This document shows positions 1 to 64,000 of a stretch of DNA of 64,000 nt, one piece after another; the first letter of the stretch is position 1, and the number at the start of each line of letters is the position of its first letter. The stretch is taken from assembly GCF_001718695.1 (NCBI RefSeq), contig NZ_CP013422.1, positions 620,001 to 684,000 of the forward strand. The letters run 5' to 3'. Origin of the DNA: Burkholderia ubonensis. GTDB taxonomy: Bacteria > Pseudomonadota > Gammaproteobacteria > Burkholderiales > Burkholderiaceae. The notes below the pieces were generated by a model. It saw nothing but the letters and a program-made list of their open reading frames with translations, searched no databases and had not been told where the DNA came from. A program made the position numbers and the translations under genes.

Positions 1-1555
1 CTACGACACGATCAAGGGCTCCGACTGGCTCGGCGACCAGGACGCGATCGAGTTCATGTGCCGTGAAGCGCCGAACGTCGTGTACGAGCTCGAGCACTTC
101 GGCATGCCGTTCGACCGCAACGCGGACGGCACGATCTACCAGCGCCCGTTCGGCGGCCACACCGCGAACTACGGCGAGAAGCCGGTCCAGCGCGCCTGCG
201 CGGCCGCCGACCGTACCGGTCACGCGCTGCTGCACACGCTGTACCAGCAGAACGTCGCGGCGAAGACGCAGTTCTTCGTCGAATGGATGGCGCTCGACCT
301 GATCCGCGACGCGGACGGCGACGTGCTCGGCGTGACGGCACTCGAAATGGAAACGGGCGACGTCTACATCCTCGAAGGCAAGACCACGCTGTTCGCGACG
401 GGCGGCGCAGGCCGGATCTTCGCGGCGTCGACCAACGCGTTCATCAACACCGGCGACGGCCTCGGCATGGCGGCCCGCTCGGGCATCGCGCTGCAGGACA
501 TGGAGTTCTGGCAGTTCCACCCGACCGGCGTGGCCGGCGCGGGCGTGCTGATCACGGAAGGCGTGCGCGGCGAAGGCGGCATCCTGCGCAACGCGAACGG
601 CGAGCGCTTCATGGAGCGCTATGCGCCGACGCTGAAGGACCTGGCGCCGCGCGACTTCGTGTCCCGCTCGATGGACCAGGAAATCAAGGAAGGCCGCGGC
701 GTGGGCCCGAACAAGGACCACGTGCTGCTCGACCTGTCGCACATCGGCGCCGAGACGATCATGAAGCGTCTGCCGTCGATCCGCGAAATCGCGCTGAAGT
801 TCGCGAACGTCGACTGCATCAAGGAACCGATCCCGGTCGTCCCGACCATCCATTACCAGATGGGCGGCATCCCGACCAACATTCACGGCCAGGTCGTCGG
901 CACGTCGCGCGACCACAAGGAGCCGATCAACGGCTTCTACGCGGTGGGCGAATGCTCGTGCGTGTCCGTGCACGGCGCGAACCGCCTCGGCACGAACTCG
1001 CTGCTCGACCTCGTGGTGTTCGGCCGCGCGGCCGGCAACCACATCGTCGAGCACGTGAAGAACCAGCGCGATCACAAGCCGCTGCCGGCCGATGCAGGCG
1101 AATTCTCGCTGGCGCGCCTGAACAAGCTCGAGAAGTCGTCGTCGGGCGAATACACGCAGGACGTCGCGAACGACATCCGTGCGACGATGCAGAAGCACGC
1201 AGGCGTGTTCCGCACGTCGGCGCTGCTGAAGGAAGGCGTCGAGCAGATGGCCGGCCTGAAGGAGCGGGTTGCCAACATCCACCTGAAGGACAAGTCGAAG
1301 GTGTTCAACACCGCGCGCGTCGAAGCGCTCGAGCTGGAGAACCTGATCGAAGTCGCCCGCGCGACGATGGTGTCGGCGGAAGCCCGCAAGGAAAGCCGCG
1401 GCGCGCACGCGCACAGCGACTACGAGCACCGCGACGACGAGAACTGGCTGCGCCACACGCTGTGGTACAGCGAAGGCGATCGCCTCGACTACAAGCCGGT
1501 TCAAATGAAGCCGCTGACGGTCGACTCCGTGCCGCCGAAGCCGCGCACGTTCTAA
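1..1555 (+). CDS. sdhA: Succinate dehydrogenase flavoprotein subunit, 5'-truncated by the window edge
   Basis: Oxidises succinate to fumarate with covalently bound FAD as the catalytic subunit of complex II on the inner face of the cytoplasmic membrane. The reading frame is open from base 2, so about 70 N-terminal residues, including the dinucleotide-binding motif, lie outside the window. The visible part carries the HPTGVAGAGVLITEGVRGEGG substrate/FAD region, the HYQMGGIPTN segment and the C-terminal GANRLGTNSLLDLVVFGRAAG flavin motif. It ends 21 bases before sdhB and is clearly in the same operon. The membrane-anchor genes sdhC and sdhD are expected upstream of the window. Confidence 0.97.
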   Translation, partial: YDTIKGSDWLGDQDAIEFMCREAPNVVYELEHFGMPFDRNADGTIYQRPFGGHTANYGEKPVQRACAAADRTGHALLHTLYQQNVAAKTQFFVEWMALDLIRDADGDVLGVTALEMETGDVYILEGKTTLFATGGAGRIFAASTNAFINTGDGLGMAARSGIALQDMEFWQFHPTGVAGAGVLITEGVRGEGGILRNANGERFMERYAPTLKDLAPRDFVSRSMDQEIKEGRGVGPNKDHVLLDLSHIGAETIMKRLPSIREIALKFANVDCIKEPIPVVPTIHYQMGGIPTNIHGQVVGTSRDHKEPINGFYAVGECSCVSVHGANRLGTNSLLDLVVFGRAAGNHIVEHVKNQRDHKPLPADAGEFSLARLNKLEKSSSGEYTQDVANDIRATMQKHAGVFRTSALLKEGVEQMAGLKERVANIHLKDKSKVFNTARVEALELENLIEVARATMVSAEARKESRGAHAHSDYEHRDDENWLRHTLWYSEGDRLDYKPVQMKPLTVDSVPPKPRTF

Positions 1556-1576
1556 GCCGAGTCAAAGGAATCCGAA

Positions 1577-2278
1577 ATGGCAAAACGCATTTTTGAAGTC
1601 TACCGCTACGATCCGGACAAGGACGCAGCGCCGCGCATGCAGACGTACGAGCTGGACCTCCAGCACGAGCGCATGCTGCTGGATGCACTGGTCAAGCTGA
1701 AGGCCGTCGACGAGACGCTGTCGTTCCGCCGTTCGTGCCGCGAAGGCGTGTGCGGCTCGGACGCGATGAACATCAACGGCAAGAACGGTCTCGCGTGCCT
1801 GACGAACCTGAACGACCTGCCGCAGAAGATCGTGCTGCGCCCGCTGCCGGGCCTGCCCGTCGTGCGCGACCTGATCGTCGACATGACGCACTTCTTCAAC
1901 CAGTACCACTCGATCAAGCCGTACCTGATCAACGACGCGCCGCCGCCCGAGAAGGAGCGCCTGCAGTCGCCGCAGGAACGCGACGAGCTCGACGGCGTGT
2001 ACGAGTGCATTCTGTGCGCGAGCTGCTCGACGTCGTGCCCGAGCTTCTGGTGGAACCCGGACAAGTTCGTCGGCCCGGCCGGCCTGCTGCAGGCTTACCG
2101 CTTCATCGCGGACAGCCGCGACACGGCGACCGGCGAGCGCCTCGACAACCTTGAAGATCCGTATCGTCTGTTCCGTTGCCATACGATCATGAACTGCGTC
2201 GACGTGTGCCCGAAGGGCCTCAATCCGACGAAGGCGATCGGCAAGATCAAGGAACTGATGGTCCGCCGCGCGGTTTGA
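1577..2278 (+). CDS. sdhB: Succinate dehydrogenase iron-sulfur subunit
   Basis: Carries electrons from the SdhA flavin to quinone through three iron-sulfur clusters. The 233-residue protein has the [2Fe-2S] ligands in [22 protein letters not shown], a [13 protein letters not shown] motif, and the C-terminal [14 protein letters not shown] motif, which together supply the [4Fe-4S] and [3Fe-4S] ligands. Length and cysteine pattern are those of a normal bacterial SdhB. The start follows an AAAGGAA-type ribosome site, and the stop lies one base before the sdhE start, which indicates translational coupling. Confidence 0.98.
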
Positions 2279-2279
2279 G

Positions 2280-2552
2280 ATGAGCGACACCGCGCATCAA
2301 TCCGACCCGCACCGCCGCGCGCGCCTCCGCTGGCGCGCGCGGCGGGGTCTGCTGGAGAACGATCTGATCTTCGATCGTTTCTTCAGCCGATACGAGCATG
2401 ACCTCACCGATGCAGACGTGGGCGCGCTGACGCGCCTGCTCGATCTGAGCGACAACGACCTGATGGACTTGCTCCTCGCGCGCAAGGAACCAGAGGGCGA
2501 CCTTGACAGCCCGGAAGTCCGCCGGCTGCTGGAGATGCTGCGCAACGTCTAA
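2280..2552 (+). CDS. sdhE: FAD assembly factor SdhE (YgfY/Sdh5 family)
   Basis: Small 90-residue protein that promotes covalent flavinylation of SdhA. The RGLLENDL sequence near residues 22-29 is the diagnostic RGxxE motif of the family, and the length is typical. It sits one base after sdhB and 54 bases before gltA, the conserved order sdhA-sdhB-sdhE-gltA in beta-proteobacteria. Nothing unusual is seen. Confidence 0.95.
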   Translation: MSDTAHQSDPHRRARLRWRARRGLLENDLIFDRFFSRYEHDLTDADVGALTRLLDLSDNDLMDLLLARKEPEGDLDSPEVRRLLEMLRNV

Positions 2553-2606
2553 CCGCGTTACGCCCGTTATCGAATCCCGTTTCTATATTTCGATTGAGGA
2601 TGTGCC

Positions 2607-3908
2607 ATGACTCCGTCTGATGTAAAAGCCACGCTATCGTTCAGCGACAACTCGCCTAGCGTCGAACTGCCGATCTACAAGGGCACGATGGGCCCGGACG
2701 TGATCGACATCCGCAAGCTGTACGGCCAGACCGGCAAGTTCACGTACGACCCGGGCTTCATGTCGACGGCGTCGTGCAACTCGGCGATCACGTATATCGA
2801 CGGCGACAAGGGCGAGCTGCTGTATCGCGGCTACCCGATCGACAACCTCGCGCAGAACGCCGATTTCCTCGAGACCTGCTACCTGCTGCTGAAGGGCGAG
2901 CTGCCGAACGAAGCGCAGAAGAAGGAATTCGTCGCGACCGTCACGAAGCACACGATGGTGCACGAGCAGATGCAGTTCTTCTTCCGCGGTTTCCGCCGCG
3001 ACGCGCACCCGATGGCGATCCTGGTCGCCGCAGTCGGCGCGCTGTCGGCGTTCTACCACGACTCGCTCGACATCAACGACCCGCGTCACCGTGAAGTGTC
3101 GGCGATCCGCATGATCGCGAAGCTGCCGACGCTCGTCGCGATGGCGTACAAGTACAGCATCGGCCAGCCGTTCGTGTATCCGCAGAACAATCTGTCGTAC
3201 AGCGCGAACTTCATGCGCATGATGTTCGCGAACCCGTGCGAGGAATACCAGGTCAACGACGTGCTCGTCCGCGCGCTCGACCGCATCCTGATCCTGCACG
3301 CCGACCACGAGCAGAACGCATCGACGTCGACGGTCCGTCTGGCCGGTTCGTCGGGCGCGAACCCGTTCGCGTGTATTGCGGCCGGTATCGCATGTCTGTG
3401 GGGCCCGGCGCACGGCGGCGCGAACGAAGCCGCGCTGAACATGCTCGAGCAGATCGGCACGCCGGACAACATCCCCGAGTTCATCAAGCAGGTGAAGGAC
3501 AAGAACTCGGGCGTGAAGCTGATGGGCTTCGGCCACCGCGTGTACAAGAACTACGATCCGCGCGCGAAGCTGATGCGCGAAACGTGCTACGAAGTGCTGA
3601 ACGAGCTGGGCCTGCACGACGATCCGCTGTTCAAGCTCGCGATGCAGCTCGAGAAGATCGCGCTGGAAGACGAGTACTTCGTGTCGCGCAAGCTGTACCC
3701 GAACGTCGACTTCTACTCGGGCATCGTCCAGCGCGCGCTGGGCATCCCGACGTCGATGTTCACGTGCATCTTCGCGATGGCGCGTACGATCGGCTGGATC
3801 GCGCAGTGGAACGAAATGATTGCGGATCCGGAGCAGAAGATCGGCCGTCCGCGTCAGCTCTTCATCGGCGACACGCCGCGCGAAGCGAAGCCGATCGGCG
3901 CACGCTGA
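2607..3908 (+). CDS. gltA: Citrate synthase (type II, hexameric class)
   Basis: Condenses acetyl-CoA with oxaloacetate at entry to the TCA cycle. The 433-residue length and the N-terminal domain (about residues 1-70, with [20 protein letters not shown]) are those of the large NADH-regulated Gram-negative form. Catalytic motifs are intact: the [15 protein letters not shown] histidine, [14 protein letters not shown], and the late [14 protein letters not shown] aspartate region. An AGGA ribosome site precedes the ATG. It is followed by a strong intrinsic terminator, which marks the end of the sdh-gltA operon. Confidence 0.98.
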
Positions 3909-3966
3909 GCCGTATGCGGCGCGAATGGCCGGCAGGCCGTTCGCGTCGGGCGATCGCGATGCGAAG

Positions 3967-3999
3967 ACACCCCGGCGGGTTTGCCCGCCGGGGTGTTTT
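3967..3999 (+). terminator. Intrinsic terminator of the sdh-gltA operon
   Basis: A perfect 13-bp stem (3967-3979 with 3984-3996), loop TTTG, then TTTT at 3996-3999. The T-tract touches the stop codon of the convergent AraC gene, so the hairpin probably also limits read-through from the minus strand. Confidence 0.93.
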
Positions 4000-4970
4000 C
4001 ATTTGTGCGGCGTGGTTGCCGTCGTGGCCGCGCGCTCCAGCGACGGCGGGCGCGTGTCGAGATCCGCCCGCGCGTCGTCCGCGGGCGGATGGCCGTGACG
4101 CAGGAAGAACTGCCGGTACGCGCCGGGCGTCATCCCGCGGGTCGCGAGGAACTGCCGGTTGAAGTTCGCGGCGTTCGGAATCCCGCAACGCGCGGCAACG
4201 GTCGCGATAGGCCAGTCGGTGCCGACGAGGTGCCGGCACGCATGCGCGATCCGCAGGCGCTGCACGTAGCGGCCGACGCTTTTGCCGAGATGCCGGGCGA
4301 ACAGCCGCTGCAGCGTGCGCTCGGACATGTGCGCGACGGCGGCGAGCGCGTCGACGCGCAGCGGTTCGTGGAAGCGCCGGTCGATCGCGTCGAGCACGCG
4401 GTCGAGGCGCTCGGCTTCGGGCGCGTCGGAGGCGCGCGTGCGCTCGTCGGGCCGGTCGTACGCCGGTGCGGTCGCGAGAGGTTCGCCGCCGGCTTCGGCG
4501 AGCTCGGCGAGCGTGTCGAGCGCCGCGGCGAGTCGCTCGCGCGGCAACGGATCGAGCAAGCGTGGCAGCCGGGCCCGCATCGCGCGGGCCGCGTCGGCGC
4601 CGAAGCGCAGGCCCGGCGCCGCGCGCCGCAGCAGCGAACGCAGCGGCGCGTATTCGGGGCAGCAATCGACGAGCCGCCGCACCCAGTCGCCGTCGAACCA
4701 GACCACCAGCGCGATCTGCGGCGCGTGCGGATCGATGCGCTCGTTCGACGACCACGTGTGCGGCAAGTTCGGCGGCACGAGCACGAGATCGTCGTCCGCA
4801 TAGCTCGCGATGTGGTCGCCGATGAAGCGCTTGCCGCGGCTGTTGAGCGTCAGCGTCAGTTCGTACTCCGGATGGCGATGCCATTCGAACGGGATGCGCG
4901 CGAGCTTGCGGTGATAGACCCGGATCGAACAGCCGGGCGCGAACGTCACGTGCTCGTATTGCGGTTTCAT
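3999..4970 (-). CDS. AraC-family transcriptional regulator with N-terminal cupin
   Basis: Predicted DNA-binding regulator of 323 residues. The N-terminal half is a cupin-like sensor (WHRHPEYELTLTLNSRGKRFIGD, then LVLVPPNLPHTW). The C-terminal third is a double helix-turn-helix of the AraC type (MSERTLQRLFARHLGKSVG, then IATVAARCGIPNAANFNRQFLATRGMTPGAYR). The ATG at 4970 is preferred over one 13 codons upstream because a GGAG site lies just before it and the family pattern begins there. It points away from the glyoxalase gene starting at 5044, so the 73-base gap holds both promoters and that gene is its likeliest target. The ligand is unknown. Confidence 0.9.
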   Translation of the reverse strand: MKPQYEHVTFAPGCSIRVYHRKLARIPFEWHRHPEYELTLTLNSRGKRFIGDHIASYADDDLVLVPPNLPHTWSSNERIDPHAPQIALVVWFDGDWVRRLVDCCPEYAPLRSLLRRAAPGLRFGADAARAMRARLPRLLDPLPRERLAAALDTLAELAEAGGEPLATAPAYDRPDERTRASDAPEAERLDRVLDAIDRRFHEPLRVDALAAVAHMSERTLQRLFARHLGKSVGRYVQRLRIAHACRHLVGTDWPIATVAARCGIPNAANFNRQFLATRGMTPGAYRQFFLRHGHPPADDARADLDTRPPSLERAATTATTPHK

Positions 4971-5043
4971 CGCGGTCTCCGGGCTGCGACACGCGTCGCG
5001 CCGTGGCATGATCGTGCGTGATCGTCACGACGGAGCGAAGCCG

Positions 5044-5433
5044 ATGTTTTCACACATTTGCGTGGGCGTCAGCGATTTGGCGCGCGCCTACGATTTCTAT
5101 GCGCCGCTGTGCGACGCGCTCGGCCTGCGGCTGAAATTCCGCGAGCCGGACGGCTGGTGCGGCTGGATGCCGGCCGGCGCGGACCGGCCGCTGTTCTTCA
5201 TCGGCCGGCCGCTCGACGGCGGCCCGCCCACGCCGGGCAACGGCCAGACGATCGCGTTCGACGCCGCCACGCGCGAACTCGTCGATCGCTGTCACGCGCT
5301 TGCGCTGCAGCGCGGCGGCACCTGCGAAGGGCCGCCGGGCCTGCGCCCGCACTATCACCCCGACTATTACGGCGCGTATTTTCGCGATCCGGACGGCAAC
5401 AAGCTCTGCGTGGTCTGCCACCGGCCGGAGTGA
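5044..5433 (+). CDS. VOC (glyoxalase/bleomycin-resistance fold) protein
   Basis: A 129-residue single vicinal-oxygen-chelate domain with the typical opening HICVGVSDLARAYDFYAPL and closing YYGAYFRDPDGNKLCVVCH. The family includes lyases, dioxygenases and drug-binding proteins; the substrate cannot be read from sequence. The start at 5044 is preferred because the conserved beta strand begins immediately after it; an in-frame start 12 codons upstream is possible. It is transcribed divergently from the AraC regulator and followed, 107 bases on, by the DUF1479 gene. Confidence 0.85.
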   Translation: MFSHICVGVSDLARAYDFYAPLCDALGLRLKFREPDGWCGWMPAGADRPLFFIGRPLDGGPPTPGNGQTIAFDAATRELVDRCHALALQRGGTCEGPPGLRPHYHPDYYGAYFRDPDGNKLCVVCHRPE

Positions 5434-5540
5434 CACTCGGTTGTCAGGATTGTATCGATAGTTGACCGGATCGCGGTAAGGGACGGGATGCGGCGGCACT
5501 AAGCTGGCGTCACGTTCCAACCCCAGGACTGGAGACCCCG

Positions 5541-6791
5541 ATGCCACTGACTATCGACGACCTGCCGGCCGCGATTCGCGCCGCGAAACGGACGCTGCGC
5601 GCGGATCTGCCCGGCTATGCCACCGCGTTCCGCGAACTGGAGGGGGACATCGCGCGACAGGTCGATGCAATTCGCCGCGCGCACGCGCGCGGCGACGACG
5701 TGATTCCGGTGCTGCCGTTCGCGCACATCGCGAACGGGACGGTCGATCCGCTCGCGATCGACGCGCTTCGCGCGCGCGGCGCGTGCGTGATCCGCGGCGT
5801 GTTCGACGCACAGCAGGCGCGCGACTGGAACGACGAGATCGGCGCCTATCTCGACGCGAATCGCCTGGCGGACCGGCTGCACGCGCGCGCCGAGGACCGC
5901 TACTTCGGCAACCTCGCGTCGGGCAAGCCGCAGATCTACGGCGTCTACTGGTCGAAGCCGCAGGTGGCCGCGCGCCAGTCGCCGGCGCTCACGCAGGCGC
6001 GCGTGTTCCTGAACCGGCTGTGGCGTCATGCGGACGGCGTGCGTGCGCACTTCGATCCGGAGCAGGTGCCGGCCTATGCGGACCGGATTCGCCGCCGGCC
6101 GCCCGGCTCGACGTCGCTCGGACTGTCGCCGCACGTCGACGGCGGGTCCGTCGAGCGCTGGCTCGGCGCGAACTTCCGCCAGGTCTACCGGCACGTGCTG
6201 GCCGGCAACTGGCGCGCATACGACCCGTTCGACGCGGCGTTTCGTCCCGATGTCGAGGAGATTTCGTCGCCGGCCGTGTGCTCGATGTTCCGCACGTTCC
6301 AGGGCTGGACCGCACTGACGCCGCAGGGGCCCGGCGACGGCACGCTGCAGCTCGTTCCGGTCGCGAACGCGATGGCGTACGTCGTGCTGCGCGCGCTGCA
6401 GGACGACGTAGCCGACGACGACCTGTGCGGCGCGCGTCCCGGCCGCGCGCTGTCGATCCTGCCCGAGTGGCATGCGCCGCTGCTCGACGCGCTGGTGCCG
6501 ATTCCACACATGGAGCCGGGCGATGCGGTGTTCTGGCATGGCGACGTCGTGCACGCGGTCGAGGATGCGCATCGCGGCAGCGGCGACAGCAACGTGATGT
6601 ATATCGCCGCCGCGCCGGGCTGCGCGAAGAACGACGCGTATCTGCGGCGCCAGCTGCCCGCGTTCCTGCGCGGCGAAAGCCCGCCGGATTTTCCGGCCGA
6701 TCACTTCGAGGTCGATTTCGACGGGCGCGCATGCGAGCGCGATCTGACGGGGCTGGGCCGCGAGCAGATGGGGTTCGAGCCGGGCGCTTGA
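5541..6791 (+). CDS. DUF1479 (YbiU-like) protein, probable Fe(II)/2-oxoglutarate dioxygenase fold
   Basis: A 416-residue protein matching the DUF1479 family (E. coli YbiU) as recalled. The SPHVDGG motif (about residue 195) and the later FWHGDVVHAVED motif (about residue 333) give the H-x-D and distal H expected of a non-haem iron centre, which supports an oxygenase role. The substrate is unknown. The start follows CAGGACTGGAGACCCCG. The stop codon falls inside a perfect 34-bp palindrome that probably ends the transcript. Confidence 0.85.
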   Translation: MPLTIDDLPAAIRAAKRTLRADLPGYATAFRELEGDIARQVDAIRRAHARGDDVIPVLPFAHIANGTVDPLAIDALRARGACVIRGVFDAQQARDWNDEIGAYLDANRLADRLHARAEDRYFGNLASGKPQIYGVYWSKPQVAARQSPALTQARVFLNRLWRHADGVRAHFDPEQVPAYADRIRRRPPGSTSLGLSPHVDGGSVERWLGANFRQVYRHVLAGNWRAYDPFDAAFRPDVEEISSPAVCSMFRTFQGWTALTPQGPGDGTLQLVPVANAMAYVVLRALQDDVADDDLCGARPGRALSILPEWHAPLLDALVPIPHMEPGDAVFWHGDVVHAVEDAHRGSGDSNVMYIAAAPGCAKNDAYLRRQLPAFLRGESPPDFPADHFEVDFDGRACERDLTGLGREQMGFEPGA

Positions 6792-6823
6792 TGGACCGAC
6801 GGCGCGCGCGCCGTCGGTCCATC
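6790..6823. terminator. Perfect 34-bp palindrome at the DUF1479 stop codon
   Basis: Bases 6790-6806 are the exact reverse complement of 6807-6823. The folded RNA would be a 17-bp stem with almost no loop. There is no T-tract on either side, so it is a terminator-like or mRNA-stabilising hairpin rather than a classical intrinsic terminator. Confidence 0.55.
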
Positions 6824-7067
6824 GGCGGCATCAGCATCCACGGCATCCGAGGTATCCGCCGCATCCGCACCATGCCGCTTGCGATTCCATTCGGCCTCCA
6901 ATTCGTCGTGCGCGCTCGCCGAAGGCCCGACCATTCCCAACCGCAAGCATGATGCCCCACGTGCGCCCGCGCGCGCGCCGGGCTACCATCGCGCTGCGCG
7001 CGGCATGCCGGACAGGGCCTTCGGTACGCCGCCCGTTTCCCGATCGATTCCGCGTCCAGCACACAAC

Positions 7068-8489
7068 ATGACAACACAGCCGAACCGCGTTTCTTCCTCT
7101 CCATTCGTTTCCGCCGCGAGCGTGCGTGGGCTTGCCGATGCGGTGCGCCACGGCGCGTGCCGTGCCGTCGACGTGGCCGATGATGCACTCGCGCGCCTCG
7201 CCGCCATTGCGCCGCTCAATGCGATGGTGCACGTCGATGCCGAACTCGCACGCCGCACGGCCGAGCGCATCGATGTGCGTATCGCACAAGGCGACGCGCT
7301 GCCGCTCGCCGGCGTGCCGTTCGTCATCAAGGACAACCTCGACACCGCCGACATGCCGACGCTCGGCGCGAGCCCGGCAGTGAACGGCTATCGCGCGACG
7401 CACGATGCGCTGACCGTCCGGCGCCTGCTCGACGCCGGCGCGGTGCCGCTCGGCAAGGCCAACATGCACGAGCTCGCGTTCGGCATCACGAGCGGCAACC
7501 GGCAGTTCGGTGCGGTCGGCAACCCGCACGACCCGCGCCGTATCGCGGGCGGCTCGAGCGGCGGTACGGCCGCGGCCGTCGCGGCCGGCATTCCGTTCGG
7601 CCTCGGCACCGACACCGGCGGGTCGGTGCGCATTCCCGCCGCATTTTGCGGCGTGTACGGCTTGCGGCCGTCCGCGCAGCGCTATTCGTCGCACGGCGTG
7701 CTGTCGCTGTCGCACACGCGCGATACGGTCGGGCCGATCGCCCGGCACATCGACGATCTGCTGCTGCTCGATGCGGTGCTGACGCGTGACGACGGCATTG
7801 CCGCCGCACCCGGCTGGTCGCAGCTGCGCATCGGCGTGCCGGCCGCGCCGTATTTCGACGAGCTGGATCCCGGCGTCGCGGCCTGCATCGAACGCGCGCT
7901 CGCGTCCTGCGCGGCGGCCGGCGCGACGCTCGTGCCGTTGCCCGCGCGGCAGCTGCACGACGCGAGCGAAGCGTGCGGCTTTCCGATTGCGGCATTCGAG
8001 GCCAGCCTGTACTGGCGCCGCTTCGCGACGCAACGGCTGGGCATCCCGTTCGACACGTTCGTCGAACGGATCGCGAGCGACGACGTCCGCGCGATCTTCC
8101 GTTCGTTCGTATCCGCGCCGATCGATGCACAGTCCTACGCCGATGCGCTCGACTGGCGTCGGCGCATCGTGCGCTGGTACGACGACGCATTCGGTACGCC
8201 GGTCGACTGCATCGCGATGCCGACGGTGCCGGGCGAGGCGCCGTTGCTCGACGCCACCGCCGCGATGACGGCCGCGCAGGACGCGGCGCTGTTCGCGCGC
8301 GTCGCGCGTCAGACCTCGCCCGCGTCGCTCGCCGGTGTACCGTCGGTGTCGCTGCCGGCCGGCCGCTCCGCGCAAACGGGGCTGCCGGTCGGGCTCATGC
8401 TCGAAGGCCCGTGGGGCGGCGACCGCCGCCTGCTGGCGATCGCGGCACGGGTCGACGCACGGCTGCGGGACGACGCGGCACGCGCGTAA
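7068..8489 (+). CDS. iaaH: Indole-3-acetamide hydrolase (amidase-signature family)
   Basis: A 473-residue amidase. The Ser-Ser-Lys triad is visible: Lys88 in VPFVIKDN, the serines of GGSSGG (161-166) and Ser186 in GTDTGGSVRIPAAFCG. NMHELAFGITS and the GSVRIPAAFCG block closely resemble Pseudomonas savastanoi IaaH as remembered. That enzyme hydrolyses indole-3-acetamide to indole-3-acetate. The match is strengthened by a clear tryptophan 2-monooxygenase gene 5 kb downstream in the same segment. ATG 7068 was chosen because the amidase homology starts there; the open frame upstream is GC-driven. Other amides remain possible substrates. Confidence 0.8.
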   Translation: MTTQPNRVSSSPFVSAASVRGLADAVRHGACRAVDVADDALARLAAIAPLNAMVHVDAELARRTAERIDVRIAQGDALPLAGVPFVIKDNLDTADMPTLGASPAVNGYRATHDALTVRRLLDAGAVPLGKANMHELAFGITSGNRQFGAVGNPHDPRRIAGGSSGGTAAAVAAGIPFGLGTDTGGSVRIPAAFCGVYGLRPSAQRYSSHGVLSLSHTRDTVGPIARHIDDLLLLDAVLTRDDGIAAAPGWSQLRIGVPAAPYFDELDPGVAACIERALASCAAAGATLVPLPARQLHDASEACGFPIAAFEASLYWRRFATQRLGIPFDTFVERIASDDVRAIFRSFVSAPIDAQSYADALDWRRRIVRWYDDAFGTPVDCIAMPTVPGEAPLLDATAAMTAAQDAALFARVARQTSPASLAGVPSVSLPAGRSAQTGLPVGLMLEGPWGGDRRLLAIAARVDARLRDDAARA

Positions 8490-8510
8490 GCCTGCGCATG
8501 CCGCGCCACT

Positions 8511-9416
8511 TCAGGCCAGATACGCCTTCATGAAATCGACCCACGCGCGCACTTTCTGCGGCACGTGTCGCGTCGACACGTACAGCGCGTACACGCTTTG
8601 CCGCGGAAACCGGTAGCCCGGCAGCGCATCGACCAGCACGCCGCGCGCGAGATCGTCGCGCACGAGCCATTCCGGCAGCAGCGCGACGCCGCTGCCTTGC
8701 CGGGCCAGCTCGCGCAGCACCGACGCGTTGTCGACCACCACGCGCGGCTTCGCGCCCGGGCGAAACGCATGCGGGTTGCCGTCGCGATCGGTGAGCGTCC
8801 ACGTGGCGATCCGCTCGAGCCGCGTATGGCCGAGTTGCGGCAGCCGGGCAAGCAGCTCCGGCGAGCCGATCTGCGACAGGCCGGCCTCGGCGAGCAGCGA
8901 AGGCGCGATCACCGGCCGCACCTCGTAGGTCGCGAGGCACGCGCCGCGGTAGGGCAGATCCTGGAACTGCTCGAGGCGGCCGAGCCGGATCGCGACGTCG
9001 AAGCGGTCGCGCACGAGGTCGACCTGCGACGTATGCGTCTCGAGCCGCACCCGCAGCGCGGGATGCTGCTGCGTGAACGCGTGCAGCGCCGGCGCGACGA
9101 CCATCGACGCATATTCGACCGTCGACGCCACCCGCAGGCTGCCGTGCATGCCGCCGTGCTCGCCGCGCGCGTCGTCGATCGCGCTGTCGGCTTCGTCGAG
9201 CACGCGCAGGCAGCGCGTGTAGAAGCGCTCGCCCGCGTCGGTCAGTTCGACCCGGCGGGTCGTGCGTGTGAGGAGCGTCACGCCCAGTTCGGCTTCGAGC
9301 TGCTTGATGTTGAAGCTGACGGCCGCGCGCGCCTGGTTCAGCGCGGCCGCGGCGGCCGTGAACGAGCCCGCTTCGGCCACGGCGCGGAAGACGGCGAAAC
9401 GATCCAGGCTCACCAT
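8511..9416 (-). CDS. LysR-family transcriptional regulator
   Basis: 301 residues, standard length. The N-terminal winged helix (FRAVAEAGSFTAAAAALNQ, then SFNIKQLEAELGVTLLTR) is followed by a substrate-binding domain. The gene converges on iaaH, 21 bases away, and diverges from the MFS transporter gene with a 138-base gap. By the usual LysR logic it should control the transporter-to-iaaM run. The inducer may be an indole or aromatic acid, which is an inference from context only. Confidence 0.93.
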   Translation of the reverse strand: MVSLDRFAVFRAVAEAGSFTAAAAALNQARAAVSFNIKQLEAELGVTLLTRTTRRVELTDAGERFYTRCLRVLDEADSAIDDARGEHGGMHGSLRVASTVEYASMVVAPALHAFTQQHPALRVRLETHTSQVDLVRDRFDVAIRLGRLEQFQDLPYRGACLATYEVRPVIAPSLLAEAGLSQIGSPELLARLPQLGHTRLERIATWTLTDRDGNPHAFRPGAKPRVVVDNASVLRELARQGSGVALLPEWLVRDDLARGVLVDALPGYRFPRQSVYALYVSTRHVPQKVRAWVDFMKAYLA

Positions 9417-9554
9417 GGCGTGTCGGATGCTGGGCGGAAAACCGACATGGTGCCTCGATTGTCAAAATTTTTCGACCGGTGTGGCCGCCCGGACGGTCTT
9501 ATCGACGGCCGCGCCGAACCTTACACTGCGGCGTTTCGTTCGAGTTCCGCCGAC

Positions 9555-10936
9555 ATGTCCGACCGCTCCAGGATCGCCGCCGTCTATCTGCTCGGCTTCG
9601 CGATCGATCTCGCCAACATGTTCATGCTCAACGCCGCGTATCCGGCGCTGCAGCGCGAGCTGCACGCGTCGGTCGCGCAGCTCGCGTGGGTCGGCAATGC
9701 GTACGTGCTCGGCCTGACCGTCGTGATTCCGCTCGGTGCGTGGCTCGCGCGCCGGTTCGGCGAACGGCGGGTGCTGTCGGCGTCGCTGCTGCTGTTCGGA
9801 TGCGCGAGCCTCGGCGTCGCGCTGTCCGCGTCGATCGGCGCGCTGCTCGCGTGGCGCCTGGTCCAGGGGCTCGGCGGCGGCCTGCTGATCCCGGTCGGGC
9901 AGGCGATGGCGTATCGCGCGTACCCGCCGGACGCGCGCGGGCATCTGACGTCGGTCGTGATGATGGTCGCGCTGCTCGTGCCCGCGCTGTCGCCGGCGCT
10001 CGGCGGCATTGTCGTCGACCGGGTGTCGTGGCGCGCGATCTTCGCCGGCATGCTGCCGCTCGCCGCGCTCACGAGCGTGCTCGCGTTCGCATGGCTGCCG
10101 GCCGACGCGCCGGACGGCAACCCGCCGGCGCTGGACTTTCGCGGCCTCGGGTTGAGCGCCACGGCGCTCGTCGCGCTGCTGTTCGGCCTGACGTTCGCCG
10201 GCCAGCCGGGTGCGGGCGGCGACGCGCTCGTGCCGCTCGCGATCGCGATCGCGGCCGGCGCCGCGTATGTCTTGCATGCGCGCCGCGCGGCCGCGCCGCT
10301 GCTCGATCTCGGCCTGCTCGCGCAGCCGCTGCTGCGCATCGGCGTCGTCATCTATCTGTGCGTGCCGGGGGTATTCGCGGGCGTCAATCTCGTCGCCGCG
10401 CTGTACCTGCAGAACGGCCTCGGGCTGAGCGCCACGCACGCGGGCGCGCTGATGGCGCCGTGGGCGATCGCGTCGTTCGCCGCCATCGCGACGACGCGCC
10501 GGGGCTTGCCGCGCTGGGGCGCGAAGCCGCTGTTCGTCGTCGGCATCGTGGTGGACTGCGCGGCATCGTGCTGCTCGCGACGCCGCTGGCCGCGCTCGAA
10601 GCGGGGCGCGTGGCCGCGTTCGCCGCGATGGGGTTCGGCGCCAGCCTGTGCACGAGCACCGCGCAAAGCGCGGCGTTCGTCGACGTGCCGGCGGAGCGCA
10701 TGGGCGACGCGAGCGTGCTGTGGAACCTGAACCGGCAACTGAGCTTCTGTGTCGGCGTCGCGGTGCTCGGCAGCGCGCTGAACCTGCTGCTGTCGCTGCA
10801 GGGCGGCGCCGCGCAGCTGCCTTACCAGCAATGCTTCGGGCTGGCCGCGCTGGCGACGCTGCTGCCGCTGCCGTTCGTCGCACGCCTCGCCACGCATCGT
10901 GCGCCTGCCGCGCGCGCGGCTTCCCAACGTTCGTGA
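9555..10936 (+). pseudogene. MFS drug/metabolite exporter (EmrB/QacA-like) with a single-base frameshift
   Basis: The open frame from ATG 9555 encodes typical MFS helices (GFAIDLANMFMLNAAYPALQ, then VLGLTVVIPLGAWLARRFGERR). It stops making sense near 10560. Homologous protein continues in the +1 frame (GIVLLATPLAALEAGRVAAF) to a stop at 10936. One missing G in the run at 10560-10563 restores a 460-residue transporter. As written, the protein loses its last third. It could be a real lesion or a sequencing error. Lying between the LysR gene and the oxygenase and iaaM genes, it may export an indole product; the substrate is unproven. Confidence 0.85.
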
Positions 10937-10944
10937 GTTCCAGC

Positions 10945-11343
10945 ATGAATCCGTCAAACCCGTATTTCCAGGAAGTCGCCGACGCGCACGTCGACATCGA
11001 AGCATGGCTGTCCGGCCGCGCCACGCGCGACGCGCTCGCGCCGCTGCTCGCGCGCTTCTCGCGCGCGTTCTCGATGATCTCGCTGCAGGGCCATGCGCTC
11101 GACTACGCCGATATCGACATCCTGTTCTCGCGCGGCTACGGCGCGCGGCCCGGCCTGCGCATCGCGATCGACGAGCTGCACGAAGTGAGCGCATGGCAGC
11201 GCGGCGCGGTGATCGGCTATCGCGAGACGCAGACCGACGAAGCCGGCCGGCGTACCGTGCGCCGCTCGACCGTCGTGTTCGAACGCGATGCGGACGGCCG
11301 CATCGGCTGGCTGCGGCTGCACGAAACACCGGTGACGGGCTGA
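10945..11343 (+). CDS. Small NTF2-like/DUF4440-type hypothetical protein
   Basis: 132 residues. The run of alternating helix and strands (FSRAFSMISLQGHALDYADI, then RRSTVVFERDADGRIGWLRLHETPV) resembles SnoaL/NTF2-like small cone-shaped proteins such as DUF4440. It starts 9 bases after the transporter stop and lies 157 bases before the Rieske oxygenase, so it is probably co-transcribed. No catalytic residue can be named; the function is unknown. Confidence 0.7.
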   Translation: MNPSNPYFQEVADAHVDIEAWLSGRATRDALAPLLARFSRAFSMISLQGHALDYADIDILFSRGYGARPGLRIAIDELHEVSAWQRGAVIGYRETQTDEAGRRTVRRSTVVFERDADGRIGWLRLHETPVTG

Positions 11344-11500
11344 CCGTTACCCGCAACGACGCGTGCCGCGCGGTGCGGCGGCACGCGCATGCGCTTCCGG
11401 GCGCCATATCAAGCAGAACCTGAGAGATGACAACAAAAGCAATCGACACCGCGCGCCGCGCCGGCGCGCGGCGTTCGCGCGTGCGCAGCCGGAGGCACGC

Positions 11501-12841
11501 ATGACGGCGCAACCGTTCATCGACGAGCCGGCGTCGCTCGTGCGCGACACCGAGGTGCACAAGGACCTCTATCTGTCGCCGCGCATCTTCGAGCTGGAGA
11601 TGCGCGAGCTGTTCCGCAACACGTGGGTCTACGTCGGCCACACGAGCCAGATTCCGCGGACGGGCGACTACGTGACGACGACGATCGGCGCGGAGCCGGT
11701 CGTGATGGTGCGCCACGACGACGGGTCGGTGCGGGTGCTCCACAATCGCTGCTCGCACAAGGGCACCCAGCTGGTGACGGACGCGTGCGGCAACACGGGC
11801 GCGTTCTTCCGCTGCCCGTATCACGCGTGGTCGTATCGGACCGACGGCAGCCTCTACGCGATCCCGCTGCGGCGCGGCTACGAGAACACGGGCTTCGCAT
11901 CGTGCGAGGCGAGTAAGGGGATGCAGGCGGTCGGCGCGGTGCATGACCATCGCGGCTTCGTGTTCTGCCGGCTGAACCCGTCCGGCGTCGATTTTCACGC
12001 GTATTTCGGCGACGCGCTGTCGTCGCTCGACAATCTGGTCGACCGTTCGCCGGAAGGGCGCGTCGAAGTCGCCGGCGGCGTGTTCCGCTACGTGCACGGC
12101 TGCAACTGGAAAATGCTGGTCGAGAACCAGACCGACACCTGTCATCCGATGGTCGCGCACGAATCGTCGGCCGGCACGGCCGTGCGCGTGTGGGAGCGCG
12201 ACGGCGCGCAGCACGCGAAGCCGATGGCGGTCGAACTGCTCGAGCCGTTCATCCAGCCGCACGCGTTCTTCGAGCAGATGGGGCTGCGCGTGTGGCCCAA
12301 CGGGCACGGGCATACCGGCACCGCCGATTCGATCCATGCGCGCTATACGCCGATTCCCGGCTATCACGAGAAGATGGTCGCCGCCTATGGCGAAGCGCGC
12401 GCCGCGCGCATTCTCGGCGAGGTGCGTCACAACACCGTGCTGTTCCCGAATGCGATGGTGAAGGGGCCGATCCAGATCCTGCGCGTGTTCAAGCCGCTTG
12501 CCGTCGATCGCACGCTGGTCGAGTCGTGGTCGTTCCGGCTGGTCGGCGCACCGGACTCGCTGTTCGAGCGCACGCTCGCGTACAACCGCCTGATCAATGC
12601 GCCGACGTCGATCGTCGCGCACGACGATCTCGAGATGTACGAGCGCGCGCAGCGTGGGCTCGCGACGCAGTCGCGCGACTGGGTGCACGTCGGTCGTCTG
12701 TTCGATCCGCAGGAGTTCGCGCAGCCGACGTTCGTGACGAACGGCACCAGCGAGCAGCAGATCCGCAACCAGTTCCGCGCATGGCTGCGCTACATCGCGC
12801 CCGCGTCGACGCAGGAGGCCGCCGATGCGCGTATTCAGTGA
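11501..12841 (+). CDS. Rieske ring-hydroxylating oxygenase, alpha subunit
   Basis: 446 residues. The Rieske [2Fe-2S] ligands are Cys84, His86, Cys105 and His108 (NRCSHKG and CPYHAW). The mononuclear iron site is in VENQTDTCHPMVAH, with the bridging Asp and two His. ATG 11501 follows a GGAGG site by six bases. The stop lies 17 bases inside the beta-subunit gene, so the two subunits are coupled. The family hydroxylates aromatic rings with NADH-derived electrons; no ferredoxin or reductase gene is nearby. Being between iaaH and iaaM suggests an indolic substrate, by inference only. Confidence 0.93.
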   Translation: MTAQPFIDEPASLVRDTEVHKDLYLSPRIFELEMRELFRNTWVYVGHTSQIPRTGDYVTTTIGAEPVVMVRHDDGSVRVLHNRCSHKGTQLVTDACGNTGAFFRCPYHAWSYRTDGSLYAIPLRRGYENTGFASCEASKGMQAVGAVHDHRGFVFCRLNPSGVDFHAYFGDALSSLDNLVDRSPEGRVEVAGGVFRYVHGCNWKMLVENQTDTCHPMVAHESSAGTAVRVWERDGAQHAKPMAVELLEPFIQPHAFFEQMGLRVWPNGHGHTGTADSIHARYTPIPGYHEKMVAAYGEARAARILGEVRHNTVLFPNAMVKGPIQILRVFKPLAVDRTLVESWSFRLVGAPDSLFERTLAYNRLINAPTSIVAHDDLEMYERAQRGLATQSRDWVHVGRLFDPQEFAQPTFVTNGTSEQQIRNQFRAWLRYIAPASTQEAADARIQ

Positions 12842-13307
12842 CGATGAGCTCGTCGCGTTCGTCTATCGCGAGGCGCGCCTGCTCGACGAGCGGCGCTACG
12901 ACGAATGGCTCTCGATGTACGCGGACGATGCGCGCTACTGGATGCCGCTGTCGCCGGATCAGCCCGACACCGAGCTGCACGGCGCGCTGATGGACGAGGA
13001 CCTGCTGCTGCTGCGCATCCGCATCGAGCGGCTCGGCGGGCGCCGCACGTTCTCGCAGCAGCCGGCGAGCCGCGGTCATCATCTGCTGCAGCGGCCGCAG
13101 GTCGATCGCGCTGAGCCCGATCACGGCGCGTACCTGCTGCGCACGCCGTTTCACTACGTCGAAACACGGCGCGACGAGCAGACCTTGTTCGCCGGCTGGT
13201 ACACGCACGCGCTGGCGGTGCGCGACGACGCGTTGCGCATCCACGTGAAGCGCGTCGATCTCGTCAATGCCGACGCGCCGCTCGGCAGCATCCAGCTGCC
13301 GATGTGA
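12825..13307 (+). CDS. Rieske ring-hydroxylating oxygenase, beta subunit
   Basis: 160 residues of the small-subunit cone fold (VYREARLLDERRYDEWLSMYADDARYWMP, the usual beta-subunit opening). It overlaps the alpha gene by 17 bases and ends 39 bases before iaaM. The beta subunit normally has a structural role in the alpha3beta3 oxygenase. Its presence shows this is a true two-subunit oxygenase rather than an orphan alpha. Confidence 0.92.
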   Translation: MRVFSDDELVAFVYREARLLDERRYDEWLSMYADDARYWMPLSPDQPDTELHGALMDEDLLLLRIRIERLGGRRTFSQQPASRGHHLLQRPQVDRAEPDHGAYLLRTPFHYVETRRDEQTLFAGWYTHALAVRDDALRIHVKRVDLVNADAPLGSIQLPM

Positions 13308-13346
13308 CCGCGTGCGCCGCGCACGCTCCTTACCGACCCCGATCCC

Positions 13347-15044
13347 ATGAACGCTCCTGAATTTCTGTCGCGCACGCTGCCGTACATCGACACGCTGTAC
13401 GACTACGGCGCCTTCCTGGCCCGCACCGGCGGACACCTCGGCACGCTGCCGGCGGATGGCGCGCGCGACGCGCGGATCGCGATCGTCGGCGCTGGCGTGG
13501 GCGGCCTCGTCGCCGCGTGCGAGCTGCTGCGCGCGGGTGCGCGGCAGCTCGTCGTGTTCGAGGCGAACCCGGCGCGCGTGGGCGGCCGGCTGCTGTCGCA
13601 GTCGATCAATCCCGACCATCCGCACCTGCTCGCCGAAATGGGCGCGATGCGTTTCCCGCCATCGCAGGCCGCGCTGTACCACTATCTCGAGCGGTTCGGC
13701 ATCGACAGCTCGTCGACGTTTCCCGATCCGGGTGTCGTCGATACCGAGATCCATTACCAGGGGCACGCGTATCGCTGGCCCGCGGGCGAGCGCCCGCCTG
13801 CGCTGTTCGACCGCGTCGACCGCGGCTGGCGCGCGTTCATACGCGACGGCGTGCGGCTCGACGACGGCACGCAGCTGCCCGCGCCGGCCGAGCTGACGGC
13901 GCTGCTGCGCGCGCATTGCTACGACGACGCGCGTCGCGGCTGGCAGCAGTACATCGACCGGTTCGGCGACGAGTCGTTCTACTCGGCGATCGTCAAGATC
14001 TTCACGGGCGCGACGCCGCCCGGCGGCGTGCGCTGGCGCAGGAGCGAGGACCTGCGGCTGTTCGGCACGCTCGGGATCGGCTCGGGCGGTTTTCAGCCGG
14101 TCTATCGCGCGTCGTTCCTCGAAATCCTGCGGATCGTCGTCAACGAACTCGAAGTCGACCAGCGGCTGATTCCGGCCGGCATCTTCGCGCTCGCGCAGCG
14201 GTTGCTCGACGACGGCGGGCAAGCCGCGCGCGTACGCGACCGGGTGGTGCACGCGGCCGTGCGGCGCGTCGAGAAGCAGCCGGACGGCACCTTCGCGCTG
14301 ACGCTCGACGATGGGACGACGCAGGTGTTCGACCGCGTGATCGTCGCGACGACGACGCGGGCGATGCAGGTCGGCATGGGCATCACCGGCATCGCGAACC
14401 TGTTCGCGCCCGAGGTCGTGCGCGCGATCAACGATACGCACATGGTCAGTTCGTCGAAGCTGTTCGTGCTGACCCGCGACAAGTTCTGGCTCAAGCACGG
14501 GCTGCCGCACAACATCCAGACCGACACGCTGGCGCGCGGCATCTACTGCCTCGACTACGCGCCCGACGATTGCGACGCGCACGGCGTCGTGCTGATCAGC
14601 TACACGTGGGAAGACGATTCGCACAAGATCCTGTCGCTCACGGACAAGGTCGAACGGTTCCAGCGCCTCGTGGCCGAGATCGGTGTCGTGTCGCCGGCGT
14701 TCGCCGCACACCTGCGTCCGCTCGACGACGATTACGCGCGCAACGTGACGAGCCACGACTGGCTGTCGGACCGCTATGCGCTCGGCGCGTTCAAGCTGAA
14801 CTATCCGGGCGAGGACATCCATTCGCAGGCGCTGTTCTACCAGTTCCAGACGGCCGTCGAGCCTTCGACGGACCGTGGCATTTACTTGGCCGGCTGCTGC
14901 TGCTCGTTTACGGGCGGCTGGATCGAGGGCGCGGTGCAGACGGCGATCAATGCGGCGAGCGCGGTGATCCACAGCCTCGGCGGCGTGCTGGCCGACGGCA
15001 ATCCGCTGGACGCGATGCGCAACCGCTATCGCTACGGCGACTGA
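13347..15044 (+). CDS. iaaM: Tryptophan 2-monooxygenase (flavin amine oxidase family)
   Basis: 565 residues with an FAD-binding GAGVGGLVAACELL near residues 48-61. It matches P. savastanoi IaaM along its whole length as remembered: DTLYDYGAFL at the start, EMGAMRFPPSQA, FPDPGVVDTEIHYQG, the IGSGGFQPV block, FKLNYPGED, and the C-terminal AGCCCSFTGGWIEGAVQTAIN. IaaM converts L-tryptophan to indole-3-acetamide, the substrate of the IaaH-like amidase upstream. Length and key motifs are intact. It converges on the GST gene with 14 bases between stops. Confidence 0.9.
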   Translation: MNAPEFLSRTLPYIDTLYDYGAFLARTGGHLGTLPADGARDARIAIVGAGVGGLVAACELLRAGARQLVVFEANPARVGGRLLSQSINPDHPHLLAEMGAMRFPPSQAALYHYLERFGIDSSSTFPDPGVVDTEIHYQGHAYRWPAGERPPALFDRVDRGWRAFIRDGVRLDDGTQLPAPAELTALLRAHCYDDARRGWQQYIDRFGDESFYSAIVKIFTGATPPGGVRWRRSEDLRLFGTLGIGSGGFQPVYRASFLEILRIVVNELEVDQRLIPAGIFALAQRLLDDGGQAARVRDRVVHAAVRRVEKQPDGTFALTLDDGTTQVFDRVIVATTTRAMQVGMGITGIANLFAPEVVRAINDTHMVSSSKLFVLTRDKFWLKHGLPHNIQTDTLARGIYCLDYAPDDCDAHGVVLISYTWEDDSHKILSLTDKVERFQRLVAEIGVVSPAFAAHLRPLDDDYARNVTSHDWLSDRYALGAFKLNYPGEDIHSQALFYQFQTAVEPSTDRGIYLAGCCCSFTGGWIEGAVQTAINAASAVIHSLGGVLADGNPLDAMRNRYRYGD

Positions 15045-15058
15045 CGCGGCATGCGCCG

Positions 15059-15784
15059 CTAGCTGTCGAGCTCGGCGTAGTGCCGGAAGATCCCCATCTC
15101 GTTGAACGCGATGCGGCGCTCCGATGCCAGATAGCGCGCGACGCCCGGATGCTCGGCGACGCGGTCGTGCAGCGCGACGAGGCCGCCGACTTTGCGCGCT
15201 GCATGCTTCATCGCGTTCGGAAACGCGTAGCGCAGCCCTTCGATCAACTGGAACATCGACAGATCCACGTAGCTCAACGCATCGCCCGCGATGTAGCCGC
15301 TGTCGTGTGGATTCTGCGCGAGGACGCGGTCGAAGTAGCCGAGGAATTTAGGTAGCCGGTGGGCGATGAAATCGGCCGCGCGCTCGGCGGCCTCCGCCTT
15401 TTGATCTTCGTAGTACAGGCCGCTGCCGATCGGATGATGCGTGTCGTGAATCTCGGTGACGAAGTCGGTCACCGTCAACTGGAGCTGGTGGACCCACAAC
15501 CGCCCTGCTTCGTCCTGAGGCGCGAGGCCGTGCCGGCCGCCGAGGAACAGCAGGATGTTGGCGGTCTGCCCGATGATCTGGTCGCCGGCTTTCAGGAACG
15601 GCGGCGCGAACGGCAGGCAGGTTTCGGTCGCGCTCTCCAGCACGCGCATCATGGCCGGCATGCCCATGCCGCGCCCGGATCGGCGCGCGACGTCCACGTA
15701 GTCGGCTTCGGCCGCTTCAAGCGCGAGCCGCACGAATTCGCCGCGGCCCTGGATGCCGGGCCAGTAATAGAGTTCGTATCGCAT
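15059..15784 (-). CDS. Glutathione S-transferase
   Basis: 241 residues with an N-terminal thioredoxin-like domain (YELYYWPGIQGRGEFVRLALE, then IGQTANILLFLG) and an all-helical C-terminal domain (AGDALSYVDLSMFQLIEGL). Its layout resembles glutathione-dependent detoxification enzymes. The ATG at 15784 is placed by an AGGAG site six bases upstream. A decayed cupin gene lies just upstream on the same strand. The substrate is unknown. Confidence 0.9.
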   Translation of the reverse strand: MRYELYYWPGIQGRGEFVRLALEAAEADYVDVARRSGRGMGMPAMMRVLESATETCLPFAPPFLKAGDQIIGQTANILLFLGGRHGLAPQDEAGRLWVHQLQLTVTDFVTEIHDTHHPIGSGLYYEDQKAEAAERAADFIAHRLPKFLGYFDRVLAQNPHDSGYIAGDALSYVDLSMFQLIEGLRYAFPNAMKHAARKVGGLVALHDRVAEHPGVARYLASERRIAFNEMGIFRHYAELDS

Positions 15785-15924
15785 CCGGTGCTCCTGTCGG
15801 GCGATGCGCCGCGTGACGTGCGCATCGCGATGGCGGGAAGGGCGGCCGTGCGCCGCTCGTCGGGAATAGACAGTGTAGGAGATTGGGGGGAATGCGGCGT
15901 GAGGCGCGGGTGGTAGGGGGTGGG

Positions 15925-16246
15925 TATGTCGCGTGTGTCGCCGTTCGGGCCGTCGATTGACACCCACGTCGAGCGATCGTTGGAGAAGCCGATGAAACGG
16001 TGCGGCGCGAACGCGCGGACGAATAGCACGTCGCTGGCGTGCCACTGCACATTCTCGCCGGTCGCACAATGAAGCGCGACGCGTCCGCCGTGATCGCGTA
16101 GATCTCGTCGCACGTAAGCGGCGTTTGGCGGTCGTCGCCGCGCGCGGTACAGCTCGATATCGAGCGTGCCGTGGCGTAACAGCGTCGTGAATGGCGCGCC
16201 TTCGGTGTCGAGGCGGGGCGAGCGAGGTGCGGATGCCGAGCTTCAT
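15925..16246 (-). pseudogene. Decayed cupin-domain gene (several frameshifts)
   Basis: From ATG 16246 the minus strand begins MKLGIRTSLAPPR, then homologous sequence jumps frame: RLDTEGAPFTTLLRHGTLDI in one frame, RGDDRQTPLTCDEIYAI in another, and GGRVALHCATGENVQWHASD followed by LFVRAFAPHRFIGFSNDRSTW in a third. Joined, these read as a small cupin (ligand motif CDEIYAI, then APHRF). At least three indels are needed, so this is true gene decay rather than one sequencing error. The downstream boundary is approximate. Confidence 0.65.
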
Positions 16247-16365
16247 CGCGGCGGGCTCCCGGTTCGGCGAGACGGGACGTGCCGAACTGCGTGAATCGGT
16301 CGTATGCGCGAATCGCGCGCAGGCAGACCGGGGCGTTCCGGTGCGTCGCGATCCGGGCGTGGGCG

Positions 16366-16413
16366 GGTTTGGCTGGTAATGCCGATACAGGTATTGCCAC
16401 TACCAGCCAAACC
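16366..16413 (+). terminator. 13-bp inverted repeat followed by T5, upstream of leuC
   Basis: GGTTTGGCTGGTA at 16366-16378 pairs exactly with 16401-16413, with a 22-base loop, and is followed by ACTGTTTTT. It looks like an intrinsic terminator or attenuator on the plus strand, 108 bases before leuC. No plus-strand gene lies close upstream, so a leader-attenuation role for leuC is possible. Confidence 0.5.
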
Positions 16414-16520
16414 ACTGTTTTTAATGGGTTTTTCGCGCCCGCACTGCGCGGCGGCGCGTTGCGCGTGGCATAATCGACCGCATCCGCAAGGCTTGTAAGT
16501 CACAACGACCCCGCATACCC

Positions 16521-17930
16521 ATGGCACAGACTCTCTACGACAAACTGTGGAATACCCACGTGGTCCACACCGAGGACGACGGCACGGCATTGCTCTACAT
16601 CGACCGTCAGCTGCTGCATGAAGTCACGAGCCCGCAGGCGTTCGAAGGGCTGAAGATCGCGCACCGCCCGGTGTGGCGCATCAGCGCGAACCTGGCCGTG
16701 TCGGACCACAACGTGCCGACGACGGACCGCAGCCACGGCATCGCCGATCCGGTCTCGAAGCTGCAGGTCGACACGCTCGACGCGAACTGCGACAGCTTCG
16801 GCATCACCCAGTTCAAGATGAACGACGTGCGCCAGGGCATCGTGCACATCATCGGCCCGGAGCAGGGCGCGACGCTGCCCGGCATGACGATCGTGTGCGG
16901 CGATTCGCACACGTCGACGCACGGCGCGTTCGGCGCGCTCGCGCACGGCATCGGCACGTCGGAAGTCGAGCACGTGCTCGCGACGCAGACGCTGCTGCAG
17001 AAAAAGAGCAAGAACATGCTCGTGAAGGTCGACGGCGCACTGCCGCGCGGCTGCACCGCGAAGGACATCGTGCTCGCGATCATCGGCAAGATCGGCACCG
17101 CGGGCGGCACCGGCTACGCGATCGAATTCGGCGGCTCGACGATCCGCGCGCTGACGATGGAAGGCCGGATGACGGTCTGCAACATGGCGATCGAAGCGGG
17201 CGCGCGCGCCGGCATGGTCGCCGTCGACGACACGACGATCGACTACCTGAAAGGCCGTCCGTTCGTGCCGACCGGCGCGGAATGGGACCAGGCCGTCGAG
17301 TACTGGCGCCAGTTCACGTCGGACGACGGCGCGCAGTTCGACCGCGTCGTCGAGCTGAACGCAGCCGAGATCGTCCCGCAGGTCACGTGGGGCACGTCGC
17401 CGGAAATGGTCACGTCGATCGACGGCCGCGTGCCCGATCCGGAACGCGAGAAGGATCCGGTCAAGCGCGACGCGATGGAGCGCGCGCTCGCGTACATGGC
17501 GCTCGAGCCGAACACGCCGATCGAATCGATCAACGTCGACAAGATCTTCATCGGCTCGTGCACGAACGCGCGCATCGAGGACATCCGCGCGGCCGCGTAC
17601 GTCGTGAAGAAGCTCGGCCGCCGCATCGCGCCGAACGTGCGGCTCGCGATGGTCGTGCCGGGCTCGGGCCTCGTGAAGGCGCAGGCCGAGCACGAAGGGC
17701 TCGACAAGGTGTTCACGAACGCCGGCTTCGAATGGCGCGAGCCGGGCTGCTCGATGTGCCTCGCGATGAATGCCGACCGCCTCGAGCCGGGCGAGCGCTG
17801 CGCGTCGACGTCGAACCGCAACTTCGAAGGCCGGCAGGGCGCGGGCGGCCGCACGCACCTCGTCAGCCCCGCGATGGCGGCGGCGGCGGCGATCGAAGGC
17901 CACTTCGTCGACATTCGCAAGCTGGGGTAA
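16521..17930 (+). CDS. leuC: 3-isopropylmalate dehydratase large subunit
   Basis: With LeuD isomerises 2-isopropylmalate to 3-isopropylmalate in leucine synthesis. The 469-residue aconitase-fold protein has the [4Fe-4S] ligands in [16 protein letters not shown] and [12 protein letters not shown], and the early [21 protein letters not shown] motif. The start ATG 16521 is supported by the conserved [11 protein letters not shown] opening. leuD follows after 11 bases. Confidence 0.98.
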
Positions 17931-17941
17931 CGGGACGGATC

Positions 17942-18592
17942 ATGGAAAAATTCACAGTGCATACCGGCGTCGTGGCGCCGCTCGATCGCGAGAACGTCGA
18001 CACGGACGCGATCATCCCGAAGCAGTTCCTGAAGTCGATCAAGCGCACCGGCTTCGGCCCGAACGCGTTCGACGAATGGCGTTACCTCGACCACGGCGAG
18101 CCGGGCCAGGACAACTCGAAGCGTCCGCTGAACCCGGACTTCGTGCTGAACCAGCCGCGCTACCAGGGCGCGTCGGTCCTGCTCACACGCAAGAACTTCG
18201 GCTGCGGCAGCTCGCGCGAACATGCGCCGTGGGCGCTGCAGCAGTACGGCTTCCGCGCGATTATCGCGCCGAGCTTCGCGGACATCTTCTACAACAACTG
18301 CTTCAAGAACGGCCTGCTGCCGATCGTGCTGACCGAGCAGCAGGTCGATCACCTGTTCAACGAGACATACGCGTTCAACGGCTATCAGCTGACGATCGAT
18401 CTCGACGCGCAGGTCGTGCGCACGCCGGACGGCCGCGAATACGCGTTCGACGTCGCCGCGTTCCGCAAGTACTGCCTGCTGAACGGATTCGACGACATCG
18501 GCCTGACGCTGCGTCACGCGGACAAGATCCGCCAGTTCGAAGCCGAGCGGCTCGCGAAGCAGCCGTGGCTGAACCACAAGCTGGTCGGCTGA
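17942..18592 (+). CDS. leuD: 3-isopropylmalate dehydratase small subunit
   Basis: 216-residue swivel domain partner of LeuC. Substrate-recognition motifs [14 protein letters not shown] and [15 protein letters not shown] are intact. It starts 11 bases after leuC, leaving no room for the small entericidin-like lipoprotein gene that I recall between leuC and leuD in some related genera. leuB follows 74 bases later. Confidence 0.98.
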
Positions 18593-18666
18593 CGTCGTCC
18601 TTCGGGCGGGCGCACGCCGTGCGTGCGCCGCTTCGCATACACAACCTACCCAGTCAGGAATAACGC

Positions 18667-19734
18667 ATGAAGATTGCAGTGCTGCCCGGCGACGGCATCG
18701 GTCCGGAAATCGTCAAGGAAGCGGTGAAGGTGCTGAACGCACTCGGCGAGACGTTCGAGCTCGAGGAAGCGCCGGTCGGCGGCGCGGGCTACGAGGCGAG
18801 CGGCCATCCGCTGCCGGACGCGACGCTGAAGCTCGCGAAGGAAGCGGACGCGATCCTGTTCGGCTCGGTCGGCGACTGGAAGTACGACTCGCTCGAACGC
18901 GCGCTGCGCCCCGAGCAGGCGATCCTCGGCCTGCGCAAGCATCTCGAGCTGTTCGCGAACTTCCGCCCGGCGATCTGCTACCCGCAGCTCGTCGACGCGT
19001 CGCCGCTGAAGCCGGAGCTGGTCGCGGGCCTCGACATCCTGATCGTGCGCGAGCTGAACGGCGACATCTACTTCGGCCAGCCGCGCGGCGTGCGCGCTGC
19101 GCCCGACGGCCCGTTCGCCGGCGCGCGCGAGGGCTTCGACACGATGCGCTATTCGGAGCCGGAAGTGCGCCGCATCGCGCACGTCGCGTTCCAGGCTGCG
19201 CGCAAGCGCGCGAAGAAGCTGCTGTCGGTCGACAAGTCGAACGTGCTCGAAACGTCGCAGTTCTGGCGCGACATCATGATCGACGTGTCGAAGGAGTACG
19301 CGGACGTCGAGCTGTCGCACATGTACGTCGACAACGCGGCGATGCAGCTCGCGAAGGCGCCGAAGCAGTTCGACGTGATCGTGACGGGCAACATGTTCGG
19401 CGACATCCTGTCCGACGAGGCGTCGATGCTGACCGGCTCGATCGGCATGCTGCCGTCGGCGTCGCTCGACAAGAACAACAAGGGCCTGTACGAGCCGTCG
19501 CACGGCTCGGCGCCCGACATCGCGGGCAAGGGCATCGCGAACCCGCTCGCGACGATCCTGTCGGCCGCGATGCTGCTGCGCTACTCGCTGAACCGCGCGG
19601 AGCAGGCCGATCGCATCGAGCGCGCGGTGAAAAAGGTGCTCGAGCAGGGCTACCGCACCGGCGACATCGCGACGCCGGGCTGCCGGCAGGTCGGCACGGT
19701 CGCGATGGGCGACGCGGTGGTCGCAGCGCTGTAA
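18667..19734 (+). CDS. leuB: 3-isopropylmalate dehydrogenase
   Basis: NAD-dependent oxidative decarboxylation of 3-isopropylmalate. 355 residues opening with [20 protein letters not shown], with the substrate/metal motifs [15 protein letters not shown] and [20 protein letters not shown], and the NAD-binding [18 protein letters not shown]. Family length, no lesions. Third gene of the leuCDB block. A strong GC hairpin without a T-tract follows 17 bases after the stop. Confidence 0.98.
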
Positions 19735-19750
19735 GAAGGCGGTAAAGGGT

Positions 19751-19783
19751 GCGAACGCGGCCGTGAAAAAACGGCCCGTTCGC
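19751..19783 (+). terminator. GC-rich hairpin after leuB
   Basis: Seven-pair and six-pair stems (19751-19757 with 19777-19783, and 19759-19764 with 19771-19776) enclose an A-rich loop. There is no T-run after it, so it may attenuate or protect the leuCDB message rather than terminate it. Confidence 0.45.
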
Positions 19784-19831
19784 GCCGGATTGGCCGTTGT
19801 GCGGCCAGAAAGGTTTGTGTAGACTCGTGCG

Positions 19832-19951
19832 ATGGCGCTGATTTCCCTGATCTCCCCGGTCTTGAAACTCCACGGCAACACTGCCCGTGCGGTTACGCGC
19901 GCCGTCGTCATCACGAAAACCATTACCACGAAAACGATCATTAAACGCTGA
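19832..19951 (+). CDS. Possible 39-residue Thr/Ile/Lys-rich leader peptide upstream of asd
   Basis: An ATG frame of 39 codons ends 82 bases before asd. Its last 15 residues read [15 protein letters not shown]: five Thr, four Ile and three Lys, all end products of the aspartate pathway that begins with Asd. This is the composition expected of an attenuator leader such as E. coli thrL. Downstream, GUUUCCCCGC can pair with GCGGGGAAGC around 19969-20010, and alternative CCCCG/CGGGG pairing is possible. No strong ribosome site or T-tract is visible, so the call is tentative. Confidence 0.5.
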
Positions 19952-20033
19952 TCGTCCGTCGTGCCCGCCTGTTTCCCCGCGCGGTCACGCCGGGGGCGGA
20001 AATGGCGGGGAAGCTCCATTCAAAGGGTTAGTC

Positions 20034-21155
20034 ATGAACGTAGGTCTCGTAGGTTGGCGCGGCATGGTCGGCAGCGTCCTGATGCAGCGCATGCAGGAAG
20101 AGGGCGATTTCGACCTGATCGAACCGGTGTTTTTCAGCACCAGCAACACGGGCGGCAAGGCGCCGTCGTTCGCGAAAAACGAGACTACGCTCAAGGACGC
20201 GACCAACGTCGACGAGCTGAAGAAGTGCGACGTGATCATCACGTGCCAAGGCGGCGACTACACGAACGACGTGTTCCCGAAGCTGCGCGCGGCCGGCTGG
20301 AACGGCTACTGGATCGACGCGGCGTCGTCGCTGCGGATGAGTGACGACGCGGTCATCATCCTCGACCCGGTCAACCTCGACGTGATCAAGGACGCGCTCG
20401 TCAAGGGCACGAAGAACTTCATCGGCGGCAACTGCACGGTCAGCCTGATGCTGATGGCGCTCGGCGGCCTGTTCCGCGAGAACCTCGTCGACTGGATGAC
20501 GGCGATGACCTACCAGGCCGCATCGGGCGCGGGCGCGCAGAACATGCGCGAGCTGCTGTCGCAGATGGGCGCGCTGAACGGCGCGGTGCAGGAGCAGCTG
20601 GCCGATCCGGCGTCAGCGATCCTCGACATCGACCGCCGCGTGCTGGCCGCGATGAACAGCGATGCGATGCCGACCAGCCACTTCGGCGTGCCGCTCGCGG
20701 GCTCGCTGATTCCGTGGATCGACAAGGATCTCGGCAACGGGATGTCGAAGGAAGAGTGGAAGGGCGGCGCGGAAACCAACAAGATCCTCGGCAAGCCGGC
20801 GATGGGCGAGCCGGGCTCGATCCCGGTCGACGGCCTGTGCGTGCGGATCGGCGCGATGCGCTGCCACTCGCAGGCGCTGACGATCAAGCTGAACAAGGAC
20901 GTGCCGCTCGACGAGATCAACGGCATCCTCGCGTCGGCGAACGACTGGGTGAAGGTCGTGCCGAACGAGCGTGAAGCGTCGATGCGCGACCTGTCGCCGG
21001 CGAAGATCACGGGCACGCTGTCGGTGCCGGTCGGCCGCCTGCGCAAGCTCGCGATGGGCGGCGAATACCTGTCGGCGTTCACCGTCGGCGACCAGCTGCT
21101 GTGGGGCGCGGCCGAGCCGCTGCGCCGCATGCTGCGCATCCTGCTCGACAAGTAA
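20034..21155 (+). CDS. asd: Aspartate-semialdehyde dehydrogenase
   Basis: Makes aspartate semialdehyde for lysine, diaminopimelate, methionine, threonine and isoleucine. 373 residues opening [19 protein letters not shown], with the catalytic cysteine in [10 protein letters not shown] and later [15 protein letters not shown]. This is the Gram-negative class. ATG 20034 fits the family start; the in-frame extension upstream has no homology. It lies between leuB and fimV, as in pseudomonads. Confidence 0.97.
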
Positions 21156-21196
21156 GCATCGGGCCGCGCACGCGCGCCGCCGGCGCGCGAAGCGAG

Positions 21197-21233
21197 ACGC
21201 CTGCCAGCCCGTTCGCGGGCGGCAGGCGTTTTT
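21197..21233 (+). terminator. Intrinsic terminator after asd
   Basis: Nine-pair outer stem (21197-21205 with 21221-21229), a further GCCCG/CGGGC stem with TTCG loop inside, then TTTTT. It separates the leu-asd transcript from fimV. The following 400 bases to fimV show no other recognisable gene. Confidence 0.92.
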
Positions 21234-21633
21234 GTTGATGTCCGGCGCTGGATGCGCCCATGAGCAGGCCGGGGCCGCGCCGCCGATACCGCGGCTTCGC
21301 GGCCGGCGCGGACGTGGACGTGGATGTCGATGGCGGCCGCGTTCGTTCCCGCCAGAACGCCGCCGGCGACATTCAGGCTGACGAATGGCACGTGCTCGAT
21401 CATGCGCGCCGCGCGCGATCCCGCGATCCATTGGCGAATCGGTCGGTCGGCCGTATCGGCCGGCGACGAATTCGGCCCGAATCCGGGCGCGTGAAGTAAA
21501 CTACGCGGTTACGACGCGCAGACCAGCGGAAAGCGTCGCGTTCCGCGCGGCGCTTTTGCATTTCTGCGGCGACTTTTTTGACGCTTCCAAACGCGAATCC
21601 GAGCCGCGCGCCAGCGTGGCGATAGAGCCAACG

Positions 21634-23772
21634 ATGTCCCGAATTTTCTTGTTTCCGCGTCAGTCCCGTCTGGCGCGCGCCGTGTGCGGCGCGCTGGCGG
21701 TCCTGGCGCTCGGCGCGGCCGCTTCGGCCGGTGCGGCCAGCCCCGGCGAACAGCCGGCGTCGGCCGCCGGCGGCGCCGTTCCGCTCACCGTGACGGTCCA
21801 GCCGGGCCAGTCCCTCAACGACATCGCGATTGCGGCCACGCAGTCGCACGATCCCGGCGTGATCGCCCGGGCCGGGCGCGCGCTGTTCGATGCGAATCCG
21901 CAGGCGTTCATGAAACGCGATCCGAGCCGCCTGAAGGTCGGCGCGGCGCTGACGGTGCCGGCGCTGGACGCCACCGGCGCCGCGCTCGTGCCGGCCGGTG
22001 CCGGCGCGGCATCGGGCGCATCGGCCGGGTCCGCGGCAGGTGGGGGCTCCGCCACGGTGGCGGGTGCGCAGCACGGCGCGTCGGCTGCCCATCCCGGCTC
22101 GGCCGCCGTGGCCGCGCCGACGGCATCGGCCGCGTCGAGCGCCCCGATCGCACCCGCAGCGCCGGCCGCTCCCACGAGCAGCACGAACGCCCCGGCCGCC
22201 AACGGTGCATCGACTTCGGCCGGCGCATCGGCGACGCATGGTGCATCGTCGGCCGCAACCGCTCAACCGGCGGCGCCGGTCGGCGGCGCCAGCGGGCCGC
22301 ACGTCTGGAATGGCGCGATCCAGTCCGCACCGTCGTCCGCGAGCGAGGCTGCGGCGCAGCCCGCCGCGGGTGGTGCGGCTCAGCACGCACAGCAGCAGCC
22401 CGCAGCGGCGCCTGCTGCGGGTGCGTCGCAGCCGCGGCCGTCGAGCCTTCAGCAACTGCTCGCGCTGAAGAACCGCGTGCTGATGGAGTTGCAGAAGCAC
22501 GGCATCGGCAAGCCGGCGCCATCCGGCAACGTCGCGCCCGCGCCGGCCGCTGTGCGTCCGGTTCAGGGCGATGTCGCGGCATCCGGTGCTGCGTCGTCGG
22601 CGGTCGCGGGCGACGCGGCGTCCGGTGCGGCGTCCGGTGCCGCCGCCAGCGCAGTGGCGCCGGCGTCGGCCCCCGTGCCGCCGGTCGTGACGAGCGTTGC
22701 GCCGCCGTCGTCGCCTCGCGCGACCGGTCAGATGGACTGGCGTCCGGCCGCAGCAGCCGGCGCGGCCGTTGTCGTCCTCATTGCGGGGTTTGCATGGCGC
22801 AAGCGCAGGAAAGCGCGCGCCGCGGACGCCGCTGCGGCGTCGTCCGCCGACGTGCCGCCGGCGCAATCCCGTGATACGGCACCCGTCGACACCGACCTTG
22901 ACGCATCGCCGCGTGCCGTCGAGCCCGTGCCGCCGACGCTGCCCGCCACACCGTTTTCCCGCGATGCGGCGACCGACGTGAGCCTCGTGACGGCCGCCGC
23001 GGTCGCGGCAGAGACGGCCGACGTGCGGGAGGCCGATGTCGCGCCGCCGCCGGAAGAGGCGTCGACGCACGACGATCACGCCGAAGCCGAAGCCGAAGCC
23101 GAAGCCGAAGCCGAAGCGCCCGCAGCAGCGCTCCCGCCCGACGTGCCTGCTGCTGCGCCCGCCGCTGCAGACGCGCCGGCTGAAACGGCGCCCGCGGCTC
23201 CTACACCGACCGACACGCAGCACGAGGCGCTGATGCAGAACGCGATCAACGCGTTGAATAGCCTCGACATGCCGTTGCCGCCGCGCATCGGCGACGAGCA
23301 CGCCGTGCCGCAAGCGCCGCAAGCCCCAACCGAAAGCGAGCAATCAGCAACTAACGGTCAACCCGCCCCGCGCCCGCCGCTGGGCGCGACCGAAGCGTCG
23401 GATGAACGATCCGTCGAGCACGACGACGAGTTCGATTGGGACCCGGATGCGACCACGCCTGCCGAGCAGGCGGGAGGCGCGTCCACGGTGCCCACGCCGT
23501 CACCGCTGCCGCCGCTCGGCGCCCGGTTCGGTGCATTGAAGCTCGACTTCGATCTCGACCTGCCGTCCGCCCCCGATGCCGAGCTGCCCGCACTGACGCC
23601 GGAGGAGCTTGCGCGCATTGCCCGCAACAAGCTGGATCTGGCGTTGGAATACGTCGAGCTGGGCGATCTGGCCGGCGCACGGACGCTGCTGCAGGAAGTG
23701 ATCGACGCGAACGACGCTGCGACGCGCGACGACGCGCGCGCGCTGCTGGCGAAACTGGCGGACGAGGCGTGA
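21634..23772 (+). CDS. fimV: FimV-like peptidoglycan-binding inner-membrane hub protein
   Basis: 712 residues. A signal peptide ([20 protein letters not shown]) leads to a LysM-like segment ([20 protein letters not shown]). A long Ala/Pro/Ser-rich linker, a membrane helix near residue 375 ([22 protein letters not shown]) and an acidic cytoplasmic tail follow. The tail ends in the conserved FimV C-terminal motif ([20 protein letters not shown]). FimV links cell wall and type IV pilus or twitching control in pseudomonads. The linker contains a six-copy GCCGAA repeat. The stop overlaps the truA start (TGATG). Confidence 0.88.
23080..23115 (+). repeat. (GCCGAA)6 hexanucleotide repeat inside fimV
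   Basis: Six exact copies of GCCGAA encode six Ala-Glu dipeptides in the cytoplasmic linker of FimV. Copy changes would keep frame, so length variation would alter the linker rather than switch the gene off. Confidence 0.95.
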
Positions 23773-24584
23773 TGCGGATCGCGCTGGGCATCCAATACGA
23801 CGGCGCGGCGTTTTGCGGCTGGCAGTCGCAGCCGCACGGCAAGACCGTGCAGGACGCGCTCGAGCGCGCGCTGGCCGAGTTCGCGCAGACGCCGCTGCAT
23901 ACGACGGTGGCGGGGCGCACCGACACCGGCGTGCACGGCCTCGGGCAGGTCGTGCACTTCGACACCGAGCTGGACCGCGCCGACTTCTCGTGGGTCCGCG
24001 GCACCAACGCGTTCCTGCCGTCGACGGTCGCGGTGCAGTGGGCGAAGCCGATGCCGGACGCGTTCCACGCGCGCTTCTCGGCGTTCGAGCGCACCTACTA
24101 CTACGCGCTGTACGTGCATCCGGTGCGCTCGCCGATGCTCGACGCGCGCGCCGGCTGGATTCACACGCCGCTCGACGACGACGCGATGCGCGCGGCCGCG
24201 GCGCACCTGATCGGCGAGCACGACTTCTCGGCGTTCCGGTCGTCGGAATGCCAGTCGAAGACGCCGGTCAAGCACCTGTACCAGATCGACATCCGGCGCG
24301 CTGGCCACTTCCTGCATTTCCGGTTCCGCGCCAACGCGTTCCTGCACCACATGGTGCGCAACCTGATGGGCTGCCTCGTCGCGGTCGGCCGCGGCCGCTA
24401 TCCGGCCGAATGGATCGCGGACGTGCTGGCCGGGCGCGACCGCAACCGCGCGGCGCCCACGTTCATGGCCGACGGGCTGTATCTCGCCCACGTCGGCTAC
24501 CCGGCGGAATTCGCCGTCCCGTCCGCGCAGCTCGGCAGCGTGCCGTGGAGCGGCGTCTGGGCTGACCTGGATCCACAAACATGA
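23772..24584 (+). CDS. truA: tRNA pseudouridine(38-40) synthase
   Basis: Modifies uridines 38-40 in the tRNA anticodon arm. 270 residues. The catalytic aspartate is in [14 protein letters not shown], with a typical opening [20 protein letters not shown] and the [17 protein letters not shown] motif. It is coupled to fimV by a one-base overlap and to trpF by an ATGA overlap, as in the conserved fimV-truA-trpF order. Confidence 0.97.
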
Positions 24585-25264
24585 CGGACCGCGCCTCCAA
24601 TTCCTCCGCGCCGCCGCGCACGCGCATCAAGCTGTGCGGCCTGTCGCGTCCCGACGACGTGCTGCATGCGGCGGCGCTCGGCGCCGACGCGATCGGCCTC
24701 GTGTTCTACCCGAAGAGCCCGCGCGCGGTCACGATCGCGCAGGCGGCGGAGCTTGCACGCCTCGCGCCGCCGTTCGTGTCGGTCGTCGGCCTGTTCGTGA
24801 ACGCGACGGCCGACGAGATCGCGGCGGTAGTGCGCGACGTGCCGCTGACGCTGCTGCAGTTCCACGGCGACGAAACGCCGGAGCAATGCGACGCGCTCGG
24901 CCGCGCGGCGCGGCTGCCGTGGCTGCGCGCAGTGCGCGTCGGCCCCTCGACGCAGTCGGCCGATTTGGTAGAATCGGCACTTCATTATTCGAAAGCGCGC
25001 GGCCTCCTGTTCGACACCCTCGTGCCGGACTACGGCGGCAGCGGCAAGGTCTTCGATTGGTCACTTATTCCCGCAGAGCTCGCGCGTCGGGCCGTTTTGA
25101 GTGGTGGCTTGAACGCGCAAAACGTCGGTGACGCGATCCGCCAGCTGCGTCCTTTCGCTGTCGATGTCTCGAGCGGCATCGAAGTGGAGGGCGCAAAGGG
25201 CGTGAAGGATCACGCCCGGATGGCGGCGTTCGTGCGCGCGGTGCGCGAAGCGGACGCCGGGTGA
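24581..25264 (+). CDS. trpF: Phosphoribosylanthranilate isomerase
   Basis: Third step of tryptophan synthesis from anthranilate. 227-residue TIM barrel with [25 protein letters not shown] and [17 protein letters not shown]. It overlaps truA by four bases. Bases 24959-25000 are unusually AT-rich, with codons rarely used by neighbouring genes (ttg gta gaa, ctt cat tat), and contain a TAGAAT box inside a small inverted repeat: a possible internal promoter for trpB-accD. Confidence 0.97.
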
Positions 25265-25326
25265 TGCATGCCGGTGCGGCGCCCCCCGGGAACCGGGGCG
25301 CGCACCGACCGATCGAGAGTGACACC

Positions 25327-26520
25327 ATGTACAACCTTCCTGACGATCGCGGCCACTTCGGCCCGTATGGCGGCGTGTTCGTCGCCGAGACGCTGATTCA
25401 CGCGCTGGACGAACTGCGCGCGGCGTACGAGAAATTCCAGCACGATCCCGGCTTCGTCGCCGAATTCGAGCGCGAGTTGAAGCACTTCGTCGGCCGTCCG
25501 TCGCCGATCTACCACGCGCAGCGCTGGAGCGACACGCTCGGCGGCGCGCAGATCTACCTGAAGCGCGAAGACCTGAACCACACCGGCGCGCACAAGATCA
25601 ACAACGTGATCGGCCAGGCGCTGCTCGCGAAGCGGATGGGCAAGAAGCGCGTGATCGCCGAGACGGGTGCCGGCCAGCACGGCGTCGCGACCGCGACGAT
25701 CTGCGCGCGCTTCGGGATGGAGTGCGTCGTCTACATGGGCGCCGAGGACGTGCGCCGCCAGGCCGCGAACGTCTACCGGATGAAGCTGCTTGGAGCTACG
25801 GTCGTGCCGGTCGAATCGGGCTCGCGCACGCTGAAGGACGCGCTGAACGAAGCGATGCGCGACTGGGTCACGAACATCGAGAACACGTTCTACATCATCG
25901 GCACGGTGGCGGGCCCGCACCCGTACCCGATGATGGTGCGCGACTTCCAGCGCGTGATCGGCGACGAGTGCAAGGTGCAGATGCCCGAGCTCGCGGGCCG
26001 GCAGCCGGACGCGGTGATCGCCTGCGTCGGCGGCGGCTCGAACGCGATGGGCATCTTCTATCCGTACATCGACGATGCGTCGGTGCAGCTGATCGGCGTC
26101 GAGGCGGCGGGCGACGGGCTCGACACGGGCCATCACGCGGCGTCGCTGATCGCCGGCAGCCCCGGCGTGCTGCACGGCAACCGCACGTACCTGCTGCAGG
26201 ACGACAACGGCCAGATCATCGAGACGCATTCGGTGTCGGCGGGCCTCGACTATCCGGGCGTCGGCCCCGAGCACGCATGGCTGAAGGACAGCGGCCGCGC
26301 GCAGTACGTGCCGATCACCGACGAGGAAGCACTCAAGGCGTTCCACGACTGCTGCCGGATCGAGGGGATCATCCCGGCGCTCGAATCGAGCCACGCGATC
26401 GCGTATGGCGTGAAGCTCGCGCCGACGCTGCCGAAGGACAAGATCCTGCTCGTCAACCTGTCGGGCCGCGGCGACAAGGACATGCACACGGTCGCCGAGC
26501 GATCGGGCATTTCGCTCTGA
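25327..26520 (+). CDS. trpB: Tryptophan synthase beta chain
   Basis: Joins indole and serine with PLP. 397 residues. The PLP lysine is in [13 protein letters not shown], and the phosphate loop is [12 protein letters not shown]. The family start is [19 protein letters not shown] 25327 is therefore used rather than one 22 codons upstream. It is separated from trpA by an adenine methyltransferase gene. Confidence 0.98.
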
Positions 26521-26531
26521 CCCCCCGACCG

Positions 26532-27383
26532 ATGCGTGACCTGATCGAAGAGCCGGCGGGCGGCGCCGCGAGCGAAGCGCAGGCGGTGCAAGCCGCCGTC
26601 GCCGAGCCGCGCGCGCTGCGCGCCGGCATCGAATTGCACAACCGCGATTTCATGACCGAAGCCGCCCGTTTGCCGGACGCGTCGATCGACCTGATCGTCG
26701 CCGATCCGCCGTACGGGCTCGGCAAGGACTACGGCAACGACTCGGACAAGCGCTCGGGCGACGACCACCTCGCGTGGACGCGCGCATGGCTGGAGCTGGC
26801 GATTCCGAAGCTCAAGCCGAGCGGGTCGATGTACGTGTTCTGCACGTGGCAGTACGCGCCGGAGATCTTCAGCTTCCTGAAGACGAAGCTCACGATGATC
26901 AACGAGATCATCTGGGACCGGCGCGTGCCGAGCATGGGCGGCACGACGCGCCGCTTCACGTCGGTGCACGACAACATCGGCTTTTTCGCGGTGTCCAAGG
27001 CGTATTACTTCGATCTCGATCCGGTCCGCATCCCGTACGACGCCGATACGAAGAAGGCCCGCTCGCGCAAGCTGTTCGAAGGCAGCAAGTGGCTGGAGAT
27101 GGGCTACAACCCGAAGGACGTCTGGTCGGTCTCGCGCCTGCACCGGCAGCACGCGGAGCGCGTCGATCATCCGACCCAGAAGCCGCTGGAAATCATCGAG
27201 CGGATGGTGCTCGCGAGCTGCCCGCCGGGCGGCCGCGTGCTCGATCCGTTCATGGGCAGCGGCACGACCGCGGTGGCCTGCGCAAGGCAGGGGCGCGACT
27301 TCGTCGGCTACGAGATCAACGAAAGTTATTGCGCGATCGCGCACGAGCGCGTTGCCGCGCTCGACGCGCAGGCGTGCGCGTGA
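26532..27383 (+). CDS. Solitary site-specific DNA adenine methyltransferase
   Basis: 283 residues. The catalytic motif IV DPPYG (about residue 59) precedes the SAM-binding motif [13 protein letters not shown] (about residue 237), the order of beta-class N6-adenine or N4-cytosine methyltransferases. THPTQKP-like [10 protein letters not shown] is also present. No restriction endonuclease gene is adjacent, so it is an orphan. It sits 11 bases after trpB and 41 before trpA, inside the operon. I recall the equivalent B. cenocepacia gene as BCAM0992, reported to modify GTWWAC; identity with it was not tested here. Confidence 0.9.
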
Positions 27384-27424
27384 GTCGCGCCGCCGTTTCG
27401 CCGAACGAATCGAGGAAAATTGCC

Positions 27425-28243
27425 ATGTCCCGTATCCAGCAGACCTTCGCAGCGCTCGCCGAACGAGGCCGCAAGGGCCTGATCCCGTTCATCACCGCGG
27501 GCGACCCCGATCCCGCGAAGACCGTCGACTTCATGCACGCGCTCGCCGAAGGCGGCGCGGACGTGATCGAGCTCGGCGTGCCGTTCTCGGACCCGATGGC
27601 CGACGGCCCCGTGATCCAGCGCTCGTCGGAGCGCGCGCTCGAACGCGGCGTCACGCTGAAGAGCGTGCTCGCCGACGTGAAGCGCTTCCGCGAGACCAAC
27701 CAGACGACCCCCGTCGTGCTGATGGGCTATGCGAATCCGATCGAGCGGATGGGCGTCGACGCATTCGCCGAGCAAGCGCATGCGGCCGGCGTCGACGGCG
27801 TGCTCGTCGTCGACTATCCGCCGGAAGAGGCGGGCGTGTTCGCGGAAAAAATGCGCGCCGCGCAGATCGATCCGATCTTCCTGCTCGCGCCGACGTCGAC
27901 CGACGAGCGCATCGCGGACGTCGGCAAGATCGCGAGCGGCTACGTGTATTACGTGTCGCTCAAGGGCGTGACCGGCGCCGGAAATCTGGATGTTTCGAGC
28001 ATTGCGGGTAAAATCCCGGCCATCAAGTCGCGTGTGCCGGTTCCGGTGGGCGTCGGCTTCGGCATCCGCGACGCCGAAACGGCGCGCGCGGTGGCCGAAG
28101 TGTCGGACGCCGTCGTGATCGGCAGCCGTCTGGTGCAGCTCCTCGAGAGCGCCGCGCCGGAAGGCGCCGTCGCCGCGCTGAAGGCGTTCGTCGCCGAGGT
28201 GCGCGCCGCGCTGGACGGCGCGGGCAAGACGGCGCGTAAATAA
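27425..28243 (+). CDS. trpA: Tryptophan synthase alpha chain
   Basis: Cleaves indole-3-glycerol phosphate to indole, which is channelled to TrpB. 272 residues. The catalytic Glu is in [22 protein letters not shown] and the Asp is in [14 protein letters not shown]. The phosphate-binding [14 protein letters not shown] is intact. Ordered with trpF, trpB and accD. Confidence 0.98.
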
Positions 28244-28315
28244 ACAACCTAGCAACCTAGGAAGGCGGGTCCGGGCGCATGTTGCCCGGCCCGCCACGGA
28301 ACAGGAAATCAAACG

Positions 28316-29188
<873 letters not shown>

Positions 29189-29212
29189 TCGGCGCCCGAG
29201 GGTGTGAACCGC

Positions 29213-29257
29213 GCGCGTCGCCTGGCTCGATCGCCAGGCGGCGCGCTTCGTTTTTTT
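29213..29257 (+). terminator. Intrinsic terminator between accD and folC
   Basis: A 13-pair stem with one G-T pair (29213-29225 with 29234-29246), an 8-base loop, then T7 at 29251-29257. folC must rely on read-through or on a promoter in the 33 bases before it. Confidence 0.92.
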
Positions 29258-29290
29258 GCGTAGTGGCGGTACCGATTCAGATTTGATCCG

Positions 29291-30601
29291 ATGAGCACTT
29301 TTCCCACTCTCGACGCGTGGCTTTCGCATCTCGAGCGCGCGCACCCGGTCGGCATCGACATGGGCCTCACCCGCATCGGCCAGGTCAAGGCGGCGCTCGG
29401 GCTCGAATTCGCGTGCCCGGTGATCACGGTCGGCGGCACCAACGGCAAGGGCTCGACCTGCGCGTTCCTCGAGACGATCCTCGTGCGCGCCGGCTACAAG
29501 GTCGGCTGCCACACGTCGCCGCACCTGCTCGCGTTCAACGAGCGGGCGAGGGTGAACGGCGAGACGGTCGCCGACGACGCGCTGCTGCCGCACTTCGAGG
29601 CCGTCGAGGCCGCGCGCACGTCGCTGCCGGAGCCGGTGTCGCTCACGTACTTCGAATTCACGACGCTCGCGATCCTGCACCTGTTCGCGTCGCGCGGGCT
29701 CGACGCGGTGATCCTCGAAGTCGGCCTCGGCGGCCGGCTCGACGCGGTCAACATCATCGACACCGATTGCGCGATCGTCACCAGCATCGATATCGACCAC
29801 ACCGAATACCTCGGCGATACGCGCGAGCAGATCGCGTTCGAAAAGGCCGGGATCTTCCGGCCGGGCAAGCCCGCGATCTGCGGCGATCCGGCCGTGCCGC
29901 AAACGCTGATCGACCACGCGGAAGCGATCGGCGCGGACCTGTGGCTCGTCGGCCGCGATTTCCGCTACGAGGCGCAGCCCGGCGCGGAGCGCCAGCAGTG
30001 GAGCTACCTCGGCCGCGACAAGCGCTATCCGGCGCTCGCGTACCCGGCGCTGCGCGGCGCGAATCAACTGATCAATGCGTCGGCGGCGCTCGCCGCGCTC
30101 GAATCGCTGCGCGCGGTGCTGCCGGTGTCCGCGCAGGACATCCGGCTCGGGCTCGCGAACGTCGAGCTGCCGGGCCGCTTCCAGGTGCTGCCGGGCAAGC
30201 CGGCGATCGTGCTCGACGTCGCGCACAATCCGCACGCGGCGGCCGTGCTCGCGCAGAATCTCGGCAACATGGGCTTCTTCCCGTACACGTACGCGGTGTT
30301 CGGCGCGATGCACGACAAGGACATCGACGGCGTGCTGCGGCACTTGAAGGGCGAGATCGACCACTGGTGCGTGACGGACTTGCCGCTGCCGCGCGCGGCG
30401 AGCGCCGGGCAGCTCGAAGCCGCATTGCGCCATGCGGGCGTCGAGGACGGCCCCGATTCGAGCGTCACGCGCCACGCGTCGCCGGCCGATGCGTTTCGCG
30501 ATGCACTAAAAAGAGCATCGGAGAATGATAGAATCGTGGTTTTCGGCAGTTTCCATACGGTAGCTGGCGTGATGGCCTATCGTAAATCGCAGCAACACTG
30601 A
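29291..30601 (+). CDS. folC: Dihydrofolate synthase/folylpolyglutamate synthase
   Basis: ATP-dependent addition of glutamate to dihydropteroate and folates. 436 residues of the Mur-ligase fold with P-loop VGGTNGKGSTCAFLE and the LEVGLGGRLDAVN motif. The final 70 bases use codons otherwise avoided here (cta, aga twice) and contain TAGAAT at 30529-30534: a possible promoter for the next three genes. Confidence 0.97.
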   Translation: MSTFPTLDAWLSHLERAHPVGIDMGLTRIGQVKAALGLEFACPVITVGGTNGKGSTCAFLETILVRAGYKVGCHTSPHLLAFNERARVNGETVADDALLPHFEAVEAARTSLPEPVSLTYFEFTTLAILHLFASRGLDAVILEVGLGGRLDAVNIIDTDCAIVTSIDIDHTEYLGDTREQIAFEKAGIFRPGKPAICGDPAVPQTLIDHAEAIGADLWLVGRDFRYEAQPGAERQQWSYLGRDKRYPALAYPALRGANQLINASAALAALESLRAVLPVSAQDIRLGLANVELPGRFQVLPGKPAIVLDVAHNPHAAAVLAQNLGNMGFFPYTYAVFGAMHDKDIDGVLRHLKGEIDHWCVTDLPLPRAASAGQLEAALRHAGVEDGPDSSVTRHASPADAFRDALKRASENDRIVVFGSFHTVAGVMAYRKSQQH

Positions 30602-30630
30602 CTGACGGGCAGTTTCGGACTCAGCCATTC

Positions 30631-31509
30631 ATGGGAATTTTCTCGTTCGGCAAGAAAGACGACGACGCGCCCACCCGGCGCGGCGGTCGTACCGGGACCT
30701 CCCGGAACGTGCGTAGCGAGCGTAGCGAGCGCACTGAACGCACAGAACGCGTCGAGCGGCGCTCGCGCCGCACCGAGCGTCCGGAATCGGACGCACTGCT
30801 CCTCGATCCGACCCTTCCAGAAAAGCAACGCGCGCGCCGCCGCCTCGTCGGCGCGATCGCGCTCGTGGTGGCCGCCGTCATCGTGCTGCCGATGGTGCTC
30901 GATTCGCACCCGAAGCCGGTGACCGACGACATCGCGATCGACATTCCCAACCGCCCCGCGCACCATGCGGCTCCGTCGCGCGACGAGGATGCGTCCGACG
31001 TGCAGGCAGGCGTCGCGCACGACGAGCCGCCCGCGTCCGAGACGGCCGCTGCGGCCGTTGCCGCCTCGCCGGCGCCTGCGGCGACGGACGTCGCGAAGGA
31101 TGCCGCCAAGCCGGCGGCGAAACCCGACACCGCCGCGACCACCGCAAGCGTCGCGCCGAAGCCCGCTCCGGCGCCGGCCGCGCCCGCTCAACCCGCCAAG
31201 CCGGCCAAGCCGGCGGCGCCGAAGCCCGCGCCCGCGGCCGTCGCGCATGCCGACGACGGCGGCGACACGGCGACGCCGTCGTCGCCCGCCGGCGCGCGGT
31301 TCGCGGTGCAGCTCGGCGCGTTCAAGGACGACGCGACGGCCCGCTCGTGGGCGACCAAGTTGAAATCGGCGGGCGTGCCCGCATATGTCGAGCACCGCAA
31401 GCAGGCGGACGGCAGCACGGCTACACTGTTGCGTGCCGGCCCGTTCGCGGATCGCGCGGCGGCGTCCGCGGCGATCGCGAAGGTGCGCGAAGCCGGGCTG
31501 ACCCAGTAA
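30631..31509 (+). CDS. SPOR-domain inner-membrane protein (DedD-like)
   Basis: 292 residues. A charged N-terminus with an imperfect Arg-Ser-Glu/Arg-Thr-Glu repeat is followed by a membrane helix (VGAIALVVAAVIVLPMVL) and a long Pro/Ala linker. The C-terminal SPOR domain (FAVQLGAFKDDATARSWATK) binds denuded septal peptidoglycan. In the folC-dedD-cvpA-purF order this is the DedD position. Cell-division role by family. Confidence 0.88.
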   Translation: MGIFSFGKKDDDAPTRRGGRTGTSRNVRSERSERTERTERVERRSRRTERPESDALLLDPTLPEKQRARRRLVGAIALVVAAVIVLPMVLDSHPKPVTDDIAIDIPNRPAHHAAPSRDEDASDVQAGVAHDEPPASETAAAAVAASPAPAATDVAKDAAKPAAKPDTAATTASVAPKPAPAPAAPAQPAKPAKPAAPKPAPAAVAHADDGGDTATPSSPAGARFAVQLGAFKDDATARSWATKLKSAGVPAYVEHRKQADGSTATLLRAGPFADRAAASAAIAKVREAGLTQ

Positions 31510-31515
31510 CGCGCG

Positions 31516-32010
31516 ATGCTGACGGCTTTTGACTACGCTGTATTGGCGGTGATCGCGTTGTCGGCGCTGCGCGGTGCGTGGCGCGGCTTCGTTTCGGAGA
31601 TTTTCGGGCTGATCGGCTGGATCGCGGCGATCGTGATCGCCAGCCGCTACGTCGGGCTCGTGGTGCCGTATATCCCGGCAACCTGGCCGGGCGGCGCGCT
31701 GACGCAGTGGGTGCTCGCGTTCGCGCTGCTCGTGATCGGCGTCGTGTTCGTCGCCGGCGTCGCGAACGCGCTGCTGTCGCGGATCGCGCAGGTGTCGGGG
31801 CTCGGCGGCGTCGACCGGTCGCTCGGCATGATGTTCGGGCTCGTGCGCGGCGGCGTGCTGGTCGTGCTGCTGGTCGCCGCTGCCGGGCTGACCGAGCTGC
31901 CCAAACAGGAATTCTGGCGCAATGCGCTTTTGCGTCCGCTGGCCGAAGAGGGCGTGCACGAGCTGAAGTCGCTCCTGCCCGACGGCATGGCCCAGTACGT
32001 GCGCGTGTGA
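31516..32010 (+). CDS. cvpA: CvpA-family membrane protein
   Basis: 164 residues with four hydrophobic helices (for example YAVLAVIALSALRGAWRGFV and WVLAFALLVIGVVFVAGVA), the known form of CvpA, named for colicin V production. It begins 6 bases after the SPOR gene and precedes purF by 55 bases, as in E. coli and pseudomonads. Molecular function is unknown. Confidence 0.93.
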   Translation: MLTAFDYAVLAVIALSALRGAWRGFVSEIFGLIGWIAAIVIASRYVGLVVPYIPATWPGGALTQWVLAFALLVIGVVFVAGVANALLSRIAQVSGLGGVDRSLGMMFGLVRGGVLVVLLVAAAGLTELPKQEFWRNALLRPLAEEGVHELKSLLPDGMAQYVRV

Positions 32011-32065
32011 TGACCGCGCGGCCGGGCAGGACGGAACCGTTTTTGTATTCTCTGAAGGACATGCC

Positions 32066-33634
32066 ATGTGCGGCATCGTAGGTGTTATCTCCCAATCCCC
32101 GGTCAACCAGCTGATCTATGACAGCCTGCTGCTGCTGCAGCACCGCGGTCAGGATGCGGCAGGCATCGCGACGGCGGACGGCAGCAATTTCCACATGTAC
32201 AAGGCGAACGGCATGGTGCGCGACGTGTTCCGCACGCGCAACATGCGCAGCCTGCCCGGCACGTACGGCATCGGCCAGGTCCGCTATCCGACCGCCGGTT
32301 CCGCGTCGAGCGAGGCGGAGGCGCAGCCGTTCTACGTGAACGCGCCGTTCGGGATCATCCTCGCGCACAACGGCAACCTGACGAACTGGCAGCAGCTCAA
32401 GGACGAGATGTTCCGGATCGACCGCCGGCACCTCAACACCAACTCCGACAGCGAGGTGCTGCTCAACGTGTTCGCGCACGAGCTGCAGCTGTCGACGACG
32501 GGCCTCGAGCTCGATCCGGCCGCGCTGTTCAAGGCGGTCGCGGGCGTCCATCGCCGCGTGGAGGGCTCGTACGCGATCGTGTCGCTGATCGCCGGCTACG
32601 GCCTGCTCGCATTCCGCGATCCGTTCGGCATCCGTCCGCTCTGCATCGGCAAGCTGGAAACCGAGCACGGCACCGAATGGATGCTCGCGTCGGAATCGGT
32701 CGCGGTCGAAGGCATCGGCTTCGAGTTCGTGCGCGACGTGCAGCCGGGCGAGGCGATCTTCATCGACCAGGCCGGCAACTTCCACAGCCAGCAGTGCGCG
32801 GACGCGCCGACGCTCAACCCGTGCATGTTCGAATACGTGTATCTCGCGCGTCCGGATTCGTGCCTCGACGGCGTGCCGGTCTACAACGTGCGCCTGCGCA
32901 TGGGCGACTATCTGGCCGAGAAGATCAAGCGCGAGCTGCCGAACGTGCCGATCGACGTCGTGATGCCGATTCCCGATTCGTCGCGGCCGGCCGCGATGCA
33001 GGTCGCCGCGAAGCTCGGCGTCGAGTATCGCGAAGGCTTCTTCAAGAACCGCTACGTCGGCCGCACGTTCATCATGCCGGGCCAGGCGGTGCGCAAGAAG
33101 TCGGTGCGCCAGAAGCTCAACGCGATGAGCATCGAGTTCAAGGACAAGCACGTGCTGATCGTCGACGACTCGATCGTGCGCGGCACGACGTCCCACGAAA
33201 TCGTGCAGATGGCGCGCGATGCGGGCGCGAAGTCGGTGATCTTCGCGTCGGCGGCGCCGCCGGTGAAGTTCCCGAACGTGTACGGCATCGACATGCCGAC
33301 GCGCGGCGAGCTCGTCGCGCACGGCCGCAGCGACGACGAAGTCGCGAAGATCATCGGCGCCGACCACCTGATCTACCAGGACGTCGACGACCTGCGCCGC
33401 GCGGTGCGCGACATCAACCCGAAGCTCGAGCGCTTCGAGGCGTCGTGCTTCGACGGCAACTACATCACCGGCAACGTGACGCCCGAGTATCTCGATTCGA
33501 TCGAGCGCGCGCGTCTCGCGCCGGCGTCGCAGGCCGACCGCGACACGAGCGAGCGGCGACGGCGCCGCGCGCTCGCAGATGAACCTGCAGCTGTCGGTCG
33601 AGTGACGCCGCTGCACGCCGTCGTACAGGCGTGA
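32066..33634 (+). CDS. purF: Amidophosphoribosyltransferase, with a possibly shifted C-terminal tail
   Basis: First committed step of purine synthesis: PRPP plus glutamine to phosphoribosylamine. Cys2 of MCGIVGVISQ is the glutaminase nucleophile; the PRPP loop is HVLIVDDSIVRGTTSHE. Over 490 residues are normal. From about 33545 the frame reads SERRRRRALADEPAAVGRV, with unusual codons, while the +1 frame reads RSQMNLQLSVE and stops at 33605 with typical codons. A one-base insertion near 33550-33570 may therefore have altered only the tail. The core is unaffected. Confidence 0.96.
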   Translation: MCGIVGVISQSPVNQLIYDSLLLLQHRGQDAAGIATADGSNFHMYKANGMVRDVFRTRNMRSLPGTYGIGQVRYPTAGSASSEAEAQPFYVNAPFGIILAHNGNLTNWQQLKDEMFRIDRRHLNTNSDSEVLLNVFAHELQLSTTGLELDPAALFKAVAGVHRRVEGSYAIVSLIAGYGLLAFRDPFGIRPLCIGKLETEHGTEWMLASESVAVEGIGFEFVRDVQPGEAIFIDQAGNFHSQQCADAPTLNPCMFEYVYLARPDSCLDGVPVYNVRLRMGDYLAEKIKRELPNVPIDVVMPIPDSSRPAAMQVAAKLGVEYREGFFKNRYVGRTFIMPGQAVRKKSVRQKLNAMSIEFKDKHVLIVDDSIVRGTTSHEIVQMARDAGAKSVIFASAAPPVKFPNVYGIDMPTRGELVAHGRSDDEVAKIIGADHLIYQDVDDLRRAVRDINPKLERFEASCFDGNYITGNVTPEYLDSIERARLAPASQADRDTSERRRRRALADEPAAVGRVTPLHAVVQA

Positions 33635-33642
33635 TAGGATGT

Positions 33643-33710
33643 GGCCTTGCGTCGATTTGATTTCAGCTTGCGGACGCGGGGCTTCATCCCAAAACAGCTA
33701 AAGCGAAGGC
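33643..33710 (+). promoter_or_regulatory. SAM-II (SAM-alpha) riboswitch aptamer before metZ
   Basis: The 68 bases contain the conserved SAM-II elements in order: stem GCGUC/GACGC enclosing GAUUUG and GCUUGC, a linker, then CAGCUAAAGCG. An additional GGCCUU/AAGGCC pairing closes the ends (33643-33648 with 33705-33710). The class is known upstream of methionine genes in alpha- and beta-proteobacteria, and metZ is the gene downstream. Match judged by eye from the remembered consensus. Confidence 0.8.
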
Positions 33711-33751
33711 CGGCGGCAGCCGGCCCGAGTCGACCGCTGTCGTACCGCACG

Positions 33752-33786
33752 AAGCCCGCTGATGCTGACGCATGGCGGGCTTTTTT
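33752..33786 (+). terminator. Intrinsic terminator, likely riboswitch expression platform
   Basis: AAGCCCGC pairs with GCGGGCTT around a 14-base loop, followed by T6 ending at 33786. It lies between the SAM-II aptamer and metZ, so SAM-dependent premature termination is the natural reading; it may also end the purF transcript. Confidence 0.88.
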
Positions 33787-33839
33787 GTTTGGTCTGGTCC
33801 GTGCGGCGCAGCACGGACATCGAAAACGGAAAACGGAAC

Positions 33840-35030
33840 ATGGACGACTCCCTCAACTTCGACACGCTTGCCGTGCGCGCGGGCACGCTGCGCAGCGACT
33901 TCAACGAGCACTCGGAAGCGCTGTTCCTCACGTCGAGCTTCTGCTTCAAGAGCGCGGCCGAGGCGGCCGAGCGCTTCGCGAACTCGGAAGACTATTTCAC
34001 GTATTCGCGCTTCACCAATCCGACCGTGACGATGTTCCAGGACCGCCTCGCGGCGCTCGAGGGCGGCGAGGCGTGCATCGCGACCGCGTCGGGGATGGCC
34101 GCGATCATGTCGGTCGTGATGGCCGCGCTGCAGGCGGGCGACCACCTCGTCAGCTCGCGCAGCCTGTTCGGCTCGACGCTCGGGATGTTCTCGCAGATCT
34201 TCAGCAAGTTCGGCATCACGACGACCTTCGTCGATCCGACCGACCTGAACGCGTGGCGGGAAGCGGTGCGCCCGGAAACGAAGATGTTCTTCCTCGAGAC
34301 GCCGTCGAACCCGCTGACCGAGCTCGCCGACATCGAAGCGATCGGCAGGATCGCGAAGGCGGCGAACGCGCTGTTCGTCGTCGACAACTGTTTCTGCAGC
34401 CCGGTGCTGCAGCAGCCGCTGAAGCTCGGCGCGGACGTCGTGATGCACTCGGCGACGAAGTTCCTCGACGGCCAGGGCCGCGTGCTCGGCGGCGCGCTGG
34501 TCGGCTCGAAGGAATTCATCATGGGCAAGGTGTTCCCGTTCGTGCGCAGCGCGGGGCCGACGCTGTCCGCGTTCAATGCGTGGGTGCTGCTGAAGGGGAT
34601 GGAGACGCTGTCGCTGCGCGTCGAGCGGCAGTCGGCGAACGCGCTGGAGATCGCGCGCTGGCTCGATGCGCACCCGGCCGTCGCGCGCGTGTTCTATCCG
34701 GGGCTCGAATCGCATCCGCAGCACGCGCTCGCGAAGCGCCAGCAGAAGGCGGGCGGCGCGATCGTATCGTTCGAGCTGAAGGGCGACACGCCCGAACAGC
34801 AGCGTGCGAACGCGTGGCGCGTGATCGACGGCACGAAGCTGATCTCGATCACCGGCAACCTCGGCGACACGCGCACGACGATCACCCATCCGGCCACCAC
34901 CACGCACGCCCGCATCACGCCGGAAGCGCGTGCGGCGGCGGGGATCACCGAAGGGCTGATCCGGCTCGCGGTCGGTCTCGAAGACGCGACGGACTTGCGC
35001 CGCGATCTCGCGCGCGGGCTCGAAGGCTGA
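33840..35030 (+). CDS. metZ: O-succinylhomoserine sulfhydrylase
   Basis: PLP enzyme that makes homocysteine from O-succinylhomoserine and sulfide. 396 residues of the Cys/Met-metabolism family with the PLP lysine in MHSATKFLDGQG and TASGMAAIMSVVMAALQAG. ATG 33840 fits the family start (MDDSLNFDTLAVRAG); a longer in-frame start lies in the riboswitch terminator and is rejected. Controlled by the upstream SAM-II element. Last gene of the housekeeping run. Confidence 0.95.
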   Translation: MDDSLNFDTLAVRAGTLRSDFNEHSEALFLTSSFCFKSAAEAAERFANSEDYFTYSRFTNPTVTMFQDRLAALEGGEACIATASGMAAIMSVVMAALQAGDHLVSSRSLFGSTLGMFSQIFSKFGITTTFVDPTDLNAWREAVRPETKMFFLETPSNPLTELADIEAIGRIAKAANALFVVDNCFCSPVLQQPLKLGADVVMHSATKFLDGQGRVLGGALVGSKEFIMGKVFPFVRSAGPTLSAFNAWVLLKGMETLSLRVERQSANALEIARWLDAHPAVARVFYPGLESHPQHALAKRQQKAGGAIVSFELKGDTPEQQRANAWRVIDGTKLISITGNLGDTRTTITHPATTTHARITPEARAAAGITEGLIRLAVGLEDATDLRRDLARGLEG

Positions 35031-35087
35031 GCGTGGCGATGCGGCGTGGCGGGCGGTTGACCGACGCTCGCCACCCGCCGGAACGTG

Positions 35088-37077
<1,990 letters not shown>

Positions 37078-37099
37078 CTAGTCGAAACGATGGAGAAAA

Positions 37100-38179
37100 T
37101 CAGGCGGTGGTGCGCGCCGCCGCCGGCAATGCGCTGCGCGCGGGGCCGCGCGTCAGGCGCCGCTCGAAGCCGTACCAGCTCGCGGTCGCATACGCGAGCG
37201 TGATCGCGAGCGCAAGCACGGCGGTGAGGTAGCGGTTCAGGTGCAGCGGCCAGAGCGCGTACAGCACGCTCAGGTGGATCAGGTACACGGTGTAGCTGAC
37301 GGTGCCCACGTAGACGAGCGCGGGGTTCGTCAGCACGCGCTGCACGAGGCCGCGGCCGCGCAGCGCGATCACGACGATCGACGTGCACAGCAGCAGCGAG
37401 ACGCTGTAGAGCGCCGCGTTCGACAGCGGCGTGTTCGCCGCGCGAAAGCGCGGGAACGACAGGTGCAGCCAGCCGAGGATCGCGAGCGACACGAGCGCGC
37501 CGGCGATCGCGAGCGGGTAGAACGGCTCCAGCGCGCGCCGGTCGCGCCGCAGCACGATCGCGAGCAGCGCGCCTGCGGCGAGCAGATCCATGCGGAACGG
37601 CGTCAGGTAGTAGATCGGCCAGAACGAGTCGAACCACGGCGTCGCGAGCGCGCGCAGCGCCGGCGCCGCGACGATCAGCGCGGCCGCAATCCAGAGCAGC
37701 GCGCGCTCCGAGCACCACAGCACGACGAACGGCCAGAAGATGTAGAACTGCTCCTCGACCGCGAGCGACCACAGCACGTTGAGGCTGTCGTGGCCGATGC
37801 CGCCGAGCGACAGCCCGATGTTGGTCGAGAAGAACGCGAACCACGGCCAATGCGGCAGCCAGCTCGCGCCGAACAGCAGCGTCGACACGACGAGCAGCAG
37901 CACGTACGGCGGCAGGATGCGGCGCACGCGCCGCGCGTAGAAATGGCTGAAGTAGGACTGCCCGCGCGCCTTGCGCTCGAGCAGGATGCCGGTGATCAGC
38001 AGCCCGCTCAGCACGAAGAACAGGTCGACGCCCATCCACAGCGGCGCCTTCAGCGCATGCTGCAGGAACACCGCGCCTACGGCGATCGCGCGCAACCCGT
38101 CGAGCTGGACGATGCGGCCGTGGTGCGGCACGGGCGTGTCGGCGGCGCGCCGCGCAATCGATGCGTGAACGTCATTCAT
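37100..38179 (-). CDS. bceO: Acyltransferase family 3 membrane protein (exopolysaccharide acylation)
   Basis: 359 residues, about ten hydrophobic segments. Typical OafA-type landmarks are RIVQLDGLRAIAVGAVFLQH near the N-terminus, GVDLFFVLSGLLITGIL, and SLAVEEQFYIFWPFVV. These proteins transfer acetyl groups to surface polysaccharide at the inner membrane; cepacian is heavily acetylated. First gene of the minus-strand bceO-N-M unit, opposite the propeller gene across a 397-base AT-richer gap that must hold both promoters. Confidence 0.88.
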   Translation of the reverse strand: MNDVHASIARRAADTPVPHHGRIVQLDGLRAIAVGAVFLQHALKAPLWMGVDLFFVLSGLLITGILLERKARGQSYFSHFYARRVRRILPPYVLLLVVSTLLFGASWLPHWPWFAFFSTNIGLSLGGIGHDSLNVLWSLAVEEQFYIFWPFVVLWCSERALLWIAAALIVAAPALRALATPWFDSFWPIYYLTPFRMDLLAAGALLAIVLRRDRRALEPFYPLAIAGALVSLAILGWLHLSFPRFRAANTPLSNAALYSVSLLLCTSIVVIALRGRGLVQRVLTNPALVYVGTVSYTVYLIHLSVLYALWPLHLNRYLTAVLALAITLAYATASWYGFERRLTRGPARSALPAAARTTA

Positions 38180-38576
38180 GCGATTAGGTGATATATCGAA
38201 TCGAAATCGATTCTAGGGAAAAGAAATCGGCAAAAAAACGCGCGTCATTGGGTTGATGGAAATCATCCGGTTTCCTTTCACGCGCATTGCTTGAAGATAA
38301 TTTCCTGGCCGGGATGCCCGGGCCGGACGCTTCGGCGCGGCATTTTCTACAGCTTCGAGCGCATCGGGCGGTCGTTCTTGCCGCCTCGCCGGGTATTTCG
38401 GAATGGGTTCCGGCTCGATATTTCACGCGGAAACATCCCCAAATATTTCCAAATTTCTTGTGATTATTTTTGCTTGTAACCTGCATCGAGACGTTTGAAA
38501 CCCATTTAGCGATGCGGCATTCGCGCGGCCTGCGGCCGCCGCGCCGGATCGCTGAAGCATCGAGTGGAGAAGCGCA

Positions 38577-40793
38577 TTGCAACGTCTGATACTGGCCGCC
38601 ATCGCGATGTGCGCGGCATGGCTGACGTGGGCCGCGCCGGCCGAAACGGTGCTGCCCGCGACGACGTCCTGGATCGGCAATACGTTCGGCTACGGCGACG
38701 GCTCCTGGACGCAGATCGACATCCGCGCGATCGCGGTGACGCCTGACGGCAAGGTGTATACGAACGCGCCGTGGGACGAGAGCGGCGCGGAAGCGAGCGT
38801 CTACCAGGACGGCAAGATGCTCGGCTTCGCCGGCGGCACGCACGGCTGGGGCAACCTCGGCGGCAATGCGGTCGCGGTGAACGGCAAGTATGCGTACGTC
38901 GCGATCGGCGTCGGCAACGAGCGCGGCCACCTTGTGTCGCCCGGCATCTGGCCTGACAAGGGCAAGCAATGGTTCGGCATCTCGCGGCGCGCGCTCGGCG
39001 ACATGAAGCAGCCTGCGCCGTTTCGCGCCGCACCGCAGGTTGCGGCCGGCGGGCGCGCGGACGCCGGCCGCGCGCGGATGGCCGCGAGCTTCATGGTGAT
39101 GAACGAGGTGGCGGCGCCGGCACGCTCGGAGGTGGGCGAGTCGAAGGCGGAAGTCGGCGGTCTCGCGGCCGACGACAAGACGCTGTTCGCGACCAATCCG
39201 ACGCATGACGAAGTCGTCGTGTACGACGCCGAGACGATGCAGAAGAAGGGCGCGTGGAACGCGCACGAGCCGGGCCGGATCGCGCTCGCGGCCGACGGCA
39301 CGGTATGGCTGCTGACCGATACGCTGAACGGGCCCGCGCATCTCGTGCACCTGCGCGCGGATGGCCGCAGGATCGACGACGCGCCCACGCTGCCGGACAA
39401 CGCCGACGCGGTCGACGTCGCGGTCGATGCGAAAGGCCGCGTGCTCGTCGCCGACAACGGCCCGCGCCAGCAGGTCCTGATCTTCGCGAAAAGCGACAAG
39501 GGCTATGCGCTGTCGGGCACGCTCGGCGAGCGCGGCGGCATCTTCTCGGGCGCGGTGCCGGGCCGGCCGGGGCCGCAGCGCTTCAACGGGCTGACCAGCG
39601 TGGGCGTCGATCGCGCCGGCAACATCTACGTCGCGACCAACGGCATCGGGCCGCGCCACGACACGATCGGCGCGGGCCTCGGCGCGACGCTCGAGAGCTA
39701 CGCGCCGGACGGCAAGCTGCGCTGGCAGGTGCAGGGCCTGCTGTTCGTCGACGGCGCGTGGATGGACCCGGCGCGGCCGAACAGCGTGTACACGGGCAAC
39801 AAGCGCTTCGAGCTCGACCTGTCGAAGCCGCCCGGCCAGGAGTGGAAGTACGCGGGCTTCCTGTCGAACCGCTTCAAGTATCCGGACGATCCGGTGTTCC
39901 ACACCGACCAGTGGCCGGGCACGCCGATGGCGCGCCGGCTCGACGGCCGCACGTTCCTGTACCTGACCGACATGTACGCGGACCACCTGAAGATCTACCG
40001 CTTCGATCCGAAGCGCGACGGCGAGGTCGCGATTCCGTCGGGCCTGATCGCGGGCCGCGCGCGGCCGGTCGACAAGGTGCCGAACAAGCCGCCGGGCGGC
40101 GACTGGCTGTGGCGCGACGCGAACGGCAACGGCCGCCTCGACGCCGACGAGTTCGACATCAACACGACCGGCAAGGCGAAGGCGGGCGGCTGGGGCTGGT
40201 GGGTCGACACGAAGGGCGACATCTGGCGCACGAGCGACGTGCGCGGCATCCACCGGTTCCGCTACGGTGGCGTCGACAAGGCCGGCAACCCGGTCTACGC
40301 GTACGACAAGGTCACGACCTATCCGATGCCGCAGCCGTTCACGCAGCTGCGCCGCGCGCTCTACGAGCCGCAGACCGACACGCTGTACGTGACCGGCTAC
40401 ACGCCCGATGCGCCGCCGCAGCCCGGCATCAACAAGGAAGTCGGCCGCGTGCTGATCCGCTTCGACAAGTGGTCCACCGGCTCACCGGTCGCGCGCTACA
40501 CGGTCGCGCTGCCGTGGCAGCCGGACGCGAAGCCGATCCTGACGCTGGCGAGCATCACGGTCGAGGGCCGCTACATCTTCGCGGTGGAGCCGGTCGGCAA
40601 GATCCACGTGTACGACAAGGAAAGCGGCAAGGAGCTCGGCGTGATGAACCCGGGGCCTGAGGTCGGCCGGGCGTCCGGCTGGGTCGACGTGCCGTTCGGC
40701 ATCAGCGCGTACCGGCGCGAGAACGGCGAGTACCTCGTGTTCGTCGAGGAAGACGCACGCGGCAAGGTGCTGATGTATCGCTGGAAACCGTGA
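38577..40793 (+). CDS. Secreted beta-propeller-like protein in the cepacian cluster
   Basis: 738 residues starting at TTG, 8 bases after a GGAGA site. A signal peptide (LILAAIAMCAAWLTWAAPA) is followed by repeated sheet-rich blades: IRAIAVTPDGKVYTNAPW, LTSVGVDRAGNIYVATNGIG, and others. It also contains an EF-hand-like DANGNGRLDADEFD. The NHL/SMP-30 propeller form suggests a periplasmic or secreted carbohydrate-binding or lytic role. Its place matches the letter bceP, but I cannot confirm that name. It ends against bceQ. Confidence 0.75.
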   Translation: MQRLILAAIAMCAAWLTWAAPAETVLPATTSWIGNTFGYGDGSWTQIDIRAIAVTPDGKVYTNAPWDESGAEASVYQDGKMLGFAGGTHGWGNLGGNAVAVNGKYAYVAIGVGNERGHLVSPGIWPDKGKQWFGISRRALGDMKQPAPFRAAPQVAAGGRADAGRARMAASFMVMNEVAAPARSEVGESKAEVGGLAADDKTLFATNPTHDEVVVYDAETMQKKGAWNAHEPGRIALAADGTVWLLTDTLNGPAHLVHLRADGRRIDDAPTLPDNADAVDVAVDAKGRVLVADNGPRQQVLIFAKSDKGYALSGTLGERGGIFSGAVPGRPGPQRFNGLTSVGVDRAGNIYVATNGIGPRHDTIGAGLGATLESYAPDGKLRWQVQGLLFVDGAWMDPARPNSVYTGNKRFELDLSKPPGQEWKYAGFLSNRFKYPDDPVFHTDQWPGTPMARRLDGRTFLYLTDMYADHLKIYRFDPKRDGEVAIPSGLIAGRARPVDKVPNKPPGGDWLWRDANGNGRLDADEFDINTTGKAKAGGWGWWVDTKGDIWRTSDVRGIHRFRYGGVDKAGNPVYAYDKVTTYPMPQPFTQLRRALYEPQTDTLYVTGYTPDAPPQPGINKEVGRVLIRFDKWSTGSPVARYTVALPWQPDAKPILTLASITVEGRYIFAVEPVGKIHVYDKESGKELGVMNPGPEVGRASGWVDVPFGISAYRRENGEYLVFVEEDARGKVLMYRWKP

Positions 40794-40804
40794 CGGACGG
40801 GAGC

Positions 40805-42271
40805 ATGGACAAAGGCATTCTCAAGAACGTTTCGATCAATTTCATCGGGCTGATCCTGCCGACCTTCGTGTCGCTGGTGACGGTGCCCGCGTACATCCAC
40901 GCGCTCGGCGTCGAGCGCTATGGCGTCGTCAGCCTCGTGTGGACGCTGATCGGCTATTTCGGGATCCTCGATCTCGGGATGAGCATGGCCGCGCAGAACC
41001 ACATTTCGAAGGCGCTCGCGAGCGGTGACGATGCGCAAAGCGCGCGCGTGTTCTGGAGCGCGTTCTGGCTGAACCTCGGCACCGGCATCGCGGGCGGGCT
41101 GCTGATCTACTTCGGCGCGTTCGTCTATACCGCGTATTTCACGAAGGTGACGGCCGCGATGCAGCACGAGGTGTATCTCGCGCTGCCGTGGCTCGCGCTC
41201 GCGATTCCGCTCGCGAACGTGTCGTGGGTGTTCGCCGGCGCGATCAACGGCGCCGAGCGCTTCGGCGTGTTCAACACGAACCAGACGATCGGCACGTTCC
41301 TGTTCCAGCTGCTGCCGCTCGGCGCCGCATGGTGGATCGCGCCGAACCTGCAGACGGTGCTCGCCGCGGCGGTCGTGGCGCGCCTGATCGCCGCGGTGAT
41401 GCTCGGCCACGCGAGCATCAAGGTGCTCGGCATCCGCCGCATCGACCCGCCGCAATGGGGCACCGCGAAGGGGCTGTTCAACTTCGGCGGCTGGATGCTG
41501 ATCGCGAGCACGACCAGCATGATCGCCGACACGCTCGACCGCGTGATGCTCGGCGCGGGCATGGGCGCGAAGTTCGTCACCTACTACACGGTGCCGCAGA
41601 ACCTCGTCACGCGCCTGAACATGCTGCCGAACGCGCTCGTGCGCACGCTGTTCCCGCGCCTGTCGGCGGTCGGCCGCGACCACGCGGATGCGCTCGCGCG
41701 CCAGTCGCTCGAATTCCTGAACGGCGTGTTCACGCCGGTCGCCGTCGTCGCGATCTTCGCGCTCGGGCCGTTCCTGGCGCTGTGGGTCGGCGCCGATCTC
41801 GCCGCGCATTCGGCGCCGGTCGGGCGCGTGCTGGTGATCAGCGTGTGGCTCGTCGGGCAGGCGAGCGTCACGCGCATCCTGATCCAGTCGCAGGTCAATC
41901 CGTCCCGCGCGGCGTTTGCCGGCCTCGTCCAGATGCCGTTCTTCGTCGGCGGGCTGTGGCTCGGCATCCACTATTTCGGGCTGATCGGCGCGGCGGTCGT
42001 CGTCGCCGCGCGCGCGCTCGTCGATTACGGCGTGCTGCTCTACCTGTCGGCGATCCGGATGCGGGCGATCGTGCTCGACATGGCCGCGCATCTCGCGTTC
42101 CTGCTTGCGAGCCTCTATCTTGCGCATACATGGCCGGGGCTCGTCGAATCGATCGTCATCTGCGCGGTCGTGCTGGCGCTGAACGTCGCGTGGTCGCTCA
42201 CGATGACGCCGGGGCTGCGCACGCTGGCCCGCGGCCTGATCGTCCGTCTCAATGCGAGGAAAACAGTATGA
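40805..42271 (+). CDS. bceQ: Wzx-type polysaccharide repeat-unit flippase
   Basis: 488-residue membrane protein with about twelve helices of the MATE/MOP fold (ISINFIGLILPTFVSLVTVP-like opening, then LGMSMAAQNHISKAL). It should flip the lipid-linked cepacian unit across the inner membrane. ATG 40805 is preferred; an in-frame GTG at 40790 overlaps the end of the preceding gene. Its stop overlaps the bceR start (ATGA). Confidence 0.88.
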   Translation: MDKGILKNVSINFIGLILPTFVSLVTVPAYIHALGVERYGVVSLVWTLIGYFGILDLGMSMAAQNHISKALASGDDAQSARVFWSAFWLNLGTGIAGGLLIYFGAFVYTAYFTKVTAAMQHEVYLALPWLALAIPLANVSWVFAGAINGAERFGVFNTNQTIGTFLFQLLPLGAAWWIAPNLQTVLAAAVVARLIAAVMLGHASIKVLGIRRIDPPQWGTAKGLFNFGGWMLIASTTSMIADTLDRVMLGAGMGAKFVTYYTVPQNLVTRLNMLPNALVRTLFPRLSAVGRDHADALARQSLEFLNGVFTPVAVVAIFALGPFLALWVGADLAAHSAPVGRVLVISVWLVGQASVTRILIQSQVNPSRAAFAGLVQMPFFVGGLWLGIHYFGLIGAAVVVAARALVDYGVLLYLSAIRMRAIVLDMAAHLAFLLASLYLAHTWPGLVESIVICAVVLALNVAWSLTMTPGLRTLARGLIVRLNARKTV

Positions 42272-44755
42272 ATCGCGATCTGGCGGAACACGCCATCCTG
42301 AACGCGGCCACGGTCGAAGCGCCGGTGACGGCCGACGCCGTCGCGCCGCGCCAGGCCGCGTCCCGCGAACCCGCGGGCGCGCGCCATCCGGCCCGGCCGC
42401 TGCGCGTCGCGATCGTCCACGACTGGCTCGTCACGTACGCGGGCGCCGAACGCGTGCTCGAACAGATCATCGCGTGCTTTCCCGACGCGGACCTGTTCAG
42501 CCTCGTCGATTTTCTCGACGACCGCGCGTTCGTGCGCGGCAAGCCGGTCACGACGTCGTTCATCCAGAAGCTGCCGTTCGCGCGCACCAAGTACCGCAGC
42601 TACCTGCCGCTGATGCCGCTCGCGATCGAGCAGCTCGACGTGTCGGGCTACGACCTCGTGATCTCGAGCAGCCATGCGGTCGCGAAGGGCGTGCTGACCG
42701 GGCCCGACCAGGTGCACATCAGCTACGTGCATTCGCCGATCCGCTATGCGTGGGACCTGCAGCACCAGTACCTGGAGCAGTCGAACCTCACGCACGGGCC
42801 GAAATCGCTGCTCGCGCGGATGATCCTGCATTACATCCGCAACTGGGACACGCGCACCGCGAACGCGGTCGACGGCTTCGTCGCCAACTCCGCGTTCATC
42901 GCGCGGCGCATCAGGAAGGTGTACCAGCGCGACGCGGCGGTGATCTTCCCGCCGGTCGACGTCGACGCGTTCTCGCTGAACGCGGCCAAGGAGGATTTCT
43001 ACCTGACCGCGTCGCGGATGGTGCCGTACAAGAAGATCGACCTGATCGTCGAGGCGTTCTCGCGGATGCCCGAGCGCAAGCTGGTCGTGATCGGCGACGG
43101 GCCGGAAATGCAGCGGGTCCGCGCGAAGGCCGGGCCGAACGTCGAGATCATGGGCTACCAGCCGTTCGCGGTGCTGCATGACCGGATGCGCCGCGCGAAG
43201 GCGTTCGTGTTCGCGGCCGAGGAGGATTTCGGCATCTCGGTGGTCGAGGCGCAGGCGTGCGGCACGCCCGTGATCGCGTACGGCAAGGGCGGCGCGCTCG
43301 AAACCGTGCTCGACCCGCAGTCGGGCGCGCGGCCGACCGGCCTCTTCTTCGACGAGCAGACCGCGCGCGCGATCGTGTCGGCGGTCGACGAATTCGAACG
43401 CGCGCCGCAGCGCTTCACGCCGCAGGCGTGCCGCGCGAATGCGGAGCGGTTTTCCGCCGACACGTTCCGGCGGCGCTTTCTCGACTACGTCGAGGCCGCG
43501 CTGCCCGGCGCGACCGCGCAGCAGGGCGCCGGTATTGCAGGGCGCCGGTATTGCGCAGATGTCTGCGCCGCCGCCCGCCGCGCGCGGCCCGGCGACGCTG
43601 GTGCTCGACCAGAGCGGCGTGCTGGGCGGCGCCGAGCTGTCGCTGCTCGAGATCATGAAGCACATGCGCGCGAACGCCGACGTGCTGCTGTTCGCCGACG
43701 GGCCGTTTCGCGCGGCGCTCGACGAGATCGGCGCGCGCGTCGACGTCGTCGAGCAGGGCGCGCTCGCGGGTGTGCGCAAGCGGGGCGGCGTGTCGGCCGG
43801 CGCGGTGAAGCAGCTGCTGCGGCTCGTGCGCGACGTCGCGCGCCGCGCGCGCCGCGCCGAGGTGATCTACGCGAACACGCAGCGTGCGATGGTGGTCGCC
43901 GCGCTGGCCGGGCGGCTCGCGCGCAAGCCGGTGGTCTGGCATCTGCGCGACATCGTCAGCGACGATCACTTCGGCCGCAAGCAGCTGCTCGCGATCAAGC
44001 ATTGCGCGCGGCTCGGCGTGACGCGGGTGATCGCGAACTCCGACGCGTCCGCGCAGGCGTTCCGCGCGCTGACCGGCTTCACGCCGCAGCACGTCGACGT
44101 CGTGTTCAACGGCATCTCGGCCGAGCCGTTCGACGCGCTGGCCGGCGTCAGCCAGGCCGCGCTGCGCGCGCGCTTCGGGCTGCCCGAGCACGCGTGGCTG
44201 GTCGGCTCGTTCAGCCGGCTCGCGCGCTGGAAAGGCCAGCACCTGCTGCTGGAAGCCGCCGCCGGCCATCCGGACATGCACGTCGTGCTGGTCGGCGCGC
44301 CGCTGTTCGGCGAGGACGACTACGCGGCGCAGCTGCACGAAACCGTCGCGCGGCACGGGATGGACGACCGCGTGCATTTCCTCGGCTTCCAGCGCGATGT
44401 GGCTGCGTGCATGAAGGCGGTCGACGTCGTCGCGCACACGTCGATCACGCCCGAGCCGTTCGGGCGCGTGATCGTCGAGGGGATGCTCGCGAAGCGGCCG
44501 GTCGTCGCGGCGCGCGCGGGCGGCGTCGTCGAGATCATCGAGCACGACGACAACGGCCTGCTGTGCGAGCCCGGCAACGCGGCCGCGCTGGCCGATGCGC
44601 TCGGCAGGCTCAAGCACGACGGCGCGCTGCGCGAGCGCCTCGTCGCGAGCGGGCGGGCGACCGCGGTGCGGCGGTTCGGCACCGAAACCTATGTCGAGCG
44701 GGTCGAGAAGATCCTCGCCGATACGGCGAAGGCCGCGAAGGCGAAGAAGCGCTAG
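42268..44755 (+). pseudogene. bceR: Two-domain glycosyltransferase BceR, broken by a 16-bp tandem duplication
   Basis: The first half from ATG 42268 is a GT4/GT1-type enzyme (VAIVHDWLVTYAGAERVLEQI, then AEEDFGISVVEAQACGTPVI). The second half, in the +1 frame to 44755, is another (LVLDQSGVLGGAELSLLEIM, then ITPEPFGRVIVEGMLAKRPV). At 43521-43552 a 16-base unit is present twice. Removing one copy joins both halves in one 823-residue frame, which fits the bifunctional BceR I recall. As written, the first domain runs into about 425 residues of shadow sequence. The second half alone could start at ATG 43559 but has no ribosome site. Confidence 0.85.
43521..43552 (+). repeat. 16-bp direct tandem duplication inside bceR
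   Basis: Bases 43521-43536 and 43537-43552 are identical (GCAGGGCGCCGGTATT). The unit is not a multiple of three and shifts the frame by one. Confidence 0.97.
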
Positions 44756-44807
44756 GCGCGAGGCGTCGAGGCGTGTCGATTCTTGTCGGCACGAGGCGGC
44801 GAGGAGG

Positions 44808-44851
44808 GGCCCTCATGCAGTGGTGCGCTGCATGAGGGCCTCTTGTTGTTT
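44808..44851 (+). terminator. Intrinsic terminator after bceR
   Basis: A perfect 13-bp stem (44808-44820 with 44828-44840), 7-base loop, followed by TCTTGTTGTTT. Confidence 0.82.
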
Positions 44852-45094
44852 GGCGCGCACGATGCGGCGCGCGGGGCGTCATCGTAGCCGTAGTCGAAGA
44901 TGCGCAACGCCGGCTCGTCGATCGGTGCTCTCTCGGCGGGTGCGGTTTTGCTTCTGGTTCCGCTTTGGTTTCTATGTGCCGCGTCGGGGCAGCCGACGCG
45001 TGGCTGTGGGCGGGAGCGAGTGGTCGTTTGCGGGGTAGCACGAGACGCGGCCGGAAGGCGGCGCTGATGCAGAGCCGGCTCGGTCCGCCTCTGG

Positions 45095-45193
45095 GGCAAC
45101 TGCGGCAACAGCGGCAACAGCGGCAACAGCGGCAACAGCGGCAACAGCGGCAACAGCGGCAACAGCGGCAACCCCGGCAACCCCGGCAACTGC
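45095..45193. repeat. 9-bp VNTR, eleven units
   Basis: Eleven contiguous 9-base units: seven GGCAACAGC, flanked by GGCAACTGC, two GGCAACCCC and GGCAACTGC. It lies in the 690-base gap between bceR and bceS, where no convincing gene is seen. The repeat keeps several frames open on both strands, which creates false long frames (QQR or LLP repeats). Confidence 0.95.
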
Positions 45194-45444
45194 CGTGCAG
45201 CGGTCCGGCCGGCGTCGCGGCGGTTCCGCGTGGCGCCTGCATGCACGTGCGTGGAGCTTGCGCGCCGGCGTGTGCATGCTATCCAAGCGTACGCAGGACA
45301 GCATCCCATCCAAGCCCAGCGCTTCGCCGACGCTGCAAGCGCCAACTGTCCGCCCCATCGCGACGCACCTTGGCGGGCGGATCGCCGCGCTGCCGCTGAA
45401 ACGGCGCCGCCCGGCCGAAGTCGGGCCGAGCGGGAGTGCCGCGT

Positions 45445-46617
45445 TCAGGCGGCCCGTTCGGGCGCCGGCGCGACGACGCGCGCGCCGCGCGACGGCTTGA
45501 GGCTTGCCGACCACGTCATCGCGGGCCGTTCGAACAGCCGGTAGAACAGGTAGGCGACCGGAATCGCGAGCGCCATGAACGCGAACGACGGCCAGATCGA
45601 CAACTGCAGTTCGGAGCGATAGAGCACCGAGCCCAGGCAGACGAACAGCGGCAGGTGGATCAGGTACAGCGAATAGCTGAAATCGCCGAACCAGCCGAGC
45701 ATGCGCAGTGGCGGCGTGGTGCGCGGCGGCCGGGCGAGCGCGCGGTACAGGAAGCACGCGAAGCCGGCCGCCCATAGCTGGAACGCGCCGTACTGGCCGT
45801 AGCGGAACGCCGCGCAGCCGGCGGCGAGCAGCACGGCGGCCGCGGCGTACCACGCGCGCGACGGCGCGGCGGCCCCGTTCTTCTGCTGCGCGCGCACGTC
45901 CGCGATCCACGCGCCGATCGTCCACGACAGCCAGTACGACGTGAAGAACTGCAGGTCGTGCCGTTCGAGCAGCCAGGCCGACGCGACGTTGACGAGCGCG
46001 ATGCCGGCCACGACGGCAGGCATGCCGATGCGCCGCCGGATCGCGAACAGCAGCGGATAGATCGCGTAGAACTGCACTTCGAGCGACAGCGTCCACAGCG
46101 CGCCGTTCGAGCCGTACGTGTAGCCGGCGACGCCCTGCAGCGAGAACAGGTTCACGAGGAACGCGCTCAGGCCGACGTCGCGGATCTTGTGGCTGACGGG
46201 CTCGATCTGCAGGCTGATCGCGTCGAGCGCGAGCGTGAACAGCAGCGCGGCGAGCAGCACCGGATAGATGCGCGCGAAGCGGCGCGCCCAGAAATTCGGC
46301 GCGTTCAGCCGGTAGGCGGGATCGGCGGCGAGCTTGAGCGCCGCGTTGCGGTGGATGCAGTAGCCGCTGATCACGAAGAAGATCGGCACGCCGGCCGAGC
46401 CCCACGCGAACGGAAACGTCAGGTAGCCGACGATCACGCCCGGGTCGAGCGCGTGGCCGTAAGCGCGATGGAAGCTTTGCATCCCGACCCAGACGACTTG
46501 CCGGCAGTGGAAATAGGCGACGAGCAGCGCCGCGAAGCCGCGCATCGCGTCGATCACGTGCTCCTTGTGATCGGCGGCGGGCGGCGCATTCAAAGTCGAT
46601 CCGCTGAATGCTTGCAT
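45445..46617 (-). CDS. bceS: Acyltransferase family 3 membrane protein (exopolysaccharide acylation)
   Basis: 390 residues from ATG 46617, which has AAGGAA upstream. Acyltransferase-3 landmarks: VIDAMRGFAALLVAYFHCRQ, VPIFFVISGYCIHRN, and SLEVQFYAIYPLLFAI. About ten membrane helices. Second of three such enzymes here, fitting multi-site acetylation of cepacian. It diverges from the 47-residue gene across 216 AT-richer bases. Confidence 0.85.
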   Translation of the reverse strand: MQAFSGSTLNAPPAADHKEHVIDAMRGFAALLVAYFHCRQVVWVGMQSFHRAYGHALDPGVIVGYLTFPFAWGSAGVPIFFVISGYCIHRNAALKLAADPAYRLNAPNFWARRFARIYPVLLAALLFTLALDAISLQIEPVSHKIRDVGLSAFLVNLFSLQGVAGYTYGSNGALWTLSLEVQFYAIYPLLFAIRRRIGMPAVVAGIALVNVASAWLLERHDLQFFTSYWLSWTIGAWIADVRAQQKNGAAAPSRAWYAAAAVLLAAGCAAFRYGQYGAFQLWAAGFACFLYRALARPPRTTPPLRMLGWFGDFSYSLYLIHLPLFVCLGSVLYRSELQLSIWPSFAFMALAIPVAYLFYRLFERPAMTWSASLKPSRGARVVAPAPERAA

Positions 46618-46833
46618 GCGATTCGGTTCCTTGCGACGGATGAAGGGGAAGTTTCGCACCATCGTAATCCGCAAGAATTCGCGCAATGAATAAAAAAATC
46701 CCGTCGTGGAATAATCGCATTCCGGATTGCGGTTTTATGTAGGGACGATATCGGTTTCAGCTCGCGGCCAATTATTTGTCGATTTTTTTCTGATAGCTTG
46801 AAGCTCCAGTTGATAGACGCAAGGAGCGGCAAG

Positions 46834-46977
46834 ATGGACATGCATTGGATCGCGAGCGCGGCGGTATTGGTGGTCATGGCCGTGGTGTCGGCATACCGCG
46901 AAGCGCTGAAGAACGAGCCGATTCGACCGCGCTTCGAGTGGGGCGGCGCGCCCTATGTCGAGGAATTCGAATCGTAA
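46834..46977 (+). CDS. 47-residue single-pass membrane peptide, unknown function
   Basis: An ATG with AAGGAG seven bases upstream encodes 47 residues: a short N-terminus, one hydrophobic helix (WIASAAVLVVMAVVSAY) and an acidic, aromatic C-terminal tail ending EEFES. Codon choice matches neighbouring genes. It lies between bceS and bceT within the cepacian cluster and is separated from bceT by an inverted repeat. I do not recognise a family. Confidence 0.7.
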   Translation: MDMHWIASAAVLVVMAVVSAYREALKNEPIRPRFEWGGAPYVEEFES

Positions 46978-47005
46978 AAATTTGTATCCGGAGAATCGGT
47001 AAATT

Positions 47006-47052
47006 GTCGCTGGTCGATACGGCTGACCGGCAATATCGACCGGTTTGGCGAC
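47006..47052. repeat. Imperfect inverted repeat upstream of bceT
   Basis: GTCGC...GGTCGATA (47006-47019) pairs with TATCGACC...GCGAC (47034-47052) around a GC-rich loop. No T-tract. It could be an operator or an mRNA hairpin in the 237 bases between the small membrane gene and bceT. Confidence 0.5.
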
Positions 47053-47214
47053 GATTATCCATTAATCGAACCGGCGGCGCGATTAAGCGTTGCCGTAAAT
47101 AGCGGCGGGCTGAATTCAATGTGCCGTTGAATCGTGCCGCGCCATCCGGACATTCATTGTGCCGTATCGCGAAACGATGCGACGCGGCGCGCTCAACGCA
47201 ATCAGGATGCAATC

Positions 47215-48102
47215 ATGTTGAAAGTTACCAAGGCCGTGTTCCCCGTTGCCGGTCTCGGCACACGGTTCCTGCCGGCGACCAAGGCGAGTCCGAAGGAGAT
47301 GCTGCCCGTCGTCGACAAGCCGTTGATCCAGTATGCGGTCGAGGAAGCGATCAATGCCGGCATCACGGAAATGATCTTCGTCACCGGTCGCAGCAAGCGC
47401 GCGATCGAGGATCACTTCGACAAGTCATACGAAATCGAGGCGGAGCTCGAGGCGCGCGGCAAGGAGAAGCTGCTCGACCTGGTGCGCAGCATCAAGCCGA
47501 GCCATGTCGACTGCTTCTACGTGCGCCAGCCGGAAGCGCTCGGTCTCGGCCACGCGGTGCTGTGCGCGGAGAAGCTGGTGCACGGCGAGCCGTTCGCGGT
47601 GATCCTCGCCGACGACCTGCTGCACGGCGAGCAGCCGGTGCTCAAGCAACTCGTCGACGTGTTCAACCACTATCACAGCTCGGTGATCGGCGTCGAAACC
47701 ATCGCGCGCGAGGACAGCCGCTCGTATGGCGTCATCGAGGGCCGCGAGTGGGAAGAGGACATCATCAAGCTGTCGGGCATCATCGAGAAGCCGTCGCCCG
47801 AGGATGCGCCGTCGAATCTCGGCGTGGTCGGCCGCTACGTGTTCATGCCGACGCTGTTCGATCACCTGCGCAAGATCAAGCCCGGTGCGGGCGGCGAGCT
47901 TCAGCTGACCGATGCGGTGCAGTCGCTGCTCGCGCACGAGCAGGTGCTCGCGTATCGCTACTACGGCACGCGTTTCGATTGCGGCAGCAAGATCGGCTAC
48001 CTCAAGGCGACCGTCGAGCTGGCGCTCCAGCATCCGGAAGTGAGCCGCGAGTTCGAGGCATACCTGCGGACCTGTTTGCCCGCGCTGGCTGCCGTCGCTT
48101 AG
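47215..48102 (+). CDS. bceT: UTP-glucose-1-phosphate uridylyltransferase
   Basis: 295-residue GalU-type enzyme that makes UDP-glucose, the source of the glucose and glucuronate donors for cepacian. [21 protein letters not shown] is the nucleotide-binding motif; [18 protein letters not shown] and [11 protein letters not shown] follow. ATG 47215 is used because homology starts with [11 protein letters not shown] terminator follows. Confidence 0.94.
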
Positions 48103-48144
48103 CAGCCCTGCGCGTCACGTTTCAGGTGGTGGTTGTTCCGTTGG

Positions 48145-48176
48145 CCCCGGCCGCTTCGCGCGCCGGGGCATTTTTG
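48145..48176 (+). terminator. Intrinsic terminator after bceT
   Basis: GCCCCGGC (48145-48152) pairs with GCCGGGGC (48163-48170); T5 follows at 48172-48176. Confidence 0.9.
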
Positions 48177-48340
48177 CGTGCGTACGTGCGATGCGGTGGC
48201 AACGGTGGGGTGGTGGGCGCGTCATGCGCGCGGTCGATCGGCCGCTGTCCGGGGGAGTGGGCTACGCGTGCGGCTGCCGGGCCGCTGCGTTGCGTGTCGC
48301 GACCGGCTGCGCGCGCGGGGTGGGGTGCGTGGCGGGTGCG

Positions 48341-48673
48341 CGCGTCGGGACGCGCACATGGGGGCACACACGTCCGCACGGACATGTCGGGACGCATATG
48401 TCGGGAGACACACGTTGGGGCGGCCACGTCGGGACACGCACGCCGGAGCGTACCCGGCGGGACACACGCGCCGGGACGCATATGTCGGAACCCACCTGTC
48501 GGGTCGGCCGTGTCGGGACGCACACATCGGGACGAGCACGTAGGCGCGCGTGTAGGGATGCACCCGTCAGGGCCTCTATGTTGGGATACGCACATCGGGA
48601 CGCACCGGTCGGTCGCATATGCCAGGACGCACATCTCGCGATGCACCCATCGAAGCGCGCACGTCGAGCCGCA
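48341..48673. repeat. Degenerate 14-bp minisatellite, about 24 units
   Basis: Read in 14-base steps from 48341, nearly every unit fits YAYGTCGGGACGCA (for example CATGTCGGGACGCA, TATGTCGGGAGACA, CGTGTCGGGACGCA, CACATCGGGACGCA). Only two small deletions (12- and 13-base units) break register over 333 bases. Individual units have diverged heavily while the period is kept. All three plus-strand frames are open, giving false proteins with a 14-residue repeat. It lies between bceT and bceU in a 740-base region with no convincing gene. Confidence 0.9.
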
Positions 48674-48843
48674 TCGGCCAGCGCTTACGGTTGGATGCGC
48701 GTGGCGGTTCGAGCACGTCGGCACGGAACGCGTATGCAACAAATCCATCGCGGCAACGTTAGCCGGGCTCGCAATCAACCACCCAACCCGCCGCGCGAAC
48801 GTCGCCGGCCATAGCGCCGTCGTCGCTAAGATCCGCCGTTCCG

Positions 48844-49962
48844 TCAGCGCGCAGACGCGCTCGGCCGCGCCACGAAGTACCGCGCGAGCATCGCGGCGAT
48901 CGGCTTCTTGCGGTCCAGCAGGCGTTTTTCGAGATAGCGCCAGGAAAGATGCGCGAGCAGCACGGCGAGCCCGAATTGCAGCAGCTCGGGCAGCGCGTCG
49001 CGCACGAACGCGGGCATCGGCACGCGCGCGAACAGCGCGGGCATCGTGCCGAAGCGCGCGGGGATCAGGTTGTGGAACAGGTAGAAGCCGTAGCTGATCG
49101 TGCCGAGGTAGACGAGCGGCGGCCACTCCAGCAGCGCGACGGCGGGATGGTCGGGCTCGCGGACGATCCACAGCAGCAGCGCGCCGAGCGACGCGGAGAG
49201 CCCGAGATCCGCGAGCCCCGTGACGACGTCCGGCAGCGGCGTGAGCGCGGGCAGCGCGAGAAAGAACACGACGCCCGCCGCGCCGACCCATCCCGGCGGC
49301 ACGCGACGCAGGACGCCGCGGCCGTGATCCGCGAGCGCCATCGCGCCGATGCCGCCGAGCGCGATCAGCGCGAAATTCCACGGGGAAAACGCGTAGATCA
49401 GCACCGGCGACGCATCGGCGAGATAGAGGCCGAGATGCACGGCCGCGCAGAGCGCGACCGCCGCGATGCCGAGCGCGATGTGCCGCGACGCCCGCGTCGC
49501 GAGCAGCGCGAGCGGCGCGATCAGGTAGAACTGCTGCTCGACGGCGAGACTCCAGAAATGCGACGTGGTGCCGGGCCAGCCGTTCTTGACGACGCCGATC
49601 CACAGGTTCGACAGGAACAGGGCGTGCCACGCGAGGCCGAGGTCGACGCCGCGCTGGTAGAACAGCGCATGCGCGATCGCGAGCGACGCGAGCAGCAGGT
49701 AATACACGGGGAAGATGCGCAGCGCGCGCTTGGCGAGGAACAGGCTGAGCGCATGGCAGCGCGACAACGTGCCGCGCTCGATCGCGTGGCGGCTGCGGTG
49801 CAGCTCGCCCACGATCAGGAAGCCGCTGATGTAGAAAAACGTCCACACGCCAAGCCTCCCCACGTCGATCGCGAGGACGTGGCCCTTGTGGGACAGGAAG
49901 ACGAGGATGACCGCGATGGCTCGCAGGCCGTCGAGTCCCTTGACGTGTCTGACTTCGCGCAT
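48844..49962 (-). CDS. bceU: Acyltransferase family 3 membrane protein (exopolysaccharide acylation)
   Basis: 372 residues with the family opening KGLDGLRAIAVILVFLSHKG, then GVWTFFYISGFLIVGEL and SLAVEQQFYLIAPLAL. About ten helices. Third acyltransferase of the cluster. ATG 49962 is used because upstream in-frame sequence has no homology. The 280-base gap to the HU-like gene contains both promoters. Confidence 0.85.
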   Translation of the reverse strand: MREVRHVKGLDGLRAIAVILVFLSHKGHVLAIDVGRLGVWTFFYISGFLIVGELHRSRHAIERGTLSRCHALSLFLAKRALRIFPVYYLLLASLAIAHALFYQRGVDLGLAWHALFLSNLWIGVVKNGWPGTTSHFWSLAVEQQFYLIAPLALLATRASRHIALGIAAVALCAAVHLGLYLADASPVLIYAFSPWNFALIALGGIGAMALADHGRGVLRRVPPGWVGAAGVVFFLALPALTPLPDVVTGLADLGLSASLGALLLWIVREPDHPAVALLEWPPLVYLGTISYGFYLFHNLIPARFGTMPALFARVPMPAFVRDALPELLQFGLAVLLAHLSWRYLEKRLLDRKKPIAAMLARYFVARPSASAR

Positions 49963-50242
49963 GAAGGCATCCGGGGCACTGAGCGAGGCCAGTATAGGTG
50001 CGCAAATATCGAACGTAATTCGCGTTCGGCTGCGTTCGAGCACTGCGTTCGACGCATACGTGCAGGCGTTTTTCGATGCTCGAACGTCGGCGAAGTCGGT
50101 CGAGCGCAACAAAACCTGCAGAAAACCCGCGGAAAACGCGTAAAAGTACTCCACGAAGCGTCGACGCGCTTGTAGAATCCGGCGTTGAAGCGCGCACGTC
50201 GTGCGTTTCGTGTATCCAACGACCACACCTGGTAGGAGAAAC

Positions 50243-50686
50243 ATGGCGACTTCCGCAAAAAAGGTGGCCAAGAAGGCTGCCGCACCGGCCAAGAAAGTGG
50301 CTGCCAAAAAAGCAGCGCCCGCGAAGAAAGTAGTGGCCAAGAAGGCCGTCGCGAAGGCGCCCGCCGCTCCGACGCCGCTGAAGGACAAGTTCACGAAGGC
50401 ATCGCTCGCGGCGCACATCGCTGAGCGCGCAGCTGTCGAAGTGAAGGCTGTCAAGGCAGTGCTGGCCGCACTCGAGAACGTCGTGCTGGGCTCGGTCCAC
50501 AAGAAGGGCGCAGGCGAGTTCACGCTGCCGGGTCTGCTGAAGATCACGGCGCAAGCCGTGCCGGCGAAGAAGAAGCGCTTCGGCAAGGATCCGTTCACGG
50601 GCGTCGAGCGCTGGTTCCCGGCCAAGCCGGCCAGCGTGCGCGTGAAGGCACGTGCGCTGAAGAAGCTGAAGGACGCGGCTGCGTAA
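50243..50686 (+). CDS. HU-family DNA-binding protein with lysine-rich N-terminal tail
   Basis: 147 residues. The first ~50 are Ala/Lys/Pro repeats (KKVAKKAAAPAKKVAAKK), like a eukaryotic H1 tail. The rest is an HU/IHF fold (KASLAAHIAERAAVEVKAVK, then PGLLKITAQAVPAKKKRFGK). It likely compacts the nucleoid and binds DNA through both parts. A strong AGGAGA site precedes ATG 50243 and an intrinsic terminator follows, so it is a single, probably well-expressed gene. Confidence 0.9.
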   Translation: MATSAKKVAKKAAAPAKKVAAKKAAPAKKVVAKKAVAKAPAAPTPLKDKFTKASLAAHIAERAAVEVKAVKAVLAALENVVLGSVHKKGAGEFTLPGLLKITAQAVPAKKKRFGKDPFTGVERWFPAKPASVRVKARALKKLKDAAA

Positions 50687-50738
50687 TGCAGCGTGACGGT
50701 CGCCGCGTCCACGCCGGCGACCGTTGCAACGTCCGACG

Positions 50739-50770
50739 ATCCCCGTACGCGAAAGCGTGCGGGGATTTTT
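50739..50770 (+). terminator. Intrinsic terminator after the HU-like gene
   Basis: ATCCCCGTACGC (50739-50750), GAAA loop, then GCGTGCGGGGAT with one G-T pair, followed by T5. Confidence 0.93.
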
Positions 50771-50926
50771 CATTGATGGCGTCGGCCGCCCGGCCGATCG
50801 TGTGCGGCACGACGCGATGTGCTCGCGCCGACCGATGCGCTCACGCGTGCAGCGCACGCGGCAAACGTGGCGAACGCGGCGCGCTGCAGCATGCAGTAGC
50901 CGGCGGCACGCGCGTGGCGGCTGGCG

Positions 50927-51397
50927 TCAGCTCGCGGTCCCGGCGTACGCAGCCTGCAACGCGGCGACGTCGAACTTCGTCATTTGCATCATCGCGCCGG
51001 CCACGCGCGCGGCCTTGACCGGGTCGGGGTCGGCCATCATCGCGATGAGATCGTCCGGAACGATCTGCCACGACACGCCGAAGCGGTCTCTCAGCCAGCC
51101 GCAGCCGTCGGCCGTGCCGCCTTCGAGCAGCGCGCTCCAGTAGCGGTCGAGCTCCGCCTGGTCGCGACAATTGACCATCAGCGAGATCGCGTGGTTGAAC
51201 GGCTCGGTGCGCTCATGGCTCATCGCGATGAACGGCTGCCCGAACAGTTCGAATTCGACCATCCGCGTGCCGGCGGTCCCCGGTGCCGCGGTGACGCGCA
51301 CGACCCGCGAGTTCGGGAAAATGCCCGCATAGAAGGCGGCGGCCTCTTCGGCCTCGGTGGCGTACCAGAGAAAAGGCGTGATCTTCTGAATCGTCAT
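50927..51397 (-). CDS. PhnB/3-demethylubiquinone methyltransferase-like VOC protein
   Basis: 156 residues: MTIQKITPFLWYATEAEEAA opening, then FYAGIFPNSRV, AMSHERTEPFNHAISLMVNC, and GWLRDRFGVSWQIVP. This is the PhnB-like VOC group, often annotated as 3-demethylubiquinone-9 3-methyltransferase without proof. The metal ligands and substrate are uncertain. Single gene between the HU-like gene and the porin. Confidence 0.9.
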   Translation of the reverse strand: MTIQKITPFLWYATEAEEAAAFYAGIFPNSRVVRVTAAPGTAGTRMVEFELFGQPFIAMSHERTEPFNHAISLMVNCRDQAELDRYWSALLEGGTADGCGWLRDRFGVSWQIVPDDLIAMMADPDPVKAARVAGAMMQMTKFDVAALQAAYAGTAS

Positions 51398-51662
51398 CGA
51401 GCGTCTCCTGTCAGGTGTCGGGGAAGGCTGGCAATGCGCCTCCCGCCATCGTTACGACGCACGACGTACGTCGAAATCGACAGCTGGCAGCATACGCGGT
51501 TCAGGTTCGGGCGGACGCCGGCAACTCGTAGTGCCGGGCACGGGTTCGGCATGCGCTCCGGCATGCGACAGAGGGCCCGAGCGCCGCTGTCGAACGCCGC
51601 CGATACTGTCCGTCACTGGACGCGCATCGGGCGGCCGACATCGCGCCGCCACGCACGGGACG

Positions 51663-51700
51663 AAAAAAAACCAGCCGCGGCCGAAGCCGGGGCTGGTTTT
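51663..51700. terminator. Bidirectional intrinsic terminator downstream of the porin gene
   Basis: AACCAGCC pairs with GGCTGGTT around a CGGCCGAAGCCGG inner hairpin. A8 lies on one side (T8 for the minus-strand porin transcript) and TTTT on the other. The 355 bases between the PhnB-like gene and the porin hold nothing else recognisable. Confidence 0.9.
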
Positions 51701-51752
51701 GCAGTTCGGCGACATGGCGTCGAAGACGCCATGCACACCGGAAACGTACTTC

Positions 51753-52916
51753 TTAGAACTTGTGGCGCAGGCCGAGTGCGACGATTTCCTGCGAGCTCTT
51801 GCCCGCGAAGCCGTACGAGCCGATCGCTGCTTGCGCATCGGTGCCGTCCGCGTTCTTGCCGCTGGCGTGCTGGTAGGCACCAAGCAGGTAGACGTCCGTG
51901 CGCTTCGACAGCGAGTAGTCCGCGCCGAGCGAAACCTGGTGGTACTTCGCGTCCGTGTCGCCGCTCGCCTTCGTGTACGCGTAGCCGAGGCCCAGCAGCA
52001 GCGGTGCCGACGCCTGGTACGTGACGAACCCGCGACCCGTGTTGTACTTCTGGTTCGTACCGAACGTCGAGTTCGCGTCTGCCTTGTACTGCGCGAAGCT
52101 GTAGCCGGCGCCGAACGTCACCGGGCCGAACGCGTACTGCGCGGCAACCTGAGCGATGCCGATCGACGCCGCCGACGTGAACGCGTTGTTGATGAACGTG
52201 GTGCCCGAATCGCCGTCGAAGATCGAGTCCGACGTGCCTGCCCAGCCGGTGCGCTGGCCAGCCGCATTCAGTGCCGACGCGTTGCTTGCGTGGAAGTAGC
52301 CTGCAGCCACGCCGAGCGGGCCGTTGTTGTAGGCTGCTGCCGCTGCCCACGTCTGGCCCTTGCCGGTTGCGCCAGCGACGCCGCCGAGTGCGTACATGCC
52401 TTCGAATTGCAGACCGCCCCAGACCGGCGACGTGTACTTGATCGCGTTGTTGACGCGGATGCTGTTGTCGTTGTTGTCGACGTCACCCGGCGTTGCGAAG
52501 TAGGCGCCGAAGTAGTTGTCGGCCGTCACGGCCTGGACCAGGTCGACGCTCGGGTCGTACTGGCGACCCAGCGTCAGCGTACCGTACTGGTCGCTCTGCA
52601 GGCCGACGAATGCCTGGCGGCCGAACATGCGCTGGCCTTGGCCCAGTGCGCCGTTCGTCGAGTTGAAGCCGTTTTCCAACTGGAAGATCGTCTTCAGGCC
52701 GCCGCCCAGGTCTTCGGAGCCCTTCAGGCCCCAGCGGGCACCTTGCAGGTTGCCGCTGCCCATCGACCACGAATTGTTGCCTTGACCAGCGTTACCGTGA
52801 ATGTAGGTGATCGACGTGTCGATGACGCCGTACAGCGTGACGCTCGATTGAGCTTGTGCAGCGCCGGCAGCACCCAGCAGTGCGAGCGAGAGGGTAGACA
52901 GAGCGAGTTTCTTCAT
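51753..52916 (-). CDS. Gram-negative trimeric outer-membrane porin (OmpC-like)
   Basis: 387 residues. Signal peptide MKKLALSTLSLALLGAAGAA with cleavage after AQA; first strand SSVTLYGVIDTSITYIHG; repeated amphipathic strands; C-terminal phenylalanine in IVALGLRHKF, the beta-barrel assembly signal. This is the common Burkholderia general porin type. Codon use is more biased toward preferred codons than its neighbours, as in highly expressed genes. The 391 bases upstream are AT-rich and hold its promoter; no other gene is seen there. Confidence 0.94.
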   Translation of the reverse strand: MKKLALSTLSLALLGAAGAAQAQSSVTLYGVIDTSITYIHGNAGQGNNSWSMGSGNLQGARWGLKGSEDLGGGLKTIFQLENGFNSTNGALGQGQRMFGRQAFVGLQSDQYGTLTLGRQYDPSVDLVQAVTADNYFGAYFATPGDVDNNDNSIRVNNAIKYTSPVWGGLQFEGMYALGGVAGATGKGQTWAAAAAYNNGPLGVAAGYFHASNASALNAAGQRTGWAGTSDSIFDGDSGTTFINNAFTSAASIGIAQVAAQYAFGPVTFGAGYSFAQYKADANSTFGTNQKYNTGRGFVTYQASAPLLLGLGYAYTKASGDTDAKYHQVSLGADYSLSKRTDVYLLGAYQHASGKNADGTDAQAAIGSYGFAGKSSQEIVALGLRHKF

Positions 52917-53307
52917 CGTTGAGTTTCTCCACGCGAGTGAGTCGTTATTTGTTGCGGGATGCAGAATAGCGCAGTGCCATCCGCGCGAGAAAGCTCAAAA
53001 AATAAAGTGTCTCCAAAAGGTAACAGAGCGAAAAAATCCATATATATCAAGCACATCAACAACTGTTCCTGTTTTTGAAACAGTTGACAAGTTGTGCGCT
53101 GCGATTGTTGCAACAGTTGATGCGCCGTGCAGCAACAGCACGTATTTCGCCGTTGTGTGCACAGAAATCGAAGTGTGCAAACGTTTGCCGATGCAGATGG
53201 CGGCGGCACGCGATGCAAACGGCATCTCAACGCGTCACGAAAGGGGCGACGGCGCGGGGCTTGCGAAACGCTGCGCGTTCGCGTAATGGCACGCGGCCGC
53301 TACGGCG

Positions 53308-54240
53308 TCAGTTGCCGGGCGCGCGCTTGGCGGGAGGCTGCGGCTGCGCCGATGCAGCGGGCAGCGGGTCGCCGCGGCGATGCGCATCGCCGCGCGCCGC
53401 CGCGAACTCCGCGCCGAGCAGCAGCACGGCGGCGGAGAAGTACAGCCACATCAGCAGCACCGCGAACGACCCGGCCGCGCCGAACGCGCTCGCGGTGCCG
53501 GCATGCGCGAGATACAGCGCGAACAGTTTCTTGCCGCCGGAAAAGAGGATCGCGGACACGGTGCCGCCGATCGCGGCGTCGCGCCACGCGACGCGCGCAT
53601 CCGGCAGGAACTTCATCAGCGCGGCGAACGCGCCCGCGAGGACCGCGATGCCGACGAGGAACTGCAGCAGGTCGGTGATCGCGATATAGGGCGAATCGCC
53701 CCACAGCCAGGTGCCGACGAACGTGATCGCGGTGTCGAGCACGAGCGACGCGATCAGCAGGAACGCGACGCCGAGCACGAGCCCGAACGAGATCAGCCGC
53801 ACCCGCACGAGGCCGAGGACGCTCGACCAGCGGCTCTCGGTCGCCGGCCAGATCACGCTCAGCGCGGCGCTGAGCGACGAGAACGTGGCCGACGCGCCGA
53901 GCGCCAGCGCGCCGAACGAGATCAGCGTCGCGAGGCCGCCGCGGTTGCCGCTGTGGTGCGCGTTCTGGACGATGGTCTGCACGCTCGCCGCCGCATCGTT
54001 GCCGATCAGCTGGTGTGCCTGCTGGAACACCAGGCCGCGCGCGGCGTCGTCGCCGTAGAACCAGCCGGCCACCGCGATCACCATCACGAGCATCGGCGCG
54101 AGCGAGAACGCGGAGTAGAACGCGATGCTCGCCGCCATCGTCGTGCAGCGGTCGGACGAGAAGCGCCGGAAGGCGGTCAGCGCCCAGTGGGCATGGTGAT
54201 GCGCGATGCGTGTGGCTCGATCCGGAATCCGTGGTTTCAT
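53308..54240 (-). CDS. YihY/BrkB-family inner-membrane protein
   Basis: 310 residues with six predicted helices. Landmarks: TTMAASIAFYSAFSLAPMLVM and FGAAGSFAVLLMWLYFSAAVLLLGAEFAA. The family is widespread and once mis-annotated as RNase BN; its role is unclear, possibly transport. ATG 54240 is preferred because the family homology starts there. It diverges from fdnG across 140 bases. Confidence 0.9.
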   Translation of the reverse strand: MKPRIPDRATRIAHHHAHWALTAFRRFSSDRCTTMAASIAFYSAFSLAPMLVMVIAVAGWFYGDDAARGLVFQQAHQLIGNDAAASVQTIVQNAHHSGNRGGLATLISFGALALGASATFSSLSAALSVIWPATESRWSSVLGLVRVRLISFGLVLGVAFLLIASLVLDTAITFVGTWLWGDSPYIAITDLLQFLVGIAVLAGAFAALMKFLPDARVAWRDAAIGGTVSAILFSGGKKLFALYLAHAGTASAFGAAGSFAVLLMWLYFSAAVLLLGAEFAAARGDAHRRGDPLPAASAQPQPPAKRAPGN

Positions 54241-54322
54241 GGCGTGTCGGGCGCCGACGCGGGGGCGCCGGCGATTTGTGAAGAACAGACAATTCACTAT
54301 TGATACGAGGATTCGAACATAG

Positions 54323-54342
54323 TTGCGCAAACTGTCTATAAT
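54323..54342 (+). promoter_or_regulatory. Candidate fdnG promoter with TTGCGCAA palindrome and TATAAT
   Basis: A perfect -10 box TATAAT is at 54337-54342, 39 bases before the fdnG ATG. No -35 box is correctly spaced. Instead an 8-base palindrome TTGCGCAA lies at 54323-54330, which suggests an activator- or repressor-controlled start. Confidence 0.5.
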
Positions 54343-54380
54343 TGCTTTCAATTCCCCCCCACAATAAAGCCGAGACCATC

Positions 54381-57300
54381 ATGCTACAAATGTCCCGGCG
54401 CCAGTTCCTGAAAGTGACCGCCACGTCGCTCGCCGGATCGAGTCTTGCCCTCATGGGCTTCTCGCCGACCGAAGCGCTCGCGGAGGTCCGTCAGTACAAG
54501 CTGGCGCGAACCGTCGAAACGCGCAACACCTGTCCATACTGCTCCGTCGGCTGCGGCATCCTGATGTACAGCCTGGGCGACGGCGCGAAGAATGCGCAGT
54601 CCAGCATCATCCACATCGAAGGCGATCCCGACCACCCGGTCAATCGCGGCACGCTGTGCCCGAAGGGCGCGAGCCTGATCGACTTCATCCACAGCCCGAG
54701 CCGCCTGATGCATCCGGAATACCGTGCACCGGGCTCGGACAAGTGGGAGCGCATCTCGTGGAGCGACGCGCTCGACCGGATCGCGAAGCTGATGAAGGCC
54801 GACCGCGACGCGAACTTCGTCGAGACGACCGACGACGGCGCGAAGGTCAACCGCTGGCTGACGACCGGCATGCTGGCTGCGTCGGCGGGCAGCAACGAGG
54901 TCGGCTACCTGACGCACAAGGTCATCCGCAGCACGGGGATGCTCGCGTTCGACAATCAGGCGCGTGTCTGACATGGCCCGACGGTGGCAGGTCTTGCCCC
55001 GACGTTTGGCCGTGGAGCGATGACGAACCATTGGGTCGACATCAAGAACGCGGACGTGATTCTCGTGATGGGCGGCAATGCAGCCGAGGCCCATCCGTGC
55101 GGATTCAAGTGGGTGACGGAGGCGAAGGCGCACCGCAAGGCGCGGCTGATCGTCGTCGACCCGCGCTTTACGCGCACCGCCTCGGTGGCGGACTATTACG
55201 CGCCGATTCGCACCGGCACCGACATCGCCTTCCTGGGCGGCGTCATCAACTACCTGCTGACGAACGACAAGATCCAGCATGAGTACGTGAAGAACTACAC
55301 GGACTTCTCGTTCATCGTGCGCGAGGATTTCGCGTTCAACGACGGCATCTATTCCGGCTACGACGCGGAGAAGCACGCGTACCCGGACAAGTCGAGCTGG
55401 GACTACGAGCGCGGCGACGACGGCTTCGTGAAGGTCGACCCGACGCTCGCGCACCCGCGCTGCGTCTACAACCTGCTGAAGCAGCACTACGCGCGCTATA
55501 CGCCCGAGATGGTCCAGCAGGTGTGCGGCACGCCGAAGGACAAGTTCCTGAAGGTCTGCGAGATGCTCGCGACGACGGCCGTGCCCGGCCGCGCCGGCAC
55601 GATCCTGTACGCGCTCGGCTGGACGCACCACTCGATCGGCGCGCAGATGATCCGCACCGGCGCGATGGTGCAGCTGCTGCTCGGCAACATCGGCATCGCC
55701 GGCGGCGGGATGAACGCGTTGCGCGGCCACTCGAACATCCAGGGGCTGACCGACCTCGGCCTGATGTCGAACCTGCTGCCGGGCTACATGACGCTGCCGA
55801 TGCAGTCCGAGCAGGACTTCGAAGGCTACATCAAGAAGCGCACGCAACTGCCGCTGCGGCCGAACCAGCTCAGCTACTGGAAGAACTACAAGGCCTTTCA
55901 CGTCAGCTTCATGAAGTCGTGGTGGGGCGATGCGGCGACCGCCGAGAACAACTGGGGCTACGACTACCTGCCGAAGCTCGACAAGCAGTACGACCTGCTG
56001 CAGACGATCGAGCTGATGAATGCCGGCAAGATGAACGGCTATATCTGCCAGGGCTTCAACCCGCTCGCGGCGGCGCCCTCGAAGGTGAAGACGGCCGCAG
56101 GGCTCGCGAAGCTGAAGTGGCTCGTGATCATGGATCCGCTCGCGACCGAGACGTCGGAGTTCTGGAAGAACCACGGCGACTACAACGACGTCGATTCGTC
56201 GAAGATCCAGACCGAAGTGTTCCGTTTGCCCACCACGTGCTTCGCGGAGGAAAACGGCTCGCTGGTCAGTTCGAGCCGAGTGCTGCAATGGCACTGGAAG
56301 GGCGCGGAGCCGCCGGGCGAGGCGCGCAGCGATCTCGAGATCATGTCGGGGCTGTTCCAGCGCATGCGCGATGCGTACAAGAAGGACGGCGGCAAGTTCC
56401 CCGACCCGATCGTCAACCTGACCTGGCCGTACGCGAACCCGGAAAGCCCGACGCCCGAAGAGCTCGCGAAGGAGTTCAACGGGAAGGCGCTGGCCGACCT
56501 GCCCGATCCGAAGGATCCGGCCAAGACGCTCGTGAAGAAGGGCGAGCAGCTCGCCGCGTTCGCGCAGCTGAAGGACGACGGCACGACGGCGAGCGGCTGC
56601 TGGATCTTCTGCGGGTCGTGGACGCAGGCCGGCAACCAGATGGGACGGCGCGACAACTCGGATCCGACCGGCATCGGCCAGACGCTCGGCTGGGCGTGGG
56701 CATGGCCCGCGAACCGGCGGATCCTGTACAACCGCGCATCGTGCGACGTCAACGGCAAGCCGTTCGACCCGACCCGGAAACTGGTCGGCTGGAACGGCAG
56801 CGCGTGGTCGGGCCCGGACATTCCCGACTACAAGGCCGACGAGTCGCCCGAGACCGGCATGGGCCCGTTCATCATGAACCCGGAAGGCGTCGCACGCTTC
56901 TTCGCGCGCGCCGGGATGAACGAAGGTCCGTTCCCCGAGCACTACGAGCCGTTCGAGACGCCGCTTGCCGCGAACCCGTTCCATCCGAACAACCCGCAGG
57001 CGCTGAACAACCCGGCCGCCCGCGTGTTCCCGGGCGACCGCGCGTCGTTCGGCAAGGTCGCGGAATTCCCGCACGTCGCGACGACCTATCGCCTGACCGA
57101 GCATTTCCACTACTGGACCAAGCATGCGCGGCTGAACGCGATCATCCAGCCCCAGCAATTCGTCGAGATCGGCGAAGACCTCGCGAAGGAAGTCGGCGTC
57201 GCGCATGGCGATCGCGTGAAGGTGTCGTCCAAGCGCGGCCACATCGTCGCGGTCGCGCTCGTCACGAAGCGGATCAAGCCGCTGACGGTCGACGGCAAGA

Positions 57301-57452
57301 AGGTCCAGACGGTCGGCATCCCGTTGCACTGGGGCTTCAAGGGGTTGACGAAGCCCGGCTATCTCGCCAATACCCTGACTCCGTCCGTGGGCGACGGCAA
57401 CTCGTACACACCGGAATTCAAGTCGTTCCTGGTGAAGGTCGAAAAGGCGTAA
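54381..57452 (+). CDS. fdnG: Formate dehydrogenase-N alpha subunit, selenocysteine-containing (in-frame UGA at 54969-54971)
   Basis: Oxidises formate in the periplasm at a molybdenum bis-MGD centre. The frame is continuous from ATG 54381 to 57452 (1,023 residues) if the UGA is read as selenocysteine 197 in [18 protein letters not shown]. The N-terminus is a twin-arginine signal ([20 protein letters not shown]), and a [4Fe-4S] CPYCSVGCG...CPKG motif follows. The downstream part keeps full homology ([20 protein letters not shown], then [15 protein letters not shown]). A SECIS hairpin follows the UGA. Operon with fdnH and fdnI. Confidence 0.96.
54975..55011 (+). promoter_or_regulatory. Bacterial SECIS hairpin in fdnG
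   Basis: Starting three bases after the UGA, GGCC (54975-54978) can pair with GGCC (55008-55011). Above it CGG, a bulged U at 54985 and GGCA (54982-54989) pair with UGCC-CCG (54995-55001) around the loop GGUCU. The GGUCU loop and single bulged U are the features SelB recognises in E. coli fdhF and fdnG. Confidence 0.9.
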
Positions 57453-57462
57453 GGGGAACGAG

Positions 57463-58377
57463 ATGGCATTGCAATCGCTGGATATCAAGCGCGTCTCGGC
57501 CACCACCACGCCGCCGCCCACGGCGCGCGAGCCGGTGACCGGGAGCGTCGCGAAACTGATCGACGTATCGAAGTGCATCGGCTGCAAGGCGTGCCAGACG
57601 GCCTGCATGGAGTGGAACGACCTGCGCGACGAAGTCGGCACCAACGTCGGCGTGTATGACAACCCGGCCGACCTGTCGGAGCACTCGTGGACGGTGATGC
57701 GGTTCGCCGAATACGAGAACCCGGACGGCAACCTCGAATGGCTGATCCGCAAGGACGGCTGCATGCACTGCGAGGACCCGGGCTGCCTGAAGGCGTGTCC
57801 GTCGCCGGGCGCGATCGTGCAGTACAACAACGGGATCGTCGATTTCCACGAGGAGAACTGCATCGGCTGCGGCTATTGCGTGACCGGCTGCCCGTTCAAC
57901 ATCCCGCGGATCTCGAAGAAGGATCATCGCGCGTACAAGTGCACGCTCTGCTCCGACCGCGTCGCGGTCGGCCAGGAGCCGGCCTGCGTGAAGACCTGCC
58001 CGACGGGCGCGATCGTGTTCGGCACCAAGGAGGACATGAAGCAGCACGCGGCCGAGCGGATCGAGGACCTGAAGGAGCGCGGCTTCGAGCACGCGGGGCT
58101 GTACGATCCGCAGGGCGTCGGCGGCACGCACGTGATGTACGTGCTGCACCACGCCGACAAGCCGTCGCTGTATCACGGCCTGCCGGACAACCCGTCGATC
58201 AGCCCGATGGTGAAACTGTGGAAGGGCTTCGCGAAGCCGCTGGCGGTCGCGGGCATCGCGCTGACGGCGCTCGCGGGCTTCTTCCACTACATCCGGGTCG
58301 GCCCGAACGAGGTGACCGACGAAGAGGAAGCCGCCGCCCGCGACGAGGCGCGACGCATCAAGGAGGACGTGAAATGA
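57463..58377 (+). CDS. fdnH: Formate dehydrogenase-N beta (iron-sulfur) subunit
   Basis: 304 residues with four ferredoxin-like cysteine groups: [43 protein letters not shown] and [20 protein letters not shown]. These carry electrons from FdnG to the haem b subunit. A C-terminal membrane helix ([19 protein letters not shown]) anchors it. Starts 10 bases after fdnG and overlaps fdnI by four (ATGA). Confidence 0.95.
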
Positions 58378-59000
58378 AGCATGACGACCCCAACCTGATC
58401 GTCCGCTACACGGCGAACGAGCGGACCAACCACTGGATCACCGCGCTCACGTTCGTGCTGCTCGCGCTGTCCGGGCTGGCGCTGTTCCATCCGTCGATGT
58501 TCTGGCTGACCGCGCTGTTCGGCGGCGGCCAGTGGACGCGGATCCTGCACCCGTTCGTCGGCCTCGTGATGTTCGTGTCGTTCGCGGTGATGGTGGTGCG
58601 CTACTGGCATCACAACGTGCTCGACCGGGACGACGTGCAGTGGCTGCGCCAGATCGACGACGTGCTCGCGAACCGTGAGGACAAGCTGCCGGAGATCGGC
58701 CGCTATAACGCCGGACAGAAGCTGCTATTCTTCGTGTTGGTGGCGTGTCTGGCGCTGTTGCTGCTGTCCGGCATCGTCATCTGGCGGCGGTATTTCTCGT
58801 TCTACTTCCCGATCGGGGTGATCCGGCTCGCGGCGGTAGTCCATGCCGTCGCGGCGTTCGTGCTGATCGTCGGCATCGTCACGCATATCTATGCGGCGCT
58901 GTGGGTCAAGGGCTCGATCGGGGCGATGGTGCGCGGCACGGTCACCCTCGGCTGGGCGCGCAAGCACCACCCGAAGTGGTTCCGTGAAAGCGTGAAGTAG
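58374..59000 (+). CDS. fdnI: Formate dehydrogenase-N gamma subunit (cytochrome b556)
   Basis: 208 residues, four membrane helices. Probable haem histidines are in [22 protein letters not shown] and [20 protein letters not shown]. It passes electrons from FdnH to menaquinone or ubiquinone. It overlaps fdnH and is followed by a strong terminator before fdhE. Confidence 0.94.
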
Positions 59001-59049
59001 CGCGCCGGGACGGGGTGGCGCGCCGCCCCGTCCGTCGTCGGAACCGCCG

Positions 59050-59080
59050 AAGCGCCGATACGTCGGCGCTTGTTTTTTTT
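59050..59080 (+). terminator. Intrinsic terminator between fdnI and fdhE
   Basis: AAGCGCCGA (59050-59058) pairs with TCGGCGCTT (59063-59071) around TACG, followed by T8. fdhE starts only 15 bases after the T-run, so its transcription must read through or be attenuated here. Confidence 0.92.
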
Positions 59081-59094
59081 GGGACAACACTCTC

Positions 59095-60046
59095 GTGACA
59101 CAACGCATTCTCGAACCGAATGAAATCTCGGCGCTCGATCATTCGGCGATCCCGCGCTTCCGCCTGCCGGAACGCGCAACGGTTTTCTCCGCGCGCGCCG
59201 CGCGCCTGCGCCAGCTCGCGGACCTGAACCCGATCAGCGGCTACCTGCGGCTGATGGCGGTGGTCGCGGACGCGCAGCATGCGGTGCTGCAGGACTTCGC
59301 CGCGCAGATGCCGTCGCAGGACGCGATCGCGCGCGCGCAGCAGCATTCGATGCCGCTCGTGCCGGCGCTCGGCGGCGAGCGCGATCCGCAATGGCGGGCC
59401 GTGCTGTATGAACTGCTCGACCGCGTCGAAGGCGCCGGGCTCGTCAATCCGCCGCTCGCGAAGCTGCTCGACCGGCTTCGCCTGATGGCGCCGGCCGAGC
59501 TCGACGCGCAGGCCGACGCGATCCTCGCGCTGCGCTTCGCCGAAGTCGACCCGGCCACCGCGCCGTTCCTGATGGCCGCGCTGCAGGTAGTCTGGACCGA
59601 CCTCGCGAGCCGCACGCAAGCCGGCCGACGTGCCGTTCCTCGACCAGCCGGGGCTGTGCCCGGTGTGCGGCATGCACCCGGTCGCGAGCGTCGTGCGCGT
59701 CGGCGGCCAGTACGAAGGCTACCGGTTCCTGCAATGCGGGCTGTGCACGACCGAATGGCACATGGTGCGCACCAAGTGCTCGCACTGCGATTCGACCAAA
59801 GGCATCGCGTATCACGGCATCGAGGGCGGCAGCGAAGCCGTCAAGGCCGAATCGTGCGACGAATGCAAGACGTACCGCAAGATCGGCTACCAGAACAAGG
59901 ACTACGACTTCGAGCCGCTCGCGGACGATCTCGCGAGCCTCACGCTCGACCTGCTGATGAACGAGGCCGGCTACCAGCGCAGTTCGCCGAACCCGCTGCT
60001 GTGGCCCGACGTGTCGCGCGAAGCGGACGCCGACCGAGCAGACTGA
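59095..60046 (+). pseudogene. fdhE: Formate dehydrogenase accessory protein FdhE with a one-base insertion
   Basis: The GTG-started frame encodes a normal FdhE N-terminal half (RFRLPERATVFSARAARLRQ) to about 59610. The zinc-binding half is in the +1 frame: LCPVCGMHP, CGLCTTEW, CSHC and CDECKTY, four CxxC pairs, ending at 60046. Removing one A from GCAAGCC at 59618-59619 gives SRTQPADVPFLDQPG and a 316-residue protein. FdhE is needed for activity of membrane formate dehydrogenases. Real lesion or sequencing error cannot be told from sequence. Confidence 0.88.
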
Positions 60047-60112
60047 GCGCGTGACACCGCAGCCCGCCGCGCGCCGGCTGCGGGCCGCGCATCGAAATGG
60101 AGCCACTTCGAC

Positions 60113-61553
60113 GTGACCGAACCCGGTTTGAATGAACTGAATGCCGTCCTCGCGCGCGTGCCGTCCGTCGAGCGCGTGCTGTCGTCGGCGCCGCTGCAGC
60201 CGGTGCTGGACGAATACGGCCGCACGCGCGTGCTGCAGGCGGTGCGCGCGGAGCTCGAGTGCTGGCGTACCGCGGCGCAGCATGACCCGGCGGCGGCCGA
60301 GCCGCTCGACGAAACGCGCATCGCCGCGGCCGTCGCGCGGACGCTGGCCGCGCAAAGCGCCGGCGCGGTGCGCCCGGTGTTCAACCTGACGGGCACGGTG
60401 CTGCACACCAATCTCGGCCGCGCGCTGCTGCCCGACGACGCGGTGCGCGCGGTGGTCGCCGCACTCACGCAGCCGCTGAATCTCGAATTCGACCTCGCGA
60501 CGGGCCGCCGCGGCGACCGCGACGACCTGATCGACGATCTGCTGTGCGAACTGACCGGCGCCGAGGCGGCGACCGTCGTCAACAACAACGCGGCCGCGGT
60601 GCTGCTGACGCTGTCGGCGCTCGCGCCGAAGCGCGAAGTGATCGTGTCGCGCGGCGAGCTGGTCGAGATCGGCGGCGCGTTCCGCATTCCCGACATCATG
60701 AGCCGCGCGGGCGCGCGGCTGCGCGAAGTCGGCACGACCAACCGCACGCATCTGCGCGACTACGCGGAGGCGATCGGCCCGCGCACCGCGCTGCTGATGA
60801 AGGTGCATTGCAGCAACTACGCGATCACCGGCTTCACGAAGGAAGTGACGCTGCCCGAACTCGCGCCGCTCGCGCGCGAGCACGGGCTGCCGGTTGCCGT
60901 CGATCTCGGCAGCGGCACGCTCGTCGATCTCACGCAATGGGGGCTGCCGCGCGAGACCACGGTGCGCGAAACCGTGGCCGGCGGCGCAAACGTTGTCACA
61001 TTCAGCGGCGACAAGCTGCTCGGCGGGCCGCAGGCCGGCCTGATCGTCGGCGATCGCGCGCTGATCGGCAAGATCAAGAAGCATCCGCTCAAGCGCGCGC
61101 TGCGCGTCGGCAAGCTGACGCTCGCCGCGCTCGAGCCCGTGCTGCGCCTGTACCAGGCGCCGGAATTCCTGCGCGAACGGCTGACCACGCTGCGCCTGCT
61201 GACGCGCCCGCAAAGCGGAGATCGCGGCGGCGGCCGCGCGCGTGCAGCCGGCGCTGCAGGCGGCGCTCGGCAGCGGCTACGCGGTCGGCGTCGAGGCGAT
61301 GTTCAGCCAGATCGGCAGCGGCGCGCTGCCGGTCGACCAGTTGCCGAGCGCGGGGCTCGTCGTGCGCACGCCGGACGGCAAGCGCGGCGGCCGCGCGCTC
61401 GCGCAGCTCGAGAAGCGGCTGCGCGGATGGCCGCGCCCGGTGCTCGGGCGCATCGCCGACGGCGCGCTGCGGCTCGACCTGCGCTGCCTCGAAGCCGCCG
61501 ACGAGGCGGCGTTCGTCGCGCAATGCGCGCGCATCGCGGAGCCGTCGGCATGA
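60113..61553 (+). pseudogene. selA: L-seryl-tRNA(Sec) selenium transferase with a one-base insertion
   Basis: GTG start; converts Ser-tRNA(Sec) to Sec-tRNA(Sec) with PLP and selenophosphate. The long first part is intact ([20 protein letters not shown], then [20 protein letters not shown] with the PLP lysine). At 61211-61215 CAAAGCGG has one A too many; removing it gives [18 protein letters not shown] and rejoins the C-terminal frame ([20 protein letters not shown]) to 61553. Expected length 479. As written it loses the last 110 residues. Overlaps selB by four bases. Confidence 0.9.
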
Positions 61554-63471
61554 TCGTCGGCACCGCGGGGCACATCGATCACGGCAAGACGACGCTGGTG
61601 CGCGCGCTGACCGGCGTCGACACCGATCGCCTGAAGGAAGAGAAGGCGCGCGGCATCTCGATCGAGCTCGGGTATGCGTATGCGCCGCTCGACAACGGCG
61701 ACGTGCTCGGCCTGATCGACGTGCCCGGACACGAAAAACTCATCCATACGATGGCGGCCGGCGCGTGCGGGATCGACTTCGCGCTGCTCGTGATCGCCGC
61801 CGACGACGGCGTGATGCCGCAGACGCGCGAGCATTTCGCGATCCTGCAGTTGCTCGGCGTCACCCACGGCGCGATCGCGCTGACGAAGGGCGATCGCGTC
61901 GACGACGCGCGGCGCGCGCACGTGCGCGACGAGATCGCCGCATGGCTGCACGATTCGACGCTGGCCGAGGCGCCGGTCTTCGAAACCTGCGCGACCGATG
62001 CGGCCGATACCGGCGTCGCGGCGCTCAAGCGTCATCTGGCCGATGCGGCGATCGCGTGGCGCGCGCGGCGCGACGACGGGCTGTTCCGGCTCGCGGTCGA
62101 CCGCGTGTTCACGCTGGCGGGGCAGGGCACGGTCGTGACCGGCACCGCGTTCGCCGGCCACGCGAACACCGGCGAGACGCTCGCGATCGTGCGCACCGGC
62201 CGCGCGGCGCGCGTGCGCAGCATTCATGCGCAGAACCGGCCGGTCGACGTCGGACACGCGGGCGAGCGATGCGCGCTGAATCTCGCCGGCGTCGACAAGG
62301 CCGACGTCGAGCGTGGTGACACGGTTGCGGATGCGCGGCTCGTCGCGACGTCGCCGCGCATCGACGTCGAGTTGACGCTGCTCGCGGATGCGGGGTTGAC
62401 GCTCACGCACTGGGCGCCGCTGCACGTCCATCTCGGCACGCTGCATCGGGTCGCGCACGTCGCGCTGCTCGACGGCGATTCGCTCGCGGCGGGCCAGCGG
62501 ATGCGCGTGCAACTGGTGTTCGACGAGCCGGTGTTCGCGCTGCCGGGCGACCGCTTCATCGTGCGCAATCCGCAGGCGACGCGCACCGTCGGCGGCGGCC
62601 GCGTGCTCGATCCGTTCGGCCCCGCGCGCAAGCGCCGCACGCCCGCGCGCCGCGCGTGGCTCGACGCGCTCGCGGCGTGGCTCGACGAGGGGCGGCTCGA
62701 CGCGCTGCTCGCACAGGCGCCGCTCGGCCTTCCGCGCGCGACGCTCACGCACCTGACCGGTTTCGCGCCGGACGCGCTGACGTTGCCCGACGACGCGCTG
62801 GCGATCGGCCAGCACGGTCCCGCGGCGAACGACGGCTGCGTGATCGCGCGCGAGCACTGGCGTGCGCTGCAGGCGAAAACGCTCGACACGCTGCGTGCGT
62901 ATCACGAGCGCGTGCCGGACGAGCAGGGGCTCGATGCGGCGCGTTTGCGCCGGATAGCCGCGCCGCTCGTCGACGACGTGCTGTGGCGTGCGCTCGTCGA
63001 CGTGCTGGTCGACGGCGGCGAAGCGGCGCGAAGCGGCCCGTGGCTGCATCTGCCGTCGCACGCGGTGAGTCTGGATGCGCGCGAGGAGGCGCTCGCGCAG
63101 ACGCTGTTGCCGCTCGTGCGGGACGTTTCGATCCGCCGTGGGTGCGCGATCTCGCCGGCGCGACCGGCGCGGCCGAGGAGGCGGTGCGCGCGCTGCTGCG
63201 CAAGCTCGCGCGGCGCGGCGACGTGCATCAGGTCGTGCGCGACCTGTTCTATCACGCGGACGTGGCGCGCGAACTGGCCGTGCTCGTTGCGCAGCTCGCG
63301 CAGGCGCGCGCGGGCGGCGTGGATGCCGCGACGTTCCGCGATGCAACGGGGCTCGGCCGCAAGCGCGCGATCCAGATCCTCGAATTCTTCGATCGGGTTG
63401 GGTATACTCGCTTCCACCGCGATCTTCACTTCCTGCGCCCTGATAGCGGCTGGCTCGATACGACGGCGTAG
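61550..63471 (+). pseudogene. selB: Selenocysteine-specific elongation factor SelB with a one-base deletion
   Basis: G1 loop [21 protein letters not shown]3 [10 protein letters not shown], and a translation-factor core are intact to about 63110. Winged-helix domains that bind the SECIS follow. Near 63115-63123 the frame must shift by one for [15 protein letters not shown] to continue to [13 protein letters not shown] at 63471. One lost base restores 640 residues, the usual length. As written the last winged helices, which read the mRNA hairpin, are lost. Confidence 0.9.
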
Positions 63472-63491
63472 GTATCTGTTTTTTCTCCCAA

Positions 63492-63587
63492 GGAAGGCAT
63501 TCGTATCCGGTGGTACGGCCGGACTTCAAATCCGGTTAGGGGCGTCAGACGCTCCTGGGTAGGTTCGACTCCTGCTGCCTTCCGCCA
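63492..63587 (+). tRNA. selC: tRNA-Sec (anticodon UCA)
   Basis: 96 bases including encoded CCA. An eight-base-pair acceptor stem (GGAAGGCA with TGCCTTCC) and the anticodon loop CTTCAAA with UCA at 63526-63528 are diagnostic. A long variable arm (GGGGCGTCAGACGCTCC) and a GGTTCGACTCC T-arm follow. It starts 20 bases after the selB stop and completes the selenocysteine set. It appears intact. Confidence 0.97.
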
Positions 63588-63641
63588 GTCAACGCTTGTC
63601 GCGCATTCCGCGCGACTTCCGTAAATGCGCCTCAGGCCGCT

Positions 63642-63680
63642 AATGCCGCTCAGTTGAGCAACTGAACGGCATTTTCGTTT
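63642..63680 (+). terminator. Intrinsic terminator after selC
   Basis: AATGCCG-C-TCAGTT pairs with AACTGA-A-CGGCATT around GAGC, followed by TTCGTTTT. Probably ends the selC transcript. Confidence 0.8.
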
Positions 63681-63783
63681 TACGAAGAGCGCGGTAGTAG
63701 AGGCTGCCCTGAGAGGTCGACTTTTCGGCACGATGCTGAGCTTGCGAATATGCCATCACCGCGCCGGCGACATCATCAGAGCG

Positions 63784-64000
63784 TCATTTCGACTGGAACG
63801 TCGGTGCGCGCTTGTCGAGAAAAGCCGCCGTACCTTCGGCCTTGTCCTCCGTCGCCGCGCACACCGCGAACAGCGCACGCTCGAGGCTCAAGGCCTGCTC
63901 GAGGCTCGCCTCGACCCCCTGGTTGACGGCCGTGATGGCGAGCCGCGTTGCGATGGGAGCATTCGCGGCGATCTGATTCAGAATCTGCTCCGCGCGCGCG
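63784..64000 (-). CDS. Enoyl-CoA hydratase/isomerase family protein, C-terminal part only
   Basis: The minus strand ends in TGA at 63784. The last 72 codons read ITAVNQGVEASLEQALSLER, then LFAVCAATEDKAEGTAAFLD and KRAPTFQSK: the usual C-terminal helix of crotonase-fold enzymes. The start and active site lie beyond the window. Beta-oxidation or related acyl-CoA chemistry by family; the exact substrate is unknown. Confidence 0.9.
   Translation of the reverse strand, partial: ARAEQILNQIAANAPIATRLAITAVNQGVEASLEQALSLERALFAVCAATEDKAEGTAAFLDKRAPTFQSK

What the first reader, a model, noticed from the sequence alone, without database searches (positions are those of the whole stretch)
43521..43552. 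16-bp tandem duplication breaks the cepacian glycosyltransferase bceR
An exact 16-base duplication puts the two glycosyltransferase halves of bceR in different frames; deleting one copy fuses them into one 823-residue protein. This predicts loss or change of cepacian assembly, and it is the kind of reversible lesion (slippage between direct repeats) that could switch a mucoid phenotype. I recall that a different small indel in another bce gene underlies non-mucoidy in B. cenocepacia J2315.
Basis: partly seen in the sequence, partly recalled or inferred. Interest (0 to 1): 0.75.

Follow-up and report, generated by a model that had tools for sequence, protein, structure and literature searches.

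The report
Frameshifting 16-base duplication in cepacian glycosyltransferase
A short stretch of DNA has been copied twice in a row inside a gene that helps build the slimy coat sugar cepacian of a Burkholderia close to B. ubonensis, which should disable that gene in this isolate; it is a new example of a familiar kind of mutation.

Summary
An exact 16-base tandem pair (43521-43552) lies in the linker between the two glycosyltransferase domains of bceR, cepacian cluster bce-II. The halves lie in different frames here; in 103 of 104 other loci (96 distinct) they align in one frame, and the exception has an assembly gap.

Correction: the upstream frame is not truncated. It stays open for 432 out-of-frame, Arg-rich residues.

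Best reading: a recent spontaneous duplication that should abolish or impair cepacian assembly. Eleven bce-I-region and seven other bce-II ORFs align in one frame to B. ubonensis; one adjacent acyltransferase ORF is unresolved. Reversion by slippage is possible in principle, but nothing shows a switch. An assembly artefact cannot be excluded without reads: this assembly has more frame changes than its neighbour. Precedents (J2315 bceB, a bceF deletion, pneumococcal capsule duplications) make it a new member of a known kind.

In passing: fdhE, selA and selB are each split between frames in the same window, so selenocysteine insertion looks dead in this assembly.

The parts
42268..43520 (+). bceR upstream half, first glycosyltransferase domain, frame 1; its ATG overlaps the bceQ stop (42271)
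43521..43536 (+). tandem unit, copy 1 (16 bases)
43537..43552 (+). tandem unit, copy 2 (16 bases), followed by two more matching bases 43553-43554
43537..44835 (+). out-of-frame, stop-free continuation of the upstream frame (432 aa, 34% Arg, 24% Ala, pI 12)
   Evidence: no Pfam match in it at E 0.001; no relative among 8000 scored candidates
43586..44755 (+). bceR downstream half, second glycosyltransferase domain, frame 2 (43586 is the anchor residue used for comparison; no certain start codon)
40790..42271 (+). bceQ, flippase (PF01943); one frame, 98% to B. ubonensis LMG 20358
38577..40793 (+). large bce-II ORF without Pfam match, probably bceP (name inferred from order); one frame
37100..38179 (-). 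acyltransferase of bce-II (PF01757); one frame
36028..37068 (-). bceN, GDP-mannose 4,6-dehydratase (PF16363); one frame
35088..36041 (-). NAD-dependent epimerase/reductase, probably bceM; one frame
45445..46686 (-). acyltransferase, probably bceS; one frame; opposite strand to bceR
47134..48102 (+). nucleotidyl transferase, probably bceT; one frame (real start perhaps 47215)
48844..50712 (-). further acyltransferase ORF (PF01757) beside the cluster, perhaps bceU; open here (622 aa) but aligns to LMG 20358 in two frames; not resolved which copy differs

Best explanation
A recent spontaneous replication-slippage event duplicated 16 bases in the interdomain linker of bceR. Translation from the normal start makes the first glycosyltransferase domain and then runs into the wrong frame for 432 Arg-rich residues; the second domain is not made, or only in traces from an internal start. 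Cepacian repeat-unit assembly then stops or is impaired, so the isolate should be cepacian-poor. Shown: the duplication, the frame split in this assembly, single-frame relatives, the open frames of the other bce ORFs checked. Inferred: slippage as the cause, presence in the living isolate, loss of function, the phenotype.
For: Exact tandem beyond chance. The halves align in one frame in 103 of 104 relative loci, 96 of the 104 being distinct; the exception L076 has a 100-N gap. Linker lengths of those 103 are all multiples of 3 (36-111 nt); the window's is 67 nt. A one-frame B. ubonensis protein with 97% N-half identity exists (P0123, 820 aa, cluster of 179) and carries a linker four residues longer than six other database proteins, which by eye resembles the window's. 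dN/dS of the halves against LMG 20358 is 0.27 and 0.25; between LMG 20358 and B. stagnalis 0.26 and 0.16, so no clear decay. 11 of 11 bce-I-region ORFs and 7 of 7 other bce-II ORFs align in one frame. A bceN mutant of P. phymatum is non-mucoid (PMC7378592, passage).
Against: No raw reads, second isolate or phenotype; sequencing technology unknown. The assembly shows more frame changes than its neighbour: 7 of 142 conserved genes, against 2 of 134 in the reverse test; one of the 7 is also one of the 2, so its direction is unknown, and the other of the 2 is the fused sel ORF of the window. In the window-to-LMG 20358 comparison bceR has a higher dN/dS than all five neighbours measured (0.21, 0.09, 0.07, 0.05, 0), and the second half exceeds its own baseline; relaxed constraint for longer is possible, though an imported-looking stretch confounds it. 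ORF 48844-50712 aligns in two frames. No bceR knockout was seen in the passages read.
Confidence: 0.74

Rival explanations
1. Assembly or sequencing artefact: an uncollapsed overlap or local error doubled 16 bases and the isolate's gene is intact.
For: 7 of 142 conserved genes in 310 kb show a frame change against LMG 20358. The duplicated allele was not found elsewhere. An uncollapsed contig overlap would give just such an exact tandem (recalled); the sequencing method is unknown.
Against: No excess of such tandems: 6 of 23 perfect tandems in 310 kb have a period not a multiple of 3, and only this one is above 11. Three of the 7 frame changes are neighbours in one functional module (fdhE, selA, selB), which looks like biology. 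Homopolymer runs at the frame-changing sites examined are at most 5 bases, apart from an 8-base run near the start of fdhE.
Confidence: 0.15
2. Reversible phase switch: the tandem pair is gained and lost by slippage at appreciable frequency and turns cepacian on and off.
For: Reversible tandem duplications in capsule genes are described for pneumococcus (PMC4243769, PMC4022640, passages). Mucoid/non-mucoid variation is described in the genus (PMC3865030, PMC12096841, passages). The linker tolerates length change (36-111 nt).
Against: Two copies only, no array. No period-16 tandem in 104 loci of other species or strains. [quoted passage not shown] Any tandem duplication can revert, so revertibility alone does not make a switch.
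Confidence: 0.07
3. Gene fission: the two domains are now made separately and both work.
For: In-frame starts for the second half exist near the junction: TTG 43535 with a 5-of-6 Shine-Dalgarno-like hexamer ending 9 bases upstream, and ATG 43559 (3 of 6). Both halves look constrained.
Against: 0 of 104 relative loci have split halves, the N-gap of L076 aside. The upstream frame ends only after the second half, so there is no stop-start coupling. TTG is a weak start (recalled). A recent lesion explains the constraint equally well.
Confidence: 0.04

Closest known systems
bceB frameshift of B. cenocepacia J2315 (cepacian non-producer)
   Same: A frameshift knocks out a glycosyltransferase gene of the cepacian pathway (PMC3584063, PMC3584217, passages).
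   Different: Other gene and cluster; here a tandem duplication in bceR; phenotype here unknown.
10-bp deletion in bceF of a B. multivorans non-mucoid variant
   Same: Small frame-changing indel in a bce gene of a non-mucoid variant (PMC12096841, passage).
   Different: Deletion, in a tyrosine autokinase gene, obtained after prolonged stationary phase in the laboratory.
Spontaneous tandem duplications in pneumococcal capsule genes (type 3 locus, cap8E/wchA, tts)
   Same: Tandem duplication inside a polysaccharide-synthesis ORF (PMC4243769, PMC4022640, passages; Waite 2001 and 2003 seen only as references).
   Different: There described as reversible; here untested. Other organism and polymer.
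Intact BceR, 'bifunctional glycosyltransferase' (PMC8231446, passage)
   Same: Same locus, both domains recognisable, 94-95% identical to B. ubonensis LMG 20358.
   Different: Not one open frame in this window.

Membership tests
BceR (cepacian bifunctional glycosyltransferase) | Lies in bce-II directly after bceQ | tested here: met
   ATG 42268 overlaps the stop of the flippase ORF 40790-42271; bceN-, acyltransferase- and bceT-type genes around
BceR (cepacian bifunctional glycosyltransferase) | Two GT4-type glycosyltransferase domains | tested here: met
   PF00534 in each half, in different frames
BceR (cepacian bifunctional glycosyltransferase) | One uninterrupted reading frame of about 820 aa | tested here: not met
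   Halves in frames 1 and 2 in the window; aligned in one frame in 103 of 104 relative loci
Inactivation by tandem duplication in a polysaccharide gene | Exact tandem duplication, length not a multiple of 3, inside the ORF | tested here: met
Inactivation by tandem duplication in a polysaccharide gene | Relatives lack the duplication | tested here: met
   0 of 104 loci with a perfect period-16 tandem at the linker (the N-run of L076 disregarded)
Inactivation by tandem duplication in a polysaccharide gene | Loss of polymer | not testable with these tools
   no phenotype data
Phase-variable contingency locus | Repeat number varies between strains or within a culture | tested here: inconclusive
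   No such tandem in 104 loci, but no second strain of this species and no reads
Phase-variable contingency locus | Reversion at high frequency | not testable with these tools
   needs cultures or reads

The most novel reading that the evidence does not exclude
The tandem pair is a low-frequency reversible switch of cepacian production in this Burkholderia, using the length-tolerant linker between two glycosyltransferase domains as the place where gain and loss of a copy turns the enzyme off and on.
Probability: 0.07. Interest if true: 0.55.

Novelty: new member of a known kind. Interest (0 to 1): 0.3.

Why it matters
It predicts from sequence that an isolate whose other checked bce genes are open makes little or no cepacian, and adds bceR to the bce genes reported to be hit by small indels (bceB, bceF). 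It also warns that a gene caller may report an 855-residue 'BceR' of about normal length whose second half is nonsense, because the wrong frame is open in this GC-rich gene.

Tried and rejected
Programmed frameshifting: the sequence view showed me no obvious slippery run at the junction; no dedicated motif search was made. Gene fission: not seen in relatives. Duplicated allele in other strains: no protein with the out-of-frame tail among 8000 scored candidates; no near-identical stand-alone second half among the best 120 of 1691 hits (best 92%, a partial protein). Weak evidence, since pseudogenes are often not annotated and the collection is clustered at 90%. Plasmid collection: 4 records match, all Burkholderia, 81.6-88.9% identical, none with a gene listed under the match. 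Selection as a clock: branch counts N/S (window 5/4 and 19/20; LMG 20358 7/14 and 6/9) are too small, and the second half carries a stretch nearer to another genome. Alignment A1 mixed strands and was not used for counts. One search was a pattern guessed before I had seen the sequence and says nothing. 'STOP' rows (5 of 12 and 3 of 5 'broken' rows) were not followed up; I count only frame changes.

Shorter or broken bceR entries exist in the protein collection: P0004 (753 aa), P0154 (505), P0193 (588), P0194 (595) and P0010 (387, a second-half piece). Some may be sequencing errors; I do not take them as evidence of a hot spot.

Full report
What is there. Window 43521-43554 holds two exact, adjacent copies of a 16-base unit plus two more matching bases. 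No perfect tandem of period 14-60 appeared in 40 order-3 Markov simulations of the window. In 310 kb of this genome including the window, 23 perfect tandems of period 10-80 were found; 6 have a period that is not a multiple of three, and only this one exceeds 11.

Which gene. The pair lies inside the gene after the flippase gene bceQ (40790-42271), in a cluster with a GDP-mannose dehydratase, an epimerase, acyltransferases and a nucleotidyl transferase, i.e. cepacian cluster bce-II as described in PMC7378592 (passages). Each half carries a Glycos_transf_1 domain, fitting the 'bifunctional glycosyltransferase BceR' of PMC8231446 (passage). Names bceM, bceP, bceS, bceT and bceU are inferred from order and domains. 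The genome is a Burkholderia close to B. ubonensis: the first half is 97% identical to P0123 and 95% to LMG 20358.

What the pair does. Up to the pair the coding signal is in frame 1, after it in frame 2 (GC3; tblastn). Frame 1 stays open to 44835, giving an 855-residue product whose last 432 residues are 34% arginine with pI 12, without Pfam match at E 0.001 and without a relative among 8000 scored candidates. The open wrong frame is not special: the same alternative frame is stop-free across the second half in 16 of 24 same-genus relatives. The next cluster gene downstream is on the other strand, so no polar effect is expected.

Relatives. 24 of 24 other same-genus genomes searched have the site, and in 24 of 24 the halves share one frame and one stop. 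Of 80 loci from the named genome collection (the call kept the best 80 of 576), 79 have the halves aligned in one frame; the exception, L076, has a 100-N gap between them. The two sets overlap in 8 loci, so 96 of 104 are distinct. Of the 79, five need a word: in L066 and L098 the second-half alignment appears to run past the stop; L096 and L099 have shorter frames (613 and 596 aa) with only part of the second half matched; L102 has a stop after 89 residues of the first half. Linker lengths are multiples of three in 103 of 104, from 36 to 111 nt; the window's is 67 nt. Part of the window's extra length seems to be standing variation, since P0123 has a linker four residues longer than six other proteins that by eye resembles the window's. 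Other short perfect tandems (period 6-10) occur in or within 60 bases of the linker in 15 relative loci (13 distinct) besides L076, with the halves still in one frame.

How recent. dN/dS against LMG 20358 is 0.27 and 0.25 for the two halves; between LMG 20358 and B. stagnalis it is 0.26 and 0.16. The first half shows no change, the second a possible rise. Five neighbouring genes measured the same way have lower values (0.21 to 0), so bceR is a fast gene here or has been relaxed for some time; an imported-looking stretch in the second half confounds this. The rest of the pathway looks open: 11 of 11 bce-I-region ORFs align in one frame to LMG 20358 (10 of them scanned against Pfam, 8 with a match), and 7 of 7 other bce-II ORFs do too. 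A further acyltransferase ORF beside the cluster (48844-50712) is open here but aligns in two frames; which copy differs was not resolved.

Is it real? Testing conserved genes of the neighbour genome on this one gave 7 frame changes in 142 genes; the reverse test gave 2 in 134. One of the 2 is the same gene pair as one of the 7 (about 590 kb), so its direction is unknown; the other is the fused sel ORF of the window. So this assembly carries more frame changes than its neighbour. Three of the seven are fdhE, selA and selB, adjacent and functionally linked, each in one frame in 4 of 4 further relatives; that clustering favours biology over random error. The sequencing method is unknown, and an uncollapsed contig overlap could also leave an exact tandem. 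I put the artefact at 0.15.

Mechanism. Slippage is the usual source of such tandems (established knowledge). Loss of the second domain should stop or impair repeat-unit assembly. Reversion by slippage is possible in principle; for pneumococcal isolates with insertions of at most nine bases a paper expects at most about 10^-5 (PMC4022640, passage). Nothing here shows a switch, and PMC3865030 (passage) considers the mucoid-to-nonmucoid switch under stress likely irreversible.

Known or new. Precedents are in print: bceB of J2315 (PMC3584063, PMC3584217, passages), a bceF deletion (PMC12096841, passage) and pneumococcal tandem duplications (PMC4243769, PMC4022640, passages). The listings (6 of 6 papers; 20 of 60; 3 of 3; 10 of 58; 12 of 15; 5 of 5) showed no title or abstract start reporting a bceR duplication; passages of eight papers were read, none in full. 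New member of a known kind.

Noticed in passing
window 54342-63583: Formate dehydrogenase/selenocysteine module: a molybdopterin oxidoreductase with an in-frame TGA (54969-54971, V-U-H-G context, recalled as the Sec site of FdoG), iron-sulfur and cytochrome subunits, then fdhE, selA and selB, each split between two frames by small indels (fdhE has more near its start, by an 8-base run), then tRNA-Sec (63492-63583). The three genes align in one frame in 4 of 4 further relatives; no other selA was found in the genome; selD is open elsewhere. Selenocysteine insertion looks dead while a selenoprotein gene remains, or this stretch is mis-assembled. Possibly more interesting than the finding given.
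   Followed up: partly
window about 44450-45190: The end of bceR and the space after it is 94.6-98.4% identical to L022 (a same-genus genome) but about 87% or unalignable to B. ubonensis LMG 20358, while 43700-44450 and 45450-46700 are 95.6-99.2% to the latter: looks like an imported tract (the L022 stretch held ends near 45250).
   Followed up: partly
window 45095-45190: 9-base unit repeated 10.7 times just after bceR, in a possible ORF (44965-45399) without Pfam match.
   Followed up: no
window 8565-10933: An MFS transporter ORF of LMG 20358 aligns here in more than one frame; a further possible broken gene, not checked in other relatives.
   Followed up: no
G000:C3 about 601.8 kb and 618.1 kb (outside the window): Two further conserved genes with a frame change against LMG 20358; genes not identified.
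   Followed up: no
P0004 (B. multivorans, 753 aa): A natural BceR about 70 residues shorter than the 821-823 aa entries, the missing part spanning the same linker: another length change at this junction, in frame.
   Followed up: no
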